Position numbers and translations under genes: made by a program
DNA from: Sporichthya polymorpha DSM 43042
GTDB taxonomy: Bacteria; Actinomycetota; Actinomycetes; Sporichthyales; Sporichthyaceae
Direction: 5' to 3'
Assembly (NCBI RefSeq): GCF_000384115.1
Contig: NZ_KB913029.1
Span: 1,956,907 to 2,020,906 of the forward strand
Length of the DNA: 64,000 bases
In this document: in pieces, positions 1 to 64,000 of the stretch
How the letters are laid out: the number at the start of each line of letters is the position of its first letter
Position numbering within the stretch: position 1 is the first letter of the stretch
The notes under the pieces: model-generated
Databases searched by the model: none
What the model saw: only the letters and a program-made list of their open reading frames with translations
Told to the model about the DNA's origin: nothing

Positions 1-136
1 TTCTGATGGCGATCAGTGCCTGACACCGGCTGATCGTCGGAGCGGTACAAGTAAGGCACCGGAAGCGGTGACCCTGGGCCCGGGCCCGGAGACGGCGGCA
101 ACGCCCGATCCGGGCTCCGGGTCGTTAAGGACCCCA

Positions 137-180
137 ACGTCCGACGATGTGGCTGCCATCGCGACCACATCGTCGGACGT
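137..180. repeat. 16-bp perfect palindrome (element copy 1)
   Basis: Arms at 137-152 and 165-180 are perfect reverse complements around a 12-nt loop. The left 20 nt (ACGTCCGACGATGTGGCTGC) match 18 of 20 bases of the hairpin at 16931, and the differences are compensated in the opposite arm. It lies upstream of the acetyltransferase gene, so it may terminate a gene left of the window or be a dispersed palindromic element. Confidence 0.75.
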
Positions 181-196
181 CCGCATTAATGGGGAC

Positions 197-682
197 GTGT
201 TCGAGCCCGCGACGATCCGGACGGCCCGGCTGGTGCTGGAGCCGGCCGGCCTCGACGTCGCTCGCTCCGTACTCGCCGGCGACGGACCCGCCGCGGCGCG
301 CGGGTGGCCCGGGCCCGAGGCGCTGCAAGCCTTCCGGTTCGCCGTCGACTTCGGCGGCGACCCGGGGTGGTTGATCCTTCTCGACGGCCAGGTGGTCGGG
401 GAGTGCGGGACCCACGGCCCGCCGGATCTCGAGGGGGTCGTCGAGATCCGGTACGGCATCGCGGTCTCCGCGCGGGGCCAGGGCCTCGGGTCGGAGGCGT
501 GCGCCGCGCTGACGGAGTGGCTGCTCGGCCGGCCCGGCGTTGCTCGCGTGGCCGCCTCAACCGACACCGCCGCGAACCCCGCCTCCCGCCGCGTGCTCGA
601 GCGCAGCGGGTTCCTGCTGGATCACCTCGACGGGGCGACAGCCTGGTACGTCCGGTACGAACAGACTGACGTACCAGACTGA
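197..682 (+). CDS. GNAT family N-acetyltransferase (RimJ-like)
   Basis: A cytoplasmic acetyl-CoA-dependent acetyltransferase of unknown substrate. The N-terminus TARLVLEP is the usual opening strand of RimJ/RimL-type GNATs. The acetyl-CoA loop is visible as RGQGLGSEA (R/Q-x-x-G-x-G/A), followed by the late-strand motif NPASRRVLERSGF. I place the start at GTG 197 because the frame, though open further upstream, would run through the perfect palindrome at 137-180 and low-complexity sequence; a start at 68 is the alternative. No partner gene indicates the substrate. Confidence 0.75.
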   Translation: MFEPATIRTARLVLEPAGLDVARSVLAGDGPAAARGWPGPEALQAFRFAVDFGGDPGWLILLDGQVVGECGTHGPPDLEGVVEIRYGIAVSARGQGLGSEACAALTEWLLGRPGVARVAASTDTAANPASRRVLERSGFLLDHLDGATAWYVRYEQTDVPD

Positions 683-694
683 CGCTGCGTCAGG

Positions 695-937
695 TCAGAG
701 GTCGAGCGCGCCGAGCTCGCCGAGGAGGGCTTCGGAACGCGCGTCACGCTCGACGGTCCGCTCGACCTGGGACGGCAGCTGCGCGGCCTGGCGCTCGGAC
801 AGGGTGCTGACGTCCGCGAGGTCGTCGATCTCCGAGAGCACGACCAGACCGTAGGCGAGCGGGCCGAGTTCGCCCAGCATGTCGGGCGCCGGCGTGCGGT
901 CGGCGTCCGTCGGCAGAACGTTGGGGCTGTCGGTCAT
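695..937 (-). CDS. Small acidic hypothetical protein
   Basis: An 80-residue protein, acidic and leucine-rich, with no signal peptide or membrane segment. The middle (YGLVVLSEIDDLADVSTLSERQ) looks helical. It starts with ATG 22 bp after the end of the upstream minus-strand gene (960-1376), so the two are probably co-transcribed. I do not recognise a family. The coding assignment rests on the consistent frame, start and gene spacing. Confidence 0.6.
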   Translation of the reverse strand: MTDSPNVLPTDADRTPAPDMLGELGPLAYGLVVLSEIDDLADVSTLSERQAAQLPSQVERTVERDARSEALLGELGALDL

Positions 938-959
938 CGGAGGTCCTTCCGTGGACGGG

Positions 960-1376
960 TTACCAGTCGGGGCGCGAGACGCGGACGCTGACCGTGGCGT
1001 CGGTCAGGGTCTTCAGCCCCGGGATGTGCTTGAAAAGCATCGTCGGCGCCGAGCGGTGAGCGGTGAGCTCCACCGAACCATCGGCGTAGACGGTGAAGGT
1101 CTGAGGATCGATTGTCATGCGGTGCAGGTCGGCGACGGCGTTCGCGGCGTTGTAGGCCGTCTCGGCCGTCCGCGGGGTTGCCATGTCCCGGCCGTCGACG
1201 GCCATCACCCCGGCCCGGGCCGCCTCGTTGGCGTTGTCCGGGACCGAGACCTTGACCAGTGCGACCGACGCCAGGTCCGCTCCCCCCACGACGAGGAGGG
1301 CGACGATCGGCAACCCGGTGAGGAGCTTGCGGCCGGGTATGTAGACCCGCGGGCGTCGGGCGACGGTGCCGGACAC
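960..1376 (-). CDS. Single-pass membrane protein next to pilin genes (TadE-like?)
   Basis: A 138-residue protein with a basic N-terminus (RRPRVYIPGRK), one hydrophobic segment at about residues 19-40 (LLTGLPIVALLVVGGADLAS) and an extracytoplasmic tail rich in Ala, Thr and Val. The layout (short basic leader, one helix, 'NEAARAGVMAVDG' and 'TAYNAANAVADLH' helical stretch, beta-rich end) resembles TadE/TadG-type pseudopilins, but there is no clear prepilin cleavage motif. It sits downstream of the pilA terminator on the same strand. Function unassigned; a pilus-related role is inferred from position and topology only. Confidence 0.55.
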   Translation of the reverse strand: MSGTVARRPRVYIPGRKLLTGLPIVALLVVGGADLASVALVKVSVPDNANEAARAGVMAVDGRDMATPRTAETAYNAANAVADLHRMTIDPQTFTVYADGSVELTAHRSAPTMLFKHIPGLKTLTDATVSVRVSRPDW

Positions 1377-1410
1377 GGAGCCTCCAGGTCGATCGTGTGG
1401 TGGAAGTGAA

Positions 1411-1447
1411 GCTCCGGGGAGACAGAGCTGAGCTGTCTCCCCGGAGC
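1411..1447 (-). terminator. Hairpin after pilA copy 1
   Basis: Perfect 15-bp stem (GCTCCGGGGAGACAG at 1411-1425, complement at 1433-1447) around a 7-nt loop, about 25 bp beyond the stop of the pilA gene at 1472. The same stem follows the second pilA gene. No long T-run is present, as is common in actinobacterial terminators. Confidence 0.8.
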
Positions 1448-1471
1448 CAGTTGGAGCGGTACGGAGGCTGA

Positions 1472-1960
1472 TCAGCCCCCGGCCGGCGGGTCGGTGGTGT
1501 AGGCGGTGCAGTCGCTGTTCGCGGGCTGCAGGCCGCCGGCGTCGCTCTTCCAGACGTAGCCGTTCGTGGTCTCCGAGCCCTTGGTGCTGACGACCTGGAC
1601 ACAGAACGCGGTCACGGCGCCGTTGTACTTGATCGCCTTGACCCAGTTGTTCGGCGAGAGCTTGACGGTCTCACCGGCGATGACGATCGACCCACCGGTG
1701 CTCGTCGCAGAGGTCGTGTTCGTGATCTCCGGCGCGTTCGGGTACGCGGCGGTGTCGGTGAACGCCGTCTCGAGGGCGGTGGCGACGCTGCGGACGTCGG
1801 ACTTGACCGAGGCGTCGGCGGCCTTCTTGCGCTGGTTGAGGAAGATCGGGATCGCGACCGCGGCGAGGATGCCGATGATCACGATGACGACCAGGAGTTC
1901 GATGAGGGTGAAGCCCTTGTCGTTCTCCCGGTTCAGGGACTTGCGGAGTGCGGTGTACAT
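1472..1960 (-). CDS. pilA: Type IV major prepilin PilA (copy 1)
   Basis: A 162-residue pilin precursor. The leader (about 16 residues, MYTALRKSLNRENDKG) ends at the class III cleavage site G|FTLIE with Glu at +5. It is followed by the long hydrophobic helix LLVVIVIIGILAAVAIP and a variable Thr-rich globular head. Two cysteines (AFCVQV and NSDCTAY) probably form the C-terminal D-region disulfide. PilD should process it and PilB/PilC polymerise it. AGGGAG lies just before ATG. The first 140 bp are identical in DNA to the second pilA gene, while the heads differ. Its own WhiG-like promoter and hairpin terminator indicate a monocistronic unit. Confidence 0.95.
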   Translation of the reverse strand: MYTALRKSLNRENDKGFTLIELLVVIVIIGILAAVAIPIFLNQRKKAADASVKSDVRSVATALETAFTDTAAYPNAPEITNTTSATSTGGSIVIAGETVKLSPNNWVKAIKYNGAVTAFCVQVVSTKGSETTNGYVWKSDAGGLQPANSDCTAYTTDPPAGG

Positions 1961-2039
1961 GGAACTCCCTGGCGGGTTGGAGGGGTGAGCCGTACTACGG
2001 CCGAGGTGAGGGGAGCGGCCGGTGTGTGGTTCGACTGGG

Positions 2040-2068
2040 GTGTCGGCCCTCCGTTCGACCGAGTTGAG
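2040..2068 (-). promoter_or_regulatory. WhiG/sigma-28-like promoter of pilA copy 1
   Basis: On the minus strand: CTCAAC (2063-2068), 15-nt spacer, GCCGACAC (2040-2047). This is close to the WhiG/FliA consensus TAAA-N15-GCCGATAA and identical in both hexamer and octamer to the arrangement before pilA copy 2. The predicted transcript start is about 70 nt before the ATG. A 16-nt motif with core TCCGT(A/T)CGGA at 2094-2109 recurs upstream of copy 2 (2867-2882). Confidence 0.65.
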
Positions 2069-2149
2069 GGCGAGGTGCCTTGCGGCTCAAAGCTCATCCG
2101 TTCGGACGACCCTCGAGTTGCCAGCGGTTCTTCGGGCGGGCATGGAAAC

Positions 2150-2185
2150 GCTCCGGGGAGACAGCGTTCACTGTCTCCCCGGAGC
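2150..2185 (-). terminator. Hairpin after pilA copy 2
   Basis: Stem of 15 bp (2150-2164 with 2171-2185) and a 6-nt loop. The stem is identical to the hairpin after pilA copy 1, so gene and terminator were duplicated together. It begins 28 bp beyond the stop codon. Confidence 0.8.
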
Positions 2186-2212
2186 GGGTGGAGCTGTGCT
2201 TGCCTAGATGCC

Positions 2213-2710
2213 CTAGCGGATGGCCTGCGTGTACACAGCCGTGTCGCAAGCCGTGACCGAGGCCGGCTGGAGGCCGCCGGCGTCGCTACGCCAGACGAAG
2301 CCGGTCGCGTTCGAGCCCTTGCTGCTGACGATGCGGACGCAGAACGCGGTAGCGGACGCAGCGGCGGCGTTGTAGCGGACCTCGGCGACGGTGTTGTTCG
2401 GCGACAGGCGGACCTGCTCGCCGGCAACGGAAAGCGTGCCACCGGCCACGGGCAGGGTGCCGAGCTCGGTTGCCCCGGTGCCGGCTGCCGGGTAGGCAGC
2501 GTTGTCGGTGAAGGCCGTCTCCAGCGCGGTGGCGACGCTGCGGACGTCGGACTTGACCGACGCGTCAGCAGCCTTCTTGCGCTGGTTGAGGAAGATCGGG
2601 ATCGCGACCGCGGCGAGGATGCCGATGATCACGATGACGACCAGGAGTTCGATGAGGGTGAAGCCCTTGTCGTTCTCCCGGTTCAGGGACTTGCGGAGTG
2701 CGGTGTACAT
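2213..2710 (-). CDS. pilA: Type IV major prepilin PilA (copy 2)
   Basis: A 165-residue prepilin with the same leader, G|FTLIE cleavage site and transmembrane helix as copy 1, and a different head (residues about 60-165). Cysteines in AFCVRI and TACDTAV are placed as in copy 1. Bases 2571-2710 are identical to 1821-1960, including silent positions, which suggests recent duplication or gene conversion. A WhiG-like promoter lies at 2801-2829. Two major pilins could form alternative or mixed filaments. Confidence 0.95.
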   Translation of the reverse strand: MYTALRKSLNRENDKGFTLIELLVVIVIIGILAAVAIPIFLNQRKKAADASVKSDVRSVATALETAFTDNAAYPAAGTGATELGTLPVAGGTLSVAGEQVRLSPNNTVAEVRYNAAAASATAFCVRIVSSKGSNATGFVWRSDAGGLQPASVTACDTAVYTQAIR

Positions 2711-2800
2711 GGTGCTCCCTGGCGGATGGACGGAGGGTGAGTGCGCCGTCGCGCCGCCGGTGGAGAGGAAGGCTGCGCTGCGACGTTTCGGTCGAGGGGG

Positions 2801-2829
2801 GTGTCGGCCCGGAAGTCGGCAAGGTTGAG
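2801..2829 (-). promoter_or_regulatory. WhiG/sigma-28-like promoter of pilA copy 2
   Basis: Minus strand: CTCAAC (2824-2829), 15-nt spacer, GCCGACAC (2801-2808). Both boxes and spacing match pilA copy 1 exactly, although the spacers differ completely, so the boxes are conserved beyond the surrounding sequence. Confidence 0.65.
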
Positions 2830-2986
2830 GGATCGGTCCAAGTCGGACCCTGCGGGTGGCGAGAGATCCTCCGTACGGACGATGCCGGCTGTCCCTTTAG
2901 AGCCGAATTGCCCGGGAATGACGTACCGTCAGCCAACGATCTCGGCCAACTCCCAGGGACTGCCCAGGACCTTGGTCCCGGGCCGA

Positions 2987-3015
2987 CTCAAGTACAGAGC
3001 GTGAAAATCCGAAGC
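2987..3015 (+). promoter_or_regulatory. WhiG/sigma-28-like promoter of minor-pilin operon
   Basis: CTCAAG (2987-2992), 15-nt spacer, TCCGAAGC (3008-3015), about 38 nt before the GTG start at 3053. It is the plus-strand counterpart of the pilA promoters and would drive the genes from 3053 to 11062. Confidence 0.5.
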
Positions 3016-3052
3016 TTCCTGCGGTTTGGCAGGTCGGACTTTGGAGATTTGC

Positions 3053-3526
3053 GTGGCCGCAGTCCCCGAAGGTGACGGAGCCAACAGGCAGCGAACGCGT
3101 CGTGGAGCTCGCGACGCGGGGTTCAGCCTGGTGGAGATCATCGTCGCCCTGAGCGTGTTCGCCGTGCTCGCGGTCGCGTGCGTGACGATCGCCGTCGACT
3201 CGCTGCACACCGCCGGGGACAACCGCGACCGCGTCCGGGCGGCCAACCTCGCCTCCGCCGAGATCGAGCGGAGCCGCGCGCTGTTCCGCGTCTCCCGCGG
3301 CTCGATCCCGGAGACGACGCAGACGACGACGAAGAATGTCGACGGCATCGGGTACACGGTCGAGCGCCGCGCCACCTGGCTGGACACCGCCGGCCGCGAC
3401 GCACACCCGACCACCGGCGTCTCGTACACCGCGGCGACCGGCAACGTGCTGCGCGTCGAGGTCTCGGTCCGCTGGCCCTCGCTCGGCGACCGGCCACCCG
3501 TCATCAACGCGACGGTGCTGTCGTGA
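3053..3526 (+). CDS. PilV-like minor prepilin, module A
   Basis: A 157-residue minor pilin. Its leader ends at the prepilin site AG|FSLVE, followed by the helix IIVALSVFAVLAVACVTIAVD and a short beta-rich head. GTG 3053 is chosen over ATG 3026 because GGAG lies at the right distance (3043-3046) and the leader is then about 24 residues. It is the first gene of module A (V-W-X order) and its stop overlaps the next start (GTGA). Minor pilins of this type prime filament assembly and decorate the tip. Leader, helix and 'AANLASAEIERSRALFR' fit the PilV/GspI group. Confidence 0.85.
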   Translation: MAAVPEGDGANRQRTRRGARDAGFSLVEIIVALSVFAVLAVACVTIAVDSLHTAGDNRDRVRAANLASAEIERSRALFRVSRGSIPETTQTTTKNVDGIGYTVERRATWLDTAGRDAHPTTGVSYTAATGNVLRVEVSVRWPSLGDRPPVINATVLS

Positions 3527-4194
3527 GGCGGGCCGTCATGAAGCAGGTGCGTCGGGACGCCGGGCTCTCGCTGATCGAGGTGATGGTCGGCGTCGTCATC
3601 TTCACCGTCGTCGGGGGGCTGCTCACGACGCTCGTCATCGACATGCTCCGCAGCAGCGCCGGCACCAGCTCCCGGCTCACGGGCGTGAACAGCGTCCGCG
3701 TCGCGCTCGACGCGGTGACGAAGAGCCTGCGGACCGCGGTCCGCCCCGAGCAGATCAACTCCGCCTGCGCGACGAACTGCGACTCCGCGTTTCTGACGGC
3801 CGGGTCGAACTCGGTCACCTTCTACGCCAACTACGGCGAGGCCGGGAAGGCGCAGTTGACGACCTATCGCGTCGAGGCCGACCCCGACCACGCCGGCACC
3901 GCCCGCCTGGTCGAGGAGACATTCGCCGCGGCGGCGCCGGGCGGATCGCCGTCGACGACCTGCGGGGTCGGCTGCACGAAGCGCGTCCTCGCGCGCGGTC
4001 TGACCTGGCCGCTCACCGCGACCGACCCGGTCTTCGACTTCGCCGACGAGCACTGCGCGGACTTTGACGCCGTTGTCCCGCTCACCCGGATCTCCTGCGT
4101 GCTGATCGATGTGCCGATTGCGGGTTCGCAGCTGGACAAAGGCACCAGCGCCACCGCGACCGTGTTCCTGCCCAACTCCGTGATGGGACGCTGA
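3523..4194 (+). CDS. PilW-like minor prepilin, module A
   Basis: A 223-residue minor pilin with class III signal DAG|LSLIE (Leu instead of the usual Phe at +1, which PilD tolerates) and helix VMVGVVIFTVVGGLLTTLVI. The head contains 'VALDAVTKSLRTAVRPEQ', the PilW/GspJ-type 'D-x-x-x-R-x-L-R-x-A' helix, and paired cysteines (ACATNC, CGVGC, HCAD, ISCV). GTG 3523 overlaps the previous stop; ATG 3538 is an alternative. It forms a coupled unit with the upstream PilV-like and downstream PilX-like genes. Confidence 0.85.
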   Translation: MRRAVMKQVRRDAGLSLIEVMVGVVIFTVVGGLLTTLVIDMLRSSAGTSSRLTGVNSVRVALDAVTKSLRTAVRPEQINSACATNCDSAFLTAGSNSVTFYANYGEAGKAQLTTYRVEADPDHAGTARLVEETFAAAAPGGSPSTTCGVGCTKRVLARGLTWPLTATDPVFDFADEHCADFDAVVPLTRISCVLIDVPIAGSQLDKGTSATATVFLPNSVMGR

Positions 4195-4196
4195 CG

Positions 4197-6242
4197 ATGC
4201 TTCAGTTCTTGTCGAAGCGACGTTTCCGCCGTAACCGGGGCGACGGCGGCTATGCGCTGTTGCCGGTCGTCGGCCTCGGCACGGCGATCGTGCTCACGGT
4301 CGGCGTCGTCGGCGGTTATGCCGTGCAGGGCATGCAGAGCTCCGGACGGTCCCAGGGCTTCAACGCCGCGATCCAGGCCGCCCAGGCCGGTGTCGACGAC
4401 TTCGTCGCCAAGCTGCGCGCCAACCCGAGCCTGACCACCGCGACGACCACGGCGTGGACGCCGATCGCCGGCTCCGTCGACGGCGCCGGCAACACGTGCA
4501 CCGGGACCGACGCGACGCTGCCGCCGAACTGCCCGCGCTTCAAGTACAGCGCGGTCCCGGCGGGTGGCGAGTGGACCGTGACGGCCACCGGGAAATCCCG
4601 CGGCCAGGAGCGGACCGTGAAGGTGACGCTGAAGAAGCGCGGCTTCACCGACTACCTGTACTTCTCCGAGAGCGAGGCGGCGGACCCCAACGACCGCCTC
4701 GCGTACCCGAACATCCCGCTGCTCGGGCTGACCGGCGCGCCGGCGGGGTGCCAGTACAAGTCGTGGTCCGAGAACGGGCAGCCGACCCGGCCGGCCTCCG
4801 GGTGCGTCCTGCCGAGGTGGCGGGCGGACGACAGCACCGACGGCAGTCGCGTGCATACCCGTGACGTCTTCCGCGCGACGGGGTCGCCGTCGTTCAACAG
4901 CCTCGTGAGCGCGTCGACGCCCACCTGCGCCACGTCCGCGTCGAACTGCGTCGTGGGTGGCTCGCCGAGCTACGGCAAGGGCAACCCCAGCTACGCCGAC
5001 GACCTGACGATGCCGACGGTGCTGACCTCCGACATCGCCGCGGCGGCCGCCACCGCGACCGGGTGCACGTACTCCGGCCCGACTCGCATCAAGTTCCTCG
5101 AGGGGGCCAACGCCGGGAAGATGCAGGTCTGGAGCCCGTACTCGACGTTCGCGACCACCGCGGACCGCGACCGGTGCATGGGCGGTGCGGCGCCGAACCT
5201 GCTCGGGCTCAACCTCGACATCAAGGTGCGGACGGGTTCCGGTGGCAACCTGAACATCGTCAGCGGCCTGCTCGGGGGGCTGGCGAACCTCTTGCTCGGC
5301 ACCACGTGCCTACTGCTCGGCCTCGGCTGCCCGAGCACGGTGAACCTCTCGCTGAGCAACATCCTCTCCGGGAACCTGCTCGGTGACCTCACCTCGGGAA
5401 TCCTCCCCTCGAACCCCACACCGGTCGCCATCCCGAGCGCGATCTACGTTCAGGACCTCGCGTCGCCGCCCCCCGGCCTCACCGCCACCGTGCAGTGCCT
5501 GCTGGGTTCGGCCGCCGGCCTCGGGCTCTACAACCTCGACGTCGCCGCCACGGTGAACGGCGCCCTGCTCTCGCCGTCCGACTGCCGCGCCGCCGACGTG
5601 CGCGTCAGCGGCAAGTACCAGGGCAAGACCACGATCGGCACCGAAGGCAAGATCACGATCCTGAGCGACCTCACGGCCACCACGGAGAACGACCGTCTCG
5701 GCCTGGTCGCCGACGGGCCGGTCGAGGTCTACAACTCGCTGCAGTGCCTGCTCTCGCTCGGCACCTGCGCGTCGCTGAGCGACCTGTCGGGTCTCGTCCC
5801 CAGCGTGCTCGGGCTGCTCAACAGCGGGTCCATCACGCACCTGCAGCTGACCAACGTGCTGAACTCGCTCGGGATCAACAAGCCGGTGACCGTCGACGCG
5901 GCCATCGTCACGGGCGGCCATTTCGGCGTGCAGATGCCGCTGCTCAGCCCGGTCGCGAACGTCAGCCTGCTCAACAACCTGATCGCGATCAACATCGATC
6001 CGCCGACCCTGCAGCTCAACGGCTCGCTGGCCCAGCGGTACAAGGGCATCATGGCGGCCGACCTGCTGAAGCTCGGCGTGAACGCCCTGGGCATCGACGT
6101 CGCCGGCGCCGGCGTCGACATGGGCTTCGACTTCAAGATGAAGTACAACAGCAAGCTCAAGAGCGACCCCCCGCCGTACCTGCCCGCCCCGGGCGGCGCC
6201 ACGTGGGACCCGCAGACCTTCGCCGAGGTCAAGGCGTCGTGA
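4197..6242 (+). CDS. Large PilX-like pilus assembly protein, module A
   Basis: A 681-residue exported protein. The N-terminus is basic, then GGYALLPVVGLGTAIVLTV, a pilin-like hydrophobic helix without the canonical GF-Glu5 site, as in PilX/GspK-type tip subunits. The segment AAIQAAQAGVDDFVAKLRA is shared with the 580-residue paralogue at 13416. The large ectodomain contains 'GPTRIKF' and 'VWSPYS', also shared with that paralogue, and a Leu/Gly-rich central region (about 340-420). ATG follows the previous stop by 2 nt. Probable tip or adhesin subunit of a pilus complex; binding target unknown. Confidence 0.8.
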   Translation: MLQFLSKRRFRRNRGDGGYALLPVVGLGTAIVLTVGVVGGYAVQGMQSSGRSQGFNAAIQAAQAGVDDFVAKLRANPSLTTATTTAWTPIAGSVDGAGNTCTGTDATLPPNCPRFKYSAVPAGGEWTVTATGKSRGQERTVKVTLKKRGFTDYLYFSESEAADPNDRLAYPNIPLLGLTGAPAGCQYKSWSENGQPTRPASGCVLPRWRADDSTDGSRVHTRDVFRATGSPSFNSLVSASTPTCATSASNCVVGGSPSYGKGNPSYADDLTMPTVLTSDIAAAAATATGCTYSGPTRIKFLEGANAGKMQVWSPYSTFATTADRDRCMGGAAPNLLGLNLDIKVRTGSGGNLNIVSGLLGGLANLLLGTTCLLLGLGCPSTVNLSLSNILSGNLLGDLTSGILPSNPTPVAIPSAIYVQDLASPPPGLTATVQCLLGSAAGLGLYNLDVAATVNGALLSPSDCRAADVRVSGKYQGKTTIGTEGKITILSDLTATTENDRLGLVADGPVEVYNSLQCLLSLGTCASLSDLSGLVPSVLGLLNSGSITHLQLTNVLNSLGINKPVTVDAAIVTGGHFGVQMPLLSPVANVSLLNNLIAINIDPPTLQLNGSLAQRYKGIMAADLLKLGVNALGIDVAGAGVDMGFDFKMKYNSKLKSDPPPYLPAPGGATWDPQTFAEVKAS

Positions 6243-6259
6243 CCGATGAGCGCTGAGGC

Positions 6260-6592
6260 GTGAACCTCGTCGGCATCTGCGTGGCGGCGGCGACGGTGGG
6301 CGTGCTCACCGCCGTCGTCGCTTCCGCCGCCCCGCGGTGGACCTCGGACGCTCAGGATCGGGCCGAGCAGGCCGAACGGCAACTCGTGCTCCGGGACGCG
6401 CAGCAGCGGGCGGTGGGAGAGGACCGACCCATGTGCGTCGAGCGCGAGTCCGGCCGTTGGACCGTGCGACCCGCGGAGTGCGACGTCGACAGCGCCGGCA
6501 CCACCGTCTTTCCGGACGGATCGGTCACGGCGGGACGAGACGTGATCAACACTGCTCCGAGGTTCAGATCACCGACGCATCGGCCGAAGTAA
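6260..6592 (+). CDS. GspH-like remnant or short exported protein
   Basis: A 110-residue protein with an N-terminal hydrophobic segment (GICVAAATVGVLTAVVAS) and a tail including RDAQQRAVGEDRPMCVE. This echoes LLRQTQQRAVTEGRTLCID in the GspH-like pseudopilin encoded next. It lacks the G|F-x-x-x-E prepilin signal, so it looks like a diverged or degenerate duplicate of its neighbour that can be membrane-anchored but perhaps not processed. It starts with GTG 15 bp after module A. Confidence 0.6.
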   Translation: MNLVGICVAAATVGVLTAVVASAAPRWTSDAQDRAEQAERQLVLRDAQQRAVGEDRPMCVERESGRWTVRPAECDVDSAGTTVFPDGSVTAGRDVINTAPRFRSPTHRPK

Positions 6593-6647
6593 CCCGTGAC
6601 GCGGATGCACCGCCGCGTCCCGACACGAGGTCAGGCCGGGAGCCGCA

Positions 6648-7151
6648 GTGATGGGGAACGTCGCGAGGAGAGTCCGCGCGTCGAGCGGCTCCGCCGCGGG
6701 CTTCACCCTGGTCGAGCTCTGCTCAAGCTTGATGATCTTCGGGATTCTCTCCGCCATCGGCGTCACGACGCTGCACAGCTGGACCGCCGGGTCCCGGCAC
6801 ACCGCGACCACCTCCGCCCTTGAGGCGCTGCTTCGTCAGACCCAGCAGCGGGCGGTGACCGAGGGCCGCACTCTGTGCATCGACTTCGACCTCGCGGCGC
6901 AGAGCTGGTCCGTCCTGCGCGGATCCTGCACGGGTACCGGGCAGGTCCTGATCGACGGGCCGATCCGCGTCGAGGACGGGGTGCGTATCGCCTCCGCGAC
7001 GTTCGCCGCCGGTGCCTCGACGATCGACGGGATCACCTTCTATCCGCGGGGCACGGCCACGCCGGGCTCGATCACGATCACCCGTGAGGGATCGGACCGG
7101 GTCGACACCCTGACCGTGGAGGGCCTCACCGGACGGGTGGCCCGTGACTGA
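6648..7151 (+). CDS. GspH/FimT-like pseudopilin, module B
   Basis: A 167-residue pseudopilin with cleavage site AAG|FTLVE, hydrophobic helix LCSSLMIFGILSAIGV and a GspH-type beta-rich head (about 45-167) containing the family's 'ALLRQTQQRAVTEGR' helix and one cysteine pair (LCID, GSCTG). Starts are GTG 6648 or ATG 6651. The stop overlaps the GTG of the next gene. GspH/FimT proteins are minor tip pseudopilins, and FimT homologues in some naturally competent bacteria bind DNA. No competence genes are seen here. Confidence 0.85.
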   Translation: MMGNVARRVRASSGSAAGFTLVELCSSLMIFGILSAIGVTTLHSWTAGSRHTATTSALEALLRQTQQRAVTEGRTLCIDFDLAAQSWSVLRGSCTGTGQVLIDGPIRVEDGVRIASATFAAGASTIDGITFYPRGTATPGSITITREGSDRVDTLTVEGLTGRVARD

Positions 7152-8955
7152 GCTACGTCGGGTGGGACGGTGGCAGCGACTGCGGCGGCGCTTCGCGCTG
7201 CGGCGCTCCGACGCCGGGTTCAGCCTCTTCGAGGTCGTTGTCGCGATCACGCTGCTCGGCATCACCATGGCCGCGGTCGGACCGCAGATGATGGCGTCGA
7301 TCCGCGCCTCCGGGAACGCGAAGCTCGCCTCCCAGGCGAAGGGCCTGCTCCAGGGTCATCTGGACGCCATGCGCACCCTGCCGTTCCGCGTCACGCCGAC
7401 CGCCGGTGACCACCGCGATCTGCTCGACACCTACTTCCGCAACGTCAGCGCGCCGACGACGGCGCCGTCGTGCGGGACGGGAACTCCGAACCCGCCGCAG
7501 GCGAGCTGGAGCGGGTACGTCTCCGCGAGCAGCACCGCGCGCTGTTCGTACGAGCCGGCGGGCGTCCCCATGTACCGCAAGGTGTTCGCGCCGGGCACCG
7601 GAGACATGCCACCGAGCTTCGCGATCGTCCTCAACACCTCCTTCGTCTCGCCCGGCACCACGCCGTTGGTGCTCACGCCCCCGGCCGGCTTCGACAGCCA
7701 GGTCGCAGGCAAGGACCGGCCGCCGTCCTCGCAGGTCGGCGTCACGGCCACCGTGCTCTACCGCGACCACGACCGCTGGAAGCCGGTGACGGTCTACACG
7801 CAGATCGCGTCGCGCACGCCCTCGGAGACGCGCCTCAAGCTCGACGCGCAGGGCACCGCGATCGAGGTCGGGTCGGCCCGGTCCAACGGGGAGAACATCA
7901 CCCTGACCGGCGGGATGCTCGACCTCTCCGGCTCGCTCTCCACGACCAGTTCCGCCCGCGCGAACCTGACCGCGATGACCGCGTCGAGTTCGCTGACCGG
8001 ACGTCAGTCCGGGGCGGCGCTGTCGGTCTCGGCGCCGTACACGAACATCGCGAACCTCAACGCGTCCGTCGGATCGCTCGGTTCCGGGTGCTCCGACCCG
8101 TGCTGGACCGCCACCGCCATCACCCCGTTCGTGCTCGCGGCCGACAACGGCCTGCCGCGGGCCGGCGTGAACGGCCTGGCCGGGTTCCTCAACCCGGTGC
8201 AGACCGTCAGCGTCGACGGGTTCTCGTTCCGGGCCGAGGCGCCGACCCTCCCCGGTCTCGAGCCGGACCGGCCGCTGGTCTACGTGAACGCGCTGCCGAC
8301 GGTGGGCAGCCTCCTGCCGGACGTGCTCGGCAGCCTGTACAACTGCGCGTTCAGCGTGACCGCGCCGCTGTCCCGCATCACCGGCAGCGGTTACATCAAC
8401 AGCACCGACGAGCAGGCGCCGTCCAATCCCCTGTCGGCCGAGGCCTGCGGCGGCGCGCACGCGAGCGTCGTCCGCGTGCTGCCGACCGCGCAGGCGCCGG
8501 ACGGTCTCATCCGCATCACCGCGCGTTCGGCCGCCCGGTGCCGGGTCACCGGTGTCGCGCACACGGCGAGCACGGAGGTCAGCTACCGCGCCGACGTCGA
8601 GTACTGGAAGTGGACGCCGGTCCTGGACCTGTTCGGCAAGCCGCTGCTCGGCCTCGGCGTCGGCCAGTACGTCCACGCCGGGACCATCACGCCGAACACG
8701 ACGGAGGACCCGCTCGCGGCGATCCCGCTGAGCACGCCGGTGAGCAACGACCACGAACTGGGTGACTACATCGAGTCCCTGACGGGGTTGACCAAGGACC
8801 GCGTCACGAACGTCGCGGCCAACCACGTCGCCGAGGTGACGATCCCGGCGCTGGTGAACGTCCAGACCCAGCCGGTGGGCGGGGCGTCGGCGCCGTCGAC
8901 GGCGGTCTCCATGGCGGTCGGCGCCTCCAGCTGCCGTGCCGAGGACAACCGATGA
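7144..8955 (+). CDS. Long PilV-like minor prepilin, module B
   Basis: A 603-residue prepilin-like protein, several times the usual PilV length. The leader ends DAG|FSLFE, followed by helix VVVAITLLGITMAAVGPQMM. 'ASQAKGLLQGHLDAMRTLPF' is the helix typical of PilV/GspI. The remaining about 530 residues are Ser/Thr-rich, beta-predicted and contain cysteines likely to be in disulfides. It has the V position of module B and overlaps both neighbours by a few bases. The large ectodomain suggests an adhesive tip domain; ligand unknown. Confidence 0.8.
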   Translation: MTELRRVGRWQRLRRRFALRRSDAGFSLFEVVVAITLLGITMAAVGPQMMASIRASGNAKLASQAKGLLQGHLDAMRTLPFRVTPTAGDHRDLLDTYFRNVSAPTTAPSCGTGTPNPPQASWSGYVSASSTARCSYEPAGVPMYRKVFAPGTGDMPPSFAIVLNTSFVSPGTTPLVLTPPAGFDSQVAGKDRPPSSQVGVTATVLYRDHDRWKPVTVYTQIASRTPSETRLKLDAQGTAIEVGSARSNGENITLTGGMLDLSGSLSTTSSARANLTAMTASSSLTGRQSGAALSVSAPYTNIANLNASVGSLGSGCSDPCWTATAITPFVLAADNGLPRAGVNGLAGFLNPVQTVSVDGFSFRAEAPTLPGLEPDRPLVYVNALPTVGSLLPDVLGSLYNCAFSVTAPLSRITGSGYINSTDEQAPSNPLSAEACGGAHASVVRVLPTAQAPDGLIRITARSAARCRVTGVAHTASTEVSYRADVEYWKWTPVLDLFGKPLLGLGVGQYVHAGTITPNTTEDPLAAIPLSTPVSNDHELGDYIESLTGLTKDRVTNVAANHVAEVTIPALVNVQTQPVGGASAPSTAVSMAVGASSCRAEDNR

Positions 8956-9617
8956 CCGCGCGGCTGCGCGAGTCGCGGGACCAGGGGTTCACGATCGTCG
9001 AACTCCTCGTCGCGATGGTGCTGACGAGCGTCATCGGGGCGCTGCTGCTCGGCGCCGCTCTCGGCGCTCGCAAGGTCACCGACGACGCGCGGCTCAACAG
9101 CGAGCTCACCGCCGACGTGCGGCGCGCGATGGAGCGGCTCGTCCGCGAGCTGCGCCAGGCCGGCACGCTGCTCCAGGTCGATCTCCCCTCGACGCCGACG
9201 GCGCCAACCGCAATCACCTTCTGGGCGGACTTCGACAACGACGCGCACCAGGACTACGACGCCGCCGACCCGGAGGTCCTCACCTACCGCTACACGCCGG
9301 GGACAGGCCAGATCACGCTGACGGTCAACGACGCGGCCGGTCACGCGGTGACGACGCCGATCCTGGCCGAGAACGTCACCCGGTTCACGCTCTCGCTGCG
9401 CAGCAGCCAGTGGCAGTACGACCGCAACGCCGACGGGATCGTCGACTGGGAGGAGCTGGACGCCACGCCGGCCCCGGTCGGCAACCAGAACGGCAAGCCG
9501 GACGGCGCCGAGCTCGCCCGGATCGACTCCGTCGTGCTGCAGGTCGCGGTGTTCCGCGGCGGGCGGCAGCAGGAGTACCGGACCCAGGTCGACTTCCGGA
9601 ACCGGCACATCGCCTGA
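8952..9617 (+). CDS. PilW-like minor prepilin with EF-hand-type loop, module B
   Basis: A 221-residue minor prepilin with signal DQG|FTIVE, helix LLVAMVLTSVIGALLLGAAL and 'DVRRAMERLVRELRQAG', the PilW-type amphipathic helix. Residues 157-168 (DRNADGIVDWEE) fit the 12-residue calcium-binding EF-hand loop at every key position (D1, N3, D5, G6, V8, E12). A second Asp-rich stretch, DFDNDAHQDYDAAD, lies at 93-106. ATG overlaps the previous stop (ATGA) and the stop overlaps the next start (TGATG). Confidence 0.85.
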   Translation: MTARLRESRDQGFTIVELLVAMVLTSVIGALLLGAALGARKVTDDARLNSELTADVRRAMERLVRELRQAGTLLQVDLPSTPTAPTAITFWADFDNDAHQDYDAADPEVLTYRYTPGTGQITLTVNDAAGHAVTTPILAENVTRFTLSLRSSQWQYDRNADGIVDWEELDATPAPVGNQNGKPDGAELARIDSVVLQVAVFRGGRQQEYRTQVDFRNRHIA

Positions 9618-11062
9618 TGCGGAGATATCTGATGAGACGTCGGCACTCTGCTCGCGGTGCGCGCTTCGGAGAGGCGCGTGACCGCGGCACCGCGATGCTC
9701 ATGACGATGTCGGTCATGATGCTGGTGACGACGCTGGCCGGCGTCGGTGCGACGATGGCGGTGCGGGACATGCGCGGCGCCGGCGAGGCGCAGCAGGCGG
9801 GGCGCGCGCTCGACGCGGCCGAGGCCGGCGTCGCCCAGGCCGTCGCGTACATCCGGGCCAACGGAACGCGCCGAGTCGTCTGCAACCTGACGACTTGTCC
9901 GACGAACCCGTGGAGCGCGTCGAACCCGGTGTCCGCAGAGGTGCGCGGCGGCGGGCGCTGGACCGCCACGATCAAGCCGGTGCTGATCAACAACGGCGAC
10001 GACGGCGACCGCTACGTGGTGCGTTCGACCGGCGTCGCCGGTGGCCCGGCGGAGCGGACCATCGAGGTCGAGGTGACCGTGGCGCCGGTGGACCTCCCCA
10101 AGGGGATCTTCGGGCGCACCGTCAACCTCGGCGGCACCGTCGACCTGCACCAGATCAGCATCTTCAGCACCGGCTGCGTCTACAAGCGCGACAAGGTGGC
10201 GACCCACTTCGAGTCGGGCCTCGACGCCGCCTACGGCGTGCCGGTCGGCGTTCACTCCTCGCAGATCATCACCGAGTCGCAGGGCAGCGGACAGTACTGC
10301 GCGAACACCAACAAGCCGATCCACGGCGGGCTCGACCTGCTCGGCGCCTCGCTCAAGCCGTGCAACAGCAAGTACCCGTACGACCAGGACCGTCTCGGTG
10401 GGGCACTGACCGGGCTGAGCGCGCTGCTCGACCCGCTCGGGCTCTGCGGCGTCGCCGCGGGCCAGACGCCGTACCAGCCGCGCGACCTCGACCTGGACGG
10501 CAAGCTCGACGTCAACGGCTCGTTCCTGCGCGACGACGAGGCGTTGTTCCGGACGTTCAACATCAAGCGGCCGGCGCTGACCGACTCCGAGCTCGAGCAA
10601 TTGAAGACGATGGCGCAGGCGCAGGGCACCTACTACACGTCGACCACCTGGACCGTCCCGGACGGCAGCGTCAACCCGCACACCGTGCTGTTCTTCGACC
10701 TGAACGCGAATCAGACCGTCGACCTCAAGCCGCTCGACGGGTCGCTGTGGTCGCGTGGTCGCATCACCGACGCGAACAGTCCGATGTGCCTCGACGCGTC
10801 GCTGCTGATCGTGGTCCAGGGCGGCAACGCGCGACTGAACGGGAACACCCAGCTCGCGGCGTCGCTGTACCTCTCCGGGGCCGCTCCCGGCGGGCAGCTG
10901 TTCAAAGCCAACGGCACCGCGAACCACATCGGCATGCTTTATGCGGACACCATCGACATGACGGGCACGTTCAACGCCTCGCTCGACGCCTGCTACGTCG
11001 CGAACCCGCCGCCGTCCCTGTTCGACGTGAACCCGGGAACGTACCGCGAGCTCGACCGCTGA
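9617..11062 (+). CDS. PilX-like pilus assembly protein, module B
   Basis: A 481-residue PilX_N-type protein. A basic N-terminus (RRRHSARGARFGEARDR) is followed by a helix (GTAMLMTMSVMMLVTTLAGVG) and 'ALDAAEAGVAQAVAYIRANG', the Ala-rich helix typical of PilX. The ectodomain contains DLDLDGKLDVNG, resembling an EF-hand/dockerin calcium loop but with Gly at position 12. ATG 9617 overlaps the upstream stop; ATG 9632 has a better ribosome site (GGAG at 9621-9624). It closes module B, after which a 189-bp gap with a new promoter separates module C. Confidence 0.8.
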   Translation: MRRYLMRRRHSARGARFGEARDRGTAMLMTMSVMMLVTTLAGVGATMAVRDMRGAGEAQQAGRALDAAEAGVAQAVAYIRANGTRRVVCNLTTCPTNPWSASNPVSAEVRGGGRWTATIKPVLINNGDDGDRYVVRSTGVAGGPAERTIEVEVTVAPVDLPKGIFGRTVNLGGTVDLHQISIFSTGCVYKRDKVATHFESGLDAAYGVPVGVHSSQIITESQGSGQYCANTNKPIHGGLDLLGASLKPCNSKYPYDQDRLGGALTGLSALLDPLGLCGVAAGQTPYQPRDLDLDGKLDVNGSFLRDDEALFRTFNIKRPALTDSELEQLKTMAQAQGTYYTSTTWTVPDGSVNPHTVLFFDLNANQTVDLKPLDGSLWSRGRITDANSPMCLDASLLIVVQGGNARLNGNTQLAASLYLSGAAPGGQLFKANGTANHIGMLYADTIDMTGTFNASLDACYVANPPPSLFDVNPGTYRELDR

Positions 11063-11094
11063 CCGTTCCTTGACATAACCCAAACCTGCGGATC

Positions 11095-11123
11095 CTCAAC
11101 CGGACCAAAGTCCCGACCGACAA
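11095..11123 (+). promoter_or_regulatory. WhiG/sigma-28-like promoter of minor-pilin module C
   Basis: CTCAAC (11095-11100), 15-nt spacer, ACCGACAA (11116-11123) in the 189-bp gap between modules B and C. The predicted leader to ATG 11252 is about 120 nt. Confidence 0.6.
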
Positions 11124-11251
11124 GGCCATTAGCACGGTTGACCCGCACGACGCGCCGTACCGACAAAGGTCACGCCAGGACGGCTGGACCCGGTTCGGAT
11201 CGTTCCCAGGGCGGCGACCTGCGGACACGGATGTCCGACTGGGAGCGAAGC

Positions 11252-12643
11252 ATGTTTTGGCGCAAGGCACGTCGTACCGAGGGGCCGCCCCGCGACCGCG
11301 GGTTCAGCGTGGCCGAGGTCGTCGTGGCGTTCGGGATCTTCGCGATCGTCGGCACCACGGTCTCCACCGGTCTGATCGACGTCATGCAGGTGACCACCGA
11401 CGACCGGAACCGGGTCCGCGCCGCGGCGCTCGCAGCCCGCGAGATCGACATCGCCCGCTCCGCGTTCAACTCCCCGGCGATCGGCCCGAAGCAGGTCGAG
11501 GCCGGCGAGGTCGTCAACCACAACCCGCTGCCCGGTGGGGCGGTCGGTCAGCCGCTGCTGATCGACGGCGTCCCGTTCACCGTGAAGCGCGTCGCCGAGT
11601 GGACGCAGCAGGGGGCGGCGAACGGCCCCTGCGACGTCGACGCGGGCGGGGGCAACGCGCCCCTCGCGTACCTGCGCGTGACGGCCGAGGTGTCGTGGCC
11701 GAACATGGGCTCGACGCAATCGGTGAAGTCGAGCACGCTGCTGACGCCGCCCCTCGGCACCTTCGCCCAGGGCACCGGCCACCTTCGCGTCACGGTCGTC
11801 GACCAGACCGGCGAGCGGGTCGAGGGCCGGCAGGTCACCCTGAACGGGCCAGGCGGCACCGACACCCAGACCACCGCGGACGGGGGCTGTTCCTTCTTCG
11901 CCGGTCTCCCGGTGGGGACCTACACCGCGAGCGTCTCGGCGCCCAACGGGATCGACCGCACGACCTGGGGGCCGAGTTCGACGCAGACGGTCACGGTTCT
12001 CGCGAACGCCATCGCGCAGGCGAACCTCGCTTACGCCACCGCGGCCGACGTCGAGGCCGCGCTCGCGCCCAGCCTGCCGGAGTTTCCCCCGGCGAAGAAC
12101 ATCCCGTTGACCGCGGCGAACACGGCCTTCACGCCGAACGGTCGTCGGGTTCTGCCCGGGGACGGACCGATCCGGAGCTTCCGCGCCTGGCCCTTCCCGG
12201 ACGGCATCGACCTGTGGGCCGGCTCGTGCAACGACGCCGACCCGATCGTGACCGGCGGCGAGCGCCAGGATCCCGTCGTGCTCACGCCGGGGACGTCGAC
12301 GACCGCCAACGTGCCCCTGGTGCCCGTCACGGTGCACGTGCGCCTCGCGCTGTGGCTGCTCGCCGTTCCCGATGCGTCGGTCTACGCCGTGCACGCCAAG
12401 GACCAGAGCACGGGCTGCGCGACCACCGTCAGCGATCCAGTCAGTGGCGGGTCGGGCGCGGGAGAGGTGCTGGAGCTGCCGGTGAAGACCGATTCCTCCG
12501 GGATGGTTCGCATTTCGCTTCCCTACGGCCGTTGGCAGATCAAGGTGAAGAACTTCCTGCCCCACCTCGGTGGCTGGCCGACGATCGACCTCCGGGCCGA
12601 CCAGCCCGGGCCCCAGGTCGTGACGGCGAACGTATTGCTGTGA
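11252..12643 (+). CDS. PilV-like prepilin with Cna-B/CarboxypepD_reg-type repeat, module C
   Basis: A 463-residue prepilin-like protein. The leader ends DRG|FSVAE, followed by helix VVVAFGIFAIVGTTVSTGLI and the PilV-type 'RAAALAAREIDIARSAF'. Residues about 170-235 (from GHLRVTVVDQTG, with an aromatic-Gly-Leu-Pro-x-Gly-x-Tyr turn, FAGLPVGTYT) look like a carboxypeptidase-regulatory/Cna-B beta-sandwich, the stalk domain of Gram-positive surface adhesins. A further Ig-like region is likely at the C-terminus. ATG 11252 is chosen for GGGAG at 11241-11245. The stop overlaps the next GTG. Likely function is tip display or adhesion. Confidence 0.8.
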   Translation: MFWRKARRTEGPPRDRGFSVAEVVVAFGIFAIVGTTVSTGLIDVMQVTTDDRNRVRAAALAAREIDIARSAFNSPAIGPKQVEAGEVVNHNPLPGGAVGQPLLIDGVPFTVKRVAEWTQQGAANGPCDVDAGGGNAPLAYLRVTAEVSWPNMGSTQSVKSSTLLTPPLGTFAQGTGHLRVTVVDQTGERVEGRQVTLNGPGGTDTQTTADGGCSFFAGLPVGTYTASVSAPNGIDRTTWGPSSTQTVTVLANAIAQANLAYATAADVEAALAPSLPEFPPAKNIPLTAANTAFTPNGRRVLPGDGPIRSFRAWPFPDGIDLWAGSCNDADPIVTGGERQDPVVLTPGTSTTANVPLVPVTVHVRLALWLLAVPDASVYAVHAKDQSTGCATTVSDPVSGGSGAGEVLELPVKTDSSGMVRISLPYGRWQIKVKNFLPHLGGWPTIDLRADQPGPQVVTANVLL

Positions 12644-13419
12644 CCACCATGATGATGATCCGTCAGTTGCTGGCCGGACTACGTCGCCGCCACGGCGACC
12701 GGGGTATCACGCTCGTGGAGATCATGACCTCGACCGTGCTGGCCGCGACGCTCGGCGGCATGGTGACCATGCTCGTGATCAGCACGCAACGGCAGACGGC
12801 CGCGGGCGAGATCCGCATGGCCGACCTCGACTCGGCCCGCGTCGGCATGGACGCCCTGACCCGCGTGCTGCGCACCGCGGTGCAGCCCGCGCAGCTCCAG
12901 GTCGGGTGCGGCAGCTGCATCGGACCGGCGTCCGTGTCGACCGCGCTGACGGCGGCGGAGGGCGACCGGCTGCAGTTGTTCGCGAACCTCGGTGACCCGA
13001 CCGGGCCGTTCCTGATCACCTTCGCCGCGGAGGAGGAGAACGGGAAGTGGGTGCTGACCCAGAAGACCCAGCGTCCGGACGTCGGCAGCGCGCCGAACTT
13101 CCGCTACACGCCGTGCATCCCGAAGCAAGCCGGGTGTCGGATCAGCGTCCGTACCCTCGTGCGCGGGCTGGACTGGCCGTCTCCGACACCGATGTTCGTG
13201 TACCGCGACAACGCCGCCGACGTGCTCACCCCGCCGGGGGCTCGCCCGGGCCTGACGCCGGATCAGCTCCTGATTGTCGACTCGATCGACATCACCCTGC
13301 CGGTCCGTACCCCGAACGGTGTCGGTGCCGGCGGGTTCCTGTCCGCAACCCGCGTGACACTGCCCAACGCCTCCACGTCCGTGCTCGCCACGGCCGTTCC
13401 GGTGCCAGAGCCGTCATGA
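12640..13419 (+). CDS. PilW-like minor prepilin, module C
   Basis: A 259-residue minor pilin with signal DRG|ITLVE (Ile at +1), helix MTSTVLAATLGGMVTMLVI and 'RVGMDALTRVLRTAVQPAQLQ', which aligns with the module A protein (RVALDAVTKSLRTAVRPEQIN). It also shares a Cys-x-x-Cys pair (CGSC against CATNC) and the later 'TLVRGLDWP' / 'VLARGLTWP' motif, so the two are clear paralogues. The GTG start overlaps the previous stop, and the stop overlaps the next ATG. Confidence 0.85.
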   Translation: MTTMMMIRQLLAGLRRRHGDRGITLVEIMTSTVLAATLGGMVTMLVISTQRQTAAGEIRMADLDSARVGMDALTRVLRTAVQPAQLQVGCGSCIGPASVSTALTAAEGDRLQLFANLGDPTGPFLITFAAEEENGKWVLTQKTQRPDVGSAPNFRYTPCIPKQAGCRISVRTLVRGLDWPSPTPMFVYRDNAADVLTPPGARPGLTPDQLLIVDSIDITLPVRTPNGVGAGGFLSATRVTLPNASTSVLATAVPVPEPS

Positions 13420-15158
13420 CGGAACGCCTGCGCGCACTGCTGGAGCGCCATCGCCGCAACGACGCCGGCATGAGCATGATCCTCGTGCTCGGCTACGGGA
13501 CCATTCTCTCGCTCATGCTCGGCCTACTGACCGACCGAGCGATCGAGTCGATGTCGGACGCGCGGCGCAGCACCGACTACCACGCGGCGCTCGCAGCCGC
13601 CCAGGCCGGCGTCGACGACTACGTCTCGCGCCTGAATGCCAACAACGTCTACTGGCAGACTCTCGACTGCTCGAACCTCGCGATGCGCCGGCCCCTGGGC
13701 GGAGCTTGCGGGTGGGGGGCGAGCACTGCGATCGGATGGGTTCCGGTGCCCGGAGCCCGCGACCCGAAGGGCGTCCTCTGCTCCACCACGCCGACCCCGC
13801 TGAACTGCGCGCGTTACCACTACGAGGCGGACACCTCGTCGACCGGGACGAACGGCTCGATCACCGTGGTGTCGACGGGGAAGGTGCGCGACGAGACGCG
13901 CACGGTCCGGGTCGTCGTGCAGCGCAAGGGTTTCGGTGACTTCCTCTACTACTCCGACATCGAGTCCACGGACCCGGCGAACACCTACGTGTACGACGGC
14001 AACCCGATGAGCAGCTCGCAGGCGGCCGTGTACTGCGCGCGCTACTACTGGGGCTCGCCGGCGCGGAACTCGTCCTGCCAGGACATCCAGTTCATCACCG
14101 GTGACCGCATCAACGGCCCGCTGCACAGCAACGACGCGATCCTGCTCCAGGGCAACCCGGTGTTCGCCGGCACCGCCTCGACCGCGTGGCCGAACTGCGC
14201 GCCGAGCTCGAACGGCAAGCCCAAGCCGGTCGCGAACTGCTACCGCGCGAACGGCACGGCGAACCCGACCTTCGCGCGCAGCCTCACCTACCTCGGCATG
14301 ATCACGCTGCCGCCGTCGAACACCAGCCTCCGCTCCCAGACCGTGGCCGCCACCAGCGTCGGCACCCCTGGATGTCTGTTCACGGGACCGACCCGGATCA
14401 AGTTCGAGTCGAACGGCAAGATGCGGGTCTGGAGCCCGTACACCCTGACCAGCCCGGCCACCTGCGGCGGCAACAAGCCGGACAACGTCCAGGTGAACGT
14501 GCCCGACAACAACGTGATCTACGTGCAGAACCTGCCGGCGACGCAGTCCTCGCCGAAGGCCAGTGCCGCGTGCAGCGTCAAGACCCTTCTCGACCTCACC
14601 ACCGCGTCCAACCCGGACAACTCCGTCGCGAAGTACTCCTGCCGGGACGGGAACGCGTTCGTCAGTGGAATCCTCAAGGGCCGTGTGACGATCGGTGCCG
14701 ACAACAACATCTACGTGACGGACAACCAGACCTACGCCACCGGCCACAACGGCAACGACAGTCTCGGGCTGGTCGCGAACAACTCGGTGCTGATCTGGCA
14801 CCCGATGTCCTGCAACTCGTGCGACACCATCAACGAGCTGCGTGGCGCCACGGATCTGTACCCGAACCGGCCGAAGACCTTGAAGCTGGAGGCCGCGATC
14901 CTCTCCCTGCAGCACAGCTTCGGCGTCGAGCTCTACAACATGGGCGCACCGCTGGACAACCTGCAGGTGTACGGCTCGATCTCGCAGAAGTACCGCGGGG
15001 CGGTGGGGACGACCGGGTCCGGATGGCGGACCGGGTACCTCAAGGACTACAACTACGACACCCGCCTGCGGTACGCCCCGCCGCCGTTCTACCTCAACCC
15101 GGTGCAAACCGCGTTCGGCCAGGCCACGTTTGCGGAGATCCCCGCCGCGTACTCCTGA
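13416..15158 (+). CDS. PilX-like pilus assembly protein, module C
   Basis: A 580-residue paralogue of the 681-residue module A protein. The basic start is followed by AGMSMILVLGYGTILSLMLG and 'ALAAAQAGVDDYVSRLNA'. Shared downstream motifs include RTVRVVVQRKGFGDFLYYS (KVTLKKRGFTDYLYFS in module A), GPTRIKF and VWSPYT. It has many Cys and Asn residues, consistent with a disulfide-rich secreted domain. It lacks a canonical prepilin site, like the other X subunits. Last gene of module C. Confidence 0.8.
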   Translation: MTERLRALLERHRRNDAGMSMILVLGYGTILSLMLGLLTDRAIESMSDARRSTDYHAALAAAQAGVDDYVSRLNANNVYWQTLDCSNLAMRRPLGGACGWGASTAIGWVPVPGARDPKGVLCSTTPTPLNCARYHYEADTSSTGTNGSITVVSTGKVRDETRTVRVVVQRKGFGDFLYYSDIESTDPANTYVYDGNPMSSSQAAVYCARYYWGSPARNSSCQDIQFITGDRINGPLHSNDAILLQGNPVFAGTASTAWPNCAPSSNGKPKPVANCYRANGTANPTFARSLTYLGMITLPPSNTSLRSQTVAATSVGTPGCLFTGPTRIKFESNGKMRVWSPYTLTSPATCGGNKPDNVQVNVPDNNVIYVQNLPATQSSPKASAACSVKTLLDLTTASNPDNSVAKYSCRDGNAFVSGILKGRVTIGADNNIYVTDNQTYATGHNGNDSLGLVANNSVLIWHPMSCNSCDTINELRGATDLYPNRPKTLKLEAAILSLQHSFGVELYNMGAPLDNLQVYGSISQKYRGAVGTTGSGWRTGYLKDYNYDTRLRYAPPPFYLNPVQTAFGQATFAEIPAAYS

Positions 15159-15163
15159 GCTGC

Positions 15164-15178
15164 GGGACCTTCGGCCCT
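15164..15178 (+). promoter_or_regulatory. Candidate DosR/DevR box
   Basis: GGGACCTTCGGCCCT, an inverted-repeat core of the DosR box type (GGGAC-N-GNCCC), 50 bp before the nitroreductase start. Gene content downstream (Acg-like nitroreductase and DevS-like GAF kinase fragment) supports a Dos-type hypoxia/redox regulon, but no DosR response regulator is in the window. Confidence 0.5.
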
Positions 15179-15227
15179 GTGTTCCGCGCTCGCCGGCGGC
15201 GACCATGGAACGGCCAGTGAGCGGAAG

Positions 15228-16145
15228 GTGTCCATGACCGTCGAGCACGACCGCACACCGGATCTGACCCGGGTGCTGCCGGCGGTGCTGCGCCGCGCGG
15301 CCGTCCGGGCGACGCTCGCCGCCTCGGTGCGGAACAGCCAGCCCTGGCGGCTGGTGCTCCACCCGGACCGACTGGTGGTGCGCGCCGACCGGTCCCGTCG
15401 GCTGCCTGTCTTTGATCCGACGGGGCGTCAGCTCCTGCTCAGCTGCGGCGCCGCGGTCTTCAACGCCCGGGTCGCCCTCGCGGCGGCCGGGATCGGTGAC
15501 GAGGTGACCTGGGGCCCCGACGCCTTGGGCACCGGGGACGTCGACGACCTCGCAATGCTGCGCCCGGCACCGGACATCACCGACCCGGACCTCGTCCTGG
15601 CCGGTCTGGACTGGGCCACGCTGCGGCGGCGGTCCTCGTGGGGCCCGTTCACCACCCCGGCCGAGCCGGCCCTCGTCGCGGCCCTCGTCGCGGCTGCGAG
15701 GGCCGAAGGAGCTGATCTGGTCGCGATGGACCCCGCGGCGGCCGCCCGAGCCGCCCGCGTGGCCGCGGTCGTGCTGGACGCCGACGCGGCCTACCTCGCC
15801 GAGCTGCGGGCCTGGCGGGCCGGGGCGACGTGGATTCCTGACGACCTGGACTGGCGGACGAGCACGTGTCTGGTCCTCAGCACCCCCACCGACAGCCCCG
15901 CGGCCTGGCTGCGCGCGGGAGAGGCGCTGCAGCGTGTCCTGCTGACCGCGACCGCGCTCGACACGGCCGCGCACGTGCTGAGCCTGCCGATCGAGGTCCC
16001 GGCCGCCCGGCACATGGTCGAGGTTGCCGCCGGCTGTCCCGGGTACGCCCACCTCGTGGTGCGCGTCGGATGCGCGCCCGCAGCGCCCGCCTCGGCCCGC
16101 CGTCGCCTGGTGGACGTCATCCGCACGGTGGGAGCGGGGACATGA
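15228..16145 (+). CDS. Nitroreductase family protein (Acg/Rv2032-like)
   Basis: A 305-residue protein of the Acg-type nitroreductase-like family. The N-terminal half carries the FMN-binding signature ASVRNSQPWRL and 'DRSRRLPVFDPTGRQLLLSCGAAVFNARV', typical of mycobacterial Acg and relatives. These proteins sequester FMN, form a lid over the site and belong to the DosR dormancy regulon. The second half contains SLPIEVPAARHMVE. The start is GTG 15228 or ATG 15234. The stop overlaps the ATG of the GAF kinase fragment, so they form an operon, with a candidate DosR box upstream. Confidence 0.85.
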   Translation: MSMTVEHDRTPDLTRVLPAVLRRAAVRATLAASVRNSQPWRLVLHPDRLVVRADRSRRLPVFDPTGRQLLLSCGAAVFNARVALAAAGIGDEVTWGPDALGTGDVDDLAMLRPAPDITDPDLVLAGLDWATLRRRSSWGPFTTPAEPALVAALVAAARAEGADLVAMDPAAAARAARVAAVVLDADAAYLAELRAWRAGATWIPDDLDWRTSTCLVLSTPTDSPAAWLRAGEALQRVLLTATALDTAAHVLSLPIEVPAARHMVEVAAGCPGYAHLVVRVGCAPAAPASARRRLVDVIRTVGAGT

Positions 16146-16924
16146 ACAACCTGGAGACCTCCGCGGACGGCCTCGCGCTGTACGCCGCCGAGCAGCGGCG
16201 CCGCGAGTGGCTCCAGGCGTCCATCGAGGTGACGCGCAGCCTGCTCTCCGTCGGCGGGGAGGAGCCCCTACACGCCGTCGCGCGGGCCGCGAACTCGATC
16301 GCCGGCGCGGACATCACGCTGGTCCTGCTGCCCACACCCGCGGGCGACGAGCTGATGATCGAGGTCGCGCACGGGGAGAACACCGAGGACCTCGTCGGCG
16401 TCGTCGTCGACGCCCAGCACTCGATCTCGGGCGAGGTGATCCGCACCGGGCAACCGGTGCTGGCCGCCGACGTTGCCGAGCGCCCCAACGGCGTCGAGCA
16501 GGTCCGTCGCAGCGGTCCGATGGTGATGGTCGGCCCGGTCATGGTCGTCCCGCTCTTCGGCGAGCAGGGCGCCCGCGGGGCTCTTCTGATCGCGCGCACG
16601 TGCGGTGGGGAGCCCTTCGACCACGAGGACCTCGAGCTCGCGACCTCGTTCGCGAACCACGCCGCCGTCGCCCTCGAGCTCGCCGACGCCCGCGAGTCCC
16701 AGCAGCGCATGATCCTGTTGGAGGACCGCCACCGCATCGCTGCCGACCTGCACGACCACGTCCTGCAGCGCCTCTTCGCCGCCGGCATGACGATGCAGGC
16801 GATGACGGCGTCCGTCGGCGCCCCCCACGCCGACCGGCTCGAGGAGCTCATCACCGACACCGACGAGACCATCGCCCAGATCCGCGCCGTCATCCACGAC
16901 CTGAACGACCTGCGCTCGTTCTAG
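16142..16924 (+). CDS. DevS-like GAF/HisKA_3 sensor lacking the ATPase domain
   Basis: A 260-residue protein with a GAF domain (about 40-180), then the dimerisation/phosphoacceptor helix RIAADLHDHVLQRLF with His204, as in DevS/DosT kinases. It stops at residue 260, where the HATPase_c domain would begin. No N, G1 or G2 box is present, and only 6 bp separate the stop from a strong hairpin. It could be a phosphotransfer or dimerising sensor that depends on another kinase's ATPase, a dominant-negative subunit, or a decayed kinase. The good reading frame and overlap with the nitroreductase gene argue against simple decay. Confidence 0.8.
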   Translation: MNNLETSADGLALYAAEQRRREWLQASIEVTRSLLSVGGEEPLHAVARAANSIAGADITLVLLPTPAGDELMIEVAHGENTEDLVGVVVDAQHSISGEVIRTGQPVLAADVAERPNGVEQVRRSGPMVMVGPVMVVPLFGEQGARGALLIARTCGGEPFDHEDLELATSFANHAAVALELADARESQQRMILLEDRHRIAADLHDHVLQRLFAAGMTMQAMTASVGAPHADRLEELITDTDETIAQIRAVIHDLNDLRSF

Positions 16925-16930
16925 CCGTTG

Positions 16931-16974
16931 ACGTCCGAAGAAGTGGCTGCTGTTGCAGCCACTTCTTCGGACGT
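16931..16974. terminator. Bidirectional 20-bp hairpin (element copy 2)
   Basis: Perfect 20-bp stem (16931-16950 with 16955-16974) and a TGTT loop between two convergent genes. The left arm ACGTCCGAAGAAGTGGCTGC matches the element at 137 in 18 of 20 positions. The two substitutions in the stem are both compensated, so either the hairpin is selected or the sequence is a palindromic element. Confidence 0.85.
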
Positions 16975-16982
16975 AAGGGCAG

Positions 16983-18200
16983 TTACTGGATGAGGTCGAA
17001 GATCTTGAAGATCGGGAGGTACAGGGCGACGATCATCGACCCGACGACGGTGCCGAGGAAGGCGATCATCAGCGGCTCGATGAGGGCGGTCAGAGACTCG
17101 GTGGTCGCCTCGACCTCCTGGTCGTAGAACTCGCCGATCTTGCCGAGCATGTCGTCGAGGGCGCCGGTCTCCTCACCGGAGGCCATCATGTGCACGACCA
17201 TCGACGGGAAGACCTCGTGCTGGCTGAGCGGGCCGGAGATGGACTCACCGGACTTCACCGAGTCCTTCACCTGCTCCAGGGCGCGACTGATGACGACGTT
17301 GCCGCTGGAGTCACCGGTGATCTCGAGGGCGGTGAGGATCGGGACGCCGGACTTGAGCAGCGTGCTCAGCGTCCGCGCGAACCGGGCGAGCGCGACCTTC
17401 TGGAAGAGCTTGCCGAAGACGGGCAGCTTCAGCTTGAGCGGGTCGACGACGTTGCGCACCTGCTCGGTCTGGCCGTACTTCCGCCAGGCCCACAGGCCGG
17501 CGACGGTGAGGATCGCCAGCATCGGTGCCAGGAACTTCATCCATCCCGAGAGCGTGACGAGGATTCGCGTCGGGAGCGGCAGGGTGCCACCCAGGGTGGC
17601 GAACATGTCCTTGAAGATCGGCACGACGAACAGCAGCATGCCGATGACCATGAGGATGGCGAGGATCAGTACGACGACCGGATAGGTCATCGCGGCCTTG
17701 ATCTTGCCGCGGAGCTTGACCTCGGACTCGAAGTTGTCGGCGATCTGACGCATGCTCTGGTCGAGGAAGCCGCCGGCCTCACCGGCACGGACCATGCTGA
17801 CCATCAGCGGCGGGAACACCTTGGGGTGCTTCGCGAACGCTGCCGAGATCGACGAGCCGGCTTCGACGTCGGTCTTCACCAGGCGCAGGACGCGCTTGAG
17901 CTCACCGTTCTCCGACTGCTCCGACAGGATCGTCAGCGTGCGCAGCATCGACAGGCCCGCGTTGATCATCGTCGCGAACTGGCGCGAGAAGATCGCGAGA
18001 TCCTTGAGCTTCACGCGCTCGCGACCGAACAGGCGGATCTCCCGGTCCAGACCGGTGTTCGCCTGCTTGATCTCCAGCGGGCGGTAGCCCATCGACCGGA
18101 GCTTGTCGGCGACCGCGCTCTCGCTGTCGGCCTCGACCTTGCCCTCGACCAGCTTCCCGCGGTTGTCCTTGACCTTGTACGCGTACTGCGTTGCTGCCAT
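16983..18200 (-). CDS. pilC: Type IV pilus inner-membrane platform protein PilC
   Basis: A 405-residue T2SSF/PilC-family platform protein. Two T2SSF repeats are visible: the first from about residue 68 (LAIFSRQFATMINAGLSMLRTL) with GEAGGFLD, the second from about 270 (ARTLSTLLKSGVPILTALE) with GEETGALDDML. Hydrophobic segments are near 165-190, 215-235 and at the C-terminus (about 370-400). The N-terminus YAYKVKDNRGKLVEG is the standard PilC start. It couples the PilB and PilT motors to the growing filament. It lies 53 bp downstream of pilT on the same strand. Confidence 0.95.
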   Translation of the reverse strand: MAATQYAYKVKDNRGKLVEGKVEADSESAVADKLRSMGYRPLEIKQANTGLDREIRLFGRERVKLKDLAIFSRQFATMINAGLSMLRTLTILSEQSENGELKRVLRLVKTDVEAGSSISAAFAKHPKVFPPLMVSMVRAGEAGGFLDQSMRQIADNFESEVKLRGKIKAAMTYPVVVLILAILMVIGMLLFVVPIFKDMFATLGGTLPLPTRILVTLSGWMKFLAPMLAILTVAGLWAWRKYGQTEQVRNVVDPLKLKLPVFGKLFQKVALARFARTLSTLLKSGVPILTALEITGDSSGNVVISRALEQVKDSVKSGESISGPLSQHEVFPSMVVHMMASGEETGALDDMLGKIGEFYDQEVEATTESLTALIEPLMIAFLGTVVGSMIVALYLPIFKIFDLIQ

Positions 18201-18253
18201 TCAGTGCTCCTGCACTCGGTGTCGGTAGCGGGTGTCGGTGGAAACCGGCGGGA

Positions 18254-19543
18254 TCAGAGCGAGAGCGGTGCGTTGAGGCCGCTGCTCTGGACGGGGGGAC
18301 GGCGCAGCAGAGACCCCGTCAGCTGCAGCAGGTCCTCCTTGTTCGTGCAGTGCTCGAGCGCGGTGTCGAGCGTGATCCGGTGGGCCCGCACCAGGTCCGC
18401 CAGGTGCGCGTTGAGGGTCTGCATGCCGTCACGGGCGCCGGCCTGCAGGGCGCCGGGGATCTGCGGGAGCTTGTCGTCGCGGATCATCGCGCGGATGCCG
18501 GGCGTGCAGACCATGATCTCGACGGCCGCGACCCGGCCGACGCCGTCGGCGGTACGGCACAGCGTCTGACACACGACGCCCTGGAGCGTCGCGGCGAGCT
18601 GCGTGCGGATCTGCTGCTGCTGTTCCGCCGGAAAGACGTCGACCACACGGGTGATCGTGTCCTGCGCCGACTGCGTGTGCAGGGTCGCGAAGACGAGGTG
18701 ACCGGTCTCCGCCGCGGTGAGCGCGACCGAGATCGTGTCGAGGTCCCGGAGCTCACCGACGAGGATGACGTCGGGGTCCTGACGCAGGACGTGCTTGAGC
18801 GCGTTGCGGAACGAGTGGGTGTCGCCGCCGACCTCGCGCTGGTTCACGATCGAGCGCTTGTGCTGGTGGAGGAACTCGATCGGGTCCTCGATGGTCATGA
18901 TGTGGTCGTGCCGGGTCGAGTTGATCTGGTCGATGATCGCGGCGAGCGTCGTCGACTTGCCCGAACCGGTGGGACCGGTGACCAGCACGAGTCCACGCTT
19001 GAGCTCGGCGAACGACCCGATGACCGCCGGCATGTTCAGCTGGCCGAGTCCCTTGATCTCCCAGGGGATCACGCGGAGCACGGCACCGATCGACTCGCGC
19101 TGCTGGAAGATGTTCATGCGGAAGCGGGCGTGCCCGGGCAGCGCGTAGGCGAGGTCGAGTTCGAGATTCTCCTCGAAGACCTTGCGCTGACGCTCAGTCA
19201 GGATTCCGTAGATCAGCTCGCGCAGGGTGTCGCCGGTCAGCACCGGCTGGTCCTCGACCGGCGTGACCTTGCCGAGGTGCCGCACGACCGGCGGCGCCCC
19301 GGCGGTCAGGTGCAGGTCGGAACCGCCGAGCTCGAGCAGGTGCAGCAGCAGTTCGTCGAGGTCGACGCGCTTGTTCGCGATCGCCTCCTCGCGGGCCCGG
19401 GCCGCCTCCTCCGCGGCCTCGGCGGCGGCGGCGATCGCGGCCGCCTGGTGCTCGGCGGTCAGTGCGTGCACCGCGAGCTCGTGCGTCGAGGCGAGCGCGT
19501 CCGCGATCTCGTACTGGGCAAGCAGGTCGGGCGTCTGCTCCAC
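18254..19543 (-). CDS. pilT: Pilus retraction ATPase PilT (copy 1)
   Basis: A 429-residue hexameric AAA-type ATPase that depolymerises pili. An Ala/Glu-rich coiled-coil N-terminal extension (about 25-70) precedes the PAS-like domain (LLHLLELGGSDLHLTAGAPP). Walker A is GPTGSGKST, followed by Asp box (IEDPIEF), Walker B (PDVILVGELRD) and His box (HLVFATLHT). The segment GIRAMIRDDKLPQIPGAL matches the PilT signature AIRNLIREGK. GTG 19543 is preferred over ATG 19591 because GGAAGG precedes it and the longer form would be translated through the hairpin at 19567-19603. Operon with pilC. Confidence 0.93.
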   Translation of the reverse strand: MEQTPDLLAQYEIADALASTHELAVHALTAEHQAAAIAAAAEAAEEAARAREEAIANKRVDLDELLLHLLELGGSDLHLTAGAPPVVRHLGKVTPVEDQPVLTGDTLRELIYGILTERQRKVFEENLELDLAYALPGHARFRMNIFQQRESIGAVLRVIPWEIKGLGQLNMPAVIGSFAELKRGLVLVTGPTGSGKSTTLAAIIDQINSTRHDHIMTIEDPIEFLHQHKRSIVNQREVGGDTHSFRNALKHVLRQDPDVILVGELRDLDTISVALTAAETGHLVFATLHTQSAQDTITRVVDVFPAEQQQQIRTQLAATLQGVVCQTLCRTADGVGRVAAVEIMVCTPGIRAMIRDDKLPQIPGALQAGARDGMQTLNAHLADLVRAHRITLDTALEHCTNKEDLLQLTGSLLRRPPVQSSGLNAPLSL

Positions 19544-19566
19544 GCGAGGGCCTTCCGTCGACGCAG

Positions 19567-19603
19567 GACTGAGGTGATGCGCGGAATGCACATCACCTCA
19601 GTC
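19567..19603 (-). terminator. Hairpin in pilT1 leader (possible attenuator or MMPL terminator)
   Basis: Perfect 13-bp stem GACTGAGGTGATG (19567-19579 with 19591-19603) and an 11-nt loop. It lies after the MMPL gene and immediately downstream of the candidate pilT1 promoter, so it would be the first structure in the pilT-pilC transcript. It could terminate MMPL read-through, shape the leader, or both. Confidence 0.6.
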
Positions 19604-19632
19604 TTTTCGTCCTCCGGAGGCCGGGCCTTGAG
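19604..19632 (-). promoter_or_regulatory. WhiG/sigma-28-like promoter of pilT1-pilC
   Basis: Minus strand: CTCAAG (19627-19632), 15-nt spacer, GACGAAAA (19604-19611; 6 of 8 to GCCGATAA). The -35 box and spacing agree with the other pilus promoters, but the -10 box is the most divergent of the set. Confidence 0.45.
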
Positions 19633-19661
19633 TCCCGACGCGAACCCGATGCGATCCGGAC

Positions 19662-21914
19662 CTATCCGGACACCGGCGTCGGAATCGGGACGTTCTCCTC
19701 GTAGAGGGGATCGACGTCCGTCCCGACGTACACCGGGTCGACGGTCGGCAGGATGATCGGCACCAGCTGCGGCCGCCGGAGCGGTTCCTCCGCGACGAAC
19801 CCGTCGCCCTCACGGAACCCGTAGCGCTCCCACACTCGGCGCAGCGGGGCGGGGGCCCACCAGTTCGCCGTGCCCAGCAGGCGCATCGTGGCCGGGACGA
19901 GCAGGCCGCGGACGATGGTCGCGTCGACGAGAATCGCGATCACCAGCCCGACGCCGATCATCTTGATGAACGTGATGCCGGACGTCGCGAACGCGCCGAT
20001 GACGACGATCAGCAGCAGCGCGGCGCTGGTGATGATCCCCCCGGTGCGGGCGAGCCCCGTCGCGACGGACGCGGTGTTGTCGCCGGTGCGGTCCCACTCC
20101 TCGCGGATCCGCGAGAGCAGGAACACCTCGTAGTCCATCGAGAGCCCGAATGCGATCGCGAGCATGAGGATCGGGTTCGACGCCTCGACCGCTCCGGTCG
20201 GGGTGAAGTCGAGCAGGCCGGACAGGTGCCCGTCCTGGAAGATCCACACCACCGCACCGAACGCGGCGCCGAGCGAGAGCACGTTCATGGCCAGGGCCTT
20301 GAGGGGCAGCACCACGGACCCGAACGCCGCGAACAGCAGCAGCAGGGTGACGATCCCGACGAACAGGGCCATCCAGGGCAGCGTGCCGCGCAGACCCGCG
20401 AGCAGGTCGACGAGTTCGGCGCTCTCGCCGCCGACCAGCACCTCGGTCCCCGCCGGGGCGTGAACGCCCCGGATGTCGGCGACCAGGTCGCGCGCCGCCG
20501 GCGAGGTCGGCAGCTCGTCGTGGTGGACGGCGATCCGCACTGCGCCGTCACCGCCGGCGGTGATCTCGGCCCCGGTCACTCCGGGCAGGCTGCGCAGCCG
20601 GTCGACGTAGGTCGTCGCGGTCCCGGCGTCCGCCCCGTCGAGCACCACGTCGATCGTTGCGCTCGGGTCGGCCGGGAACTGGCTCGCGAGCTTCTCGTCG
20701 ACGACGCGGCTCTCCGTGCCCGTGGGCAGGACGCGGGAGTCGACGCCGCCGAACTCCGCGCGCAGGAACGGGGTCCCGAGCAGGAGCAGCAGCGCGATCA
20801 CCGCACCGGCGACGGCGAGCGGCCGGCGCATGACGCCGTGCGCGACCCGCGCCCAGACACCGCCGGTCGAACCGCCGGCGCGCCGCCAGGGTCGCGGCAC
20901 GCGCAGCGCGTCGATGCGGTGCCCGAGCAGGCCGAGCAGAGCCGGCAGGACGGTGAGTGCCCCGATCATCGCGACCAGCACGGCCGCCATGCCGCCGAAG
21001 CCCATCGACTGCAGGAACGGCTGCGGGAACAGCAGCAGGGAGGCCAGCGAGACGGCGACGGTCAGGCCGGAGAACGCGACGGTGCGGCCGGCGGTCGCCA
21101 TCGTCCGCACGAGGGCGTCCTCGACGGTCGCGGCGCGGGGCAGCTCCTCGCGGAACCGGCTGACGACGAACAGCGCGTAGTCGACGGCCAGACCCAGCCC
21201 GAGCATCGTGACGATGTTGATCGCGAAGATCGAGACGTCCGTGAACAGCGTCAGCACGTGCAGCATCGTGAACGCGCCGAGGATCGCGAGCCCGCCGATC
21301 ACGAGCGGCATCGCCGCTGCGGTCAGGCTGCCGAAGACGATCACCAGGAGCAGGAAGACGATCGGCAGCGACAGGGCTTCGGCCCGTGCGATGTCGGACT
21401 CGACCTGGCTGCTGATGTCGGAGAACACGGCCGAGGGGCCGCCGAGCTCGGTCTGCAGCCCCGGCGCTCGCAGGTGGTCGCGGACGGCGGCGAAGGCCTC
21501 CTCCTTCTCCTCGTCGCTCACGCCGGCGAGCGTCACGGCGGCGAAGGTGGAGTGGCGGTCGGCGGAGACGAAGGCCTCGGACCCGGTGCTCCAGTAGGTC
21601 GAGAACCCGGCGACCTCGGCCGCGGGAAGGTCCTGCAGGGTCTGGACGACGGTGTTGCGGAAGCCCGTGTCGTCGACGGTCCGGTCCGGGTCGGTGTAGA
21701 CCGCGACGACGTCGACATCCCCGGTGCCGCCGGACATCGCCTCGATGCGGGTCAGGGCCCGGGCCGACTCGCTGTCCGGGTCCTCGAACCCGCCCTGGGA
21801 CAGGGCCGAGAACACGCCGGTGCCCCAGGTCACGGCCACGAGGACGAAGAGGCCGGCGAGCCCGAGGACCCAGCGACGGGAACGGTAGGTCCGGCGTCCG
21901 AGTGCCTCGAACAT
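19662..21914 (-). CDS. MMPL family (RND-type) transporter
   Basis: A 750-residue membrane protein with two MMPL/SSD repeats. Each repeat has one TM, a periplasmic domain and a cluster of five TMs (clusters near 175-330 and 510-690). The motifs GLGLAVDYALFVVSRFREE and AFGLSMDYEVFLLSRIREE are the conserved TM4 Asp-Tyr pairs used for proton coupling. Family members export lipids, siderophores or drugs. It is divergent from a TetR gene with an operator between them, so it is probably repressed by that TetR until a ligand is sensed. The substrate cannot be inferred. Confidence 0.92.
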   Translation of the reverse strand: MFEALGRRTYRSRRWVLGLAGLFVLVAVTWGTGVFSALSQGGFEDPDSESARALTRIEAMSGGTGDVDVVAVYTDPDRTVDDTGFRNTVVQTLQDLPAAEVAGFSTYWSTGSEAFVSADRHSTFAAVTLAGVSDEEKEEAFAAVRDHLRAPGLQTELGGPSAVFSDISSQVESDIARAEALSLPIVFLLLVIVFGSLTAAAMPLVIGGLAILGAFTMLHVLTLFTDVSIFAINIVTMLGLGLAVDYALFVVSRFREELPRAATVEDALVRTMATAGRTVAFSGLTVAVSLASLLLFPQPFLQSMGFGGMAAVLVAMIGALTVLPALLGLLGHRIDALRVPRPWRRAGGSTGGVWARVAHGVMRRPLAVAGAVIALLLLLGTPFLRAEFGGVDSRVLPTGTESRVVDEKLASQFPADPSATIDVVLDGADAGTATTYVDRLRSLPGVTGAEITAGGDGAVRIAVHHDELPTSPAARDLVADIRGVHAPAGTEVLVGGESAELVDLLAGLRGTLPWMALFVGIVTLLLLFAAFGSVVLPLKALAMNVLSLGAAFGAVVWIFQDGHLSGLLDFTPTGAVEASNPILMLAIAFGLSMDYEVFLLSRIREEWDRTGDNTASVATGLARTGGIITSAALLLIVVIGAFATSGITFIKMIGVGLVIAILVDATIVRGLLVPATMRLLGTANWWAPAPLRRVWERYGFREGDGFVAEEPLRRPQLVPIILPTVDPVYVGTDVDPLYEENVPIPTPVSG

Positions 21915-21937
21915 CGCGGCTCCTTCTGCGGTGAGCG

Positions 21938-21980
21938 GAGTTCACCGGAGTGAACGGTGTATAGCTAACGGTGTAAACTC
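21938..21980. promoter_or_regulatory. Operator region between MMPL and TetR genes
   Basis: GTTCAC-CGGA-GTGAAC inverted repeat (21940-21955), followed by two direct copies of AACGGTGTA (21953-21961 and 21967-21975). The region is flanked by GAGTT (21938-21942) and AACTC (21976-21980). It sits between divergent start codons and is the obvious TetR binding region. Confidence 0.65.
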
Positions 21981-22010
21981 TGTGTACGCTGTTCGCAGTT
22001 GTCAAGAGCA

Positions 22011-22760
22011 ATGTCGGACCGGGAGTGGACGAGCGTGGACACGGCAGCGGGGACGCGGCGCGAGCGACTGCGCGGGTCGACGCTCGACGAGATCCTGGGC
22101 GTGGCCCGCCGACAGCTCGTCGCGGGCGGCCCGACGGCGATCTCGCTGCGGGCGATCGCCCGGGAGATGGGCATGACCGCGCCGGCGCTGTACCGGTACT
22201 TCGAGAGCCTCGACAAGCTGATCGAGGCCCTCGTCGCGGCCTGCTACGACGACCTGACGGCCGAACTGGAGGCCGAGCGCGACCGGCACCTCGACCAGCC
22301 CGTCGGCGTGCGCATGATCGAGTGCAGCCGGGCGTTCCGACGCTGGGCCCTGGCCCACGCCCCGGAGTTCAGCCTGCTGTTCGGGACGCCGATCCCGGAC
22401 GTCAGCACCGAGCCCGAGGGCGCCTCGGAGGAGGCCGGCCGCCGTTTCGGTGCAGTGTTCGGCGCGATGTTCGTCGAGCTGTGGGCGACCAGGCCCTTCG
22501 CCGTCCCGGCGGACGACGAGATCGAGCCGCGGCTCGCCGAGGGCCTGCGCGAGTGCCGGACGAAGATGGGCATCGGCGACCTCCCGCTCGGGGCCGTGCT
22601 CGCCTACATGTCCAGCTGGGTCAAGCTCTACGGCGCGGTCACCATGGAGGTGTTCGGGCACCTCAAGTTCGCGACCGAGGACGGCGAGCCGCTCTTCGAA
22701 CTGACGCTCCGGGAGATCGGAACGACCCTGGGCATCGAGCTCGCCCAGGGTCGTTCCTGA
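22011..22760 (+). CDS. TetR family repressor
   Basis: A 249-residue regulator. The N-terminal TetR helix-turn-helix spans about 20-65 (LDEILGVARRQLVAGGPTAISLRAIAREMG, then the recognition helix before ALYRYFESLDKLIEALV). A WHG-type C-terminal ligand domain follows (about 85-245). Start chosen at ATG 22011; ATG 21999 is possible. Transcribed divergently from the MMPL gene, whose control region it shares. The last codons form one arm of a terminator-like hairpin. Confidence 0.9.
   Translation: MSDREWTSVDTAAGTRRERLRGSTLDEILGVARRQLVAGGPTAISLRAIAREMGMTAPALYRYFESLDKLIEALVAACYDDLTAELEAERDRHLDQPVGVRMIECSRAFRRWALAHAPEFSLLFGTPIPDVSTEPEGASEEAGRRFGAVFGAMFVELWATRPFAVPADDEIEPRLAEGLRECRTKMGIGDLPLGAVLAYMSSWVKLYGAVTMEVFGHLKFATEDGEPLFELTLREIGTTLGIELAQGRS
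22720..22756 (+). terminator. Hairpin overlapping tetR 3' end
   Basis: GAACGACCCTGGGC (22720-22733) pairs perfectly with 22743-22756 across a 9-nt loop, ending 2 bp before the tetR stop codon ends. It lies between two convergent genes. Confidence 0.65.
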
Positions 22761-22785
22761 TTGTCTGTCAGATTCTCCGGAAGGA

Positions 22786-24303
22786 TCAGACCTTCGGGAT
22801 CCGGAGCCGCTGGCCCGGGTAGATCGTGTTCGCGTCCTTGAGGTTGTTCGCCTTCACGATCGCCGAGATGCTGCTGTCGTAGCGGTACGCGAGGCCACCG
22901 ACCGTGTCGCCGCGCTTCACGACGTGGATCCGCACGACGCTCGGGGTCTTCGTCGGGGCCTTGGCCGACGACGCCTTGGTCCCGCTGTTGTTCTTCTTGG
23001 TGCTCGTGACCTTCACCGGCACCCGCAGCTTCTGGCCGACGTAGATGCGGTTCGGGTTCTTCAGCTTGTTGAGCTTGACGATCTTCGCGACGGTCGTCCT
23101 GTACTTCTTCGCGATGCCGCCGACCGTCTGACCCGACTTCACCGAGACGACCTTGTACTTGGTCGTGGTCTTCGGCTTGTCGTTCTTGGGCTTGTCGGCC
23201 GGCTTGTCGTTCTTGGGCTTGTCGTTCGTGGGCTTGTCCGGCTTCGAGTTCTGGTCCGGCTTCGGCTTCGGCCGGGCCTTCGGCTTCGGGCACGGCGCGA
23301 GGTTGATCTTCTTGCCGTACACCGGGACCTTCTCGCCGATGTAGCGCTGGCACGGGCCGAACTCGATCGGCGCCACGGTGCCGGTCCACCAGGATGTGCG
23401 CTTCATCGCGCCGTTCCAGGAGAACGAGAAGTGGATGTGCGAGGTGTGGTTGTCCGGGCCGCGGTAGGGCCGCCAGCCGTCCTCGCGCTGGTACGTCGCC
23501 CAGATGCGCTCGTTCCAGATGATGTACATGATCCCGAGGCGGCGGGCGTTGAGCGCGTCGTCGGCGAGCAGCCAGTCGATGATGCGCTGGCCGGCGACCT
23601 GGTCCTCGTAGCTGTTGGGGTCGAGCCGGAAGTCCCAGGCGCGGCCTTCCTTGTGCTCGGACTGCCCGCCGATGTTGCAGGGGCGGGTGATGCCGTAGCT
23701 GCCGCCGCGGCCCCAGTACGAGAGCACGAGTTGGGAGAAGGCGACGACGCCGGGCTTGGCGTTCGGGTCGCAGGAGACCTGGCCGAGGTACGGCGAGAAG
23801 TCCTCGACGCCGGTCGGGAGGACCACGGCCGGGGTCGGGTTCGGCTTGGGCTCGACGGCCGCGCTGGCGGCGGACAGGCCGAACATCGGCGGCAGGGTGA
23901 CCGCGCCGGTGACGACGCCGGCCACCACGGTGGCGCTGCGGCGGCGCACGTCGGCCAGGGGGTCGAGCAGCTCGTCGGGGCCGACCGGGCTCGGGCTGTC
24001 GAGGCGGCCGAGCGGGTCCAGGTCCGGCGGGGCGTCGAGGGTCAGGACGTCCCCGTTCCCCTGCTTGGGCAGGGGGCGCACGAAACCGCCGGCCGCGAGG
24101 CCGGGCATCGGGGTGGCGCCGATGGGGCGCAGCGTCGATCCGGGGGCCGGCAGGGGCGTCCAGGACACCTCTTCGGCCTTGGCCCGGCGCCAGGGTGCGC
24201 GCGGCGGGAGGCCACCGGGCAGCGGGGCCAGCTGCTCGTCGGAGGCCCGCTCGCGGCGACGCCGTCGGTGGCGGCCCCCGCCCGTCTGCTCGCTCTCCGG
24301 CAC
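22786..24303 (-). CDS. Secreted/anchored M15-like peptidase domain protein with two LysM domains
   Basis: A 505-residue cell-wall protein. The N-terminal about 100 residues are basic then Pro-rich, with a hydrophobic segment near 120-150 (TVVAGVVTGAVTLPPMFGLSAASA). A domain from about 165 to 320 carries SEHKEGRAWDF and SHIHFSF, the S-x-H-x-x-G-x-A-x-D and H-x-H zinc-ligand patterns of M15/VanY-like peptidoglycan peptidases. A Lys/Asp/Pro linker (repeats of NDKPK, about 340-380) leads to two LysM domains (from VSVKSGQTVGGIAKKYR and VVKRGDTVGGLAYRYD). It binds and probably trims peptidoglycan. Near T4P genes it could help pili cross the wall, but that is inference. Confidence 0.8.
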   Translation of the reverse strand: MPESEQTGGGRHRRRRRERASDEQLAPLPGGLPPRAPWRRAKAEEVSWTPLPAPGSTLRPIGATPMPGLAAGGFVRPLPKQGNGDVLTLDAPPDLDPLGRLDSPSPVGPDELLDPLADVRRRSATVVAGVVTGAVTLPPMFGLSAASAAVEPKPNPTPAVVLPTGVEDFSPYLGQVSCDPNAKPGVVAFSQLVLSYWGRGGSYGITRPCNIGGQSEHKEGRAWDFRLDPNSYEDQVAGQRIIDWLLADDALNARRLGIMYIIWNERIWATYQREDGWRPYRGPDNHTSHIHFSFSWNGAMKRTSWWTGTVAPIEFGPCQRYIGEKVPVYGKKINLAPCPKPKARPKPKPDQNSKPDKPTNDKPKNDKPADKPKNDKPKTTTKYKVVSVKSGQTVGGIAKKYRTTVAKIVKLNKLKNPNRIYVGQKLRVPVKVTSTKKNNSGTKASSAKAPTKTPSVVRIHVVKRGDTVGGLAYRYDSSISAIVKANNLKDANTIYPGQRLRIPKV

Positions 24304-24721
24304 GGCGTGTCTCCTTTGGTGCTGGTGGTGCTGGTGGTAATGAACGAGGCCATTGTTTTCACACCAGTCGCACCCGTGCCACCGGGTCCCCGGAACTACA
24401 GGGCTGTAACTTTGCGCAGGTCAGGGCGTTCTTGATCCATTGATTCACCCGTCCGGAGGCATCCCGGGGCCCTGACCTGGGCCGCGACGGACCCGGCCGC
24501 CGGACACCGATGGGGCGGGCCGCCGGACGGCCGGAAGGTAAAACTTTTCGGGACCGGGCCGCGCCCCCCGCTCGGTGGGCCTCGGCACAGGATCGCGACG
24601 CGGGAGTGGGGGCCGATCTGCGCACTGGGTGCAGGTGGGCCCGGGGTGAGGCCGCGGGAGTGGGGCTGATCTGCGCACTGGGTGCAGGTGGGCCCGGACG
24701 GCCCCGGGGCGGGGCGCGGGG
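24304..24721. other. 418-bp intergenic region with short tandem repeat
   Basis: Region between pilB and the LysM gene. Bases 24601-24645 and 24655-24697 are two copies of a roughly 44-bp sequence (period 54) containing CTGCGCACTGGGTGCAGGTG. The part nearest the LysM gene is the presumed leader. I looked for a c-di-AMP riboswitch there, because LysM and Rpf-type genes often have one, and could not find its conserved segments. No gene seen. Confidence 0.6.
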
Positions 24722-26407
24722 TCAGGCGACGACGCGGAGGATCTCCTCGATCGACGTCAGCCCCTGGCGGACCTTGAGCCAGCCGTCCTCGCGCAGGCTC
24801 GTCATGCCCTGGGCGGTCGCCATCTTCTCGATCTCGTCCGTGGAGGCGCGGGCGACGGCGAGGCGCTCGATCTCCTCGGTGACCGTCATGACCTCGTGAA
24901 GCGCCATGCGGCCGTGGTAGCCGGTGCGGGCACACGCGGTGCACCCGACGGCCCGGTAGAGCACCGGGAGGGGCTCGGAGGGGTCGTGGCCGAAGTGCAC
25001 GTCCGCGAGCTCCTGCTCGGTCGGCGTGTACGGCTCCTTGCACTCCTTGCACAGGGTGCGGCAGAGGCGCTGGGCGAGGACGGAGTCGAGCGCCGAGGCG
25101 ACGAGGAACGGTTCGATGCCCATCTCGATCAGCCGGCCGATCGCGGACGGGGCGTCGTTGGTGTGCAGGGTGCTGAGGACCATGTGGCCGGTGAGGGCGG
25201 ACTCGACGGCGATCTGGGCGGTCTCGTGGTCGCGGATCTCACCGATGAGGATGACGTCGGGGTCCGACCGCAGGATCGAGCGCAGCGCCCGGGCGAACGT
25301 CAGGCCCGCCTTGGGGTTCGTCTGCACCTGGTTCACGCCGGGCAGCCGATATTCCACCGGGTCCTCGACGGTGATGATGTTGACCGCCGGGTCGTTGAGG
25401 ATGTTCAGCGTCGCGTAGAGCGTCGTCGACTTGCCGGACCCGGTCGGCCCGGTCACCAGGATCATCCCGTACGGCTTGGTGTACGCGCTGCGGTAGCGGC
25501 GGAAGTTGTGGTCGGAGAACCCGAGCTCGTCCAGGCTCAGCTGCGCCGTCGAGTTGTCCAGGATGCGGGCGACGATCTTCTCGCCCCACACCGTCGGCAG
25601 CGTCGCCACCCGAAGGTCGATCTTGCGGCCCTGGTGGTTGACCGAGAGCCGGCCGTCCTGCGGCACGCGGCGTTCCGCGATGTTGATGTCGGACATGATC
25701 TTGATGCGCGAGATCACGCCGGCCTGGATCGACTTCGTCGACCGGTGCTGCTCGTGGAGGACACCGTCGATGCGGTACCGCACCCGCAGGTCGCTCTCGG
25801 TGGGCTCGATGTGGATGTCCGAGGCCCGGTCGCTGATCGCCTGGGAGATCAGCAGATTGACGAACCGCACGATCGGAGCGTCCTCGGCGACCGTGGTGAA
25901 GTTGGAGAGGTCTTCGGCCTGTTCCTCGGTCTCGATGTTCGAGGTGAGGTCGGTGAGCTCGTCCTCGGCCCGGTAGAGCTGGTCGATCTTCGCGACGATG
26001 TCGGCGTTCGGTGCGAGCGCGAACCGGACGAGGCTGCGCGTGAGCCGGACCAGGTCGTCCTTGAGCTCGATGTTGCCGGCCTGCTTCACGCCGACGGCGA
26101 CGAGCAGCTCGCCGTTCTCCCAGCCGAGCGGCAGGACGCCGTAGCGGCGGGCGTAGTCGGCGGGCAGGCGCGCGGCGGCGGTCGGGTCGACGGAGTAGTT
26201 CGCCAGTTCCACGTACGGCAGGCCGACGGCGGCCGCGGCAGTGCGCACCACATCGCTGGTCGAGACCACTTTGGTGTCGACCAGGATCTGGAGGGGAGCC
26301 CGTCCGTCGTGCTCGCTCTGCTGTACCGCTTCGGCGACCTGATCCTCAGTCACCAAGCCGGCGTCCAGGAGCGCCGCGACGGCGTCGCCGCCTGGCACGC
26401 CGATCAT
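24722..26407 (-). CDS. pilB: Pilus extension ATPase PilB
   Basis: A 561-residue GspE/PilB ATPase. The N-terminal T2SSE_N/MshEN-like domain (about 1-150) has degenerate repeats (DAVAALLDAGLVTEDQVAEA and PLQILVDTKVVSTSDVVRT) lacking the RLG start of c-di-GMP-binding MshEN. The core has Walker A GPTGSGKST, Asp box VEDPVEYR, Walker B SDPDVILIGEIRD and His box STLHTND. A tetracysteine zinc motif (CKEC, then CTAC) follows. The ATG is at 26407; the frame upstream overlaps rsiG and is not used. Powers pilin polymerisation with PilC. Last gene of pilT2-rsiG-pilB. Confidence 0.95.
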   Translation of the reverse strand: MIGVPGGDAVAALLDAGLVTEDQVAEAVQQSEHDGRAPLQILVDTKVVSTSDVVRTAAAAVGLPYVELANYSVDPTAAARLPADYARRYGVLPLGWENGELLVAVGVKQAGNIELKDDLVRLTRSLVRFALAPNADIVAKIDQLYRAEDELTDLTSNIETEEQAEDLSNFTTVAEDAPIVRFVNLLISQAISDRASDIHIEPTESDLRVRYRIDGVLHEQHRSTKSIQAGVISRIKIMSDINIAERRVPQDGRLSVNHQGRKIDLRVATLPTVWGEKIVARILDNSTAQLSLDELGFSDHNFRRYRSAYTKPYGMILVTGPTGSGKSTTLYATLNILNDPAVNIITVEDPVEYRLPGVNQVQTNPKAGLTFARALRSILRSDPDVILIGEIRDHETAQIAVESALTGHMVLSTLHTNDAPSAIGRLIEMGIEPFLVASALDSVLAQRLCRTLCKECKEPYTPTEQELADVHFGHDPSEPLPVLYRAVGCTACARTGYHGRMALHEVMTVTEEIERLAVARASTDEIEKMATAQGMTSLREDGWLKVRQGLTSIEEILRVVA

Positions 26408-26412
26408 GATCC

Positions 26413-26982
26413 TCAGTGTGGCAGCGCGGAGAGCGCAGCGGCCGGGTTCTCGCGGTATCGCAGGATGAGTTCGGCCGTGGCCTCGTCGATGCGCTCGAAC
26501 AGCGCCTTCCGGTAGGCGGTCAACTTGTGCTCGGCGGCGCGGAGTTTCTCCTGCGCCTCCGCGAGCGCGGCCGGGTCGTGCGGGTCGACCTCGGTGACCC
26601 ACATGTCCGCGGTCTCCGGCAGGTCCGGCAGCGGGGCGGACGGGTGGACGGCGGACAGCGCCGTGCGGCTGGCGCCGCTGCCGGTGTCGCCGAGCACGCG
26701 GATCAGCTGGTCGACCGAGAGGGTGCCCTCGGTGTGCGAGCCGGCTTCGAGCATGTCGAGGCGGGCGTGCACCAGACGCCGCCAGTAGGAGACGCGGTCC
26801 TCCTCGTCCTGGAGGTCGCGCCGGTACACCCGCAGCGCCGCCAGGTCCAGGTCCGCCAGATGCGGTGCGGCCACCAGCTCGCCGGTGCCGCGCTTCGTCC
26901 GCCGGCCCTCGTCCATCCCCACCCCGTTCCGGGACGCCGCCCGGGCCCTCGGAAGTCCCGGCCGTTCGTTTCCGTTCTTCAT
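26413..26982 (-). CDS. rsiG: RsiG-like c-di-GMP-responsive anti-sigma factor for WhiG
   Basis: A 189-residue helical protein. RsiG binds c-di-GMP with two E(X)3S(X)2R(X)3Q(X)3D motifs, one per helix of an antiparallel coiled coil, and then sequesters WhiG. Here motif 1 is E61-S65-R68-H72-D76 (within EDRVSYWRRLVHARLD) and motif 2 is E151-T155-R158-F162-D166 (EHKLTAYRKALFERID). Spacing is exact, with Gln replaced by His and Phe, and Ser by Thr in motif 2. The ATG overlaps the pilT2 stop (ATGA) and the stop lies 5 bp before pilB, so it is embedded in the pilus motor operon. whiG is 8 kb away. ATG at residue 23 is an alternative start. Confidence 0.8.
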   Translation of the reverse strand: MKNGNERPGLPRARAASRNGVGMDEGRRTKRGTGELVAAPHLADLDLAALRVYRRDLQDEEDRVSYWRRLVHARLDMLEAGSHTEGTLSVDQLIRVLGDTGSGASRTALSAVHPSAPLPDLPETADMWVTEVDPHDPAALAEAQEKLRAAEHKLTAYRKALFERIDEATAELILRYRENPAAALSALPH

Positions 26983-28082
26983 CGCGTCAGGGTCTCCGCC
27001 ATCGTCGCGGTCACCCCGGCACGTCGCAGCATGACCGACAGGTCGTGCGGACGGCTGGCCACCAGCTTCGCATCTGCGAGCGAGACCGTGCCGTCCAGGA
27101 CCAGACGGAGCAGGTGCTGGTCGAAGGATTGCATCCCGGAATAGTCACCCGCCGCCACCAGATCCGGAATCGTGTCCGTCTTGTCCGGATCCGCGATGGC
27201 CTCAGCCACGCGGGCGTCGTTCACAGCGATCTCCATGACGCAGGTCCTACCCGCACCGTCGGCCTTCGGCACCAGGCGCTGGCAGACGATCCCCTTGAGC
27301 GCGGCGGCGAGCGAAAGCCGAACCTGCTTCTGCTCGTGCTCGGGGAAGAAGTCGACGATGCGGTTCACGGTCTCGCGGGCGTCCGTGGTGTGCAGCGTGG
27401 ACATGACGAAGTGTCCGGTCTCCGCGGCGGCGAGCGCGGCCTTGACGGTGTCCACGTCCCGCATCTCGCCGATCAGGATGACGTCGGGGTCCTGCCGCAT
27501 GGCCGCACGCAGGGCGGTCGACCAGTTGCGGGTGTCCATGCCGATCTCGCGCTGGTTGACCGACGCGACCTTGTCGCGGTGGGTGACCTCGATCGGGTCC
27601 TCGATCGTGAGGATGTGGACGGCGCGGTTGGCGTTGATCTGGTCGACCATCGCCGCGAGCGTCGTGGTCTTGCCGGAGCCGGTCGGCCCGGTCACGAGGA
27701 CCAGGCCGCGGGGCTCGAGGGCGAGCTTGCCCAGGACCGGCGGCATGCCGAGCTCCTCGAGGGACATCGGCTCGTCGGTGATCAGTCGCATCACCGAGCC
27801 GACCTCGCCGCGCGCGCGGAACACGTTGACCCGGAACCGCCCGACACCCGGGACGGCGAGGGCGTAGTCCGCCTCGTTGTTCTTGGCGAAGTGCTCGGCG
27901 ACGTCCGGCGACATCGTCGGGAGGATCAGATCCTCGACGTCCGCCGGCGAGAGGACGGGGGAGTCCAGGGCGACCAGGGATCCGGAGATCCGGATCTTCG
28001 GCGGGGCGCTGGACTTCAGGTGAAGGTCTGAGGCGCTGTTCTGCACGACGGCGCGCAGCAGCGGCGCAATCTCCGGCTCCAT
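26979..28082 (-). CDS. pilT: Pilus retraction ATPase PilT/PilU (copy 2)
   Basis: A 367-residue PilT-family ATPase. N-terminal PAS-like domain (LLRAVVQNSASDLHLKSSAPP), Walker A GPTGSGKTT, Asp box IEDPIEV, Walker B DPDVILIGEMRD, His box FVMSTLHTTD. The C-terminus contains ARVAEAIADPDKTDTIPDLV in place of the strict AIRNLIREGK, so it is less canonical than copy 1 and may be PilU-like. ATG 28082 is about where the predicted WhiG-like transcript begins (leaderless). First gene of pilT2-rsiG-pilB, coupled to rsiG. Confidence 0.92.
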   Translation of the reverse strand: MEPEIAPLLRAVVQNSASDLHLKSSAPPKIRISGSLVALDSPVLSPADVEDLILPTMSPDVAEHFAKNNEADYALAVPGVGRFRVNVFRARGEVGSVMRLITDEPMSLEELGMPPVLGKLALEPRGLVLVTGPTGSGKTTTLAAMVDQINANRAVHILTIEDPIEVTHRDKVASVNQREIGMDTRNWSTALRAAMRQDPDVILIGEMRDVDTVKAALAAAETGHFVMSTLHTTDARETVNRIVDFFPEHEQKQVRLSLAAALKGIVCQRLVPKADGAGRTCVMEIAVNDARVAEAIADPDKTDTIPDLVAAGDYSGMQSFDQHLLRLVLDGTVSLADAKLVASRPHDLSVMLRRAGVTATMAETLTR

Positions 28083-28089
28083 AACACCT

Positions 28090-28118
28090 GTGTCGGCTTT
28101 TCCAGATCCGGACTGAAG
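28090..28118 (-). promoter_or_regulatory. WhiG/sigma-28-like promoter of pilT2-rsiG-pilB
   Basis: Minus strand: CTTCAG (28113-28118), 15-nt spacer, GCCGACAC (28090-28097). The -10 octamer is identical to that of both pilA genes. Transcription would start about 7 nt downstream, at or next to the ATG at 28082, giving a leaderless mRNA. Confidence 0.55.
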
Positions 28119-28176
28119 TCCCGTCGTGTCGTCCCGGTCTGTCCGGATTCGTCGGCGAACGCGGCGTTCGTATGCC

Positions 28177-28205
28177 CTCAAGCCGTGCCGACCCGGCTCC
28201 GATAC
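28177..28205 (+). promoter_or_regulatory. WhiG/sigma-28-like promoter of pilMNO operon
   Basis: CTCAAG (28177-28182), 15-nt spacer, TCCGATAC (28198-28205), about 50 nt before the pilM GTG start. It is divergent from the pilT2 promoter in the same 174-bp region. Confidence 0.65.
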
Positions 28206-28256
28206 AGCTGTCGGCGCAGGGAGCGTGGCCGCCCCGACCTCCAGGAGACAAGCACG

Positions 28257-29375
28257 GTGAAGCGAACAGATGCCCGATGGGGCGCCCGCAAGGTCGTCTG
28301 CCTGGACGTGGGCAGTTCCGGTCTGCGAGCGGCGCAGTTCAGCGTCCGCTCGACCCCGATGAGCGGCACGGTGTGCCGGCTCGACCGCTTCGCGGCGGTC
28401 CCGCTGCCCGAGGGCGCGGTCGCCGGCGGAGTCGTGACCGATCCGGCCGCAGTGGCGAAGGCGCTGCGCGCGCTGTGGTCCGCGGGCCGCTTCTCGACGA
28501 AGAAGGTCGTGTTCGGTCTCGCCAACGACCGCGTGCTCGTCCGTCAGCTCGACCTGGACTGGATGGAGCCGGCGGACTTCCGCAAGGCGCTGCCGTACTC
28601 GGTCGCCGACCAGATCCCGATGTCCGTGGACGAGGCGAACCTCGACTACCACGTGCTCGAGGACCTGCCGGCCGGTCCCGACCCCGAGTCCGAGCACATG
28701 CTCCGCATCCTGCTCGTGGCCGCAGCCAGCGAGATGGTCGACACCTTCCTCACCGCGCTGTCCGAGGCGGACCTGGTGCCGGTGAAGGCGGAGCTCGCGC
28801 CGTTCGCGCTGATCCGCGCCGCCGTGCCGAACCCGGAGCCCGACACCGAGACCGAGGACGCCGAGGCGATCGTCGACATCGGCTCCGACACCCTGACCGT
28901 CGTCGTCCACACCGGCGGACAGCCGCGCTTCGTGCGTACCGTCAACCAGCTCGGTGGCCGGGCCATCACCGGCGAGCTCCAGCAGAAGTTCGGCTGGTCG
29001 TTCGAGGAGGCCGAGTCGGCGAAGGCGCAGTTCGGTCTGCCCCGTCAGCGCAGCGGTGACGAGGAGAAGGTCAACCTCGAGCACCCCGCCCAGCAGGCCA
29101 TCGAGGAGCGGGTCGCCGGCGTGGTCGCCGAGGTCCGCACCACCCTGAACTTCTTCCTGTCCGCCGGTACCGGCGTGCGCAGCCTCCCACGCATCCTGCT
29201 CACCGGCGGTGGCTCGCGCCTGTCCGGGCTGCCCGAGCGGATCGCGGAGGCGATGGACACCGAGGTGGTCCTGCTCTCCACCCCGCGCGAGGTGAAGAGC
29301 CGCATCTCCGCCGCTGCCGAGGACGACCTCGGTGCGGTCGCCCTGCTGTCGGGCCTCGCCCTGGGAGTGATGTGA
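28257..29375 (+). CDS. pilM: Type IV pilus assembly protein PilM
   Basis: A 372-residue actin-like ATPase of the pilus alignment complex. The N-terminal VVCLDVGSSGLRAAQF is the phosphate-1 motif, with ATDIGSDTLTVVVHT-type phosphate-2 (IVDIGSDTLTVVV) in the middle and ILLTGGGSRLSGLPE as the adenosine motif. GTG 28257 is chosen for AGGAG at 28243-28247. PilM sits on the cytoplasmic face and recruits the PilN N-terminus, linking PilB to PilNO. First gene of pilM-pilN-pilO-x-y-pilD. Confidence 0.95.
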   Translation: MKRTDARWGARKVVCLDVGSSGLRAAQFSVRSTPMSGTVCRLDRFAAVPLPEGAVAGGVVTDPAAVAKALRALWSAGRFSTKKVVFGLANDRVLVRQLDLDWMEPADFRKALPYSVADQIPMSVDEANLDYHVLEDLPAGPDPESEHMLRILLVAAASEMVDTFLTALSEADLVPVKAELAPFALIRAAVPNPEPDTETEDAEAIVDIGSDTLTVVVHTGGQPRFVRTVNQLGGRAITGELQQKFGWSFEEAESAKAQFGLPRQRSGDEEKVNLEHPAQQAIEERVAGVVAEVRTTLNFFLSAGTGVRSLPRILLTGGGSRLSGLPERIAEAMDTEVVLLSTPREVKSRISAAAEDDLGAVALLSGLALGVM

Positions 29376-29376
29376 C

Positions 29377-30639
29377 GTGTCGTTCCTGAGCTCGGGCAAG
29401 ACGCTCGACAAGGTCAAGCTGCCCCGTCAGTTGAACGCGGCCAGCTTCCGTTCCGGCTCCACCAAGACGCCGCAGCCCCGCACCGGTCAGCCGTCGCGGA
29501 TCCTGCCGTCGGTCAACCTGCTGCCCTCCTCGACGCTGGAGGCGCTCGCCGTCCGGCGCGTCCGCCACCGCCTGGTCGCCGCCGGTCTCGTCGGCGCGGT
29601 CCTCGTCGGCGGCGGTTGGATGGTCCAGACCCAGCGCCTCCACAGCGCCGAGGACCGCCTCGCGGCGGAGCAGGCGCTCACGCCCGCGCTGAACGCCCAG
29701 GTCGCCGCGCTCGCCCCGGTCGCGCAGTTCTTCGACCTCCTTCAGGCGCGCAAGGGCACCGCCTCGGCCGCCATGGCGCACGAGGTCCTGTTCTCCGACG
29801 CGCTCACCGACCTCGCCGGCCGCACGCCGGCGGGCATCGAGATCAACGCGATGTCGGTCTCGCTGACGGCCGAGACGGTCAGCGCGGTCGCGCCGCCGGT
29901 CTCCCCGCTCACCGAGGCGGGGATCGACGCCGAGGGCAACGACCTGACGAAGAATTCGTCGGGCGCCCAGAACCCGGCGGGGATCCGGAGCGGGTCCCAG
30001 ACCGTGACCCAGAACAGCGCGGTGCGCGCTGCTCTCTCGGCCGCGGACGACACGTCCCTGACCGCCGACGACAGTGACGCGTCCGCCGCGACGACGGCTC
30101 CGAAGACGGTCGTGCCGCCGGTCAGCTGTGCCCGCCCCGACCCGTTCAACCCGGCCCCGATCATCGGCTGTGTGACGCTGAGCGGAACCGCGCAGAACCG
30201 GGCCCAGGTCGGCCAGCTCGTCCAGAACCTGCGGGCCGCGGACCTCTACGCCGACCCGTTCATCACCACGACGACGATGAACGCCGGCGACGGCAGCGAG
30301 GTCGTCGCGTTCGCGGGCAGCGTCGGTCTGACCGGCAAGGCGGTCAGCGGTCGTTACGCCGACCTGAGCTGGCTCTCGGACCCGAAGGTCCTCGACGAGG
30401 CCGAGCGCATGATCAAGTCCGGCAACACCGCCAGCCACCGGCTCGCCGAGCGGGCGAAGGCCGCCGCGATCGCCGCGAAGGCCAAGGCCGACGCCGAGGC
30501 TGCGGCGAAGGAGAAGGCCGAGCGCAAGGCGCAGCTCAAGGCGGAGAAGGAACTCGCCGCCCAGCTGCAGGCCGCCGCGGCCGCCGCTGCGGCTGCCGCC
30601 GCGCAGCAGCAACAGCAGCAGCAGAACGGGGGTGAGTGA
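29377..30639 (+). CDS. pilN: PilN-like pilus assembly protein with extended tail
   Basis: A 420-residue protein, about twice the usual PilN. The N-terminal cytoplasmic part contains SRILPSVNLLPSSTLEA, the PilN INLLP motif that binds PilM. One TM segment follows at about 70-85 (LVAAGLVGAVLVGGGWMV), then a coiled coil and ferredoxin-like periplasmic domain. The C-terminus (about 350-420) is an Ala/Lys-rich helix ending in an Ala tract and seven Gln, not seen in standard PilN. GTG start 1 nt after the pilM stop; stop overlaps the pilO region (GTGA). Confidence 0.85.
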   Translation: MSFLSSGKTLDKVKLPRQLNAASFRSGSTKTPQPRTGQPSRILPSVNLLPSSTLEALAVRRVRHRLVAAGLVGAVLVGGGWMVQTQRLHSAEDRLAAEQALTPALNAQVAALAPVAQFFDLLQARKGTASAAMAHEVLFSDALTDLAGRTPAGIEINAMSVSLTAETVSAVAPPVSPLTEAGIDAEGNDLTKNSSGAQNPAGIRSGSQTVTQNSAVRAALSAADDTSLTADDSDASAATTAPKTVVPPVSCARPDPFNPAPIIGCVTLSGTAQNRAQVGQLVQNLRAADLYADPFITTTTMNAGDGSEVVAFAGSVGLTGKAVSGRYADLSWLSDPKVLDEAERMIKSGNTASHRLAERAKAAAIAAKAKADAEAAAKEKAERKAQLKAEKELAAQLQAAAAAAAAAAAQQQQQQQNGGE

Positions 30640-30641
30640 GC

Positions 30642-31322
30642 ATGAAGACGTCGGCTCTCACGGCGGTGCACAAGAACGCCATCGCGGGATCGGTGATCCT
30701 GCTCGTCGCCCTGCTCGCGGCCTGGATGTTCGTCCTCAGCCCGCGTAGTGACGCGATCGCCGCCACCAACGAGGAGGTCGCGGTCGCCGAGCAGCGGAAC
30801 CAGTCGCTGCGCAACCAGATTCAGACGCTGAAGCTCCGCGAGGAGCAGCTGCCGGCGCTGCGCGAGACCTCCAAGGCGCTCGACCGCCGGTTCCCGCCGA
30901 CCGCCGAGCAGGCGAAGCTGTTCAAGATGATCACGGCGGCTGCGGCCGAGGCCGGGATCGCCCCGCAGCACCTGACGAGCATGCAGATGGACCCGCCGGC
31001 CGCGGTCGGCACCGGGTCGTCCGCGCAGCTGCCGGGTGTCGCGGCGCCGATTGCGTCGATCGCCGGCCAGAAGCTGACGATCAACGTCTCCGGCTCGCCC
31101 ACCCAGATCCGCGCCTTCGTGGCCAACCTGGAGAAGCTCCCGCGAGCGTTCGCTGTCTCCACGATCAGCCTGGCGCAGCAGTCCGCGAGCCAGGAGCCGA
31201 GCGAGAACACCTCGACGGCCGCCGACGCGCAGACCGTCACGATCACCGGCGACATGTACCTGCTGCCGAAGGTCACCGACCCGACGAAGAACGACCCGAC
31301 GAAGGCCGGCAGTGCGGGCTGA
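30642..31322 (+). CDS. pilO: Type IV pilus assembly protein PilO
   Basis: A 226-residue bitopic protein. A short cytoplasmic N-terminus is followed by one TM (SVILLVALLAAWMFVLSP), a coiled coil (EEVAVAEQRNQSLRNQIQTLK) and a ferredoxin-like domain beginning ITAAAAEAGIAPQHL. It heterodimerises with PilN. ATG 30642 has GGGGGTGAG upstream; GTG 30636, overlapping the pilN stop, is the alternative. Confidence 0.9.
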   Translation: MKTSALTAVHKNAIAGSVILLVALLAAWMFVLSPRSDAIAATNEEVAVAEQRNQSLRNQIQTLKLREEQLPALRETSKALDRRFPPTAEQAKLFKMITAAAAEAGIAPQHLTSMQMDPPAAVGTGSSAQLPGVAAPIASIAGQKLTINVSGSPTQIRAFVANLEKLPRAFAVSTISLAQQSASQEPSENTSTAADAQTVTITGDMYLLPKVTDPTKNDPTKAGSAG

Positions 31323-31335
31323 GGGGCGACGGGGC

Positions 31336-31665
31336 ATGCTGCGGCTGCGCCGTCGGGAGAACGTCGAGGCCCTCGCCGTCGAGGGCACGGACGACCCGAT
31401 CGTCGACCTGTTCGCCGAGCTCGACGAGCTGAAGGCCCAGGTGTACCGCCAGAACCGGATGCTCCGTCAGCAGGACGGCCGGATCGTGCGTGAGCGCGCC
31501 GCCGCCCAGGCCGACGAGCACCGCCGGCTGCTGGTCGCGGTCCGGGCCTTGACGACCGCGGTCGTCGACGACCCGAGCTCGACCCCCGAGGCCCGATCGT
31601 GCGCGCAGCGGTTCGAGTCGGCCGTCCGCCGCCTCGAGCCCGAACCGCCGCCCTCGCTGGCCTGA
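31336..31665 (+). CDS. Small coiled-coil protein in pil operon
   Basis: A 109-residue basic/acidic protein of unknown family. The centre (VDLFAELDELKAQVYRQNRMLRQQDGRIVRERAAAQ) is a predicted coiled coil, with no signal or membrane segment. The frame also allows GTG 31312, overlapping the pilO stop. Position between pilO and pilD suggests a cytoplasmic accessory of the pilus machine, for example at PilM or a motor, by inference only. Confidence 0.65.
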   Translation: MLRLRRRENVEALAVEGTDDPIVDLFAELDELKAQVYRQNRMLRQQDGRIVRERAAAQADEHRRLLVAVRALTTAVVDDPSSTPEARSCAQRFESAVRRLEPEPPPSLA

Positions 31666-31703
31666 CCTCCCACCCCGCCCACGTACGTCCCTCAGGAGCC
31701 CCC

Positions 31704-32594
31704 ATGACCGCGCCCGTCGCTGGAGCGGACGCGATCCCCGCGCCGGCAGCCACACCCGAGCCCGAGGCGACTGCGAACCGGGCCGCCGACCGGGCCGCCG
31801 ACCGGGCCGCCGAGATCGCGGACACCACCGCGAAGATTGCGCTGTACGCCCGGGTCTCCCGGATCGCCGCGGCCGAGCGGGACCCGCGGGTCGCGGTCGG
31901 CGCGGCCTGGGCGACGGACGTCCTGACGGTCCAGCAGTTGCTCGCCGAGCGCGCGCCGGCCGAGTCGGACGCCGCCCACCAACGGTTCCTCGCCGTAGCG
32001 ACGGCCGTCGGGGCGGCGGTGGCGGGTGCGAACGAGGCGGAGCCGGCGAAGGCCCGGGACGCCCGGGAGGTCGTTGTCGCGGCCCGGCGCCGGATGCTCG
32101 GCGTCTTCGACGCGTCGGCGGCGGCACTCATCGCCGAGCGCCTGACCGACCTGGAGCACCTCGCCGAGCTGCCGCCGGCCGTCGGCAAGGCGCTGCCGAG
32201 CCCCGGCGACGCCTTGCAGTGGCGGGCGCGCGAGATCGGCCCCGCCGGCCTGATCGAGGCGCTGCACGTCGCCGCGTCCGACGGTCGTCTCATCGCCGCG
32301 GCGCTGCTGGCCGCCGGTTACCGCCGTGACGCCGCCCGGCAGATGTGCCTGGCCGACGTCGCCGAGGTCGAGGCCTACCTGGTCGAGGCCTCCGTCGCCG
32401 TCGGTGACGACGCGCTGCTGCTCGCCGACGTGCGACGCGGTGCCCTGGTCTTCCTGCTCTCCGAGGCTGCGGAGCGTCCGGTGGACGTCGCCGCCGCCCG
32501 GGCCGGGGTGTGGGCCGCCGTCCGAGCGGCGCTGCCGCCGGCCGAGGTGGAGCGGCTCGCACCCCGGCTCGGCCGTACGAGGACGGCGGCATGA
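31704..32594 (+). CDS. Alanine-rich helical protein in pil operon
   Basis: A 296-residue protein of unknown family. About 40 Ala/Pro-rich N-terminal residues include two direct copies of AADRA, followed by an all-helical body with no membrane segment. AGGAG at 31694-31698 precedes ATG. The stop overlaps the pilD start (ATGA), so it is translated with pilD. No enzymatic motif was recognised. A cytoplasmic accessory role in pilus assembly is suggested only by its position. Confidence 0.7.
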   Translation: MTAPVAGADAIPAPAATPEPEATANRAADRAADRAAEIADTTAKIALYARVSRIAAAERDPRVAVGAAWATDVLTVQQLLAERAPAESDAAHQRFLAVATAVGAAVAGANEAEPAKARDAREVVVAARRRMLGVFDASAAALIAERLTDLEHLAELPPAVGKALPSPGDALQWRAREIGPAGLIEALHVAASDGRLIAAALLAAGYRRDAARQMCLADVAEVEAYLVEASVAVGDDALLLADVRRGALVFLLSEAAERPVDVAAARAGVWAAVRAALPPAEVERLAPRLGRTRTAA

Positions 32595-33376
32595 GCCCCG
32601 AGTTGATGGCCGCCGGCGCCCTGGCGTTGCTCGGCCTGGTGATCGGCTCGTTCCTGAACGTCGTGGTCCATCGCGTGCCCGCGGGGCAGTCGGTGGTGCG
32701 GCCGGGGTCGAGCTGCCCGGAGTGCGGGAGCCCGGTCCGGGCGCGGGACAACATCCCCGTCGTCTCGTGGCTGCTGCTGCGCGGCCGCTGCCGCGACTGC
32801 GCCCACCCGATCTCCGCCCGTTACCCGCTCGTGGAACTCGGGTGCGCGGCGCTGTTCGGTGCCCTGACGCTGCGCTTCGGACTCAGCCCGATCCTGCCGG
32901 CGCTGCTGTTCCTGGCCGCGATCGGCCTGGCGCTCGCGATGATCGACCTCGACGTCAGTCGCCTGCCGTTCGAGATCTCCGTGCCCGGTCTCGGGGTCAC
33001 CGCGGTGCTGCTGGCGTTGGCCGGACTCGCCGACGGCTGGTCGCCGGTGGCGGTCGCGCTGCTGTCGGCCCTCGCCTGGTTCGGCCTGTACTGGTCGCTG
33101 TGGTTCGGCACCGGCGGCCGGGGCATGGGCCTCGGCGACGTCGTCCTCGCCCCGACCCTCGGCCTCGCGCTGGGGTGGCTGGGCTGGGGCCCGAGCCTGG
33201 TGGGTCTGCTCGGCGGGTTCGCGATCGGCTCGGTCGTCGGCGTGACGCTGATGGCGATCGGCCGGGCCGGCCGCCGCAGCCAGATCCCGTTCGGGCCGTC
33301 GATGCTCGCGGGCGCCCTGGTCGGCGTCTTCGCCGGCTCGGCGATCTGGGGCGCGTACCTCGGCTCGATCGGCTGA
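32591..33376 (+). CDS. pilD: Prepilin peptidase PilD
   Basis: A 261-residue inner-membrane aspartic peptidase and N-methyltransferase. It opens with the GSFLNVVVHRVP motif, then a zinc-binding tetracysteine loop (CPECGSP and CRDCAHP) typical of bifunctional enzymes. The two catalytic aspartates lie in AMIDLD and GMGLGDV (GxGD family). Seven or eight TM helices follow. It cleaves the class III leaders of the pilA genes and the V, W and H type minor pilins in this window. Last gene of the pilM operon. Confidence 0.95.
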   Translation: MSPELMAAGALALLGLVIGSFLNVVVHRVPAGQSVVRPGSSCPECGSPVRARDNIPVVSWLLLRGRCRDCAHPISARYPLVELGCAALFGALTLRFGLSPILPALLFLAAIGLALAMIDLDVSRLPFEISVPGLGVTAVLLALAGLADGWSPVAVALLSALAWFGLYWSLWFGTGGRGMGLGDVVLAPTLGLALGWLGWGPSLVGLLGGFAIGSVVGVTLMAIGRAGRRSQIPFGPSMLAGALVGVFAGSAIWGAYLGSIG

Positions 33377-33394
33377 CGCCGGCCCTCGATTGAT

Positions 33395-33436
33395 CCGGGG
33401 TCAGATTTTCGCCCCAAGATCATTGACCTGACCCGG
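33395..33436 (+). terminator. Possible hairpin after pilD
   Basis: CCGGGGTCAG (33395-33404) and CTGACCCGG (33428-33436) pair with one bulged G across a 23-nt loop, 18 bp after the pilD stop. The long loop makes this a weak call. Confidence 0.35.
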
Positions 33437-33494
33437 CGGGACGCCTCTACGGTCGTCCCGACGCCCGCGCCGTGGGCGCGAGGGAGGTCGAGCA

Positions 33495-34196
33495 GTGGCC
33501 ACGTACCCCGTCAGTTACCGCCCCGAGTACGTCGAGCAGCGGAATCGCCTCACGGTGTTCTTCCGGTTCCTGCTCGTCATCCCGCTGATGATCGTCGGGT
33601 TCTTCTACGGCATCGCGGCGCTCTTCACGATTCTCGGTGCCTGGTTCGCCCTGCTGTTCACCGGGCGCTACCCGGACGCGCTCTGGCGGTTCAACACCGG
33701 CTTCCTGCGCTACTGGGCGCGCCTCGGCGCGTACACGTACCTGCAGTCCGACCCGTACCCGCCGTTCGACACCGGGGAGCACCCCGAGTACCCGGTCCGC
33801 GTGGTTCTCGACCCGCCGCAGGAGCGCTACAGCCGGGTCAAGGTGTTCTTCCGGATGATCCTCGCGATCCCCGTCTACATCGTCATGCAGGTCTTCAGCT
33901 ACGTGATGATGGCCGTGGCGTTCGTGATGTGGGTCGTCGCCGTCGTCACCGGCCGGATGCCCCGCGGCCTGTTCGACGTCATGACGTTCCTGCACGGCTT
34001 CGCCGTCCGCGTCACCGGCTACGCGCTGTTCCTGCTGACCGACCGGTACCCGGTGTTCAACGACGACGCCGCCCGCGACCCCGGCGTGGCCCTGCCCCCG
34101 GGGTACGGCCCTCCGCCGGGGTACGGACCCCCGCCGGGGTACGGCCCCCCGCCGGGGTACGGGCAGCAGCCTTACGGCGAGGCGCCGCCGGCCTGA
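33495..34196 (+). CDS. DUF4389 membrane protein with PPGYG tail
   Basis: A 233-residue protein with DUF4389-like architecture: two similar halves, each with an amphipathic stretch and paired TM helices (FFRFLLVIPLMIVGFFYGIAALFTILGAW and FFRMILAIPVYIVMQVFSYVMMAVAFVMW). RYPDALWRFNTGFLRYWARLGAYT is the family's conserved loop. The cytoplasmic tail has four PPGYG-type repeats. Function of the family is unknown. It is separate from the pil operon, with its own start GTG 33495. Confidence 0.8.
   Translation: MATYPVSYRPEYVEQRNRLTVFFRFLLVIPLMIVGFFYGIAALFTILGAWFALLFTGRYPDALWRFNTGFLRYWARLGAYTYLQSDPYPPFDTGEHPEYPVRVVLDPPQERYSRVKVFFRMILAIPVYIVMQVFSYVMMAVAFVMWVVAVVTGRMPRGLFDVMTFLHGFAVRVTGYALFLLTDRYPVFNDDAARDPGVALPPGYGPPPGYGPPPGYGPPPGYGQQPYGEAPPA
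34098..34163 (+). repeat. 18-bp tandem repeat coding for PPGYGP
   Basis: Three full and one partial near-identical 18-bp units (consensus CCGGGGTACGGCCCCCCG) inside the 3' end of the DUF4389 gene. Copy number is likely variable between strains. Confidence 0.8.
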
Positions 34197-34204
34197 CCGG
34201 GGGG

Positions 34205-34921
34205 TCAGTGCGCGCCGGCGGCGGCCTGGACCAGACCGCGGAGGGCGAGCATGGCCCGGGTGTGGAGCTGGCTGACGCGGGACTCGGTGACCCCGAGGAC
34301 CTGGCCGATCTCGGCGAGGGTGAAGCCCTCGTAGTAGTAGAGCGCGACGATGATCTGGTCGCGTTCCCGCAGGTCGCGGACGTGGCGCAGCAGCGCCTCC
34401 TTGACCGCGTCGTCCTCGAGGGCGGCCCCCGGGGCGGGCGCGTCGTCGACGATGACGAGGTCCTCCATCGCCGCGATCGAGGTGTAGGCGACCTTGGAGT
34501 AGAGGCCGTTCAGGGCCTTCGCGGTGATGCCCATCTCCGCGGCGATCTCGTCCTCGGTGGGCGTGCGGCCGAGGCGCTCGACGAGGACCGCATGGGCGCG
34601 CTCGATCGCGCGCAGCTTCTCGCGCACGGAGCGCGGGACCCAGTCCTGGGAGCGGAGGGCGTCGATCATCGCGCCCTTGATGCGCGGGACGGCGTAGGTC
34701 TGGAACTCCAGGCCGCGGCTGGTGTCGAACTTCTCGATCGCGTCGATCAGGCCGAAGACGCCCTCGGAGACCAGGTCGTTGGTGTCCACGTTCTGGGGCA
34801 ATCCGGACCGGAGTCGGCCGGCGACGTACTTGACGAGGGGCGCGTACTGCAGCACGAGACGGTTGCGCAGTTCGGGCGACCCTGTGGCCTTGAACTCTGC
34901 CCAGACGTCGCTGATGTCCAC
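34205..34921 (-). CDS. whiG: Sigma factor WhiG (FliA/sigma-28 family)
   Basis: A 238-residue group 3 sigma factor. Region 2 spans LVLQYAPLVKYVAGRL to FQTYAVPRIKGAMIDALRSQDWVPRSVR (the WhiG/FliA region 2.4-3.0 signature). Region 3 includes LGRTPTEDEIAAEMGI and region 4 is FTLAEIGQVLGVTESRVSQLHTRAMLAL. In Streptomyces WhiG starts sporulation and is held by RsiG plus c-di-GMP. In Rubrobacter the same switch controls type IV pili. Here an rsiG homologue is in the pilB operon and WhiG-like promoters precede the pilus units, so pilus control is the likely role. Convergent with the DUF4389 gene. Confidence 0.93.
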   Translation of the reverse strand: MDISDVWAEFKATGSPELRNRLVLQYAPLVKYVAGRLRSGLPQNVDTNDLVSEGVFGLIDAIEKFDTSRGLEFQTYAVPRIKGAMIDALRSQDWVPRSVREKLRAIERAHAVLVERLGRTPTEDEIAAEMGITAKALNGLYSKVAYTSIAAMEDLVIVDDAPAPGAALEDDAVKEALLRHVRDLRERDQIIVALYYYEGFTLAEIGQVLGVTESRVSQLHTRAMLALRGLVQAAAGAH

Positions 34922-35220
34922 GGAACCGCCCCCTCCCCTGGGTCTCCTGGAGTCTGCCCTGACGGATCGACCTGAATCACATTACGCGTTTGTCCAGCGA
35001 CACTCCGTGGATCCTTCGCAGGCTCATCCGAACGGCTGAGGAGGGCATCAACCGAGGGTCTCGGATCGGCCGCCGCGCCGGAAACCCGGGCCGGAGGATG
35101 AAACCGGGTCAGGTGTCGATGCGTCTCACCGCTACGAAACGGGCAAAAGCGGTGTCGGAGGGACTCCAGCTTCGCCCGTTCGAACGACAACTACTGGCCG
35201 TCGAAGGAACGAGGCTTACC
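34922..35220. other. 299-bp gap between whiG and a small gene
   Basis: Divergent intergenic region holding the unmapped whiG promoter. I found no CTCAA-N15-CCGA arrangement for whiG itself, so autoregulation is not supported by sequence. The plus frame is open from 34990 but its N-terminal part lacks convincing coding character. Confidence 0.5.
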
Positions 35221-35415
35221 GTGAACACCATGAACGAAGACACCCCGATCTTCGACGCTCTGATCGCGACCCTGGGCGACCCGGTTCCGGTCCCGGCGAT
35301 CGACCGCTCGTACCCGACGCTCGTCGCGATGGCGCTCAACCCGACGGCCTCGGTGCCTGCGCCGGCGAGCCCGCGCAAGGCTGTCGCCGCCGCGGGTCGC
35401 AAGGCCGCCCGCTGA
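35221..35415 (+). CDS. Small protein, unknown function
   Basis: A 64-residue protein from GTG 35221 (GAGG 7-8 nt upstream) or ATG 35230. It has an acidic start (NEDTPIFDALIATLGDPVP) and a basic Ala/Lys/Arg tail (SPRKAVAAAGRKAAR). A strong terminator follows within 25 bp, which supports an expressed unit. No family recognised; the basic tail might contact nucleic acid or a membrane. Confidence 0.6.
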   Translation: MNTMNEDTPIFDALIATLGDPVPVPAIDRSYPTLVAMALNPTASVPAPASPRKAVAAAGRKAAR

Positions 35416-35438
35416 CGATGTGCTGAGGAGTTCTGCAC

Positions 35439-35474
35439 AACGCCCCGAGACACCTCACTGGTGTCAGGGGCGTT
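35439..35474 (+). terminator. Terminator hairpin upstream of gltA
   Basis: AACGCCCC and GACACC (35439-35446, 35449-35454) pair with GGTGTC and GGGGCGTT (35460-35465, 35467-35474), loop TCACT, followed by T-rich TGTGCGTT. It ends the 64-residue gene. Confidence 0.8.
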
Positions 35475-35635
35475 TGTGCGTTAAACCGCTGGTCGGCGGG
35501 GAAGTCGTCCTTCGGTCCGTGGGTGCGCCCAGGGTGTCCTGTACCACCCAGTACCTCTGTTGTGACGGTTCGGACCGGTTTGGGAGACTGCACTTTGGCC
35601 TGCGGCACACCCCCGCCGCGCCCGGAAAGGACACC

Positions 35636-36991
35636 ATGACCGAGTCCGCGGGGACGAACACCCTGTCTGTGACCGACAACCGCACCGGCAAGACGTACGA
35701 GATCCCGATCGAGGACGGTGCCGTCCGCGCCGCTGCGTTGCGTCAGATCAAGACCGACGACGCCAGTGATCCGGGGCTGCTCTCGTTCGACCCGGCGTTC
35801 ACCGCCACCGCGAGTTGTCGCTCCGCCATCACCTACATCGACGGGGACGCGGGCATCCTGCGCTACCGCGGCTACCCGATCGACACGCTCGCCGAGAACT
35901 CCGGCTTCCTGGAGGTCGCCTACCTGCTGATGAACGGCGATCTGCCGAACGCGGATCAGCTCTCGGAGTTCGAGCACACGATCACGCACCACACGTTCGT
36001 GCACCAGAACGTCAAGAAGTTCATGGAGGGCTTCCACCACGACGCCCACCCCATGGGCATGCTCGTCGGCACCCTCGGCGCGCTGTCGACGTTCTACCCG
36101 GAGGCCAAGAACTTCCGTGAGCCGCTGAACCGCCGGCTCCAGATGGCCCGCCTGATCGCCAAGATTCCGACGCTGGCGGCCTACGCCTCGCGCCACGCGC
36201 GCGGCCTGCCGTACGTCTACCCGGACAACGACCTGTCCTACGCCGGCAACTTCCTCTCGATGATGTGGAAGATGTCCGAGCCGAAGTACGACCCGGACCC
36301 GATCCTGGAGAAGGCCCTCGACGTCCTCTTCATCCTGCACGCGGACCACGAGCAGAACTGCTCGACGAACGCGATGCGCGCGGTCGGCTCCTCGCACGTC
36401 GACCCGTACTCGGCCGCCGCGGCGGCCACCGCGGCGCTCTACGGCCCGCTGCACGGCGGCGCCAACGAGCAGGTGCTGAAGATGCTGCGCGAGATCGGGG
36501 ACGTCAAGCAGATCCCCGACTACGTGGACCGGGTCAAGAAGGGCGAGTTCCGCCTGATGGGCTTCGGTCACCGGGTCTACAAGAACTACGACCCGCGGGC
36601 CCGCGTCGTCCGGCAGATCGCCGAGGACGTCTTCAAGGTGACGGGTCTGAACCCGCTCCTCGAGGTCGCCGTCGAGCTCGAGCGGATCGCGCTCGAGGAC
36701 GAGTACTTCATCAAGAAGAAGCTGTACCCGAACGTCGACTTCTACACGGGCATCATCTACGAGGCGATGGGCTTCCCCGCCGAGATGTTCACCGTCCTGT
36801 TCGCGATCGGGCGCATGCCGGGTTGGCTTGCGCAGTGGGAGGAGGGTCTGCTCGACGCCGAGCAGAAGATCGCCCGCCCGCGTCAGCTCTACACCGGCCA
36901 CCAGGAGCGGCCGTACCCGTCGCTGGACGGTCGCCCCCGCGCCGGCAACGACCTGTTCGAGCCGCCGGACATGCCCATCGAAGGTGACTGA
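35636..36991 (+). CDS. gltA: Citrate synthase
   Basis: A 451-residue type II citrate synthase (oxaloacetate + acetyl-CoA to citrate). Catalytic His in LHADHEQNCSTNAMR, second His in GPLHGGANEQ and Asp in LYPNVDFYTG are all present. MGFGHRVYKNYDPRA is the family signature. ATG 35636 follows GGAAAGG. Monocistronic, bounded by strong hairpins on both sides. Cytoplasmic TCA cycle enzyme. Confidence 0.97.
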   Translation: MTESAGTNTLSVTDNRTGKTYEIPIEDGAVRAAALRQIKTDDASDPGLLSFDPAFTATASCRSAITYIDGDAGILRYRGYPIDTLAENSGFLEVAYLLMNGDLPNADQLSEFEHTITHHTFVHQNVKKFMEGFHHDAHPMGMLVGTLGALSTFYPEAKNFREPLNRRLQMARLIAKIPTLAAYASRHARGLPYVYPDNDLSYAGNFLSMMWKMSEPKYDPDPILEKALDVLFILHADHEQNCSTNAMRAVGSSHVDPYSAAAAATAALYGPLHGGANEQVLKMLREIGDVKQIPDYVDRVKKGEFRLMGFGHRVYKNYDPRARVVRQIAEDVFKVTGLNPLLEVAVELERIALEDEYFIKKKLYPNVDFYTGIIYEAMGFPAEMFTVLFAIGRMPGWLAQWEEGLLDAEQKIARPRQLYTGHQERPYPSLDGRPRAGNDLFEPPDMPIEGD

Positions 36992-37036
36992 CGAAACCGT
37001 CATTTGTCGCGTCACCTGATTGAGCGTCAGAGCAGA

Positions 37037-37075
37037 CGAAACGGCCGGCCCCTGGGAAGGGGGCCGGCCGTTTCG
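37037..37075 (+). terminator. Terminator of gltA
   Basis: Perfect 16-bp stem (CGAAACGGCCGGCCCC at 37037-37052 with 37060-37075), 7-nt loop, followed by a short T-rich stretch. Lies about 45 bp after the gltA stop. Confidence 0.9.
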
Positions 37076-37126
37076 GTTGTCGGGACGGAAGTTCGTGCTG
37101 TCAAATGTGGTGCGTCCGGCCAGTTG

Positions 37127-37546
37127 TCAGTTCTGGGTGACCCGGACGGTCACGCCGGTCGGCGCGACCTTGACGATCTTGAGCGCGTAGCCGCCGCCCT
37201 TGTTGGAGACCTTGAGGCTGGACACGATGCGGGTGGCCCCGACCGTGACCGCGGCGCCGTCGGTGTAGATCTGCTCGAGCGTGACGGTCTGCCCGAACGC
37301 CGAGGAGTAGTCGCCCACCTTGGGGAAGGCGATCGTGCACGCCTTGCCCTTGCAGGTGGCCGGGACGTTCGCGCCGGTCGGGAGGGCCGGCGCTGCGGCC
37401 GGGGGCGCCTCGGCCGCCGGCGGGCCGGCCTCCTGGGCCTGGGAGTTGGGAGTCGCCGAGCTGGAGAACGTGCCCACGACCAGGAGGCCGGCGGCGCCGG
37501 CCATCACGATCGGGAGCACCGGGGATGATGCCAGGGACGTAGTCAT
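37127..37546 (-). CDS. Secreted or membrane-anchored protein, unknown function
   Basis: A 139-residue protein with an N-terminal hydrophobic segment (PVLPIVMAGAAGLLVVGTFSSSA), an Ala/Pro-rich linker (about 35-60) and a small domain with one cysteine pair (CKGKAC). The rest is beta-rich. No lipobox. Convergent with gltA. I do not recognise the domain. Confidence 0.7.
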   Translation of the reverse strand: MTTSLASSPVLPIVMAGAAGLLVVGTFSSSATPNSQAQEAGPPAAEAPPAAAPALPTGANVPATCKGKACTIAFPKVGDYSSAFGQTVTLEQIYTDGAAVTVGATRIVSSLKVSNKGGGYALKIVKVAPTGVTVRVTQN

Positions 37547-37590
37547 GGGCGGATCCTAGGCCGGGGTGCAGTGCCCCGTATATCCCGAAA

Positions 37591-39009
37591 TCACGTCAGG
37601 ATCGAGCGTGAGCGGGGCGCCTCGACCTCGTTCCACGCCTGCAGAAGGCGTTGGAGACCGGCCTCCACCATCGGGCGGGGGCGGTCGACGCAGATCCGGA
37701 TGTATGGACTTTGACCGTTGCCGGCCATCGCGGCGGACCCGGGGGCCACGTGCACGCCGTGCCGGCCCGCGAGGGCCACGAACGGGTTCGAGTCGGTGAC
37801 CGGAAGCTTCGCCCAGAGCACCGAACCGCCGCGCGGGGGTGTGATCTCCCAGCTCGGGAGCTCGGTCGCGAGCTGGGCCAGCGCCGCGCTCGTCGCCTCC
37901 TGGAGCGTGGCCTGCCGGTGCGCCGCGATGTCGTCGAGCGACGGCACGAGGGCGGCCGCCATGAGCTGTGAGGGGGCCGAGGCGCCGAGGTCCCGCGCGA
38001 GCTTCAGGTGCAGCGTCCGGTCGACGATCGGGGCGGGTGCGCGCAGCCACCCGATCCGCAGGCCGGCCCAGCCGACCTTGGAGAACGAACCGGTCGTGAC
38101 CACGGTCGCCCGGCGGCAGAGTTCGGCGAGCTCGGGGCGGACCCGGCCGCCGTAGGCGAGGTCGGCGAGCGTGACGTCCTCGATCACGAACGCGCGGTGA
38201 TTGTCCGCGACCGCGGCGAGGGACTGCATCCGCTCGGGGGAGGGGAGGTGGCCGGTGGGGTTCTGCGGGCCGGTCTGTAGGTAGACGGCGACCGCCCCGG
38301 CGCGCAGCGCGCGGTCCAGGGATGCCGGGCGCACGCCGTCCTCGTCGGAATCCAGCGTGAGCGGGCGGGCACCGACGCCGTCGAGGATGTCGAAGATGCC
38401 CGAGTAGTTGGGCTCCTCGACGGCCGCCAGGTCGCCGGGACCGGCCGCGGCGGCGAACGTGAGCGCGATCGCCTGGTGGGCGCCGGCGGTGACGTGGATC
38501 TGGGACGGGTCGGTGATCAGGCCGGTCTGCATGTGCCGCTCCGCCAGGGCCTCCCGCAGCACTGGGAGCCCGAGCGGGACCAGGCCGGTGCCGATGCGGG
38601 AGCAGATCAGCTCACCGACGTCGACCGTGACCGGGGGCAGATGGGACGGGTCCGGGGGTGAAGCCATTGCGAGGTCGATCCCGGAGGCCCCGCCGATCGT
38701 GCCGGCGATGCGCGCGGACCCGAGGTGCCGCTGACTTGGCCCGCGCACCACCGTGCCACTTCCCTGGCGGGAGGTGACGAGACCGTCCTCGCGGAGCAGG
38801 TCCAGCGCGGTGGTCACGGTGGAGCGGCTGACCGCGAGCCCGCGGGCGAGGTCACGCTCGGGCGGAAGCTTCACGCCGTCCGGGATCAGCCCGGAGTTGA
38901 TGGCACAGCGCAGGCCGTACGCGAGGCGCTGCGGCAGCGTCCCGTGGCCGCCGTCCGTCCAGCCGGACAGCAGGCGGGCCAGCTCGGCCGGATTGGTATG
39001 CAGATCCAT
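37591..39009 (-). CDS. MocR-type GntR regulator with aminotransferase domain
   Basis: A 472-residue fusion: GntR winged helix at about 20-85 (LPPERDLARGLAVSRSTVTTALDLLREDGLV) and a fold type I PLP aminotransferase-like domain at about 120-470. The PLP lysine is in TTGSFSKVGWAGLRIGWL, and QTGPQNPTGH is the cofactor loop. MocR proteins sense PLP or an amino compound and often control a neighbouring gene. ATG 39009 is preferred over 39039, since the latter would place the operator-like palindrome at 39013 inside the gene. Divergent from a small zinc-ribbon gene. Confidence 0.9.
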   Translation of the reverse strand: MDLHTNPAELARLLSGWTDGGHGTLPQRLAYGLRCAINSGLIPDGVKLPPERDLARGLAVSRSTVTTALDLLREDGLVTSRQGSGTVVRGPSQRHLGSARIAGTIGGASGIDLAMASPPDPSHLPPVTVDVGELICSRIGTGLVPLGLPVLREALAERHMQTGLITDPSQIHVTAGAHQAIALTFAAAAGPGDLAAVEEPNYSGIFDILDGVGARPLTLDSDEDGVRPASLDRALRAGAVAVYLQTGPQNPTGHLPSPERMQSLAAVADNHRAFVIEDVTLADLAYGGRVRPELAELCRRATVVTTGSFSKVGWAGLRIGWLRAPAPIVDRTLHLKLARDLGASAPSQLMAAALVPSLDDIAAHRQATLQEATSAALAQLATELPSWEITPPRGGSVLWAKLPVTDSNPFVALAGRHGVHVAPGSAAMAGNGQSPYIRICVDRPRPMVEAGLQRLLQAWNEVEAPRSRSILT

Positions 39010-39012
39010 GTG

Positions 39013-39030
39013 CCAATGATCGCATATTGG
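39013..39030. promoter_or_regulatory. Operator-like palindrome before mocR-type gene
   Basis: CCAATGATCGCATATTGG (CCAAT-N8-ATTGG) immediately upstream of the MocR-type ATG, in a 59-bp divergent region. Candidate autoregulatory site. Confidence 0.45.
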
Positions 39031-39068
39031 CTCGTGCAATCAAGTGCCGTTCTGGAACGATTCTGAGC

Positions 39069-39326
39069 ATGTTCGCTCCCTACTGCTCCACCTGCGAGAG
39101 TCGGGTCCTGCTGTCGACCCGCCGCATCGTCCGGTTTTCCGCGGAAGAGCCCGCCGGAGCCGGCCTCATCGACGTCGTGCTGCGCTGCTACTGCGGCACC
39201 GAGGTGGCCGCCGACGCGAACCCGCCGCAGCCGGTCGTGAACCCGGCCCCGCCGCATCCGACCCCCGGCCACGCGGTGTCCGATCCTCGGTCCCCGCTCC
39301 CGGCGACTGCCGCTGCCGCCTGCTGA
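39069..39326 (+). CDS. Small zinc-ribbon-like protein
   Basis: An 85-residue protein with two Cys pairs (CSTC near residue 6 and CYCG near 41) spaced as in a zinc ribbon, followed by a Pro-rich tail. Divergent from the MocR-type gene. The fold is likely, the function unknown. Confidence 0.65.
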   Translation: MFAPYCSTCESRVLLSTRRIVRFSAEEPAGAGLIDVVLRCYCGTEVAADANPPQPVVNPAPPHPTPGHAVSDPRSPLPATAAAAC

Positions 39327-39392
39327 AACCTCTCCTCGCTACCCTCCCGTCGGGCAGGATCCGACGCGGAGATCGAGGCGGGGAGGTGGCGG

Positions 39393-40040
39393 ATGGCGCG
39401 CGCACGTGCGCTGGCACCGGTGGTGCTGGTCGCTGTGCTCGTCGGCGGGCTGGCGGCCTGCGGCGGGGACGGGGACGAGGTGGCCGCTCCGACGCCGCTC
39501 GCGACGCTCGACGGCGAGAGCCCGGTGGTCGCGATCGGTCAGGCCGGGGTGAAGCCGTTCGTGGAGCCCACCTGTCCCACGCCGCGCCGGGTGCGCACCG
39601 ACAGCGACGTCACCAAGGCGGCCGCGGAGATCGCCCAGATCGGGGAGAAGCGGTACCGGAAGGTCTACGCGGGCGTCGTGCCGTGCGTCCCCGCCGGCCG
39701 CGTCGTCGTCTACAAGCTCCCCGAGGGCGGTTCGGCGCTGATGCGCGCCGTGGAGCGGATCGGGCGCGACCGCAACGTCGAGGTGACCTTCGCCGAGGCG
39801 CTGTTCTCGTACCGGGACGCCCAGGCCACGCGGAAGTCCGTGCTGAGCCAGTTCGCCCGCCTCGACGAGGCCGGGGCGCCCTTCGCCGTGCTCCGGATCC
39901 GGGAGAACGGCACCGTCGAGGTCGCGGTGCGCGACAACGTCGCCGGCGCCGAGGCGGTGCTGACGGACCTGCTCGACCGCATCTACGTCGTGCACATCCC
40001 CGAGGACCCGGCGGTCGCGTCGCCGGCGCCGCAGGGGTGA
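39393..40040 (+). CDS. Lipoprotein, unknown function
   Basis: A 215-residue predicted lipoprotein: signal peptide LAPVVLVAVLVGGLAAC with lipobox Leu-Ala-Ala-Cys at Cys22. The mature part has two cysteines (PTCPTP, VPCVP) and alternating strands and helices, so a small periplasmic-type binding or sensory domain is possible. Monocistronic, no informative neighbour. Confidence 0.75.
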   Translation: MARARALAPVVLVAVLVGGLAACGGDGDEVAAPTPLATLDGESPVVAIGQAGVKPFVEPTCPTPRRVRTDSDVTKAAAEIAQIGEKRYRKVYAGVVPCVPAGRVVVYKLPEGGSALMRAVERIGRDRNVEVTFAEALFSYRDAQATRKSVLSQFARLDEAGAPFAVLRIRENGTVEVAVRDNVAGAEAVLTDLLDRIYVVHIPEDPAVASPAPQG

Positions 40041-40166
40041 ACCCGCCGGGGGGTGAAAGCTTTCTCACGCCCCCAGGCATGTGATTCGGCGCAAGGGTAG
40101 GAAGCTTCCCGAGGAATTGCCGGTTGGATCAGACATTCCGGTAGCCAGCAGGGAGAGAGGACACCC

Positions 40167-41573
40167 ATGGGCACGCCGCACCGTGTGGTGATCATCGGGT
40201 CCGGCTTCGGCGGGCTGTTCGCGGCCAAGCACCTGCGCCGGGCGCCGGTCGAGGTCACGGTGATCGCGCGCACCGCGCACCACCTGTTCCAGCCGCTGCT
40301 CTACCAGGTGGCGACGGGTGTGCTCTCCGAGGGCGAGATCGCGCCGGCGACGCGGGAGATCCTGCGCCGGCAGAAGAACGCGCGCGTCCTGCTGGGTGAC
40401 GTCACCGACATCGATCTCGCGAACAAGACCGTCACGTCGACCTCGCCGCTGGGCACCACGGTCACCGAGTACGACACGCTGATCGTCGCCGCGGGTGCGG
40501 GCCAGTCCTACTTCGGCAACGACCGGTTTGCCGACTACGCGCCGGGCATGAAGTCGATCGACGACGCGCTCGAGCTGCGCGGCCGCATCTTCGGGGTGTT
40601 CGAGCTCGCCGAGCTCACCAAGGACCCCGAGATGGCGCGCAAGCTGCTGACGTTCGTGGTCGTCGGCGCCGGCCCGACCGGTGTCGAGATGGCGGGTCAG
40701 ATCGCCGAGCTCTCCCGGCGCACGCTGCAGCGCGACTTCCGCAACATCGACCCGAGCCAGGCGCGCATCGTCCTGCTCGACGCGGCCCCGGCCGTCCTGG
40801 GGACCTTCGGCGACAAGCTGTCCAAGGCCGCGCGCCGTCGCCTGGAGAAGATGGGCGTCGAGGTCGCGATGGACCTCAAGGTCGTCGACGTCGACGCCGA
40901 GGGCGTGGTCGTCGAGGGCAAGGACGGTGCGCGGACGCGCATCGACTCCTACTGCAAGGTGTGGGCCGCCGGGGTGGCCGCGTCGCCGCTCGGGAAGCAG
41001 CTCGCCGAACAGTCCGGTGCCGAGCTCGACCGCGCGGGTCGGGTCAAGGTACAGCCCGACCTCACCCTGCCCGGGCACCCCGAGGTGTTCGTGCTCGGTG
41101 ACATGGCGACGCTCAACGACTACCCGGGTGTCGCGCAGGTCGCGATGCAGGGCGCCAAGCACGCGGCGAAGCAGATCACCGCGCGGCTGGAGGGCAAGCC
41201 CGACGGGGCGCCGTTCCACTACCGCGACAAGGGCAGCATGGCGACGGTGTCGCGGTTCCACGCTGTGGCCTCGATCGGTCCGCTGCGCCTGTCCGGCTTC
41301 CTCGCGTGGCTGATCTGGCTCGTCATCCACCTCGTGTACCTGATCGGGTTCAAGAACCGGGTGACGGCACTGCTGCACTGGGCGGTCAGCTTCATCGGTC
41401 GCGGACGCTCCGAGCGCACCGCGACGCTCCAGCAGGTGATGGGCCGTCGGGCGATGGAGAAGATGCGCGCCGACGACCCGGGCCACTGGGCCGGTCTCGG
41501 CCCGCTCGAGGGCGTCCCGGCGCCGACGACGGACGGCGTCCGGAGCTCGGCGTCGAGCGGTCGCCCGGCCTGA
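40167..41573 (+). CDS. ndh: Type II NADH dehydrogenase
   Basis: A 468-residue monotopic flavoprotein that transfers electrons from NADH to menaquinone without pumping protons. FAD site VVIIGSGFGGLFAA, NADH site FVVVGAGPTGVEMAG, quinone-side motif HHLFQPLLYQVATGVLSEGEIA, and FVLGDMA near the C-terminal FAD loop. The C-terminal hydrophobic helices (FLAWLIWLVIHLVYLIGFKNR) give membrane binding. ATG 40167 follows GGGAGAGAGG. Confidence 0.95.
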   Translation: MGTPHRVVIIGSGFGGLFAAKHLRRAPVEVTVIARTAHHLFQPLLYQVATGVLSEGEIAPATREILRRQKNARVLLGDVTDIDLANKTVTSTSPLGTTVTEYDTLIVAAGAGQSYFGNDRFADYAPGMKSIDDALELRGRIFGVFELAELTKDPEMARKLLTFVVVGAGPTGVEMAGQIAELSRRTLQRDFRNIDPSQARIVLLDAAPAVLGTFGDKLSKAARRRLEKMGVEVAMDLKVVDVDAEGVVVEGKDGARTRIDSYCKVWAAGVAASPLGKQLAEQSGAELDRAGRVKVQPDLTLPGHPEVFVLGDMATLNDYPGVAQVAMQGAKHAAKQITARLEGKPDGAPFHYRDKGSMATVSRFHAVASIGPLRLSGFLAWLIWLVIHLVYLIGFKNRVTALLHWAVSFIGRGRSERTATLQQVMGRRAMEKMRADDPGHWAGLGPLEGVPAPTTDGVRSSASSGRPA

Positions 41574-41576
41574 GGT

Positions 41577-42125
41577 CTAGAACGACACCTCGGCCGCGGT
41601 CGCGACGGCGGCCGTGCGGCCGGGGCCGTCCTGGAACTGCCAGTACAGGTTGGTGTGCGCGATGACCTGCTCCGGCGGGGGCGCACCCCACCGGCTGTGG
41701 TCCTCCGTGGTGTGGGCGTCCCCGACCAGCGTGACGTCGTAGCCGCGGACGAACGCCCCGTGGATGGTCGACCGGATGCAGGCGTCGGTCTGCGCGCCGG
41801 TGACGACCAGTCGACCGGCCCGGAGCGACGCCAGGACGTCCTCGAGGTCGGTGGCCTCGAACGAGTCGCCGTAACTCTTGCTCACGACGGGTTCGCCCTC
41901 GCCGACCTGCAACTCGGGGACGAGTTCCCACGGTGCCGTGCCCACGGGCAGGTCGTCGTCCGTGTGCTGCACCCACACCACGGGCGTCCCGGCGGCGCGG
42001 GCGTTCTCGACCAGGCTGCGGATCCGGGTGATCACCCCGTCCCGGTCGACCGCGTCGGCCACCACCCCGTTCTGGACGTCGATGACGAGTAGCGCGGTCT
42101 GCGGACGGTCCGGGAGTGTCGTCAT
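41577..42125 (-). CDS. Isochorismatase-like cysteine hydrolase
   Basis: A 182-residue cytoplasmic hydrolase with the Asp-Lys-Cys triad: Asp in LLVIDVQNG, Lys in VVSKSYGDSF and Cys in VTGAQTDACIRST. The usual cis-peptide before the Cys is visible. Substrate unknown (amidase or nicotinamidase-like). ATG 42125 chosen over the upstream GTG. Convergent with ndh. Confidence 0.9.
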   Translation of the reverse strand: MTTLPDRPQTALLVIDVQNGVVADAVDRDGVITRIRSLVENARAAGTPVVWVQHTDDDLPVGTAPWELVPELQVGEGEPVVSKSYGDSFEATDLEDVLASLRAGRLVVTGAQTDACIRSTIHGAFVRGYDVTLVGDAHTTEDHSRWGAPPPEQVIAHTNLYWQFQDGPGRTAAVATAAEVSF

Positions 42126-42163
42126 GGCCCCGTTTCTACTCCGCCCCGCCGACACTCAGGGGG

Positions 42164-43174
42164 TCAGGCCGACTGAAGCTTGCGGATGATCGGCTCCCAG
42201 ACCTCGGGGGCGGACGGGCCGAGCGGGTACGGCGTGAGCCGGGTGAACAGGTCGCCGTAGCGCTCGAGCAGGACGTCGGCGACGCGGTCGGGTTCGGCGA
42301 CGATCGCGAACTCGCCCAGGACCTCGTCGTCGATGAGGGTGCCCATCGTGTCCCACTCGCCCTGCTTCGAGAGCGCAGTGAGCTCGACGCCGAGGTCGCC
42401 CCAGCCGTGGAGCTCGAGCACGCCGCGGTAAGCGGGGGTGGAGGCGTAGAAGGCGAGCTGCTTGCGGCACGCCTTCGCGGTCCGCGCCATCGCCTCCTCG
42501 GTCGCGCCGGTGACGACGAAGGGGAAGCCGCTGATCTCGAACCCGTCGAGGGTCTGGCCGGCCACCTTCCGGCCCTCGGCGAGCCCGGTGACGGTGACCT
42601 CGCGGAAGTACCGCGGGGTGGTGAAGGCGTGGGCGAGGAAGCCGTCCGCGATCTCGCCGGCGACGCGGGTCATCTGCGGCCCGACGCCGGCGAGCAGGAT
42701 CGGCGGGTTGCCGTGGCGGTTGGGGCCGGGGTCGAACATCGGCGTCATGAGCGTGTGGCTGTAGTAGTCGCCCTGGAAGTCCAGCGGCTCGCCGGTCTCC
42801 CAGGTGCGCCAGATCGCGCGGACGGCGGCGATGTACTCCCTCATCCGCTTGGCGGGGTCCGACCACGGCATCGAGAACCGGCGCGTGATGTGCGCGGAGA
42901 TCTGCGAACCGAGGCCGAGAAGGAAGCGCCCTCGCGTGTAGAGCTGCAGGTCGTTCGCCGCGACGGCGGTCGTCATCGGGGAGCGCGCGAACGCGACGAG
43001 GATCGACGTCCCGATCTGGATCCGCTCGGTGGTCCGGCCCGCGGCGGCGGCCATCAGTAGCGGGTCGTGATTGGTCTCGGGCAGCCAGGCGGCGTCGTAC
43101 CCGGACGCCTCCGCGGCCTCGACGCCGTCCACGTCCGCGTCGAAGGTGATGCCCAGTCCGGTGTCGACCTTCAC
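42164..43174 (-). CDS. LLM class F420-dependent oxidoreductase
   Basis: A 336-residue luciferase-like TIM-barrel protein. IGTSILVAFARSPMTTAVAANDLQLYTRGRFLLGLG is the family's characteristic strand and loop region (positions about 55-90; only key parts matter: ARSP, LQ, GRFLLGLG). The set with TLMTPMFDPGP and ILLAGVGPQMTRVAGEIADG fits the TIGR03617-type actinobacterial F420 group. It probably reduces an unknown ketone or unsaturated substrate with F420H2. Follows DUF1697 on the same strand by 13 bp. Confidence 0.88.
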   Translation of the reverse strand: MKVDTGLGITFDADVDGVEAAEASGYDAAWLPETNHDPLLMAAAAGRTTERIQIGTSILVAFARSPMTTAVAANDLQLYTRGRFLLGLGSQISAHITRRFSMPWSDPAKRMREYIAAVRAIWRTWETGEPLDFQGDYYSHTLMTPMFDPGPNRHGNPPILLAGVGPQMTRVAGEIADGFLAHAFTTPRYFREVTVTGLAEGRKVAGQTLDGFEISGFPFVVTGATEEAMARTAKACRKQLAFYASTPAYRGVLELHGWGDLGVELTALSKQGEWDTMGTLIDDEVLGEFAIVAEPDRVADVLLERYGDLFTRLTPYPLGPSAPEVWEPIIRKLQSA

Positions 43175-43187
43175 GTGTTCGCTCCTG

Positions 43188-43742
43188 TCACGTCGCGCCG
43201 CCCTGCAGCAGCTCGAGCAGCTTCGTCGTCGTCTTCCAGCTGCGGATCGTCATCAGCTTGTACTCCGGCGTGCCGATGATCTGACCCATCCTGCTCTTGG
43301 TCCGCTCGGCGGAGAGACGCTGGAAGTAGAGCACCCCGTTCGCGGCCCAGGCCTCGTCGACGCCGTCGCGTGTGCGGACGACTGTCATCGCCTGCGCGGT
43401 GGTCAGCGGGGAGCGCAGGAAGATGACGTCGCTGTGGAAGACGTCCGCCCGGCTGCCGAAGCCCGGCGGTGCCTTCTCGACGACCGTGCGCAGTTGGCGC
43501 AACGAGCGGACGACCACGACGAGCGGGACGCCGAATCGTTCCTCCAGGCTCGCCTCGATCTCCTGCTCCAGCGCCGGACCGGTCTGCGGGGACCGGAACA
43601 GCACGTTCCCGGACTGGATGTAGGTGCTGACCTCGGTGTGACCGGCGGTCTCGAAGACCTCCCGCAGCGCCGCCATCGGGACCGGGTTCTTGCCGCCGAC
43701 GTTGATGCCGCGGAGCAGTGCGAGGTAGCGGGTCGAAGCCAT
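43188..43742 (-). CDS. DUF1697 protein
   Basis: A 184-residue DUF1697 protein: N-terminal YLALLRGINVGGKNPVPMA and YIQSGNVLFRS are the family hallmarks. Structures show two ferredoxin-like repeats and no known activity. ATG at 43742, divergent from the ArsR gene. Its promoter must overlap the first ArsR operator. Confidence 0.95.
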   Translation of the reverse strand: MASTRYLALLRGINVGGKNPVPMAALREVFETAGHTEVSTYIQSGNVLFRSPQTGPALEQEIEASLEERFGVPLVVVVRSLRQLRTVVEKAPPGFGSRADVFHSDVIFLRSPLTTAQAMTVVRTRDGVDEAWAANGVLYFQRLSAERTKSRMGQIIGTPEYKLMTIRSWKTTTKLLELLQGGAT

Positions 43743-43776
43743 GACGCGACGTTATCGCGCAGGTCAGCGGGCCTAC

Positions 43777-43837
43777 TCAACCAACTGGTTGACAACGACG
43801 CCCGGCAACCGTACGGTTTATTCAACCAACTGGTTGA
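43777..43837. promoter_or_regulatory. ArsR twin operators around a promoter
   Basis: Two identical 16-bp palindromes TCAACCAACTGGTTGA at 43777-43792 and 43822-43837, 45 bp apart centre to centre. They bracket TTGACA (43789-43794), a 17-nt spacer and TACGGT (43812-43817). Binding would cover -35 and the transcript start, giving autorepression of arsR and the SRPBCC gene. Confidence 0.8.
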
Positions 43838-43850
43838 GGAGGCGAGCGGC

Positions 43851-44198
43851 GTGACGGATGAGCTTTCCCGGCTCTTCGCGGCGCTGGCCGATCCGACCCG
43901 GCGGGACATCGTGGCGCGCCTCGCGATCGGGGACGCCACGGTGAGCGACCTCGCGGCGCCGTACGACGTGAGCCTGCAAGCGGTCTCCAAGCACCTGAGG
44001 GTGTTGGAGGACGCCGGGCTCGTCAGTCGGCGCCGGGAGGCGCAGCGGCGGCCGGTCCACCTCGAGGCCGAGGTCCTCGGGCGCGCGACGGAGTGGATCG
44101 ACCGCTACGCCCGCATCGCGGAGGAGCGCTGCTCCCGGCTCGACGCGGTGCTCGCCGAACTCGCGAGCGAGGAGTCCGGCACCGCAGAGCAGTCCTGA
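43851..44198 (+). CDS. ArsR family repressor
   Basis: A 115-residue winged-helix regulator: LFAALADPTRRDIVARL then recognition helix VSLQAVSKHLRVLEDAGLV. No metal-binding cysteine motif is present, so it belongs to the non-metal ArsR group usually paired with SRPBCC or AHSA1 genes. GTG 43851 with GAGGAGG at 43837-43843. Operon with the SRPBCC gene 35 bp downstream. Confidence 0.93.
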   Translation: MTDELSRLFAALADPTRRDIVARLAIGDATVSDLAAPYDVSLQAVSKHLRVLEDAGLVSRRREAQRRPVHLEAEVLGRATEWIDRYARIAEERCSRLDAVLAELASEESGTAEQS

Positions 44199-44232
44199 AC
44201 ACCGAACCCACACGATCCGAGGAGATCCAGAC

Positions 44233-44715
44233 ATGAACACCGCGACCGGGGCCCGCATCGAGGCCGACCCGACCGTCCCTGCCATCCACATCTACCGCGA
44301 GTTCACCGCGACGCCGGCGCAGTTGCTGCGCGCGCACACCGACCCGGACCTCTTCTTGCGTTGGGTCGGCCCCTACGGCACCTCCATGCAGATCGACTAC
44401 TGGGACGCCCGCACCGGCGGCAGCTGGCGCTACACCGGGAGCCACGAGGGCTTCGAGTACGCCTTCCGCGGCTGTTTCCACGAGATCCGCGAGAACAAGA
44501 TCGTCCAGACCTTCACCTACGAGGGTGAGCCCGACGGTGTCTGCCTCGAGACGATGACGCTCACCGACCTGGGCAACGGGCGCACCGAACTGCACGTGGT
44601 CTCGCTCTGCGACAGCTTCGAGGCCCGCGAGGGCTGGCTGAACTCGGGCATGGAGACCGGCGTCAACGACGGGTACGCCAAGCTCGACGCGTTGCTGGCG
44701 GAAGGCACACTCTGA
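44233..44715 (+). CDS. SRPBCC/AHSA1 domain protein
   Basis: A 160-residue START-like fold protein (IHIYREFTATPAQLLRAHTDPDLFLRW, then GGSWRYTG and RTELHVV). The group is annotated as activator of Hsp90 homologue 1-like and is typically co-transcribed with ArsR repressors of this kind. Probable small hydrophobic ligand binding; exact role unknown. Confidence 0.9.
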   Translation: MNTATGARIEADPTVPAIHIYREFTATPAQLLRAHTDPDLFLRWVGPYGTSMQIDYWDARTGGSWRYTGSHEGFEYAFRGCFHEIRENKIVQTFTYEGEPDGVCLETMTLTDLGNGRTELHVVSLCDSFEAREGWLNSGMETGVNDGYAKLDALLAEGTL

Positions 44716-44716
44716 C

Positions 44717-44911
44717 ATGACGTCAGATTTGCTGGACAACGCCGCCGCGCGGCACCGCCGGTACGCCGGCGCGTTCAGCGACCGGGGAACTGCTCGCCGG
44801 CATGGAGGCGATGGAGGACGTGCTGCGCTCGTCCGGGCAGTTCGGCACCGCGGTGCTGGTCCCCGTCGGGGCCGACGTCCAGACGCGCCTGATCGGGTTC
44901 ATCGGCCGTGA
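44717..44911 (+). pseudogene. Possible frameshifted small gene
   Basis: ATG 44717 opens MTSDLLDNAAARHRRYAGAF in good actinobacterial codon usage, but the frame then becomes Arg/Gly-rich. A sensible continuation (ELLAGMEAMEDVLRSSGQF, then VLVPVGADVQTRLIGFIGR) lies one base over, from about 44787. The pair suggests one gene broken by a frameshift, or a sequencing error. No family identified. Confidence 0.3.
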
Positions 44912-44959
44912 TCCGGAGTGGACTCGCCCCGCGCCTGACCGTCGCGAGAAGCTGGGGCC

Positions 44960-45577
44960 GTGCTCCTCACCCTCGACCTGCTCGGCATCTTCGTCTTCGC
45001 CCTCGCCGGCGGGCTGGTGGCTGTGCGCAAGGAGCTCGACGTCGTCGGCGTCCTCGTGCTGGCGACCGTGACCGCGCTGGGCGGCGGGCTGATGCGCGAC
45101 GTCCTCATCGGCGCGGTCCCGCCGCCGGGCCTCGCGGACTGGCGCTACCTGATCACGCCGATCGCGGCCGGGCTGTTCGTGTTCTTCTTCCATCCGGCGC
45201 TCAACCGGCTGGAGCGGCCGGTCAACTACGCGGACGCCGGCGGTCTTGGCCTGTTCTGCGTCGCCGGCGCGCTGAAGGCGTCCGACTACGGGCTCAACCC
45301 GCTGCCGTCCGCGATGCTCGGGTTGGTGACCGCCGTCGGCGGTGGCGTACTGCGCGACGTGCTGGTGCGGGAGGTCCCGGCGATCCTGCGCCGCGGTGAG
45401 CTCTACGCGACACCCGCGCTGGCCGGTGCCACCGTCGCGGTCGTCGGGACCGAGGCCGGCCTCGAGCACGAGGCGATCGGCCCGCCCGCGGCCGTCGTCG
45501 CGATCGTCTGGCGGATGCTCGCGATCCACCGGGGCTGGATGGCCCCCATGCCCGGCCCGCGCGAGAAGCCGAGCTGA
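44960..45577 (+). CDS. TRIC family cation channel (YadS/UPF0126)
   Basis: A 205-residue, seven-TM protein with two repeats of three helices. Each repeat carries the GGG-x-x-RD motif (TALGGGLMRDVLIG and TAVGGGVLRDVLVRE), which kinks the pore helices in prokaryotic TRIC trimers. Conducts K+ or Na+; physiological role in bacteria uncertain. GTG start at 44960. Confidence 0.92.
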   Translation: MLLTLDLLGIFVFALAGGLVAVRKELDVVGVLVLATVTALGGGLMRDVLIGAVPPPGLADWRYLITPIAAGLFVFFFHPALNRLERPVNYADAGGLGLFCVAGALKASDYGLNPLPSAMLGLVTAVGGGVLRDVLVREVPAILRRGELYATPALAGATVAVVGTEAGLEHEAIGPPAAVVAIVWRMLAIHRGWMAPMPGPREKPS

Positions 45578-45589
45578 CGCGGTTTCAGC

Positions 45590-46162
45590 TCAGCTGGCGA
45601 GACCCTTGCGCAGCTTCGACCACAGCAGGTTGGTGCGGCCCCAGACCGGGTCGAGGACGTCGACGAGCCAGCAGGTGGTCAGCACCCCGAGCATGGTGTC
45701 GTTCAGGGCGCCACCGAACTCGCGGGCGATGGCCTCGGGCTCACCGGAGGACATGCCGCCCCAGGTGAAGTTCTTGCCGTTCACGGTCGTCACCGGGACC
45801 GGGCACAAGTGGTACATCCCCGGCGGGCGCGGCAGAGCGATCAGTTCGGTGCCGAACAGCGCGGCGTCGATGCGCTGAAACGTGTCCTCGGTGCAGTAGC
45901 CGCGGACGAACGCGCGCTGGGCGTTGCCGTCCCGCGTCATGCTCTGGCCGGGCTGGGAGTTCGTGGTGACGTACCCGGCGCCGTTGAGGTCGACGAGGAC
46001 GTCGATCAGGCCCTTCGTCTCCGGCAGCGGCGGCTCGGTGGGGTCGTTGTGGCCGGGGAAGTACTGCACCTCGCCGCGCAGCCACCGCGCGGTGACCGCG
46101 CCGAGGTCGGCGAGGGTGCGGCAGGCCGACCAGGGGGCCACGTCCTTCTCCGGCGTGCTCAT
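45590..46162 (-). CDS. Hypothetical protein (DUF6919-like)
   Basis: A 190-residue soluble protein. PWSACRTLADLGAVTARWLRGEVQYFPGH and 'LNGAGYVTTNSQPG' resemble a family found mainly in Streptomyces and actinophages (DUF6919, from memory). No catalytic motif recognised. Convergent with the TRIC gene. Confidence 0.65.
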   Translation of the reverse strand: MSTPEKDVAPWSACRTLADLGAVTARWLRGEVQYFPGHNDPTEPPLPETKGLIDVLVDLNGAGYVTTNSQPGQSMTRDGNAQRAFVRGYCTEDTFQRIDAALFGTELIALPRPPGMYHLCPVPVTTVNGKNFTWGGMSSGEPEAIAREFGGALNDTMLGVLTTCWLVDVLDPVWGRTNLLWSKLRKGLAS

Positions 46163-46219
46163 GGCAGGGAAGGGTAGGCGGTCCTCCGGTCGGCGCTGCC
46201 GCGTGGCGGGGCGCGTCGC

Positions 46220-47086
46220 TCAGACGGTCGCGGCGGCGCCGGCGACCGCGGCCTCGACGGCTGCGCGCAGCGAGACCGGCTCGCGGCCGATCAGCGTCGC
46301 GAGGTCGGAGCCGGGGACATGGAGTTCGCCGGCGGCGATGCCGCGGTCCGCGTCCGCGAGGACGGTGGCCACCGGCTCGGGCAGGCCGACGCTGATCAAC
46401 AGGTCGCGGTAGGCCTCCTCGGTCAGGTTCGTGTAGCGGACGTCCTGGCCGGTGACGGTGGAGATCGTCGCCGCGAGGTCGGTCAGCGTGTACGCCTCGC
46501 CGCCGAGCTCGTGGACCGCGCCGTCGTGGCCGGTGCCGGTGAGGACCGCGGCCGCGGCCTCGGCGTAGTCGGCGCGCGCGGCGCCGCTGATGAGCCCGTC
46601 GCCGGCGGCGCCGGCGACCCCGTTCGCGAGATACGTGGGCAGGTGGGCGAGGTAGTTCTCGTGGTACCAGCCGTTGCGTAGCAGCGCGTAAGTCAGGCCG
46701 GAGGCGGCGAGCGCCTCCTCGGTGGCCCGGTGCTCCGCGGCGAGCAGGAGCGAGGTCGTGTCGGCGCGGAGGATGCTCGTGTAGGCGACGAACCCGACCC
46801 CGGCGGCCTTCGCCGCATCGATCACGTTGCCATGCTGGACCACGCGACGGCCTACCTCGCTGCCGGAGATGAACAGCAGCCGGTCGACGCCGGTGAACGC
46901 GGCGCGCAGGGCGTCGGGGTCGTCGTAGCTCGCCCCGCGGACCTCGACGCCGAGGGCGGCCAGGTCGGCGAGGGCCTCCGGTCGGCGCGCGATCGCGACC
47001 AGCTCGGAGGCGGGCACCCGGCGCAGCAGCGCGTCGAGGGTCTGGCGGCCGAGGCCGCCGGTGGCGGCGGTGACGGCGAGGGTCAT
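46220..47086 (-). CDS. NAD(P)H:quinone oxidoreductase type 2 (QorB/YtfG-like)
   Basis: A 288-residue atypical SDR/NmrA-like protein. The NADP site is AVTAATGGLGRQTLDALLRR, with FVAYTSILRADTT and YALLRNGWYHENYLAHL as the QOR2 signatures. Reduces quinones with NADPH. Divergent from an HxlR gene, the same gene pair as E. coli ytfG-ytfH, with a palindromic operator between. Confidence 0.92.
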   Translation of the reverse strand: MTLAVTAATGGLGRQTLDALLRRVPASELVAIARRPEALADLAALGVEVRGASYDDPDALRAAFTGVDRLLFISGSEVGRRVVQHGNVIDAAKAAGVGFVAYTSILRADTTSLLLAAEHRATEEALAASGLTYALLRNGWYHENYLAHLPTYLANGVAGAAGDGLISGAARADYAEAAAAVLTGTGHDGAVHELGGEAYTLTDLAATISTVTGQDVRYTNLTEEAYRDLLISVGLPEPVATVLADADRGIAAGELHVPGSDLATLIGREPVSLRAAVEAAVAGAAATV

Positions 47087-47165
47087 GGCGGTTCTCCTTC
47101 ACGAGAGGGGTGGTGTCTCGCTGGGGTGGAACCGGAATGCGGCGGGGTCACTTCCCGTTGGAGAG

Positions 47166-47185
47166 TAGGCACCTGAAAGTGCGTA
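47166..47185. promoter_or_regulatory. Operator-like palindrome between qorB-like and hxlR genes
   Basis: TA-G-GCAC-N6-GTGC-G-TA, a near-perfect dyad 18 bp before the hxlR start and 79 bp before the divergent gene. Likely QorR/HxlR binding site. Confidence 0.6.
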
Positions 47186-47203
47186 ACCCACCCGGAGGCG
47201 ACC

Positions 47204-47569
47204 GTGACTCTCGCGCCCAACCCGTACGCCGCCCGGTGCCCGAGCCGGCAGGTGCTCGACCGCGTCGGTGACCGGTGGACGATCCTGATTCTGCGCTCGC
47301 TCGCGGGTGGCCCCCGCCGCTTCACCGAGCTCGCCCGCGAGATCGAGGGCATCAGTCAGAAGATGCTCACCCAGACCCTCCGCGGCCTGGAACGCGACGG
47401 CCTGATCACCCGCACGGTGACCCCGACCGTCCCCGTCCGCGTCGACTACGAGCTCACCGACCTCGGTTGCTCCCTCGGCGAACCGATTGCCGCCCTCGAA
47501 CGCTGGGCCGTCGACCACATGGGGGAGGTCCTCGACGCCCGCGACCGCTACGACGCCCGGGAGGCGTGA
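47204..47569 (+). CDS. HxlR family regulator (QorR-like)
   Basis: A 121-residue winged helix protein ([27 protein letters not shown], then [19 protein letters not shown]). Cys12 in the N-terminal arm is placed like the redox-sensing Cys of QorR, YodB and HypR, so oxidation or quinone adduction probably releases DNA. Divergent from the quinone reductase gene. Confidence 0.93.
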
Positions 47570-47572
47570 ACG

Positions 47573-47636
47573 AGGCATCCCAAATGCAACAGCAGAGGCG
47601 GACGAGGTGGCGACGGCGCCTCACCAGTTGCATTAG
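47573..47636. repeat. Left part of a long palindrome interrupted by the IS
   Basis: AGGCATCCCAAATGCAAC (47573-47590) would pair with GTTGCA (47627-47632) plus TTAGGGATGCCT (49258-49269) after removal of the insertion: 17 of 18 bp match. An inner stem GAGGCG/CGCCTC (47595-47600 and 47617-47622) closes the loop. It lies just after hxlR and was probably its terminator or a palindromic element. Confidence 0.75.
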
Positions 47637-49257
47637 CCTCGACATTTCGCGTGTGAGCGGTTGAGTTCGGCGCGTTAAACACGGAAGTGCCTGTCTGGCA
47701 CGGGATTCTGGGCTTGTCGAAGGTCCAAGATCGCCGAGCCGGAAGGCACTCCGTAGGTGAAGGGTAGCCGGGTTCGTTCTGTGCCCCGTGTTGAGGCTGG
47801 CGGCGAGTCGCTGATCTCTTCAGCGGGTGGGGCGTTGCTTTTGAAGACCGCGGTGGTCAGCGGCTTGGCCGGTGCCCTGTCCCGGGGGTTGGCGCCGTGG
47901 CGGGCGCACCGGGCGGTGCACGACCCAGGTAAGACGGTGCTCGATCTGGTGGTCGCGATCGCGTTGGGTGGGGACTGTCTGGCCGATCTGGCGTTGGTGC
48001 GCGCGCAGCCGGAGCTGTTCGGCCCGGTGGCTTCGGACCCGACGGTCAGCCGACTTATCGAAACCCTGGCCGCAGATCCGGACACGGCCAAAGCCACACT
48101 CGGCGCGATCCGTGCCGCCCGCGCGCAGGCCCGGGCGTGGGTGTGGTCACGGGTCGATCCGTGGGCTGGTCAGGACCGCCCGGTGCTGGATCTGGACGCC
48201 ACGCTGGTCGGGGCGCATTCGGAGAAGGAAGGAGCGGCGCCGACCTTCAAGCGCGGGTTCGGGTTCCACCCGCTCCTGGCCTTCGCCGATCACGGCCCGA
48301 CCGGAACCGGCGAGCCGTTGGCCGCGCTGCTGCGCCCCGGCAGTGCGAATGCCAACAACGCCGCCGATCAGATCGCAGTCCTCGATGCCGCACTCGCCCA
48401 ACTGCCCGAAGCGGTGCGGGGCGGGGTGCTGGTGCGCGCCGATAGCGCGGGCGGGGTCAAGGACTTGCTGAACCACGTGCATGAGCTCGGCCTGGAGTTC
48501 TCGGTCGGGATCGCCGCCCGTCAACCGGTGCTCGATGCCCTCGCGGTCCTACCACGCCAGGCTTGGCGCGCCGCCCTCGATGCTGACGGGTGCCCGCGCC
48601 CGGGCGCGCAGGTCGCCGAACTGACCCGCTGGCTGCCGGCCTCCTTCACCGGATGGCCGCCCGGCATGCGGGTGATCGCCCGTCGCGAGGAGCCCCACGT
48701 CGGTGCGCAGCTGCGGATCACCGACGCGGACGGCTGGCGCATCACTGTGTTCGCCACCAACACCCGCGGCTCTCGTCTGGCCGATCTCGAAGTCCGACAC
48801 CGGTTACGGGCCCGGGCCGAGGACCGCGTCCGGACGCTGAAAGACACCGGCGCCACCAACCTGCCCTTGCACTCGTTCACCAAGAACGAGCTCTGGCTCG
48901 AACTCGCCCAGCTGGCCACCGAGCTGTTGGTCTGGACCCAGCTGCTGGCCTGGCCCACCCACGCGGCCCGCCGCTGGGAACCCAAACGTCTTCGACTACG
49001 CCTGCTCAGCGTCGCCGCCCGCGTGATCACCACCGGCCGTCGGCGCACCCTGCGCCTGAACTCCCGATGGCCCTGGGCCGATCTGATCACCGGCGGCCAC
49101 CAACGACTGACCGCCCTGACCTGAACCCAGATCCCGTCGCGACGAACACCCCGGAGAACCGGCGAACACAACGCCGGCGGACAACAGTGCCCAGGACTCC
49201 GACCAACGCCATCGACTACCCGCTCGCTGGGAACCGGCTGGTCACGAAAGATCGAGG
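47637..49257 (+). mobile_element. IS1380-family insertion sequence, intact
   Basis: 1621 bp. Ends are imperfect inverted repeats: CCTCGACATTTCG (47637-47649) and the complement of CGAAAGATCGAGG (49245-49257). TTAG flanks both ends (47633-47636 and 49258-49261), a 4-bp target duplication as expected for IS1380. It carries one full-length transposase gene, so it may be active. Confidence 0.88.
47757..49124 (+). CDS. IS1380 family transposase
   Basis: A 455-residue DDE transposase. Catalytic aspartates are Asp147 in PVLDLDATLV and Asp229 in VLVRADSAGG; the Glu is probably in RARAEDRVRTLKDTGATNLP. The GTG start lies 120 bp inside the left end. The frame is uninterrupted. Catalyses cut-and-paste movement of the element. 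Confidence 0.95.
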   Translation: MKGSRVRSVPRVEAGGESLISSAGGALLLKTAVVSGLAGALSRGLAPWRAHRAVHDPGKTVLDLVVAIALGGDCLADLALVRAQPELFGPVASDPTVSRLIETLAADPDTAKATLGAIRAARAQARAWVWSRVDPWAGQDRPVLDLDATLVGAHSEKEGAAPTFKRGFGFHPLLAFADHGPTGTGEPLAALLRPGSANANNAADQIAVLDAALAQLPEAVRGGVLVRADSAGGVKDLLNHVHELGLEFSVGIAARQPVLDALAVLPRQAWRAALDADGCPRPGAQVAELTRWLPASFTGWPPGMRVIARREEPHVGAQLRITDADGWRITVFATNTRGSRLADLEVRHRLRARAEDRVRTLKDTGATNLPLHSFTKNELWLELAQLATELLVWTQLLAWPTHAARRWEPKRLRLRLLSVAARVITTGRRRTLRLNSRWPWADLITGGHQRLTALT

Positions 49258-49364
49258 TTAGGGATGCCTGGTCAACGGGGAGTTCCCCGGTCGGTCGGCA
49301 ACCGGGTTCCGGCGCCGCGGTGTGGCGGACGCCGGTGTGGATCCGGCCGAGGTCGGGCCTCAGG

Positions 49365-49405
49365 AAAAAAGTCCCAGGCCGCGCATTGCGCTGACCTGGG
49401 ACTTT
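49365..49405 (-). terminator. Terminator of tRNA-Arg
   Basis: On the minus strand an 11-bp stem (AAAGTCCCAGG / CCTGGGACTTT; 49395-49405 with 49368-49378), 16-nt loop, then a run of six T (49370 to 49365). It begins 5 bp after the tRNA. Confidence 0.9.
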
Positions 49406-49409
49406 GCTG

Positions 49410-49482
49410 CGCGCCCGAAGGGACTCGAACCCCTAACCTTCTGATCCGTAGTCAGATGCTCTATCCGTTGAGCTACGGGCGC
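49410..49482 (-). tRNA. tRNA-Arg (anticodon ACG)
   Basis: 73-nt cloverleaf: acceptor stem GCGCCCG/CGGGCGC, D arm with AGCTCAACGGATAGAGC, anticodon stem TCTGA/TCAGA with loop CTACGGA (anticodon ACG), T arm GGGGTTCGAGTCCCT. CCA is not encoded. ACG is normally edited to ICG and reads CGU, CGC and CGA codons. Confidence 0.97.
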
Positions 49483-49633
49483 AGGCCCCCGAAAGCGGGC
49501 CGTCGGGAAGTGTAGCGGCCGGGTCGCGGCGGGTCGAAACGAGATCCCGGACCCGGGTTCCGCCGGGGCCGGTCCCTTCGCCACGATGTACCGACTGACC
49601 TGGGCAGATGGCGGATCGGCGAAGGTGGGCGGG

Positions 49634-50053
49634 ATGGCGTTGCGGGCGGCGGATGTGGTGGCGATCGCAGTCGGGGCGGCGAGCGGCTGGGCGGTCGAGG
49701 AGCTCGCCCGCAAGCGGTTCCCGAACGCGCGGGCGGACCTCGGGGCGGCGGGCCTGGTCACCGCGGCCGCGGTCTACCCCGCCACGCGGCGGGGCCGCCG
49801 GTTGAGCCTGGCCGCCGCCCGGGAGATCGGGTCGGTCGCCGCGGCGACGGGTGTGGTCATGAAGGCCCGAGAGCGCGGCGGCACTCCCGCCCGGGCCCTG
49901 ATCGCCGCCGGGTGGGCCGCGCACGCCCTCTTCGACGCCCGCCACGACTCCGGCTCCGGCGGCGGGCTGCCCCGCTGGTACCCCGCCCTGTGCGCCGGCT
50001 ACGACCTCGCCTTCGCGGCCGCGCTGCTGCGGCCGGGACCCGCCGGGGACTAG
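49634..50053 (+). CDS. Small hydrophobic protein, unknown function
   Basis: A 139-residue protein from ATG 49634 (AAGGTGGGCGGG upstream); ATG 49586 would add 16 residues. Hydrophobic segments at about 5-22 and 95-115, and WYPALCAGYDLAFAAALL near the end. HALFDARHDSG is the most conserved-looking part. Three or four TMs are possible. The stop overlaps the convergent zinc-ribbon gene by 4 bp. Family not recognised. Confidence 0.65.
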   Translation: MALRAADVVAIAVGAASGWAVEELARKRFPNARADLGAAGLVTAAAVYPATRRGRRLSLAAAREIGSVAAATGVVMKARERGGTPARALIAAGWAAHALFDARHDSGSGGGLPRWYPALCAGYDLAFAAALLRPGPAGD

Positions 50054-51087
50054 AACCCGACGACATCCTTCAGCCAGGGCCAGGCCAGGCCCAGGATGCC
50101 GAGCGCCGCGAGCGGCACGCCGATCTTCCAGGCGCTGACCGGCGTCTGTTCGGCGATGGAGCCGTCGATACCGCTCACGAGGAGTTGCCGGACCGAGTCG
50201 CCGTGGCGGGTCGTCACCAGGTAGATCGGAATGAGTAGGTGCCGGTACGTCTCGCCGCTCGACCGGCACACCGGCGAGTCCAGGTACGGGGTGTGCTTCT
50301 CGTACCGGTACTCGCTCTCGATCGCTGCCTTCGCCATCTCTTCTCCGCGCTTGCGCAGTGCGGCGTGGATCAGGTTCCGGATCGTCGGCAGGTCGAGGTC
50401 GTAGGACTCGCAGAAGGCGCCCGCCAGATACTCGGGCCGGTACGGCACCACCAGGTCCAGCGGCCATGGTCGTGAGCGATCGAGCCACTTCTGATCGACG
50501 AGGCTTCCGGCCGGGATGACGACGTCCCGCACGAATCCTCCGACGCGTCCGGCTTCAGCCACCAGGAAGGTGGTGCGAATCGCGGTGTAGTCGACATCCA
50601 GCCGGGCGTCGACACTCAGCACCGGTACATAGACCCGGGCGTAATGCGTGGCCTTCGTGTGGAGCCTCATCCCCCGAGGGGCGAACCAGGCGCGGGCGAT
50701 CCAATGACGGACCGCGCGGTGCGCTGCCGCGCTGTCGATGCGGAACGGGATCACGCCGTCGATCGGGAACCGACCGCCCGATTCGTGCACATCCGCGAGA
50801 GCCACCGGAGCGGCGCAGAACGGACAGTGGCTGGCCCGCAACGTGCCCACGTATGCGGCGCCGCCTCCACAGTGCGGGCACATCAGTTGGTGGTCGAGTT
50901 CGTCGGGGATCTCCGGCGCCCAGTTCGGATTCTCGGCGAACACCGGGCGGAGGGCTCGGCGCCGGACCGTCCCCTCCCGAGGCTCGACCGGCGTCAACCG
51001 ACCACACGAAGCGCAGGCCATGCCGCCCGGCTGATAGCTCGTCGGCGCGCCGCAGCTCCGGCAGGTGAAAGCAACCGCCGAGCCCAC
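50050..51087 (-). CDS. Zinc-ribbon membrane protein A (ESX-operon paralogue)
   Basis: A 345-residue protein, last gene of the eccC operon. Two zinc ribbons at the N-terminus (CRSCG...CASCG, then CPHCGG...CPFC), a conserved middle domain with PIDGVIPF, AWFAP, YVPVLSVDA and RPEYLAG, the YRHLLIPIYLV motif and a C-terminal TM (VPLAALGILGLAWPWL). GTG 51087 is 2 nt after the upstream stop. The family is often annotated as TFIIB-type zinc ribbon or PriA-like, but no helicase motif is present. Probably a membrane scaffold that works with the SPFH protein. Confidence 0.8.
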   Translation of the reverse strand: MGSAVAFTCRSCGAPTSYQPGGMACASCGRLTPVEPREGTVRRRALRPVFAENPNWAPEIPDELDHQLMCPHCGGGAAYVGTLRASHCPFCAAPVALADVHESGGRFPIDGVIPFRIDSAAAHRAVRHWIARAWFAPRGMRLHTKATHYARVYVPVLSVDARLDVDYTAIRTTFLVAEAGRVGGFVRDVVIPAGSLVDQKWLDRSRPWPLDLVVPYRPEYLAGAFCESYDLDLPTIRNLIHAALRKRGEEMAKAAIESEYRYEKHTPYLDSPVCRSSGETYRHLLIPIYLVTTRHGDSVRQLLVSGIDGSIAEQTPVSAWKIGVPLAALGILGLAWPWLKDVVGF

Positions 51088-51089
51088 GG

Positions 51090-52280
51090 CTACTTGCCCG
51101 AGTAGTAGACGCCCAACCCGACCCCGACGACGATCAGGGCCGCGATCACCGCGAGGGTGATCTTGATCCAGCTGTAGGGTCGCTCGCCCTGGACCTCGCC
51201 GGTGACGCCGTTGACGAAGACCTGATACGGCTTCGCGTGGAACATCACGACGAGCAGGAAGATCGGCAGCAGCAGGTGCCGGTAGGTCTGCCGGCTCCAG
51301 GTCGTGTCGGTGCGGTGGATGCGCTGGTGGTCGCCGCCGATGTCGCGACGGATCGCGTACGCGATGTCGTTGTTCATCCGCTGCACGGCCTCGCTGTGGC
51401 AGACGTCGAGCTCCTTCTCGTAGAAGCGCGACATCGAACCCGCGAGGTACTCGGGGCGGAACGCGACGGCCGCCTGCGTCGGCCACGGCTCCAGGGCCTG
51501 GAGGCGCTCGGGGTCGAGGGAGTGCTCGGCGCCGATCGCGACGTCGTCGAACGGGACGTCGACCGCACCCGAGACGTGCCGCCACCGGATCCTGGTCTCG
51601 GTCCGCTGGTTCTGCCCGGACCCGACGGTGACGGTGTAGTTGTCGCCGCGCTGCCCCTCGTACTCGGTGTAGGTCTGCGCGTCGAAGGTGAAGAACGGCA
51701 GGTAGACCCCGGAGAACGAACCGGTCTTCGAGTACTTCTTGAAGTCGTTCGGGGCGAACCAGCGGCCGTTGATCCACTCCTTGACCTTCTCCTCGGCCGC
51801 CATGGTGTCGATGCCGAACGGGACGACACCGTCCACCGGAAGGCGGTTCGGCGCCTCGTGGATGTCGCTGCGCTGAACCGGCGAGGCGCAGAACGGGCAC
51901 CGGGTTGCGGTGAGGGAGCCGACGAAGCCGATGTGCCCGTTGCAGTTCGGGCAGACCAGTTCCTTCTGCGGGCCGGAGGTGACGGCCTGCGCCGAGGGGG
52001 GCTTGCGCTGGTCCTCGAGGGTGGCGAGCAGGTCCCGCTCGGCCGGCTTCTCCTCCGCGGCCTCGATCGGTCGCTCGGAACCGCAGCTCGGGCACTTCAT
52101 GCCCCGCGTGGGCGGGTGGAAGACCAGCTGACCGCCGCAGTTGACGCACGCGAAGTGGACGGTGGTCAGGTCCGGTGTCGTCCCGTCCCCCAGTCGCGGA
52201 GGCGTCGGCATCGGGGGCGGGCCGGGGATCGGCGGGGGGCCGGGGTTGTGCGGCGGGTCGGCGGGCGTTTCAGGGTGCAT
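51090..52280 (-). CDS. Zinc-ribbon membrane protein B (ESX-operon paralogue)
   Basis: A 396-residue protein: Pro-rich N-terminus (about 1-30), zinc ribbon 1 (CVNCGG...CPSCG), zinc ribbon 2 (CPNCNG...CPFC), core motifs PVDGVVPFGID, RWFAPNDF, YLPFFTFDA, FRPEYLAG, then TYRHLLLPIFLL, NGVTGEVQGERPYSW and a C-terminal TM (LAVIAALIVVGVGLGVYY). ATG overlaps the stop of paralogue C by 11 bp, so translation is coupled. The domain before the TM would be cytoplasmic or membrane-apposed. Confidence 0.85.
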   Translation of the reverse strand: MHPETPADPPHNPGPPPIPGPPPMPTPPRLGDGTTPDLTTVHFACVNCGGQLVFHPPTRGMKCPSCGSERPIEAAEEKPAERDLLATLEDQRKPPSAQAVTSGPQKELVCPNCNGHIGFVGSLTATRCPFCASPVQRSDIHEAPNRLPVDGVVPFGIDTMAAEEKVKEWINGRWFAPNDFKKYSKTGSFSGVYLPFFTFDAQTYTEYEGQRGDNYTVTVGSGQNQRTETRIRWRHVSGAVDVPFDDVAIGAEHSLDPERLQALEPWPTQAAVAFRPEYLAGSMSRFYEKELDVCHSEAVQRMNNDIAYAIRRDIGGDHQRIHRTDTTWSRQTYRHLLLPIFLLVVMFHAKPYQVFVNGVTGEVQGERPYSWIKITLAVIAALIVVGVGLGVYYSGK

Positions 52281-53973
52281 CGGCCAGGGCCTGCTTTCGT
52301 CGTTCCAGGTAGGCGTCGGCGTAATCGTCGCTGAACCGGTCGATCGTTGCTTGCGGGAGGCCTGCGCACGCTTCGGTGAGGTCCCGCGCGTCCGCCGCCG
52401 TGTACTGCTTGGCGGCGATCTTCGCCCCGGCCAGCGCGACGTTCGCGCGGCACCACTGGCGGGCGGGACTGCCGATGCCCAGCGCGAGCAACGCTCGCCG
52501 GGCGGTGGTGATCTCCTCGTCGGCGAAGATCTCGCGCGCGATGGTCCGGCGCTCGTCGGGGCTCAGCGCGGCGCATGCGCGCACGTCCGGAAAGAACGTG
52601 TCCGGGGTGCGCAGCCGATAGACCTCGACCGCCTCGCGGCACTCCTCCGGCGTGAAAGTCCTTGTCGCGTCCTGGGCCTCCGCGTCGGCGCGCAGCAGGG
52701 CCTCGCGTTCCTGAATACTCACCTGCGCCGGCAAATCCGAGGTGTCCGAAATCGAAACCGTGCTCGACTCGTATTGCCAGGCGTAGACGCCGACGCCAGT
52801 GAGGGCAAGGACGACCGCCAGCACGACGGACCCGATCTTCGCCCAGCTGTACGGCCGCTTCCCGTGAACCTCGCCGGTGACGCCGTTGACAGCGACCTGG
52901 TAGGGCTTCGACCGGTAGGTCACGGTGAGGAGGTAGACCGGCAGCAGCAGGTGCCGGAACGTCTCGTTGCGCCACTTCGTCTCTTTGCTGTCGATCTCCT
53001 GGTGATCCCCGCCGATCTGGCGCTTGATGACGGTGTCGATGCGCTCGTTCATGCGGTCGCGCGCCTCGACCTGGCAGGCCTGGAGGCTGCGGTCGTAGCG
53101 GCGGGCGGTGTAGCCGGCGAGGTACTCCGGCCGGAACCCGATCGCGTTCTCGCTCGGCCACGGCTCCAGGTCGTGCATCCGGTCGCGGTTCACCGAACTC
53201 TCTGCGGCGACGGGCACGTCGTCGAGTTGGAGTTCCAGCGTCCCCGATACCGAGGTCCAGTCGATGTAGTGCTCGGTCTCTCGTTTTCCGTCGCGGTAGA
53301 CGGTCCGCGTCTCATTCGTCCCGCGTCTGCCCGTCCACTTGGTGACGGTGTAGGCGTCGAAGGTGAAGAACGGCAGGTAGACACCGGCGAACGATCCGAG
53401 GGAGGCGTACTTCTTGAACGCGCGGGGCGCCCACTTCCGCTTGGACATCCACGCGCGGACGTCCCGCTCGGCGCCGGCGATGTCGAGACCGAAGGGGACG
53501 ATGCCGTCGACCGGGAATCGGTCGGGCGAAGTGTGGATGTCCTCGCGGGTCACCGGGCGCGCGCAGAACGGGCAGCGGGTGGCGGTCAGGGTGCCGACGA
53601 AGGCCACGGCGCCGTGGCAGTTCGGGCAGACGAGTTCCCGGTCCAGCTCGCGGGCCGGGGTGGGGGAGTTGGTGTCGCCGCCCTCCGCGGCGCGGGGGTC
53701 GGCGAGAGCGGTCCGGAGGTCGTGCTCCTCCCCGACGTCCCCGCCGTCGGGGATGGGGAACAGACCGGAGCAGGACAGGCAGGTGACCGAGGTGGTGCGC
53801 GGGGTGAACTGCACCGCCCCGCCGCAGCTCGGGCACTCCAGCCGGGCCGCCGCCCCGGGGAGGGGCGGCGGCTCCGGTGACTCCGGAGGGGCCGTCTCGG
53901 TCGGAGTTGCCGTCGCCGTCGGCAACGGCGGGGGAGTCGAGGCCGCGACGTCAGGATCGAGTGTGTCGCTCAC
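52270..53973 (-). CDS. Zinc-ribbon membrane protein C with C-terminal extension
   Basis: A 567-residue paralogue of protein B. After a Thr/Pro-rich start come two zinc ribbons (CPSCGG...CLSC and CPNCHG...CPFC), core motifs PVDGIVPFGLD, KWAPRAF, YLPFFTFDA, FRPEYLAG, FRHLLLPVYLL and NGVTGEVHGKRPYSW. A TM (SVVLAVVLALTGVGVYAW) is followed by an extra domain of about 160 residues with four cysteines (EECREAV, ACAALS, WCRAN, EACAG). That tail is absent from A, B and D and probably faces outside. GTG start 33 bp after the SPFH gene. Confidence 0.85.
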   Translation of the reverse strand: MSDTLDPDVAASTPPPLPTATATPTETAPPESPEPPPLPGAAARLECPSCGGAVQFTPRTTSVTCLSCSGLFPIPDGGDVGEEHDLRTALADPRAAEGGDTNSPTPARELDRELVCPNCHGAVAFVGTLTATRCPFCARPVTREDIHTSPDRFPVDGIVPFGLDIAGAERDVRAWMSKRKWAPRAFKKYASLGSFAGVYLPFFTFDAYTVTKWTGRRGTNETRTVYRDGKRETEHYIDWTSVSGTLELQLDDVPVAAESSVNRDRMHDLEPWPSENAIGFRPEYLAGYTARRYDRSLQACQVEARDRMNERIDTVIKRQIGGDHQEIDSKETKWRNETFRHLLLPVYLLTVTYRSKPYQVAVNGVTGEVHGKRPYSWAKIGSVVLAVVLALTGVGVYAWQYESSTVSISDTSDLPAQVSIQEREALLRADAEAQDATRTFTPEECREAVEVYRLRTPDTFFPDVRACAALSPDERRTIAREIFADEEITTARRALLALGIGSPARQWCRANVALAGAKIAAKQYTAADARDLTEACAGLPQATIDRFSDDYADAYLERRKQALADAP

Positions 53974-54006
53974 AGTCGCCCCTTCCGGTCGTGGCCTGAC
54001 TTCCCC

Positions 54007-55185
54007 TCAGTTCTGCGGCGGTGCCGGGGGTGCCGGGGGCGCCGGCGGCGCCGGGGGAGCGGGCGGCGCCGGGGGCGGAGGCGGCGGCGGGGGCGTCGCG
54101 AACAGCGGCGCGAGCTGCGCCACCGAGGACGCGGCGGCCCAGCCGGCCATCCCGGCGGACCAGACCAGCGTCTGCCCGTTGATCTGCCCGGCCTGGGCAG
54201 CCTGCTGCAGTTGCTGCAGGTTGTAGGGCCCGGTCGCCTGGCCGTTCATCTCGACGTGGAACATCGGCGAGACCAGCGGCGGCGGGGTGGCCCCGAGGGC
54301 CTGATTGGCGGCGATGGTCTGCCCGAGCTGACCTCCGAGGCCGAGCCCGATGCCGGCACCGACCATCGCGCCGGCCGCACCGCCGGGGTTCTCCGCGGCG
54401 GCGAGCGTCGCGTCCGCCGCGCGGACCTGCTGCAGGCGGCCGACGTCGCCGACGTTCTGCACGTAGCCGCGGGTCTCGACACCGCGGGCGACACCGGCGG
54501 TGAGGGCCGCGGTGACCTCCTCCGGCAGCGAGACGTTCATGGCGATCGACTCGATGGCGAGGCCGTACTCGTCGTCCACGCGCTCGGCGACCAGGGCGCG
54601 CAGCTGATCGGCGATCTCCGCGTTCTTGCCCTGCAGCTCGAGCGCGCCGTAGCCGGAGCCGGTGAGCAGGTCGGCGAACGCGGTCGCGATCAGACGGCGG
54701 AGCAGCTCCGTCAGCTCGTCGAGCTCGACGGCGGAGTCGGTGCCGATGACCTCACGGAGGAAGATCTCCGGGTCGGCGATCCGGACGACGCACAGCCCGT
54801 TCGCCCGGATCGGGATCATCGAGAAGTCGGGGTCCCGGATCGTGATCGGCTGCGGCGTGCCCCAGCGCAGGTCGGTGACCGGGCGGGTGTTGATGAAGTA
54901 CACCTCGCTGCGGAACGGGCTCTCGAACCCGTACTTCCAGCCCTGCAGCGTCGCGAGGATCGGCAGCGCCTCGGTGGTCAGCTTGTAGTGGCCGGGCTCG
55001 AACTTGTCGGCGAGCTGGCCGCGGTAGACGAACACCGCCTTCTGGCCCTCGCGGACGATCAGCTCCGCGCCGTTCTTGATCTCGTTGTTGTAGCGGGGGA
55101 ACCGCCAGGCCAAGGTCGTTCGTGAGTCGTCGATCCATTCGATGATGTCAACGAGCTCACCCTTGAGCTTGTCGATCAATCCCAT
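54007..55185 (-). CDS. SPFH/band-7 protein with GYF_2 domain (YdjI-like)
   Basis: A 392-residue SPFH-domain scaffold of the YdjI/virion-core type: GAELIVREGQKAVFVYRGQLADKFEPGHY and FRSEVYFINTRPVTDLRWGTP mark the SPFH core (about 30-230). A Gly-rich stretch (AMVGAGIGLGLGG) and a GYF_2/DUF4339 domain (FHVEMNGQATGPYNLQQL, about 305-360) follow, then an APP-repeat tail. In B. subtilis YdjI forms membrane foci with the zinc-ribbon protein YdjG and PspA. Here it lies among four zinc-ribbon paralogues behind eccC, so a membrane-domain scaffold for ESX is a reasonable hypothesis. Confidence 0.88.
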   Translation of the reverse strand: MGLIDKLKGELVDIIEWIDDSRTTLAWRFPRYNNEIKNGAELIVREGQKAVFVYRGQLADKFEPGHYKLTTEALPILATLQGWKYGFESPFRSEVYFINTRPVTDLRWGTPQPITIRDPDFSMIPIRANGLCVVRIADPEIFLREVIGTDSAVELDELTELLRRLIATAFADLLTGSGYGALELQGKNAEIADQLRALVAERVDDEYGLAIESIAMNVSLPEEVTAALTAGVARGVETRGYVQNVGDVGRLQQVRAADATLAAAENPGGAAGAMVGAGIGLGLGGQLGQTIAANQALGATPPPLVSPMFHVEMNGQATGPYNLQQLQQAAQAGQINGQTLVWSAGMAGWAAASSVAQLAPLFATPPPPPPPPAPPAPPAPPAPPAPPAPPQN

Positions 55186-55231
55186 GTCGTCTCCCCTGCT
55201 CGCTGGTCGGTACGGTGCCGATTCTGCTTGA

Positions 55232-56509
55232 TCAGCGCAAAGGCCACGTGACCAACCACAACAACCCGAGCACCGCGCCGGCGGCGACGAAGACGGACGC
55301 GAAGATCAGGACGACCAGCACCAGGGCGTACAGCAGGCCGAGCAGGCTCCCCGGGGTCTCGACGATGGCGACACCGGTCGCTCCGTCGACCCACACCTCG
55401 CGCTGCTGACCTCGGACCTCCACCGACGCCAAGTACACCGGCACCAGCACCAACCGGTACCGCCAGTTCGTCGCCCGAGCGTCGAAGGTACTGAACTCGT
55501 GCCGGTCGCCCCCCGTCTCGAGCTTGACGGCGGACCGGACCTCGTCGTGGATCCGTTGGTCCGCCATGCGCCGGTACGCCGAGAAGGAGCCCTGCGGCAG
55601 GTAGGCCTCCAGACCCGCGAGGTAGTCCCGACCGAAAGCGACGGCTGCGTTCGGGCTGAAGATCGGCTCGAAGGTGTTGACGCGCCGCCACTTCCCCGGG
55701 ATTGGCAGGGGGACGCGGCTGACCTGCCCGCGAGGGATTGCCTCCTCGACCTTGGGGTCGGTGAAGAACGACACCTCGACCGGGAGTTCCAGGGTGCCGG
55801 AGACGTCCTCCCAGGTCGTGCTCGTGCTGTGGTCGTCACGGTCCCTGTGAGTTCGGCCGACTCGGCCCGCGTACGTGGTGATCGTGTCCGCCGAGAACTG
55901 GATCACCGGCAAGTAGTGCAGCGTCAACTCCGCCTTGCGGTACAGGGCGCGGTTCTTCGGCGCACACCGCACCAGTGAGCACTGTTCCAGCATGCGCTCG
56001 CGTGCGGTGTCCTCGTCGACGAGCAGCGGGAGGACACCGTCGATCCGCCACCACTGGGCGCCGGGCAGGTCGGCGCGCACGAGCGAAGCTCCGCAGGAGG
56101 CGCAGGCGGTCGCCACCTTCTGCCCGCCAACGTTCTCCGCTGTCGTGAGCGGATTCGCGGCGCAGGCCGGACAGCGGAGCTCGGGCATCCGCGTCGGGAC
56201 GACGTCGCTTTCCTCGTCGGGCGGAAGCTCCCGGTCCGCGACCGCCGTCTCCTCGACCGCGATCGGGTCGGTGTGTCCGCAGCTGATGCACCGCAGTTGA
56301 GGTTCCGACTGCCGGAACAACGACGCGAACTCGGCGGCCGGGTCGCGGTCGGAGAACTTGTCCGCTGCGACGTCCTGCCAGCCGGTCGCCCGGCCGGGGT
56401 TGTACCGGAGGGGTCCGCCGCAGTTCGAGCACGGCAGCGCCACGAAGGCCGCGGCCGGAGGCGCAATGGGCTCGCTGGTCTGCGGCTCGCTGGGAACGTC
56501 CGTGGTCAC
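55232..56509 (-). CDS. Zinc-ribbon membrane protein D (ESX-operon paralogue)
   Basis: A 425-residue, most diverged paralogue and first after eccC (36-bp gap, GTG start, AAGGAG upstream). Zinc ribbons CSNCGG...CISCG and CPACA...CASCG. Core motifs are recognisable: RIDGVLPLLVD, YLPVIQFSAD, FGRDYLAGLE, YRLVLVPVYLA. The C-terminus has about two TM segments (LLYALVLVVLIFASVFVAAGAVLGLLWLV) rather than one. It may link EccC to the SPFH protein, by inference from gene order. Confidence 0.8.
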   Translation of the reverse strand: MTTDVPSEPQTSEPIAPPAAAFVALPCSNCGGPLRYNPGRATGWQDVAADKFSDRDPAAEFASLFRQSEPQLRCISCGHTDPIAVEETAVADRELPPDEESDVVPTRMPELRCPACAANPLTTAENVGGQKVATACASCGASLVRADLPGAQWWRIDGVLPLLVDEDTARERMLEQCSLVRCAPKNRALYRKAELTLHYLPVIQFSADTITTYAGRVGRTHRDRDDHSTSTTWEDVSGTLELPVEVSFFTDPKVEEAIPRGQVSRVPLPIPGKWRRVNTFEPIFSPNAAVAFGRDYLAGLEAYLPQGSFSAYRRMADQRIHDEVRSAVKLETGGDRHEFSTFDARATNWRYRLVLVPVYLASVEVRGQQREVWVDGATGVAIVETPGSLLGLLYALVLVVLIFASVFVAAGAVLGLLWLVTWPLR

Positions 56510-56545
56510 CGCTGCTCCTTGCTCGTGATCGGTCGGGAGTTGAGC

Positions 56546-59500
56546 TCACACGTGCGGTGGGGTCCAGGCGATCTGGACGACTTCGGTGCCACGGTCGCGG
56601 GTGACGAGCTGGCCGCGGCCGGGGACGCCGGGGGCCGGGCGGGCGTTGCCGACCAGCGGGCCCTCGGCGGGGTCGCCGGCGAGGACGACGCCCGCGGCGG
56701 CGAGGTCGCGCATCGACTGGATCACCGGCTCGAACTGCGCGCGGGCCGCGCCGCCGGACCGGCGGGCGATCACGAGGTGCAGTCCGATGTCGCGAGCCTG
56801 CGGCAGGAGCTCCACCAGCGGCGCCAGCGGTGAACCCGTGGATCCGGTCACGAGCTCGTAGTCGTCGACCAGCAGGTAGACGTCCTTGCCGGTCCACCAC
56901 GAGCGTTCGCGCAACTGCGTGGGCGTCACGTCCGGACCAGGCAGGCGGCCCTTCAGGTATTGCGCGAGTTCGCCGACGGCGGGTCCCGCACCCGCGGCGC
57001 CGGTCATGTACTCGAACAGGTAGTCGGCCGGCACCTCGCCGAGCAGCGCTCGCCGGTAGTCGACGATGGCCAACTGGGCCTGGTCCGAGCCGAAGCGGCG
57101 CATCACCTCATGCGCGTACGTGCGCAGCAGGGCGCTCTTCCCGGATCCCCCGTCGCCGTAGACCATCAGCAGCGGCTCCGCGACCGGATCCAGTCCGACC
57201 GGGGCGAGGTCCCGCTCGTTGACGCCGAGCAGCAACCGCGGGTCGTCCGCCGCGACCGCGGCCCGCACCTCGTCGATCCCGATCTGCTCCGGCAGCAGCC
57301 GCAGCTTCGGGCCGGACGTGGGTGCCGCCGCGGCGACGGCCTGCACGAGGTGCGCGACGCCGGCGCCGAGGGTGCCCGGCTCGTGGTCCCCGTCGAGTCG
57401 CGGAAGCGCCGCGAGGAAGTGGAACTTGCCCGGCAGAAGGCCGCGGCCGGGGCGGGCGGTGGGCACGTTCGCGGCGACCTTGCGGTCGATCATCGAGTCC
57501 TGCGGGTCACCCAGGCGGAGTTCGAGCTGGGTGCCGAACAGGTCCCGGATGGTGGAGCGGAAGTCGTTCCAGCGGGTCGCGCCGACGATCAGGTGCACAC
57601 CGAAGGTGAGGCCCCGTGAGGCCAGTTCGGTGAGCTCCAGCTCCAGAGCCTCGAAGTCGGCCCGGATCGTCGACCAGCCGTCGACGATAACGAAAACGTC
57701 GCCGTAGCCGTCGTCGGCCGTGCCGGCCGCCTTCCGGGCCCGGTAGGTCTCGATGGAGTCGATGGCGTTGGCGCGGAAGTACGCCTCGCGGGCGCTGGTG
57801 ATTCCCTGCACCTCGGCGACGATGCGGCGCACGACGTCGGGCTCGCTGCGGGTGGCGACGCCTGCGACGTGCGGCAGGTCGGTCAGCGAGGTGAAGGTGC
57901 CACCCCCGAAGTCGAGCACGTAGCACTGGACCTCGGCCGGCGTCCGGGTCAACGCCAGGGAGGCGACGAACGTACGCAGCAGCGTGGACTTGCCACTGCG
58001 CGGACCGCCGACGATCGCGGCGTGCCCGGCGGCGCCACCCAGGTCGAGCACGAGGGTGTCACGGCGCTGCAGGGCCGGCTTGTCGACGATGCCAAGCGGG
58101 ACGACCAGCGAACCCCGCCCACGCCACGACGGACTGACCAGCCCGACGCCGTCGACGACGGTCAGGTCGGTCATGAGCGAGTCGAGGGTGTCGGGCACGT
58201 CGAGCGGCGGCAGCCACACCTGGTGCGCCCGGGGCCCGCGGTCGCGCAAACGCTCGACGAGGATGTCGACCTCGCTGCGGGTCTCGGTCTCGGTGATCTC
58301 GGGCTCCGGGGCCGCCTCGAACGACTCCGCCAGCAGGACCGGGGTCGTGACGAACGGCAGGATCTGCTGCTGCGTCGCGCTGGTCGCGCGCGCGACGCGG
58401 CGCGCCGGCGGTGGGCCGGAGACGTAGGACGCGGTGAACTTGATCAGCGTCTCGGGGTCGGGCTTGAGATAGCCGAGGCCCGGGACCGCGGGCAGTGTGT
58501 AGGCCCAGTCCACGCCGATGACGGCGCGAGACTCGTTGGCGGAGAACGTCCGGAGACCGACGCGGTAGGACAGGTGGGAGTCGAGGCCGCGGAGCTTGCC
58601 CTCCTCCAAGCGCTGCGTCGCGAGCAACAGGTGGATGGACATGGACCGACCCAACCGACCGATGGCAACGAACAGTTCGGCGAAGTCGGGCTTGGCCGCG
58701 AGGAGTTCGGTGAACTCGTCGACGACGATGAACAGGCTCGGCAACGGAGCGAGATCTGCCCCCGCGAGGCGCGCCTTCTCGTAGTCCTTCACCGAGGCGA
58801 AGTTGCCGGCTTCCCGCAGCAGTTCCTGACGGCGCACCATTTCGCCGGCGAGGGCGTCCTGCATCCGGTCGACGAGCGTGATCTCGTCCGCAAGGTTCGT
58901 GATGACCGCCGAGACGTGCGGAAGCTCCGACATCCCGGCGAACGTCGCCCCGCCCTTGAAGTCGACGAGAATCAGGTTGAGCGCGTCGGGTGAGTGGGTC
59001 GCGACCAAGCCGAGCACCAGCGTCCGCAGGAACTCCGACTTTCCGGAACCCGTTGCTCCGATCACCAGACCGTGGGGACCCATGCCCTGTTGGGCGGATT
59101 CCTTGATGTCCATCGCGACGGGGGCGCCGTCCTCGGTGTTACCGATCGGCACGCGCAGACGATCGCGGTTGGGCCGCGGCCGCCAGGCGGTGTCGATGTC
59201 GAAGTCGCGGACGTCGCCGAGGTTGAGCAGATCGAACAGGTCGCGGACGCCCGCTCCGGCCTCGCCGGCGCGCTTGATCGGCGCGGTGGTCCAGAGGGGG
59301 GCGAGCCGCCGGGCGACGGCCTCGGCCTCGGTGGCGGACAGCTGGTCGGCCCAGATCGTCACCGGGTCGCTGCGCAGCATGGCCGCTTCGACGATGACGC
59401 GTCCGTCTTGCCGCTGACGCTCCGTCACACCGAGACGGAGGAGGTGGGGGTCCGTGACCTCGGTCCAGGTCTCGGGCAGGTCCAGCACCGTGACGCCGCT

Positions 59501-60508
59501 GACGCCGTCGAGTGTGACGATCGGGTTGACCGGCGGAATGTGCCCGCCGTCGACGACGATCAGGACATGCGGGGTGGCCGGGGCGCCACCGGTCTGGGCG
59601 CCGAAGCGGGGCCGTTCGGCCAGATCGGCCGGCAACAGCGGAATCAGGTCCTCGAGGGAGTCCGAGACCTGGCGGGCCGGGCCGGCGCCGTCACGCTCGC
59701 GGGGGCTGGCGGCGTGCGGCAGCCACTTGACCCACTCCCACTCCGCGCGGGCCTCGCTGCCGGCAACGACGGCGATCACGAGGTGGTCCGGAGAGTGGAA
59801 CGTGGCGGCGTGGGTGACGATCGCTCGTGCGAGCGCACGGACGGAATCGACCTGGTCGCCGGTGACCTCGACCTTGGCGAAGCCGCGGAGGGGGAAGGCG
59901 GTCGGGAGATCGGGCTGGATCCGGTGCGTGGCGAGCAGTCGGTGAAGAGCCGAAGCGGTGACGGGGTCGAGCGTGTCGAGGGGCGCCGTCTCCGGCGTCA
60001 CGAGGTTGACCGACAGCGGCTGCGGTGCCACGCCGTAACGGATGGTCAGAAAGTCCTCGGATGAGGGCGCGCGTTCCCAGACGCGGCCACCCTCGGCGGC
60101 GATCGCCGGGAGGTGAGCGGGGTCCGGGTACACCCAGGTCAGGGCGTCCCGCTGCCGGTCGGCGGCCTCGCGTGCGGTCTTACGGATCCCAGCCAGGTAG
60201 CGCAGGTACTCCCGGCGTTGGTCACTGACCTTCGACGTCCACTGGGTGCGCTGGCGGATGGCGCTGACCGCGACGAAGCCCAGGGACGCGACGAGCATCA
60301 TCCCGGCGGTGATGAATCCCTTCGCGCCCGGTTGGGAGGTCGCGATGAACACGATCGACCCGACGCTCGCCAGCATCGGGAGGACGTTCATCATCAGCGA
60401 GCCTGCGCCCTCGGCAGGAATCAATTCGGGCGGCGACTGCAGCGTGATGTTCCCCTGCGGCACCGTCGGTGGCTCGATCCGGGCGGTCTGACGAAGGGTC
60501 GTCGGCAC
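56546..60508 (-). CDS. eccC: Type VII secretion ATPase EccC
   Basis: A 1320-residue FtsK/SpoIIIE-type motor, fused (EccCa+EccCb). Two N-terminal TMs (about 40-57 and 63-83), then three ATPase domains. D1 has Walker A GATGSGKS (484-491) and Walker B FIVVDEFTE. D2 has GGPRSGKS (834-841) but VFVIVDGW, a Gly instead of catalytic Glu, as expected for an inactive regulatory domain. D3 has GDGGSGKS (1118-1125). GTG start. It drives export of WXG100 substrates. Heads the minus-strand operon with the zinc-ribbon/SPFH genes. Confidence 0.95.
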   Translation of the reverse strand: MPTTLRQTARIEPPTVPQGNITLQSPPELIPAEGAGSLMMNVLPMLASVGSIVFIATSQPGAKGFITAGMMLVASLGFVAVSAIRQRTQWTSKVSDQRREYLRYLAGIRKTAREAADRQRDALTWVYPDPAHLPAIAAEGGRVWERAPSSEDFLTIRYGVAPQPLSVNLVTPETAPLDTLDPVTASALHRLLATHRIQPDLPTAFPLRGFAKVEVTGDQVDSVRALARAIVTHAATFHSPDHLVIAVVAGSEARAEWEWVKWLPHAASPRERDGAGPARQVSDSLEDLIPLLPADLAERPRFGAQTGGAPATPHVLIVVDGGHIPPVNPIVTLDGVSGVTVLDLPETWTEVTDPHLLRLGVTERQRQDGRVIVEAAMLRSDPVTIWADQLSATEAEAVARRLAPLWTTAPIKRAGEAGAGVRDLFDLLNLGDVRDFDIDTAWRPRPNRDRLRVPIGNTEDGAPVAMDIKESAQQGMGPHGLVIGATGSGKSEFLRTLVLGLVATHSPDALNLILVDFKGGATFAGMSELPHVSAVITNLADEITLVDRMQDALAGEMVRRQELLREAGNFASVKDYEKARLAGADLAPLPSLFIVVDEFTELLAAKPDFAELFVAIGRLGRSMSIHLLLATQRLEEGKLRGLDSHLSYRVGLRTFSANESRAVIGVDWAYTLPAVPGLGYLKPDPETLIKFTASYVSGPPPARRVARATSATQQQILPFVTTPVLLAESFEAAPEPEITETETRSEVDILVERLRDRGPRAHQVWLPPLDVPDTLDSLMTDLTVVDGVGLVSPSWRGRGSLVVPLGIVDKPALQRRDTLVLDLGGAAGHAAIVGGPRSGKSTLLRTFVASLALTRTPAEVQCYVLDFGGGTFTSLTDLPHVAGVATRSEPDVVRRIVAEVQGITSAREAYFRANAIDSIETYRARKAAGTADDGYGDVFVIVDGWSTIRADFEALELELTELASRGLTFGVHLIVGATRWNDFRSTIRDLFGTQLELRLGDPQDSMIDRKVAANVPTARPGRGLLPGKFHFLAALPRLDGDHEPGTLGAGVAHLVQAVAAAAPTSGPKLRLLPEQIGIDEVRAAVAADDPRLLLGVNERDLAPVGLDPVAEPLLMVYGDGGSGKSALLRTYAHEVMRRFGSDQAQLAIVDYRRALLGEVPADYLFEYMTGAAGAGPAVGELAQYLKGRLPGPDVTPTQLRERSWWTGKDVYLLVDDYELVTGSTGSPLAPLVELLPQARDIGLHLVIARRSGGAARAQFEPVIQSMRDLAAAGVVLAGDPAEGPLVGNARPAPGVPGRGQLVTRDRGTEVVQIAWTPPHV

Positions 60509-60673
60509 GACAGCCTCCCCGTGGCAGGTGGTTGGGGCTCGCGCGGCGGGTGTCCGGTGTGGTGCGATTACCCGCGATCACCGCATTGCTCCGGTCGGTA
60601 TCGGACCAGATGGGCCGTTTCGGTGGCAAGGGTGATCGGTCACGGATCCGTAGCCGGCGGACCAGGAGCGCCC

Positions 60674-62047
60674 ATGACGGTGACCTCGACGGAGGCCGGA
60701 CGCGTCCGCGCGACCGACACCTTCCGCCTGTCCGTCCGCGCCGCGGGCGGCCGTGCGGACGTCGTTGCCACAGCGACGACTACTCCCGCCGAACTGCTGC
60801 AGGCGTTCGACGTCGATCCGGAGCTGACGATCCTGACCCGGGCAACCGGGGCGGTCCTCGATCCGGACGTCCCGCTCGGTGCGCAGGGTGTTCGTGACGG
60901 GGACCTGCTGGCCGTGCTCGACCCGGGCGCGACCGAGTCGCACGTGACGCCCCGTCGGGTCGCGCACGCGAAGCCGGCCGGCCCGGTGGCCGTTCCGCTG
61001 GAGCTGGCGCTGTTGCCGGGCGCGCTCGCGCTGGCCGGCCTGGCCGCCGGCCTGGCCACCTTCGCCGAGACGGCGGCTCGGCTGGGCATCGGCGCCGGGC
61101 TGGTGCTCGCCGGGGCGATCGTCGCCCTCGCTCCGCGTCGGGGCCTGTTGGTGGCGGGCGCCGAGGCGCTGGGACCGGTCTTCCTGGCCGCGGCGGCGGT
61201 GGCCGTGATTCCTCGGGACGAGGCCGGTGCGGACCTGCTCGCGATCGTTGCCGCCGGCGTGGTCGCCGCTCAGGCGGCGGCGTTGCTGAGACTGATCGCG
61301 ACCCCCGCAGCGCAGCCGGCGCTGGTCGTCTGGATGTGGGCCGGCGGGGCCGTCGCGGTGACCGCCGGGGGTGTGCTGGCCGGGGGCGGCAGCCCGCGAG
61401 TCGTCTGGGCGCTGCTCGCCGTGGTTGCCGTCGGCGCGACCCGCCTGCTGCCCCGGCTCGCCGTGGACGTCCCGGACGAGCAACTGATCGACACCGAGAA
61501 GATGGCGTCGACCACCTGGTCCCTGCGCGGCAGGCTGATCACCCGCAAGGTCCGGGTCCGTACCGCCGAGGTCGAGCGGACCGTGCTGAGTGGCCGTCAT
61601 TTGCTCGACGCCGCGTCGGTGGTGGCGTCCGCGGCCGTGGGGGCGGTCGCGGTCGCGCTCGCGGTGGATCCGGTCGACGGCTGGGAGCGTTGGGCCGCTT
61701 TCGGTGCCGGTGGTCTCGCCGGGACCGCCCTCCTGCTCGGTTCCCGCGCCTACGCCGGGGGACTGCCGCGGCTCGCGCAGCGCCTCGGCGGGCTGGTGGC
61801 CGTGGCGGCCGGTGCCGGCGGAGCGCTCGCGGCTGCCTCCGACGTCGGCCGGTTGGGCGTGGCGGTCGGGTGCTTCGTGCTCGCGCTGCCGGTCGTGTTC
61901 GCGGCCGTGGCGCTCGGGCGCGGCTGGCGGACGGTGTGGTGGGCCCGACTGGGCGATCTGGCCGAGTCGTTGGCAATGGCGTCCGTCGTTCCGGTCGCGC
62001 TGCTCGCCGTCGGCACCTTTGGTCACTTCCGTCAGATGGTGTCGTGA
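60674..62047 (+). CDS. eccD: Type VII secretion integral membrane protein EccD
   Basis: A 457-residue protein: N-terminal ubiquitin-like domain (about 12-85, FRLSVRAAGGRADVVA to GDLLAVLDPG), then about ten to eleven TM helices from residue 105 to the end. RLPRLAVD-type loop (TRLLPRLAVDVPDEQL) follows TM6 as in EccD proteins. Forms the membrane channel with EccB, EccC and EccE. ATG 60674 with AGGAG at 60664-60668. Divergent from eccC across 165 bp. Confidence 0.93.
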   Translation: MTVTSTEAGRVRATDTFRLSVRAAGGRADVVATATTTPAELLQAFDVDPELTILTRATGAVLDPDVPLGAQGVRDGDLLAVLDPGATESHVTPRRVAHAKPAGPVAVPLELALLPGALALAGLAAGLATFAETAARLGIGAGLVLAGAIVALAPRRGLLVAGAEALGPVFLAAAAVAVIPRDEAGADLLAIVAAGVVAAQAAALLRLIATPAAQPALVVWMWAGGAVAVTAGGVLAGGGSPRVVWALLAVVAVGATRLLPRLAVDVPDEQLIDTEKMASTTWSLRGRLITRKVRVRTAEVERTVLSGRHLLDAASVVASAAVGAVAVALAVDPVDGWERWAAFGAGGLAGTALLLGSRAYAGGLPRLAQRLGGLVAVAAGAGGALAAASDVGRLGVAVGCFVLALPVVFAAVALGRGWRTVWWARLGDLAESLAMASVVPVALLAVGTFGHFRQMVS

Positions 62048-62065
62048 GAGGAGGGAGGGATCGGG

Positions 62066-62383
62066 ATGGTCGGCATGTCAGAAGTCAGCGCGCAGGCCGG
62101 TGCGCTGGAGAGTTCGGCGAAACTCGTGGCGGCTGCGCGAGCGGATCTGGACAAGCAGTGCGATGGCCTTCGTGAGCAACTGAGCCAGCTCAAGGACAAC
62201 TGGCGCGGGGCCGCCGCGCTCGCGTTCACCGAGCTGCTCGAGCAGTGGGAGGACCAGACCCGCCGGACGATCGCGGCCCTCGACGACTTCGAGTCCAAGC
62301 TCCGGGCCACCGATCGGGCCCACGTCCGCGTGGACCAGGAAGTGCACGACGCGGGCAAGCGGCTCAGTGCCCGTCTCGGCTGA
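62066..62383 (+). CDS. WXG100 protein 1
   Basis: A 105-residue helical hairpin protein with NWRGAAALAF (W-x-G) at the turn. Candidate ESX substrate or chaperone partner. ATG 62066 or 62075. The C-terminus is GKRLSARLG; no clear YxxxD/E secretion signal is obvious. Confidence 0.9.
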   Translation: MVGMSEVSAQAGALESSAKLVAAARADLDKQCDGLREQLSQLKDNWRGAAALAFTELLEQWEDQTRRTIAALDDFESKLRATDRAHVRVDQEVHDAGKRLSARLG

Positions 62384-62574
62384 CCGGTCGGGCGGTGCGA
62401 GGGTCTTGACCATCGCTTCACAGTTTGTCCCCAACGGCCTGATCCCATTTGGCCGATTTGGGTCTAGGGTCGTGCCGCGATCGGCAGATCGTGACCGCAG
62501 GCGCACGCTTCGTCCCCACCGAGGGTGGCCCGCACCCGAAGCGCAGCCGGGTTGATCCCACGGGAGGTGCCGGC

Positions 62575-62886
62575 ATGGCCGGTGAGATCAGCAAGCAGGA
62601 TCAGGCGCTCAACCGGGCGGCGAGTCTCGTCGCCGAAGCCCGGCAGGAGCTGGGGGGCCAGCTCCAGCAGCTGGGCGGCAAGCTGCAGGGCATCGGCTCG
62701 CAGTGGCGGGGATCGGGTGCGGCCGCGTTCACCAACGTGATGGAGCGTTGGAACGCGGACGCCCAGAAGATCATCCAGTCGCTGGAGACCTTCGAGGACA
62801 ACCTGAAGAAGTCCGAGTCGACCTACACGGCGGCGGACGACGCCCAGTCGGCGGCGTTCACCCGGCTGTCCGGACGACTGGGCTGA
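62575..62886 (+). CDS. WXG100 protein 2 (EsxB-like)
   Basis: A 103-residue WXG100 protein with QWRGSGAAAF. The C-terminal YTAADDAQSAAFTRLSGRLG contains Y-x-x-x-D, the export signal that EccC recognises on EsxB-type partners. GGGAGG precedes ATG. It shares its C-terminal RLG ending with protein 1, so the two are paralogues. A 191-bp gap upstream may hold a separate promoter. Confidence 0.93.
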   Translation: MAGEISKQDQALNRAASLVAEARQELGGQLQQLGGKLQGIGSQWRGSGAAAFTNVMERWNADAQKIIQSLETFEDNLKKSESTYTAADDAQSAAFTRLSGRLG

Positions 62887-62897
62887 GGAGAACGGTC

Positions 62898-63185
62898 ATG
62901 AGCGAGTTCAAGGTCAATTTCGGTGCCCTCGACACCGCCGCCGCCGACATCACCAGCGCCGGCAAGGCGCTCGAGTCCCGGCTGGGCGAACTGGACCGGT
63001 CGTTGGCGCCGCTGCGCTCGGACTGGACCGGCGCGGCCAGCGAGGCCTACGCCCAGTCCAAGGCCCAGTGGACGAACGCCATCAACGACATGAATCAGCT
63101 GCTCAACGACATCGGCCAGGCCGTGGCCCAGTCCGGCGGCAGCTACCAGGACATGGAGAAGTCCAACTCCACGATGTGGAGCTAG
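62898..63185 (+). CDS. WXG100 protein 3 (EsxA-like)
   Basis: A 95-residue ESAT-6-like protein with DWTGAASEAY (W-x-G) and an extended end (YQDMEKSNSTMWS). It follows protein 2 by 11 bp, the usual esxB-esxA pair order, so these two probably form the secreted heterodimer. Confidence 0.93.
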   Translation: MSEFKVNFGALDTAAADITSAGKALESRLGELDRSLAPLRSDWTGAASEAYAQSKAQWTNAINDMNQLLNDIGQAVAQSGGSYQDMEKSNSTMWS

Positions 63186-63191
63186 CTCCCC

Positions 63192-63776
63192 ATGAGCACG
63201 CCGATGACCTCACCGGGAAATCCCGGTGAGGTCCAGGTCGACGTCGAGAGTCTCGACGCCTACCTGCGTGAGGTGCTGATCCCGCTCTCCGAGCGGGCCC
63301 ACTCCGTCGCGAACAAGTTCACCGAGGTCCCGCTGTCGGTGGACATGTTCGGACCGATCCCGCATGCCAAGCAGCTCGCGGAGCGTCACAAGTGGGGATT
63401 TGACGTGTACCGCCCGACGTTGGAAGCGCTGGCCAACGACGTCGACACGCTGGTCGACAAGCTCGGCAAGGTCATCCAGACCTACCGCGACCAGGACGAC
63501 CAGGTCGGGGCGGCCCTGGCCAAGCTCGGCGCCGTCCTCTCCGGGGAGGGCGGGTACACCGCGGCCGCGACCTGGGAACGGGAGCGGGCCGAGCACGGCG
63601 GCACCCCGGCTTCGCTGCCACCGCCGCCCCTCGCCACTGCGCCGGGAGCCCCTTCCCCCACCACGGTCCAGCCGGACACCCTCCCGGAACCGGCCGCGTC
63701 GGCCGAGCCGCCGCCGGCCGCCGTGCCCGCCAAGCCCGCAGAGCCGAAGCCGTCCGGCACGGATGCGTTGAGTTAG
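63192..63776 (+). CDS. ESX-associated helical/proline-rich protein
   Basis: A 194-residue protein: residues 15-115 are helical (VDVESLDAYLREVLIPLSERAHSVANKF, later LVDKLGKVIQTYRDQDDQVGAALAKLG) and look like a long WXG/EspB-type domain without the W-x-G. Residues 125-194 are Pro/Ala/Glu-rich and disordered. The layout recalls secreted ESX-associated proteins such as EspC, EspB or PE/PPE-like partners. No family firmly recognised. It lies 6 bp after WXG100 protein 3 and 8 bp before mycP. Confidence 0.75.
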   Translation: MSTPMTSPGNPGEVQVDVESLDAYLREVLIPLSERAHSVANKFTEVPLSVDMFGPIPHAKQLAERHKWGFDVYRPTLEALANDVDTLVDKLGKVIQTYRDQDDQVGAALAKLGAVLSGEGGYTAAATWERERAEHGGTPASLPPPPLATAPGAPSPTTVQPDTLPEPAASAEPPPAAVPAKPAEPKPSGTDALS

Positions 63777-63784
63777 GAGTGAAC

Positions 63785-64000
63785 GTGCGTCTTGGTTCTC
63801 GGGGGCGTCTGGCCCTCGCCGCAGCCGCCCTCGGCCTCGTGGGCGCGCAGGCGATCGCCAGCCCGGCAGCGGGGCGACCCCTCGCTGACGACGGCTACGG
63901 GAAGGACTCGTGGTGGTACCAGGCCATGGGTCTCGCCGAGGCGCACAAGATCTCAACCGGCAAGGGCGTCACGATCGCCGTCATTGACGGCCCGATCGAC
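63785..64000 (+). CDS. mycP: Mycosin (MycP) subtilisin-like protease, partial
   Basis: The first 72 residues of a secreted serine protease, cut by the window end. Signal peptide LALAAAALGLVGAQAIASPAAG, the mycosin WWYQAMGLAEAHKISTGKGVTIAVI region and the catalytic Asp in VIDGPID. GTG start. Mycosins are essential for assembly of the ESX membrane complex. Confidence 0.88.
   Translation, partial: MRLGSRGRLALAAAALGLVGAQAIASPAAGRPLADDGYGKDSWWYQAMGLAEAHKISTGKGVTIAVIDGPID

Follow-up and report, generated by a model that had tools for sequence, protein, structure and literature searches.

In Myxococcus xanthus, three full minor-pilin/PilY1 clusters are described for one type IVa pilus (T4aP) machine, and cluster_1 or cluster_3 alone suffices (PMC7541494, PMC13190605). 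For Thermus thermophilus, ComZ-PilA2 has been proposed as the tip receptor of a DNA-uptake pilus, with ComZ binding DNA (PMC6561018). The monoderm T4aP of Streptococcus sanguinis is reported to have modular minor pilins, PilA-PilB-PilC, with adhesive-type domains (PMC6916266), and a RsiG-WhiG c-di-GMP switch on type IV pilus (T4P) genes is described for Rubrobacter (PMC8325347). The wide range of jobs done by type IV pili still calls for an explanation. In Sporichthya polymorpha DSM 43042, a 64 kb stretch of DNA, called the window here, contains three V-W-X minor-pilin triplets (modules A, B and C) between positions 3053 and 15158. The triplets probably form three separate tip or priming complexes of one type IVa pilus and may place different heads on the same filament.

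Gene content of the locus

All nine triplet genes were open reading frames where the initial annotation had placed them, at 3053-6242, 7144-11062 and 11252-15158 (Table 1). The gene before module B, described there as GspH-like, matched PF12019. Overlaps of GTGA or ATGA had been claimed inside each module. They were present as GTGA at VA/WA and VC/WC and as ATGA at VB/WB and WC/XC, but the other borders differed, with a 1-base overlap of WB and XB and a 2-base gap without overlap between WA and XA. H and VB overlapped by 8 bases. A small GspH-like ORF between A and B (S, 6260-6592) was absent from the initial annotation. It has an in-frame stop two codons upstream of its start, is also open in congener G003 and showed a dN/dS of 0.39. 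A small gene after XC is missing in G003.

Table 1. Pilus-related features and one possible promoter in the window.
Feature	Position	Strand	Basis
PilA1, major pilin	1472..1960	-	GFTLIELLVV prepilin motif; PF07963 E 3.5e-10, own-genome search
PilA2, major pilin	2213..2710	-	as PilA1: prepilin motif, PF07963
VA, GspI/PilV-like minor pilin, 157 aa	3053..3526	+	PF07963 1.6e-6; gspI TIGR01707 2e-5 (below cut-off)
WA, PilW/GspJ-position minor pilin	3523..4194	+	PF07963 2.1e-5; clades with G002 W
XA, GspK/PilX-position tip pilin, 681 aa, no Glu5	4197..6242	+	full-length XC homologue, E 1.6e-51; X tree
S, GspH-like ORF without leader peptide	6260..6592	+	29% to H, E 6e-12
H, GspH/FimU-like minor pilin of module B	6648..7151	+	PF12019 4.8e-11; strong H profile matches confined to B-type genomes
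VB, PilV-position minor pilin, 603 aa	7144..8955	+	PF07963 9.3e-6
WB, PilW-position minor pilin	8952..9617	+	PF07963 1.6e-6; B clade in W tree
XB, GspK/PilX-position tip pilin, no Glu5	9617..11062	+	XA/XC profile E 6.9e-8; B clade 100/100
Possible sigma-WhiG/FliA-type promoter, TCAA-N16-ACCGACAA	11096..11123	+	before module C; in G003 too
VC, PilV-position minor pilin, three C-terminal beta-sandwiches in model	11252..12643	+	CarboxypepD_reg 1.5e-7, just below cut-off; model
WC, PilW-position minor pilin	12640..13419	+	29.6% to WA, E 6e-24
XC, tip pilin with beta-solenoid, no Glu5	13416..15158	+	model; Foldseek best ComZ 6qvi E 7e-6
PilC platform protein	16983..18200	-	PF00482 4e-70; sole T4aP-type one in genome
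PilT-like ATPase 1	18254..19591	-	PF00437 1.3e-46
PilB extension ATPase, MshEN domain	24722..26602	-	PF00437 3.8e-140; PF05157 3.7e-18
RsiG-like (c-di-GMP-armed anti-sigma) protein	26413..26982	-	PF22802 1.1e-18
PilT-like ATPase 2	26979..28031	-	PF00437 2.1e-50
PilM, PilN, PilO	28185..31322	+	PF11104 7.6e-40; PF05137 4.3e-6; PF04350 3.8e-7
PilD prepilin peptidase	32510..33376	+	PF06750 1.9e-34; PF01478 1.3e-8
Sigma factor, regions 2, 3, 4	34205..34921	-	PF04542, PF04539, PF04545

A prepilin N-terminus with Glu5 was readable in all six V and W proteins. The prepilin motif PF07963 scored above its cut-off in VA, WA, VB and WB. H (16.0 bits), VC (16.7 bits) and WC (14.1 bits) fell below the cut-off of 21.2 bits with the motif still readable. 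Glu5 was missing in XA (G/YALLP), XB (G/TAMLM) and XC (G/MSMIL), and it is likewise missing from GspK/PilX tip pilins, including GspK of the type II secretion system (T2SS). Searches with PilX_N (PF14341) returned nothing for XA and XC and a match below cut-off for XB (E 0.15). XA, XB, VC, WC and XC had no match in NCBIfam, and a sequence-profile search of the PDB with the X alignment gave 0 matches. A GspH/FimU member (PF12019) was found for B and none for A or C. The earlier proposal that each triplet is a priming/tip complex is upheld in its GspI-J-K (PilV-W-X) content and order; tip position and priming are predicted from the family.

The genome holds one T4aP-type pilC, sited at the minor-pilin locus; four other T2SSF loci look like Tad pairs. 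PilA1 and PilA2 stand beside the modules, in agreement with the claim of one pilus machine with two major pilins. PF05567 (PilY1) had 0 matches in the genome, and control genomes were equally silent.

Regulation leads came from the sigma factor, which we take from its size and place to be of the FliA/WhiG type, and from the RsiG-like protein. The E(X)3S(X)2R(X)3Q(X)3D motif occurs twice in the monomeric form of RsiG. Comparison by eye showed Q replaced by H in copy 1, and S by T and Q by F in copy 2. The promoter-like site before module C lies three mismatches from the published consensus, and its pattern was fitted after the site had been seen; the site serves as a lead only. A search of the 64 kb window for WhiG promoters (TAAA / GCCGATAA, up to two mismatches) gave 0 matches, and a scan for sigma-70 promoters and terminators found no more than in shuffles.

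Relationships among the modules

In blastp comparisons, XA and XC shared 26% over 730 columns (E 1.6e-51), and WA-WC (E 6e-24) and VA-VC (E 4e-14) were likewise related, confirming A and C as paralogues. The motifs quoted for them were all present: GPTRIKF...VWSPY in XA and XC, ARGLTWP in WA and RGLDWP in WC. The greater distance of B was also borne out. XA-XB matched in the pilin part only (E 2e-9), WA-WB reached E 9e-5 and VA-VB E 8e-8, and XB-XC gave nothing beyond noise (best E 0.36). VA is without the C-terminal beta domains of VC, so module A may be a partial set.

The A and B lineages were recovered alike in the X and W trees, and C fell outside both; the placement of WC in the W tree was not resolved. 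The X tree was built on 63 rows: 15 of the initial 76 (duplicates, cut genes, and 'GSIML' or other unusual types) had been dropped beforehand, and 2 from XC were added; loci of 17 names were left out of the W tree. By the trees, A and C go back to an old duplication within the common V-W-X type, and B represents a distinct H-V-W-X type. Two actinobacterial tip-set types are thereby defined, both hardly recognised by family databases.

Predicted folds of XC and VC

XC, the sole X protein folded, was modelled with moderate confidence as a pilin plus a beta-solenoid (pLDDT 61, pTM 0.62; helix region poor). Its top three Foldseek matches were all ComZ (E 7e-6 to 2.9e-4), followed by a match at E 0.75. 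The structural score against ComZ was Z 12.1 over 322 residues with an rmsd of 10 Å; the beta-helix 5uyt gave Z 9.0 at 172-550, and the pilin part gave Z 5.6 with the XcpV/W pilin. In the VC model, the pilin part resembled the XcpGHIJK pseudopilin (Z 8.1), and a CnaB/transthyretin-like domain was recognised (Z about 10). Faster evolution of the solenoid part was not consistently seen: in G004, XA had 71% in the pilin part versus 48% in the rest, and XB 58% versus 70%.

The XC fold suggests a ComZ-like receptor as much as an adhesin. At least one tip could be a DNA receptor for natural transformation rather than an adhesin, its solenoid X protein binding DNA and the PilT motors pulling it to ComEA/ComEC. 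The DNA-binding function of ComZ, the two PilT-like genes, a pI of 8.6 for the outer part of XC, a ComEC in the genome (E 2.4e-50) and, roughly 3.7 kb from it, an HHH_3 match (E 9.2e-22) fit this explanation. However, with pI 6.3 and 5.3 the outer parts of XA and XB are close to neutral or acidic, ComEC and HHH_3 also match in most control genomes, so that their presence says little, and a common fold shows no function. We consider DNA reception unlikely, though still a serious competitor of the adhesin reading.

Distribution in related genomes

Of 84 class loci that have any X, 80 carried one X gene. More than one was found only in the window and congener G003 (three each) and in congener G004 (two), after exclusion of a spurious match, the second in L088, which was a 30-bit shadow over W. 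The counts come from a full-length X profile on 94 loci, 10 of which had no X (truncated contigs or different genes); three locus pairs with identical X reduce the 84 to 81 distinct loci. Flanks of about 8 kb on both sides were available in 29 of these 84 loci and of 4 kb in 47; single-X counts thus apply at the level of the locus, and other genomes may have further modules at a distance or unlinked. G149 and G015, for example, carry an additional X or V-W-X-like set on separate contigs. The class searches scored the best 3-4 candidates per genome.

The comparison of related genomes that had been proposed as a check revealed module loss. The sister genus G002 has module A alone, which ruled out B alone as the core with A and C as extras. 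G004 has A and B plus a 21-codon relic of XC (17/21 identical, E 4.8e-6), and G003 has all three modules. Modules are lost whole, because G002 holds A alone and G004 keeps A and B with the relic. C was never found without A and B (2/2 genomes), and B-type sets occur alone beside pilA in other families. The H profile matched strongly in 8 of 94 loci, with 7 of the 8 being profile seeds; these loci come from exactly those 8 genomes in which the 8 B-type X occur. It detected no GspH/FimU member in class loci outside the B type.

These distributions bear on the idea that subunits of different modules build a single larger tip together, such as VA with XC, or heads of A and C stacked on a B/H base. 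The modules adjoin, with gaps of at most 55 bases in the A-S-H-B run, H is present in B only and VA is short, all of which would suit such a complex. An obligate mixed complex, named initially as the refuting case, is nevertheless countered by A alone in G002, A and B without C in G004, and lone B-type sets. Single-module loci are the rule, and W and X share one history within A and likewise within B, making co-assembly improbable. A further explanation, that one module works and the others are redundant leftovers in loss after duplication or acquisition, could draw on the deletion of C in G004, the broken appearance of S and the gene missing after XC in G003. It is hardly probable, since purifying selection acts on all ten pilin genes (dN/dS 0.07-0.31, G000 versus G003) and two species retain three modules. 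Among the minor pilins with a named family match, the closest families were GspH, GspI and similar, as expected of a T2SS-like secretion pseudopilus with several tips, but T4P minor pilins commonly resemble these families, and two PilT-like ATPases, PilM-N-O, PilD and the FTLIELLVV major pilins at the locus render a pseudopilus in place of surface pili extremely improbable.

Discussion

In the favoured reading of three separate tip complexes, V (GspI/PilV), W (GspJ/PilW) and X (GspK/PilX) would join via their N-terminal helices in the membrane and start the filament. By analogy with the family, the complex would end at the far tip, with the large beta-rich regions of X and V pointing outward as a binding head. 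Gene content, the missing Glu5 and the modelled folds of XC and VC are what point to the family mechanism here. Module B would use H as a GspH/FimU-like adaptor, and A and C would do without, like other non-B class loci. All three would presumably share the same PilB/PilC/PilMNO/PilD machine and both major pilins. A and C derive from an old duplication and B from its own lineage, as the trees show, and whole modules are lost as cassettes, as the XC scar in G004 shows. The choice of tip would probably be made by expression, conceivably by way of the sigma factor and RsiG-like protein encoded there. Judging from domain types, the likeliest use would be attachment to different surfaces or ligands.

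A more far-reaching version seems rather unlikely. It holds that this Gram-positive T4P has interchangeable tips: three ComZ-like beta-solenoid receptor complexes of two separate lineages, stacked as cassettes beside one machine with no PilY1 needed, which species would acquire or lose as whole units. The stage of life would decide which tip is used, by means of a sigma/anti-sigma c-di-GMP pair, letting one pilus attach to surfaces, mediate contact between cells and capture DNA. The natural series within one family (A; A and B with a C scar; A, B and C) offers access to the relation of tip and function with the machine constant.

Among the described systems, Rubrobacter resembles the locus in its RsiG-like and sigma genes, which lie here inside a T4P locus, but the c-di-GMP motif residues deviate and the window gave no WhiG promoter at up to two mismatches. 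The T2SS tip of GspI-J-K and GspH agrees in gene set and order, and the folds of the pilin parts match Xcp proteins; here, however, there are three sets, a pilus machine instead of a secreton, and much larger V and X proteins. S. sanguinis shares a monoderm T4aP and minor pilins with adhesive-type domains, but a single set is described there, with vWA and lectin-like added domains where others occur here. Thermus ComZ is likewise a GspK-like pilin with an inserted beta-solenoid and adjacent minor pilins, a likeness resting here on the XC model. A single set is described for Thermus, whereas three are present here, with sequences not detectably related in the PDB profile search. The closest parallel is M. 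xanthus, which has three full clusters for a single T4aP machine, low identity from cluster to cluster, and coupled genes. PilY1 is reported in each of its clusters; here the PF05567 search was silent, as in the controls. In S. polymorpha, the modules stand in tandem at the machine's own locus in a presumed monoderm host, FimU/GspH occurs in one module only, and the head would consist of X (solenoid) and V (beta-sandwiches). The initial proposal of three alternative tips on one machine, with switchable adhesion as a prediction, agrees with the three modules and the single T4aP-type PilC, but the idea is already published for M. xanthus. By this comparison, the multi-tip arrangement itself is already known and the module layout differs; if true, the present reading extends the multi-tip idea from the unrelated myxobacteria to monoderms.

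The pilus locus and its machinery

The source genome (5.5 Mb, one contig) is that of an actinobacterium, judged from the named loci of relatives. The window held a full type IVa pilus (T4aP) locus with two major pilins, three minor-pilin triplets, PilC, PilB, PilM-N-O, PilD, two PilT-like ATPases, an RsiG-like protein and a sigma factor. The triplets A, B and C, each comprising V (GspI/PilV-like), W (GspJ/PilW-like) and X (GspK/PilX-like), were confirmed with the coordinates of the initial annotation, and their internal gene borders overlapped or almost did so. In family searches of the same genome, all six N-methyl prepilin matches mapped to the pilus locus. The T2SSF family gave ten matches at five loci, and only the pilus locus carried two T2SSF domains within one PilC. 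The remaining four loci look like TadB/TadC pairs, from which we infer the Tad label. Since the sole two-domain PilC and the prepilin matches were confined to this locus, one T4aP machine appears to serve the three triplets.

A small protein (138 aa) adjoining the pilA genes had no Pfam match at 0.01. Similar-looking proteins were located next to pilA in the relatives' loci L020, L021 and L022. Flagellin genes were detected near G000:C1 978536 (E 3.4e-46) in the source genome and probably indicate a flagellate stage alongside T4P.

Features of the pilus locus, with dN/dS between the source genome (G000) and its congener G003 (Nei-Gojobori; rough, as whole-gene averages in GC-rich DNA)
Feature	Window position	Strand	dN/dS
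Small protein, 138 aa	960-1376	-	
Module A	3053-6242		VA 0.31, WA 0.15, XA 0.18
ORF S, GspH-like, between A and B	6260-6592		0.39
Module B, preceded by GspH-like H	7144-11062		H 0.13, VB 0.13, WB 0.07, XB 0.13
Module C	11252-15158		VC 0.17, WC 0.12, XC 0.12
305-aa gene flanked by XC and the GAF gene	15228-16145		
RsiG-like gene, adjoining PilB	26413-26982		
Sigma factor gene, beyond PilD	34205-34921		

Two lineages of tip set

An X profile built from four XA-type and two XC sequences found matches in 63 genomes of the class, out of 393. Stretches were fetched around most of these matches and around B-type matches, and X genes were counted by full-length profile. Among 94 loci, none was found in 10, one in 80, one plus a spurious match in L088, two in the congener G004 and three in the window and in G003, with flanks of 4 kb on both sides in 47 and of 8 kb in 29 of the 84 X-bearing loci. 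These counts point to a single triplet per locus as the rule in the class. Another V-W-X-like set, with X starting GSIML or GSVVM, was present in several class genomes (L148, L154, L156, L161, L169 and L171), mostly without a typical pilA alongside, and perhaps represents another kind of type IV filament.

The X tree (63 rows) placed XA and the single X of the sister genus G002 in one clade (100/100), which joined XC (100/96); the closest outsider of XC was the single module of G054. XB belonged to a clade of eight (100/100), comprising G015, G149, G036, G169, G037 and the host genus. The W tree (54 rows) repeated the A group (98) and the B group (96); WC fell amid the common type without a resolved position. 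With the H profile, eight loci scored ≥160 bits and every other locus ≤46.7 bits. The profile had been seeded with seven of these eight, and the non-seed L149 scored 160. The same eight genomes carried the B-type X, with the H-V part and the X part on separate contigs in G149 and G169. In other families the B-type set was the sole set next to pilA, e.g. in L147 and L150. From the trees and the distribution of H, module B represents an H-V-W-X type, combined here with two V-W-X copies.

Gain, loss and maintenance of modules

The host's order was represented by five genomes. The comparison with relatives proposed in the initial annotation revealed module gain and loss: G003 held A, B and C, G004 held A and B with an XC remnant, and G002 held A only. 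G001, of the same genus as G002, showed an A-type X tail at a contig edge and no B match. Between XB and the next gene of G004, 21 codons matched XC residues 559-579 (17 identical, E 4.8e-6); the last 60 XC residues as query aligned over 24 residues at 75% (E 3.6e-8). This remnant after XB indicates that C was once present in G004 and was then deleted bar its last codons. C was probably also lost on the G002 branch, because the single module there clusters with A rather than with C. The 305-aa gene next to module C was missing from G003 and G004, and its apparent first and last codons persisted in G003, suggesting a second cassette-like deletion.

Selection appears to keep all three modules, as judged from dN/dS. 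Between G000 and G003, VA and XA showed less synonymous divergence (0.17-0.19) than the other genes of the block did (0.35-0.59); recent exchange of the module A stretch is possible. ORF S lacked a leader in the window, with a stop codon ahead of the expected mature-pilin start. In G003 (L020, reverse strand, ~9628-9960) its frame was open through a leader-like stretch overlapping the XA end, and none was seen in G004. S may be a copy of H that is decaying or has taken on another role.

Minor pilins and their modelled folds

The Glu5-bearing prepilin motif was present in V and W of all triplets and absent from every X, a likeness to GspK/PilX. Beyond the N-terminus, family models recognised little: H matched GspH (E 4.8e-11), VA matched GspI only weakly, VC matched a carboxypeptidase-regulatory domain just under the cut-off, and XA and XC had no matches in these searches. 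The XC model, predicted from nine sequences (pLDDT 61, pTM 0.62), showed a beta-rich region in addition to the pilin part. Foldseek returned three matches below 0.001, every one a Thermus thermophilus ComZ chain. With VIA-align, the model matched ComZ (Z 12.1, 322 aligned, rmsd 10.1) and, over residues 172-550, the ice-binding protein 5uyt (Z 9.0, 179 aligned); its pilin part matched XcpV/XcpW (Z 5.6). The ComZ report names GspK and an ice-binding protein as near folds of its two domains and argues that the tip is the only possible place for ComZ (PMC6561018). In the VC model (pLDDT 70), the pilin part matched an XcpGHIJK chain (Z 8.1) and was accompanied by three beta-sandwiches, the first resembling CnaB/transthyretin domains. 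VA lacked these extra domains, and V of the G002 module reached 567 aa with repeated SLPYGxW-like segments, so V arm length varies.

Regulation

The RsiG-like and sigma factor genes were likewise within the pilus locus of G001. They resemble the Rubrobacter pair proposed to control T4P (PMC8325347), and may form a c-di-GMP switch. The c-di-GMP motif of the RsiG-like protein was imperfect, and the published consensus promoter was absent from the 64-kb window at ≤2 mismatches. A gap of 189 bases precedes module C, and A, S, H and B are closely spaced; separate control of module C is possible.

Proposed working and comparison with known systems

Comparative evidence supports well the initial proposal that the triplets are separate tip complexes. 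Under the general model for such systems, a tip trimer would form first, then prime PilA polymerisation and travel outward on the pilus tip. With three trimers and one machine, each pilus would bear one of three heads, and the tips are likely alternatives. Switchable adhesion, as initially put forward, is a hypothesis. DNA capture is another candidate use, given the likeness to ComZ and the presence in the source genome of ComEC with an HHH_3 match nearby. PilY1 was not found in the source genome by family search, in which control genomes were equally silent; X itself with V is therefore the likely head.

The tested case is Myxococcus xanthus. Two reports describe three FimU-V-W-X-PilY1 clusters with one major pilin and machine, where cluster_1 or cluster_3 suffices alone and expression of the clusters differs in development (PMC7541494, PMC13190605). 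The multi-tip kind is thus already known from myxobacteria; as far as searches of open-licence PMC show, the actinobacterial form described here, with tandem sets of two lineages, solenoid heads and apparently no PilY1, is new.

Follow-up and report, generated by a model that had tools for sequence, protein, structure and literature searches.

Organization of the locus

The window analysed here, a stretch of 64,000 nucleotides, corresponds to positions 1956907-2020906 of the 5.50-Mb single-contig genome of Sporichthya polymorpha (G000). G001 and G002 denote its two congeners, G004 a genome of the sister genus, and L-numbers are extracted loci. A DosR/DevR-type box in the window is followed by the genes for an Acg-like nitroreductase and for a 260-residue GAF-HisKA_3 protein (to be referred to as the half kinase), with the motif DLHDHVLQ and no HATPase_c domain (Table 1). 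Pattern matching and Pfam confirmed these features, all of which were part of the original prediction for this DNA.

Table 1. Positions of the features discussed. Coordinates without a locus label are those of the window.
Feature	Location	Strand	Remarks
Pilus-assembly-like gene, upstream	13047..15158	+	limits of the open reading frame; true start probably internal
DosR/DevR-type box GGGACCTTCGGCCC	15164..15177	+	exact pattern match; at this locus, G002 has the same box and G001 differs by one base
Acg-like nitroreductase, 303 aa	15234..16145	+	ATG start; GTG at 15228 a possible alternative
GAF-HisKA_3 half kinase, 260 aa	16142..16924	+	from ATG at 16142 to TAG; its start and the nitroreductase stop overlap as ATGA
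GAF domain, residues 41-179, DevS GAF-B type	16262..16678	+	over the Pfam cut-off; closest structure 2vjw/2vks
HisKA_3 DHp domain, residues 196-255, with H204, D205 and Q209	16727..16906	+	over the Pfam cut-off
Perfect 20-bp hairpin	16931..16974		lies where the half-kinase and pilC genes converge
pilC-like gene, convergent neighbor	16983..18200	-	anchors the locus in the comparison with G001
Second DHp protein without an ATPase in the genus	L165:5474-6565; L164:4701-5804; L162:4333-4626	-; +; +	

From their sequences, we take the two flanking genes to be of the pilus-assembly and pilC types. In G002, too, the box comes after the end of the upstream gene. The hairpin has a 4-nt loop, with -44.3 kcal/mol computed over a 61-nt stretch, and is probably a two-way terminator. 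At the window locus, neither a devR gene, nor another response regulator gene, nor a stand-alone receiver gene adjoins the half kinase, whose neighbors are the pilus-type genes and the nitroreductase.

The exact pattern GGGACYWWNGNCCC occurs in the window only as this box, while 7 sites are found with one mismatch allowed, compared to 2.56 expected. Genome-wide there are 13 exact hits at 10 distinct places, with palindromes counted twice, versus 6 hits for the reversed-pattern control. The occurrence of the box was rejected as sole proof of regulation on the basis of this control, and a looser pattern, GGGACNNNNGNCCC, proved useless (146 hits versus 115 in the control). Since occurrence is weak evidence, the support for the box rests on its conservation in both congeners. 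It is kept in all three species, also where the nitroreductase is absent, and the half-kinase locus thus has the conserved upstream box that marks members of a DosR regulon. Twelve of 16 positions (counted by hand) agree between the box and the OsdR consensus AGGGCCGATCGGCCCT given in PMC5069765.

Domain structure of the half kinase

Both the GAF and the HisKA_3 domains score above the Pfam cut-offs (38.8 bits for HisKA_3, cut-off 24), with nothing detected after them. The phosphoacceptor is H204, so that the protein has the DHp domain with a phosphoacceptor histidine that defines HisKA_3 kinases. The second GAF domain of Mycobacterium smegmatis DevS is the closest solved match both by sequence and by structure. 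Because this one GAF is of the GAF-B type, the half kinase lacks the N-terminal heme-binding GAF-A. The protein had been described as stopping before the ATPase domain, which is correct for the ATPase but an incomplete account, as GAF-A is absent too. What is left, GAF-B followed by DHp, is the arrangement found in DevS and DosT.

A single-chain AlphaFold model (76 sequences, mean pLDDT 90.2) has an N-terminal helix, the GAF domain, a long helix (residues 161-222) that carries H204, and a second helix (residues 227-259). According to this model, the half kinase holds a complete DHp hairpin and ends where the ATPase linker would begin. An HPt protein, a single-chain four-helix bundle, was considered and rejected, as the model has instead a two-helix DHp hairpin after the GAF domain.

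H204, D205 and Q209 are intact in all three short forms of the genus (see below) and in 96 of 96 ATPase-bearing relatives. The DHp-ATPase junction has drifted in the short forms, with V250 and H252 compared to T/S/A and F/Y, respectively, each in 95 of the 96 full kinases. With its phosphoacceptor histidine kept and its ATPase lost, the protein has the composition of a kinase-derived phosphotransferase.

No convincing HATPase homology is present downstream of the half kinase in any frame, with the ATPase domain of the organism's own DevS as the probe. The same probe detects the ATPase domains of L046 and L047, as well as remnants in L153 and L050. The stop and the short end are common to the three genomes (the G002 contig extends 160 bases beyond the stop, and the downstream context there is seen only that far). 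A truncation by frameshift or assembly error is thereby ruled out, and the clean end at a hairpin noted earlier holds up. On this evidence, the half kinase is not a broken gene.

The missing domain could in principle be supplied in trans by a separate, stand-alone ATPase protein, as in a split kinase. Two stand-alone HATPase genes exist in G000 (at 2350417 and 3099119), but both score best to HATPase_c_2, presumably an anti-sigma-type family, and not to HATPase_c, and both are unlinked to the half kinase, hundreds of kb away or more. This is the least probable of the explanations considered.

Conservation of the short form in the genus

A full-length kinase at this locus in relatives, with the short form unconserved, would have spoken against the original prediction. 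The objection does not hold, as the short form is present at the same locus in both congeners (89% and 69% identity), with no full-length kinase there. The G002 protein has 260 residues and ends in LNDLRSF, and that of G001 has 268 residues and ends in LNDLGPGLFSET. The sample of the genus consists of three genomes, two of them drafts. Among 60 relatives searched, 55 have some match, and near-full-length matches are found only in the two congeners. When the search was widened to 393 genomes of the class, matches were obtained in 327, and those listed outside the genus are all in open frames of at least 472 residues, frame length being only a proxy for a complete kinase. In a quick tree, with branch support by SH-aLRT only, the three short forms branch together on a single, strongly supported stem among DevS-like kinases.

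The codon comparison gives a dN/dS of 0.165 for G000-G002, and of 0.40 and 0.39 for G000-G001 and G002-G001, respectively. By domain, the G000-G001 values are 0.175 for DHp and 0.45 for GAF, and the order is reversed in the closest pair, G000-G002 (0.225 for DHp, 0.115 for GAF). These ratios indicate that the half kinase is under purifying selection, strongest on the DHp domain over the longer distance.

Alternatively, the gene might be a functionless remainder of a DevS-like kinase in the course of decay. ATPase loss does recur, with the remnants in L153 (G000) and L050 (sister genus). However, the ratios of 0.165 and 0.40 already largely refute this reading; moreover, the frame is intact in three species, the box and the motif are conserved, and the gene outlasts its operon partner. 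A relic is therefore very improbable.

The nitroreductase partner

The best solved relative of the nitroreductase is Acg (2ymv, E 1e-12), in line with its earlier description as Acg-like. It does not reach the curated cut-offs, however, with 21.4 bits for Pfam Nitroreductase (cut-off 23.5) and 193.2 bits for the NCBIfam 'Acg family' (cut-off 199). By homology it is thus Acg-like, just below both thresholds.

G000 has three nitroreductases of the Acg-like family. In G001, G002, G003 and G004 no member was found, so that G000 is the only one of the five family genomes searched with such a gene. In G002, the box, the leader and the nitroreductase start are kept, and the frame consists of only MTVERDRAPGAGA and a stop. 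Its last codons are those of the end of the G000 nitroreductase, and the ATGA overlap with the kinase start is found again. The difference between the two species amounts to 870 bases (290 codons), in frame. In G001, the nitroreductase start (MTVEQDR) is fused to the half kinase.

An obligate pair of nitroreductase and half kinase was rejected, given the absence of the former from all four other family genomes. Whether the nitroreductase was lost in two species or gained in one, the constant unit in these genomes is the box and the half kinase, and the arrangement can do without the nitroreductase.

The Dos network of the genome

It had been proposed that the genome be searched for DosR and the box, and this search was productive. 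A complete DevS (GAF-GAF-HisKA_3-HATPase) is encoded at 2.67 Mb (L045:8070-9977), and its first GAF domain is best matched by DosT/DevS structures, of the heme-binding GAF-A type. The gene directly after it encodes DevR (closest solved match 3c3w DevR, E 2e-69). Next to the pair are two nitroreductase genes of the Acg family (271 and 231.5 bits) and universal-stress genes. DevR homologues are present at 2.67, 0.94 and 0.83 Mb, the two further DevR-like regulators having 76% and 58% identity. Exact boxes precede several genes of Dos type, namely a universal stress gene, a PAS-receiver gene, an Acg-like start beside a DevR homologue, and the window operon. At the remaining exact-box places there is no obvious Dos-type gene. 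The genes behind the boxes were named by their sequences, and the names are presumptive.

There are 14 HisKA_3 loci in G000, with an ATPase match just downstream in 12 of them; the two exceptions are the half kinase and L153. The first DHp helix of the half kinase is nearly the same as that of the organism's own DevS, with 16 of 18 positions identical. The corresponding numbers are 15 and 14 for two other DevS-like kinases, 12 for L011 (the same as L153) and at most 9 for the other nine loci, the figure being an upper bound where the best hit was not to the helix of the locus itself. Over the DHp domain, the half kinase is 50-59% identical to the full-length kinases of L045, L046 and L047.

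Comparison with known systems and possible functions

DevS/DevR is a model switch for bacterial dormancy, and to our knowledge it is poorly understood how its signal is shut off or shaped. The half kinase shares with DevS/DosS and DosT of M. tuberculosis and OsdK of Streptomyces the GAF-B fold, the HisKA_3 DHp domain with HDHxxQ, and the DevR/box network. Unlike these kinases, it has no heme GAF-A and no ATPase, and it is not located beside a regulator gene. No paper on an ATPase-less DevS-like protein was found in open-licence full text.

The original prediction had the half kinase heterodimerize with, or accept phosphate from, a complete kinase, which is possible from the sequence. With D-xxx-Q intact, however, an action on DevR~P is at least as likely. 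In EnvZ domain A and the DHp domain of NarX, the phosphatase motif is located in the DHp domain, as it is in the half kinase (D-xxx-Q in HisKA_3), but these belong to complete kinases or were constructed in the laboratory, whereas the half kinase is a natural isolated unit. The D-xxx-Q motif is required for phosphatase activity in NarX, a HisKA_3 protein, according to PMC3510030, which also cites a paper titled on EnvZ phosphatase activity without the kinase catalytic domain.

The features that can be read from the DNA are the conservation of the locus, an intact H-D-xxx-Q core, the box, purifying selection, and a clean domain end. The explanation we tentatively prefer, though at somewhat less than even confidence, is that the half kinase is a stable auxiliary protein under control of the Dos box and modulates the response by feedback, draining or buffering DevR~P. 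A DevS-like kinase would have lost its heme GAF-A and its ATPase, and retained GAF-B and the complete DHp hairpin. DevR~P would switch on the box, and the half kinase so produced would dimerize through its DHp helices. Its helix 1, near-identical to that of DevS, would then dock DevR~P, and the phosphoryl group would be removed by D-xxx-Q phosphatase chemistry, by back-transfer to H204, or by both. The outcome would be a negative-feedback brake or a phosphate buffer on the dormancy response, and the GAF domain would gate phosphoryl removal on a putative ligand.

Several observations stand against this modulator function. The half kinase has no response regulator gene beside it, and in G000-G002, the closest pair, the GAF domain is under tighter constraint than the DHp. 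In addition, full phosphatase activity may depend on the ATPase domain in many HisKA_3 proteins. A phosphatase alone has no obvious need for H204, and the retention of this residue may point to phosphoryl acceptance or to kinase chemistry in a heterodimer.

The main alternative is a mixed dimer with the complete DevS or with two orphan DevS-like kinases, in which one ATPase phosphorylates H204 in trans or the dimer is held inactive. The 50-59% DHp identity to L045, L046 and L047 is consistent with such pairing, as is the retention of the GAF-B that precedes the DHp, which a pairing module would need. Moreover, the RetS-GacS heterodimer offers a precedent (PMC12189002). The diverged residues at the DHp-ATPase junction argue against mixed dimers, which paralogous kinases usually avoid, and we consider them rather unlikely. 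In the Pseudomonas aeruginosa case, a kinase-like protein is proposed to modulate another kinase by pairing or by siphoning phosphate. RetS is a full-size hybrid membrane kinase, whereas the ATPase of the half kinase is gone altogether.

Spo0B, ChpT and PhyT resemble the half kinase in being of the DHp dimer type, with no working ATPase and with the phosphoacceptor kept. Unlike them, the half kinase belongs to another DHp subfamily and has no proven relay partner. Acting as a DHp-type phosphotransferase of this kind, it would pass phosphate from the receiver partner of a DevS-like kinase to another response regulator. H204 is invariant, and each of the three genomes of the genus has a conserved DHp-only protein of membrane type, whose gene lies next to one for a stand-alone receiver, in a PhyT-SdrG layout. 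The window locus itself, however, has no such dedicated receiver. Furthermore, Spo0B, ChpT and PhyT keep a degenerate ATPase-like domain and the half kinase has none, which makes a relay function quite improbable. The PhyT-SdrG layout is described in PMC5898713, which speaks of degenerated kinases.

With a natural, selected piece of DevS that is controlled by the box of the regulator itself, negative feedback in this switch could be tested directly. The half kinase would also be a ready-made tool for separating phosphatase from kinase action in HisKA_3 proteins.

Other ATPase-less DHp proteins

The suggestion that relatives may have further GAF-HisKA_3 proteins without an ATPase was followed up beyond the two congeners. 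In Actinomycetospora, 9 of 15 loci inspected contain a GAF-GAF-DHp protein that ends right after the DHp (L128, L129, L130, L131, L132, L134, L138, L139 and L140, on the minus strand). There is one in each of nine species, lying on the opposite strand to a complete kinase; a tenth candidate, L125, is clipped by the locus edge. The histidine is lost in all nine (SLSEQVLQ or DLNAQVLQ types). A receiver-like frame follows the gene in L134. In the sister genus (L050), a GAF-HisKA_3 protein has the histidine and a shrunken ATPase remnant. ATPase loss is thus not unique to Sporichthya, and these sequences indicate that the histidine went where the phosphoacceptor became dispensable, yet was kept in this genus. 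The independent loss in Actinomycetospora, with the histidine also gone, offers a natural contrast.

Common ancestry of all ATPase-less forms is not supported, as the Actinomycetospora set is a separate clade without the histidine. The quick tree needs three changes of the ATPase-less label, of which the starred branches force only one. It has 106 rows and nine distinct ATPase-less genes, with the G004 gene present twice (L036 and L050), and excludes matches that are short, do not reach residue 240 or run off a contig.

A second half kinase is found in the genus. In G000 it is a 363-residue hydrophobic protein with a C-terminal DHp (TVHDDVLQ) that ends in ENLNDHLAAG. The G002 orthologue is 76% identical, and that of G001 is truncated to the DHp part (67%). 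The Pfam HisKA_3 score is below the cut-off (14 bits; 17.6 in G001), and the assignment as a DHp is therefore based on alignment and motif. All three genomes have a stand-alone receiver gene next to it, with Response_reg scores of 72 and 76 bits for the two tested. The G000 gene is near what we take to be flagellar and chemotaxis genes.

Three further proteins of related type were observed. L153:4537-6675 (+) in G000 encodes a PAS-HisKA_3 protein with an intact HDHVVQ and an ATPase remnant without the usual nucleotide-binding boxes. L045:14760-16289 (-), directly behind the box GGGACTTTCGGCCC, encodes two PAS domains, a DHp-like stretch without the histidine, and a fused receiver. L161:74-415 (+), near a contig start in G002, contains a GAF end and a DHp (ELHDQVLG), stops after the DHp, and is perhaps a decaying further half kinase.

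The genus might use a whole layer of ATPase-free DHp proteins for dormancy and motility, which would hold, drain or route phosphate from a few complete DevS-like kinases. It would consist of four types, the soluble Dos-box GAF-DHp protein, the membrane DHp with its receiver, the PAS-DHp with a dead ATPase, and the PAS-DHp-receiver without the histidine. Such a layer, in this composition, is rather unlikely.

Additional box-like palindromes

A box-like palindrome, GGGACTCAAGGCCC, is located upstream of a pilT-like gene in the window (19623-19636, minus strand) and is followed by a hairpin, and a similar one, GGGCCTCAAGACCC, is found at the matching place in G001. With the hairpin after the palindrome, the regulator of the half-kinase box may also control pilus retraction. 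Elsewhere in the genome, a perfect palindromic box, GGGACTTTGGTCCC, lies at G000:C1:977413-977426 between genes that we take to be sigma-factor-like and FlgN-like, and its position suggests that this regulator is also connected with motility.

Follow-up and report, generated by a model that had tools for sequence, protein, structure and literature searches.

An SPFH–zinc-ribbon gene pair beside an ESX secretion island at a tRNA-Ser site in Sporichthya polymorpha, with additional zinc-ribbon paralogues

Genes at the locus

In the window, by which we mean the whole analysed stretch of 64,000 nt from S. polymorpha DSM 43042, six genes form a row on the minus strand. The row begins with eccC (56546..60508), which encodes the 1320-aa motor ATPase of an ESX (type VII) secretion system, and continues with ZnD (55232..56509), SPFH-GYF (54007..55185), ZnC (52270..53973), ZnB (51090..52280) and ZnA (50050..51087); the four Zn genes code for proteins with zinc ribbons and a transmembrane segment (TM). 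Coordinates, order and strand are as given in the initial annotation of this DNA, and the close spacing it described was found as well, with gaps of 2–46 bp or overlaps throughout. The start codon of ZnA is a GTG, located 2 bp past the stop codon of ZnB. No terminator-like site was detected on the minus strand from eccC to ZnA, in a scan of a kind that is weak in GC-rich DNA. On the left, the row is flanked by a conserved gene for a small membrane protein, convergent with ZnA (49586..50053, plus strand; 93% identity to the sister species, termed G002 here), which in G002 lies directly after ZnB.

EccC matches the NCBIfam models TIGR03924 (937.8 bits, 4e-282) and TIGR03925 (844.2 bits, 4e-254) far above their cut-offs. 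The ESX locus extends beyond eccC and beyond the window, to ~73810 in window numbering. An EccD-like membrane protein is encoded divergently from eccC (60698..62047, plus strand; TIGR03920 21 bits, below the cut-off), and on the same strand lie genes for three WXG100 proteins, all over the PF06013 cut-off (62066..62383, 1.7e-12; 62575..62886, 7.9e-17; 62889..63185, 7.4e-21). A second EccD is encoded outside the window (L079:5434-6837; 101 bits versus a cut-off of 94.95). An EccB candidate scored 135.8 bits, under the cut-off of 154, and two mycosin candidates 182 and 235 bits, under theirs of 278.75. No EccE was recognised among the genes covered by our general scan. The nearest EccC relatives are 60–65% identical and belong to other families of actinobacteria. 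Their ESX loci share the motor and the divergent eccC/eccD layout with the window, but neither SPFH nor zinc-ribbon (ZnR) genes were found next to eccC in them.

The SPFH-GYF protein combines a YdjI-type SPFH domain (Band_7_1, PF13421, 5.5e-89) with a C-terminal GYF_2 domain (8e-17) and a tail that is a plain proline-alanine run; no hydrophobic or TM segment is predicted. ZnA to ZnD, which are the only four ZnR genes in the 5.5-Mb genome, had been described as sharing two Cys ribbons, a set of further motifs and a C-terminal membrane anchor. The ribbons are borne out: all eight zinc cysteines are invariant in the four-protein alignment and have been retained in the paralogues despite only ~28% identity. 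In a 48-sequence alignment of the ZnR family, seven of the eight are invariant and the eighth is nearly so. The further motifs are shared less completely: ZnD, the most diverged of the four, deviates from some (IDGVLPL, DYLAG, YRLVLVPVYL). A single C-terminal TM is predicted in each protein, but ZnC is not simply tail-anchored, since its TM is followed by 168 aa with four cysteines (family median 8 aa).

The AlphaFold2 models of ZnB (pLDDT 87.4, pTM 0.80) and ZnD (pLDDT 78.9, pTM 0.75) show the same order of structural elements. A Foldseek search against the PDB gave no match at E <= 0.001, and a sequence search of the PDB returned weak zinc-ribbon matches only. After structural re-ranking, the C-terminal domain of YpeB (5boi) came out best, with Z 5.5 over 66 residues; this match is weak on its own (Z under 8), yet it is in line with the published make-up of YdjG, in which two zinc ribbons are combined with a TM and a domain related to YpeB (PMC11237479).

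SPFH–zinc-ribbon pairs in other bacteria

A search with the alignment of the ZnR proteins, covering the genomes of ~85,000 species, yielded 53 loci in Nocardia, Mycobacterium, Gordonia, Tsukamurella, Propionibacterium, many Planctomycetota, Acidobacteriota and one deltaproteobacterium. An SPFH gene precedes a single ZnR gene in most of the loci having enough flank; in a number of planctomycete loci, SPFH was not found nearby. Within the class, 40 of 394 genomes (including that of the window) encode ZnR, always in one copy except for the four described here. A Band_7_1 SPFH protein is present in 30 of the 39 other ZnR-positive genomes, and in 26 of these 30 its gene shares a contig with ZnR, no more than 2 kb away. 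Plasmid-borne pairs were identified in Tsukamurella, Paracoccus, Vibrio, Comamonas and Enterococcus. The Enterococcus arrangement is SPFH-ZnR-TPM, the composition of ydjI-ydjG-ydjH in Bacillus, and its ZnR is 26.6% identical to ZnB (E 2e-26). An SPFH gene and a single zinc-ribbon gene together make up an old and widespread two-gene unit of the YdjI/YdjG kind, occurring in Actinomycetota, Planctomycetota, Acidobacteriota, Proteobacteria and Enterococcus. The kinship with the YdjI/YdjG pair, which the initial annotation had pointed out, is supported by the Enterococcus gene order together with the YpeB-like core, the latter being a weak structural match.

The pspA-ydjGHI operon of Bacillus subtilis likewise encodes a soluble Band_7_1 SPFH protein beside a membrane protein that has two N-terminal zinc ribbons and a TM, and whose YpeB-related domain may correspond to the core of the ZnR proteins; YdjI needs a membrane partner, a scaffold logic that the dyad of the window probably shares. 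In contrast to B. subtilis, the window has no pspA or TPM neighbour, four ZnR genes instead of one and an adjoining eccC, and its SPFH protein carries GYF where YdjI has a C-terminal zinc motif. The actinobacterial dyads of Nocardia, Mycobacterium gordonae, M. asiaticum, Gordonia and Tsukamurella agree with that of the window in genes, gene order and the presence of GYF and proline tails, and their ZnR proteins are ~40–50% identical to ZnB; they differ from it in having a single ZnR and, within the loci examined, no EccC.

EccC was near ZnR in none of the 53 named loci (flanks of up to 10 kb). Among the 39 other ZnR-positive genomes of the class, an EccC-type ATPase is encoded close to ZnR in G002 only, and this one is EssC-like; the next nearest lies more than 100 kb away (compared by eye). 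Across genomes, the presence of ZnR is not significantly associated with that of EccC (Fisher p 0.14 and 0.31). The initial annotation had joined the SPFH and ZnR genes to the type VII motor as one module, and had itself named a location mostly away from eccC in relatives as the observation that would speak against this; such is the location of SPFH and ZnB. The gene neighbourhoods of relatives thus rule against a conserved ESX-SPFH module. Both this type of dyad and the secretion system were already known, and what is new here is a variant form of the dyad. We found no paper describing a YdjI-type SPFH protein together with type VII secretion.

Insertion at tRNA-Ser(gct) and expansion of the zinc-ribbon genes

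The flanks of the locus are ~93% identical in DNA between the window and G002, with breaks at the start of SPFH (55185) and at 73811, where tRNA-Ser(gct) begins with its 3' end towards the break. Between the breaks lies an inserted segment of 18.6 kb (55186..64000 in the window, continuing to ~73810), which ends at the tRNA gene and contains ZnD, eccC, the two EccD-like genes, and the genes for the three WXG100 proteins, the two mycosin-like proteins and the EccB-like protein. This segment is absent from G002, from a congener (G001) and from a member of another genus (G003). The distance from SPFH to tRNA-Ser is ~0.14 kb in G001 and 0.3 kb in G003, both of which have SPFH-ZnB without adjoining secretion genes, compared to 10.0 kb in G002 and 18.6 kb in the window. 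The 10.0-kb insert of G002, at the same spot, encodes a WXG100 protein and a 1456-aa EssC-like ATPase, which is 61% identical to an ATPase encoded elsewhere in the G003 genome. From the length and content of this interval in the four genomes it follows that the dyad is older and that the secretion loci arrived later, different ones in the sister species. An ESX island adjoining the dyad, and a ZnR count of four, are found only in the species of the window. Both inserts end at the 3' end of tRNA-Ser(gct), and a hotspot at this tRNA gene would account for them most simply. The mechanism of insertion is unproven, and a tRNA-directed integrase is only a candidate: the left border has no att copy matching the 3' end of the tRNA gene, direct repeats were likewise not found, and we noticed no integrase gene within the insert.

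SPFH is 98.7% identical between the window and G002, and ZnB is 94.6% identical to its counterpart in G002 and 81.8% to that in G001. In two ZnR trees (92 and 37 rows), ZnA to ZnD form one clade with the ZnR proteins of the Sporichthyaceae (support 97/75 and 98/90), which supports the proposed origin of the four genes by local duplication. Terminal branches measure 0.05 for ZnB, 1.4–1.5 for ZnC, 3.0–3.4 for ZnA and 4.8–4.9 for ZnD in the two trees. Judged by these sequences, ZnB is the slowly evolving, vertically inherited orthologue, and ZnC, ZnA and ZnD are fast-evolving. ZnC still shows ~71% DNA identity to the ZnB gene of G002 over 0.8 kb. Duplication strictly inside the genus Sporichthya is a possibility that the AU test does not reject (p 0.19); the placement of ZnA and ZnD suffers from their long branches, which make the joining of these two to each other untrustworthy. 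Orthologues of ZnC, ZnA and ZnD were found nowhere outside the genome of the window, and at the locus in G001, G002 and G003 there is neither a ZnC in the interval between SPFH and ZnB nor a ZnA after ZnB. We also considered that ZnA, ZnC and ZnD had been imported together with the ESX genes from a donor. This was rejected, with some doubt owing to the long branches, as the closest eccC relatives have no adjoining ZnR and the tree places the three proteins in the local clade.

Possible roles of the dyad and its additional anchors

We consider it likely that a secretion island, taken up at a tRNA hotspot, came to lie beside a conserved scaffold–anchor dyad, the anchor gene of which was then amplified and diverged locally. 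According to this proposal, SPFH-GYF and ZnB represent an old, vertically inherited membrane scaffold and its anchor. For its localisation, the soluble YdjI of Bacillus depends on two membrane proteins, YdjG and YdjH, and PspA in turn requires YdjI (PMC8581546). By analogy, the SPFH protein of the window may be a soluble, oligomeric scaffold that ZnB, with its two zinc ribbons, putative YpeB-like core and C-terminal TM, tethers to the inner membrane face; judging from Bacillus, the dyad would most likely organise or protect the membrane under stress. Insertion of the ESX locus between the SPFH start and the 3' end of tRNA-Ser(gct) has placed SPFH behind eccC, from which it is probably read through. 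In this lineage, additional copies of the anchor gene arose as ZnC, ZnA and ZnD; all three retain the zinc ribbons and the TM but diverged fast in the remainder. Most likely, the single SPFH scaffold, co-expressed with ESX, uses these proteins as alternative anchors or adaptors.

GYF domains bind proline-rich peptides, which makes it a reasonable guess that the GYF domain of SPFH contacts the proline tails of ZnB and ZnC; this domain would probably also grip PPPxP tails on the anchor. Of the SPFH proteins, 48 of 57 carry the motif PP[PL]?[LIMV]P in their C-terminal tails (shuffle mean 5.5), and of the ZnR proteins, 23 of 56 carry it in their N-terminal tails (shuffle mean 6.2); these counts make the case look stronger than it is, as the sequences are related, and those for ZnR depend on start codons that are not fixed. 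In the window, the motif is present in the N-terminal tails of ZnB and ZnC and missing from ZnD, from ZnA, which has no proline N-tail, and from the tail of SPFH.

What appeared as a striking gene row is resolved here into two parts, an old dyad with a probable role in membrane stress and a secretion island that was captured. Our confidence in the above proposal overlaps with that in the alternatives, since what is known of the locus, its anatomy and its history, fits either answer on a function in ESX secretion. One of these is that the tRNA-Ser site merely takes up varied secretion islands, the ZnR proteins being unrelated to ESX and their expansion a matter of drift. The common end point of both inserts, the site still unoccupied, as in the ancestor, in G001 and G003, and the absence of a conserved linkage between dyad and EccC in relatives agree with this view. 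On the other hand, the ZnR set expanded in the very genome in which ESX arrived, ZnD lies within the inserted segment between eccC and SPFH, and the complete set of cysteines at such low identity argues for retained function rather than decay. We regard pure hitch-hiking as somewhat unlikely. A canonical Psp membrane-stress system, in which SPFH and ZnR recruit PspA as in pspA-ydjGHI of Bacillus, appears quite improbable to us. It could invoke the same pair of domains, the SPFH-ZnR-TPM genes of Enterococcus and the need of Bacillus YdjI for YdjG and YdjH in membrane recruitment (PMC8581546), but neither TPM (YdjH) nor PspA is encoded among the neighbouring genes, and the sole PspA gene is ~3 Mb off, which weakens the PspA route as a local mechanism.

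The converse of hitch-hiking would be a platform dedicated to ESX, in which SPFH and ZnA to ZnD form a microdomain that assembles or gates the channel, with the new paralogues as ESX adaptors. The tight single-strand row behind eccC lacking terminator-like sites, the restriction of ZnA, ZnC and ZnD to the sole genome with ESX at this site, and the second case, in G002, of a type VII-type ATPase adjoining the dyad are in keeping with it, as is the finding that the flotillin FloA of Staphylococcus aureus promotes assembly of the type VII secretion system (PMC5718613). We nevertheless rate such a platform as rather unlikely, given that linkage of the dyad to EccC is seen almost nowhere and that the presence of the one is not associated with that of the other. 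Moreover, SPFH and ZnB are nearly identical in species with an ESX and an EssC-like motor, so neither protein shows adaptation to one of them. FloA, too, is an SPFH-family scaffold connected to type VII secretion, but it is a canonical membrane-bound flotillin, not of the YdjI type, has no ZnR partner and acts on a T7SSb system. Dedication to ESX is possible but unproven; a platform gating its channel is an analogy built on FloA (PMC5718613) and on the gene order of one genome, as SPFH and ZnB lie away from eccC elsewhere and ZnA, ZnC and ZnD were found nowhere else. We see as fairly improbable a narrower version for Sporichthya, where a type VII motor twice adjoins the SPFH-ZnR scaffold: here, with ESX, the anchor would have expanded into dedicated adaptors (ZnD, ZnA, and ZnC, the tail of which may face outward) bridging scaffold and channel. 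If true, extra anchors serving ESX would be an actinobacterial counterpart of the link between flotillin and type VII secretion. With three accessory ZnR genes in one species and none in its sister, Sporichthya offers a genetically simple contrast.

The sister species differ in the type VII locus that occupies this one chromosomal site. Of three Sporichthya species sampled, two carry a type VII-family ATPase gene, of differing subfamilies, immediately upstream of SPFH. This repeated adjacency speaks against our proposal, as it is more than would be expected of an arrangement without meaning, unless the tRNA site is a hotspot.

Different type VII-like loci at one chromosomal site

The ESX insert of the window and the EssC-like insert of the sister species G002 share their right border, a tRNA-Ser(gct) located at 12718-12809 of L079, the stretch continuing past the window's right end (about 73811-73902 in window numbering). 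Two mycosin-like proteases (L079:2686-3930 and 11411-12694) and two EccD-like proteins (window 60698-62047 and L079:5434-6837) are encoded in the ESX island. For G002, we found an EssC-like FtsK/SpoIIIE ATPase of 1456 aa (L075:12893-17263), which is accompanied by a WXG100 gene (L083:1775-2074) and has nearby a gene matching a neighbour of the orthologous ATPase in a further relative, G003. These are different type VII-like loci occupying one chromosomal site, and the tRNA-Ser(gct) site is possibly a hotspot for secretion islands.

Missing in G002 is a segment of the window (47563-49405) that contains a transposase-like ORF (47757-49124) and adjoins a tRNA-Arg(acg) at 49409-49482.

ZnC tail and variation of the dyad

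The zinc-ribbon paralogue ZnC carries, C-terminal to its TM, a 168-aa extension with four Cys (52270-52800, minus strand), without counterpart among the other family members examined.

The make-up of the dyad of SPFH and zinc-ribbon/TM genes differs between lineages, as seen in the plasmid-borne loci of Paracoccus (L128), Comamonas (L126) and Enterococcus (L125). In Paracoccus, a toxic anion resistance (TelA) gene lies upstream of the dyad; the Comamonas SPFH protein has a helix-turn-helix in place of GYF, and the Enterococcus dyad has a TPM partner.
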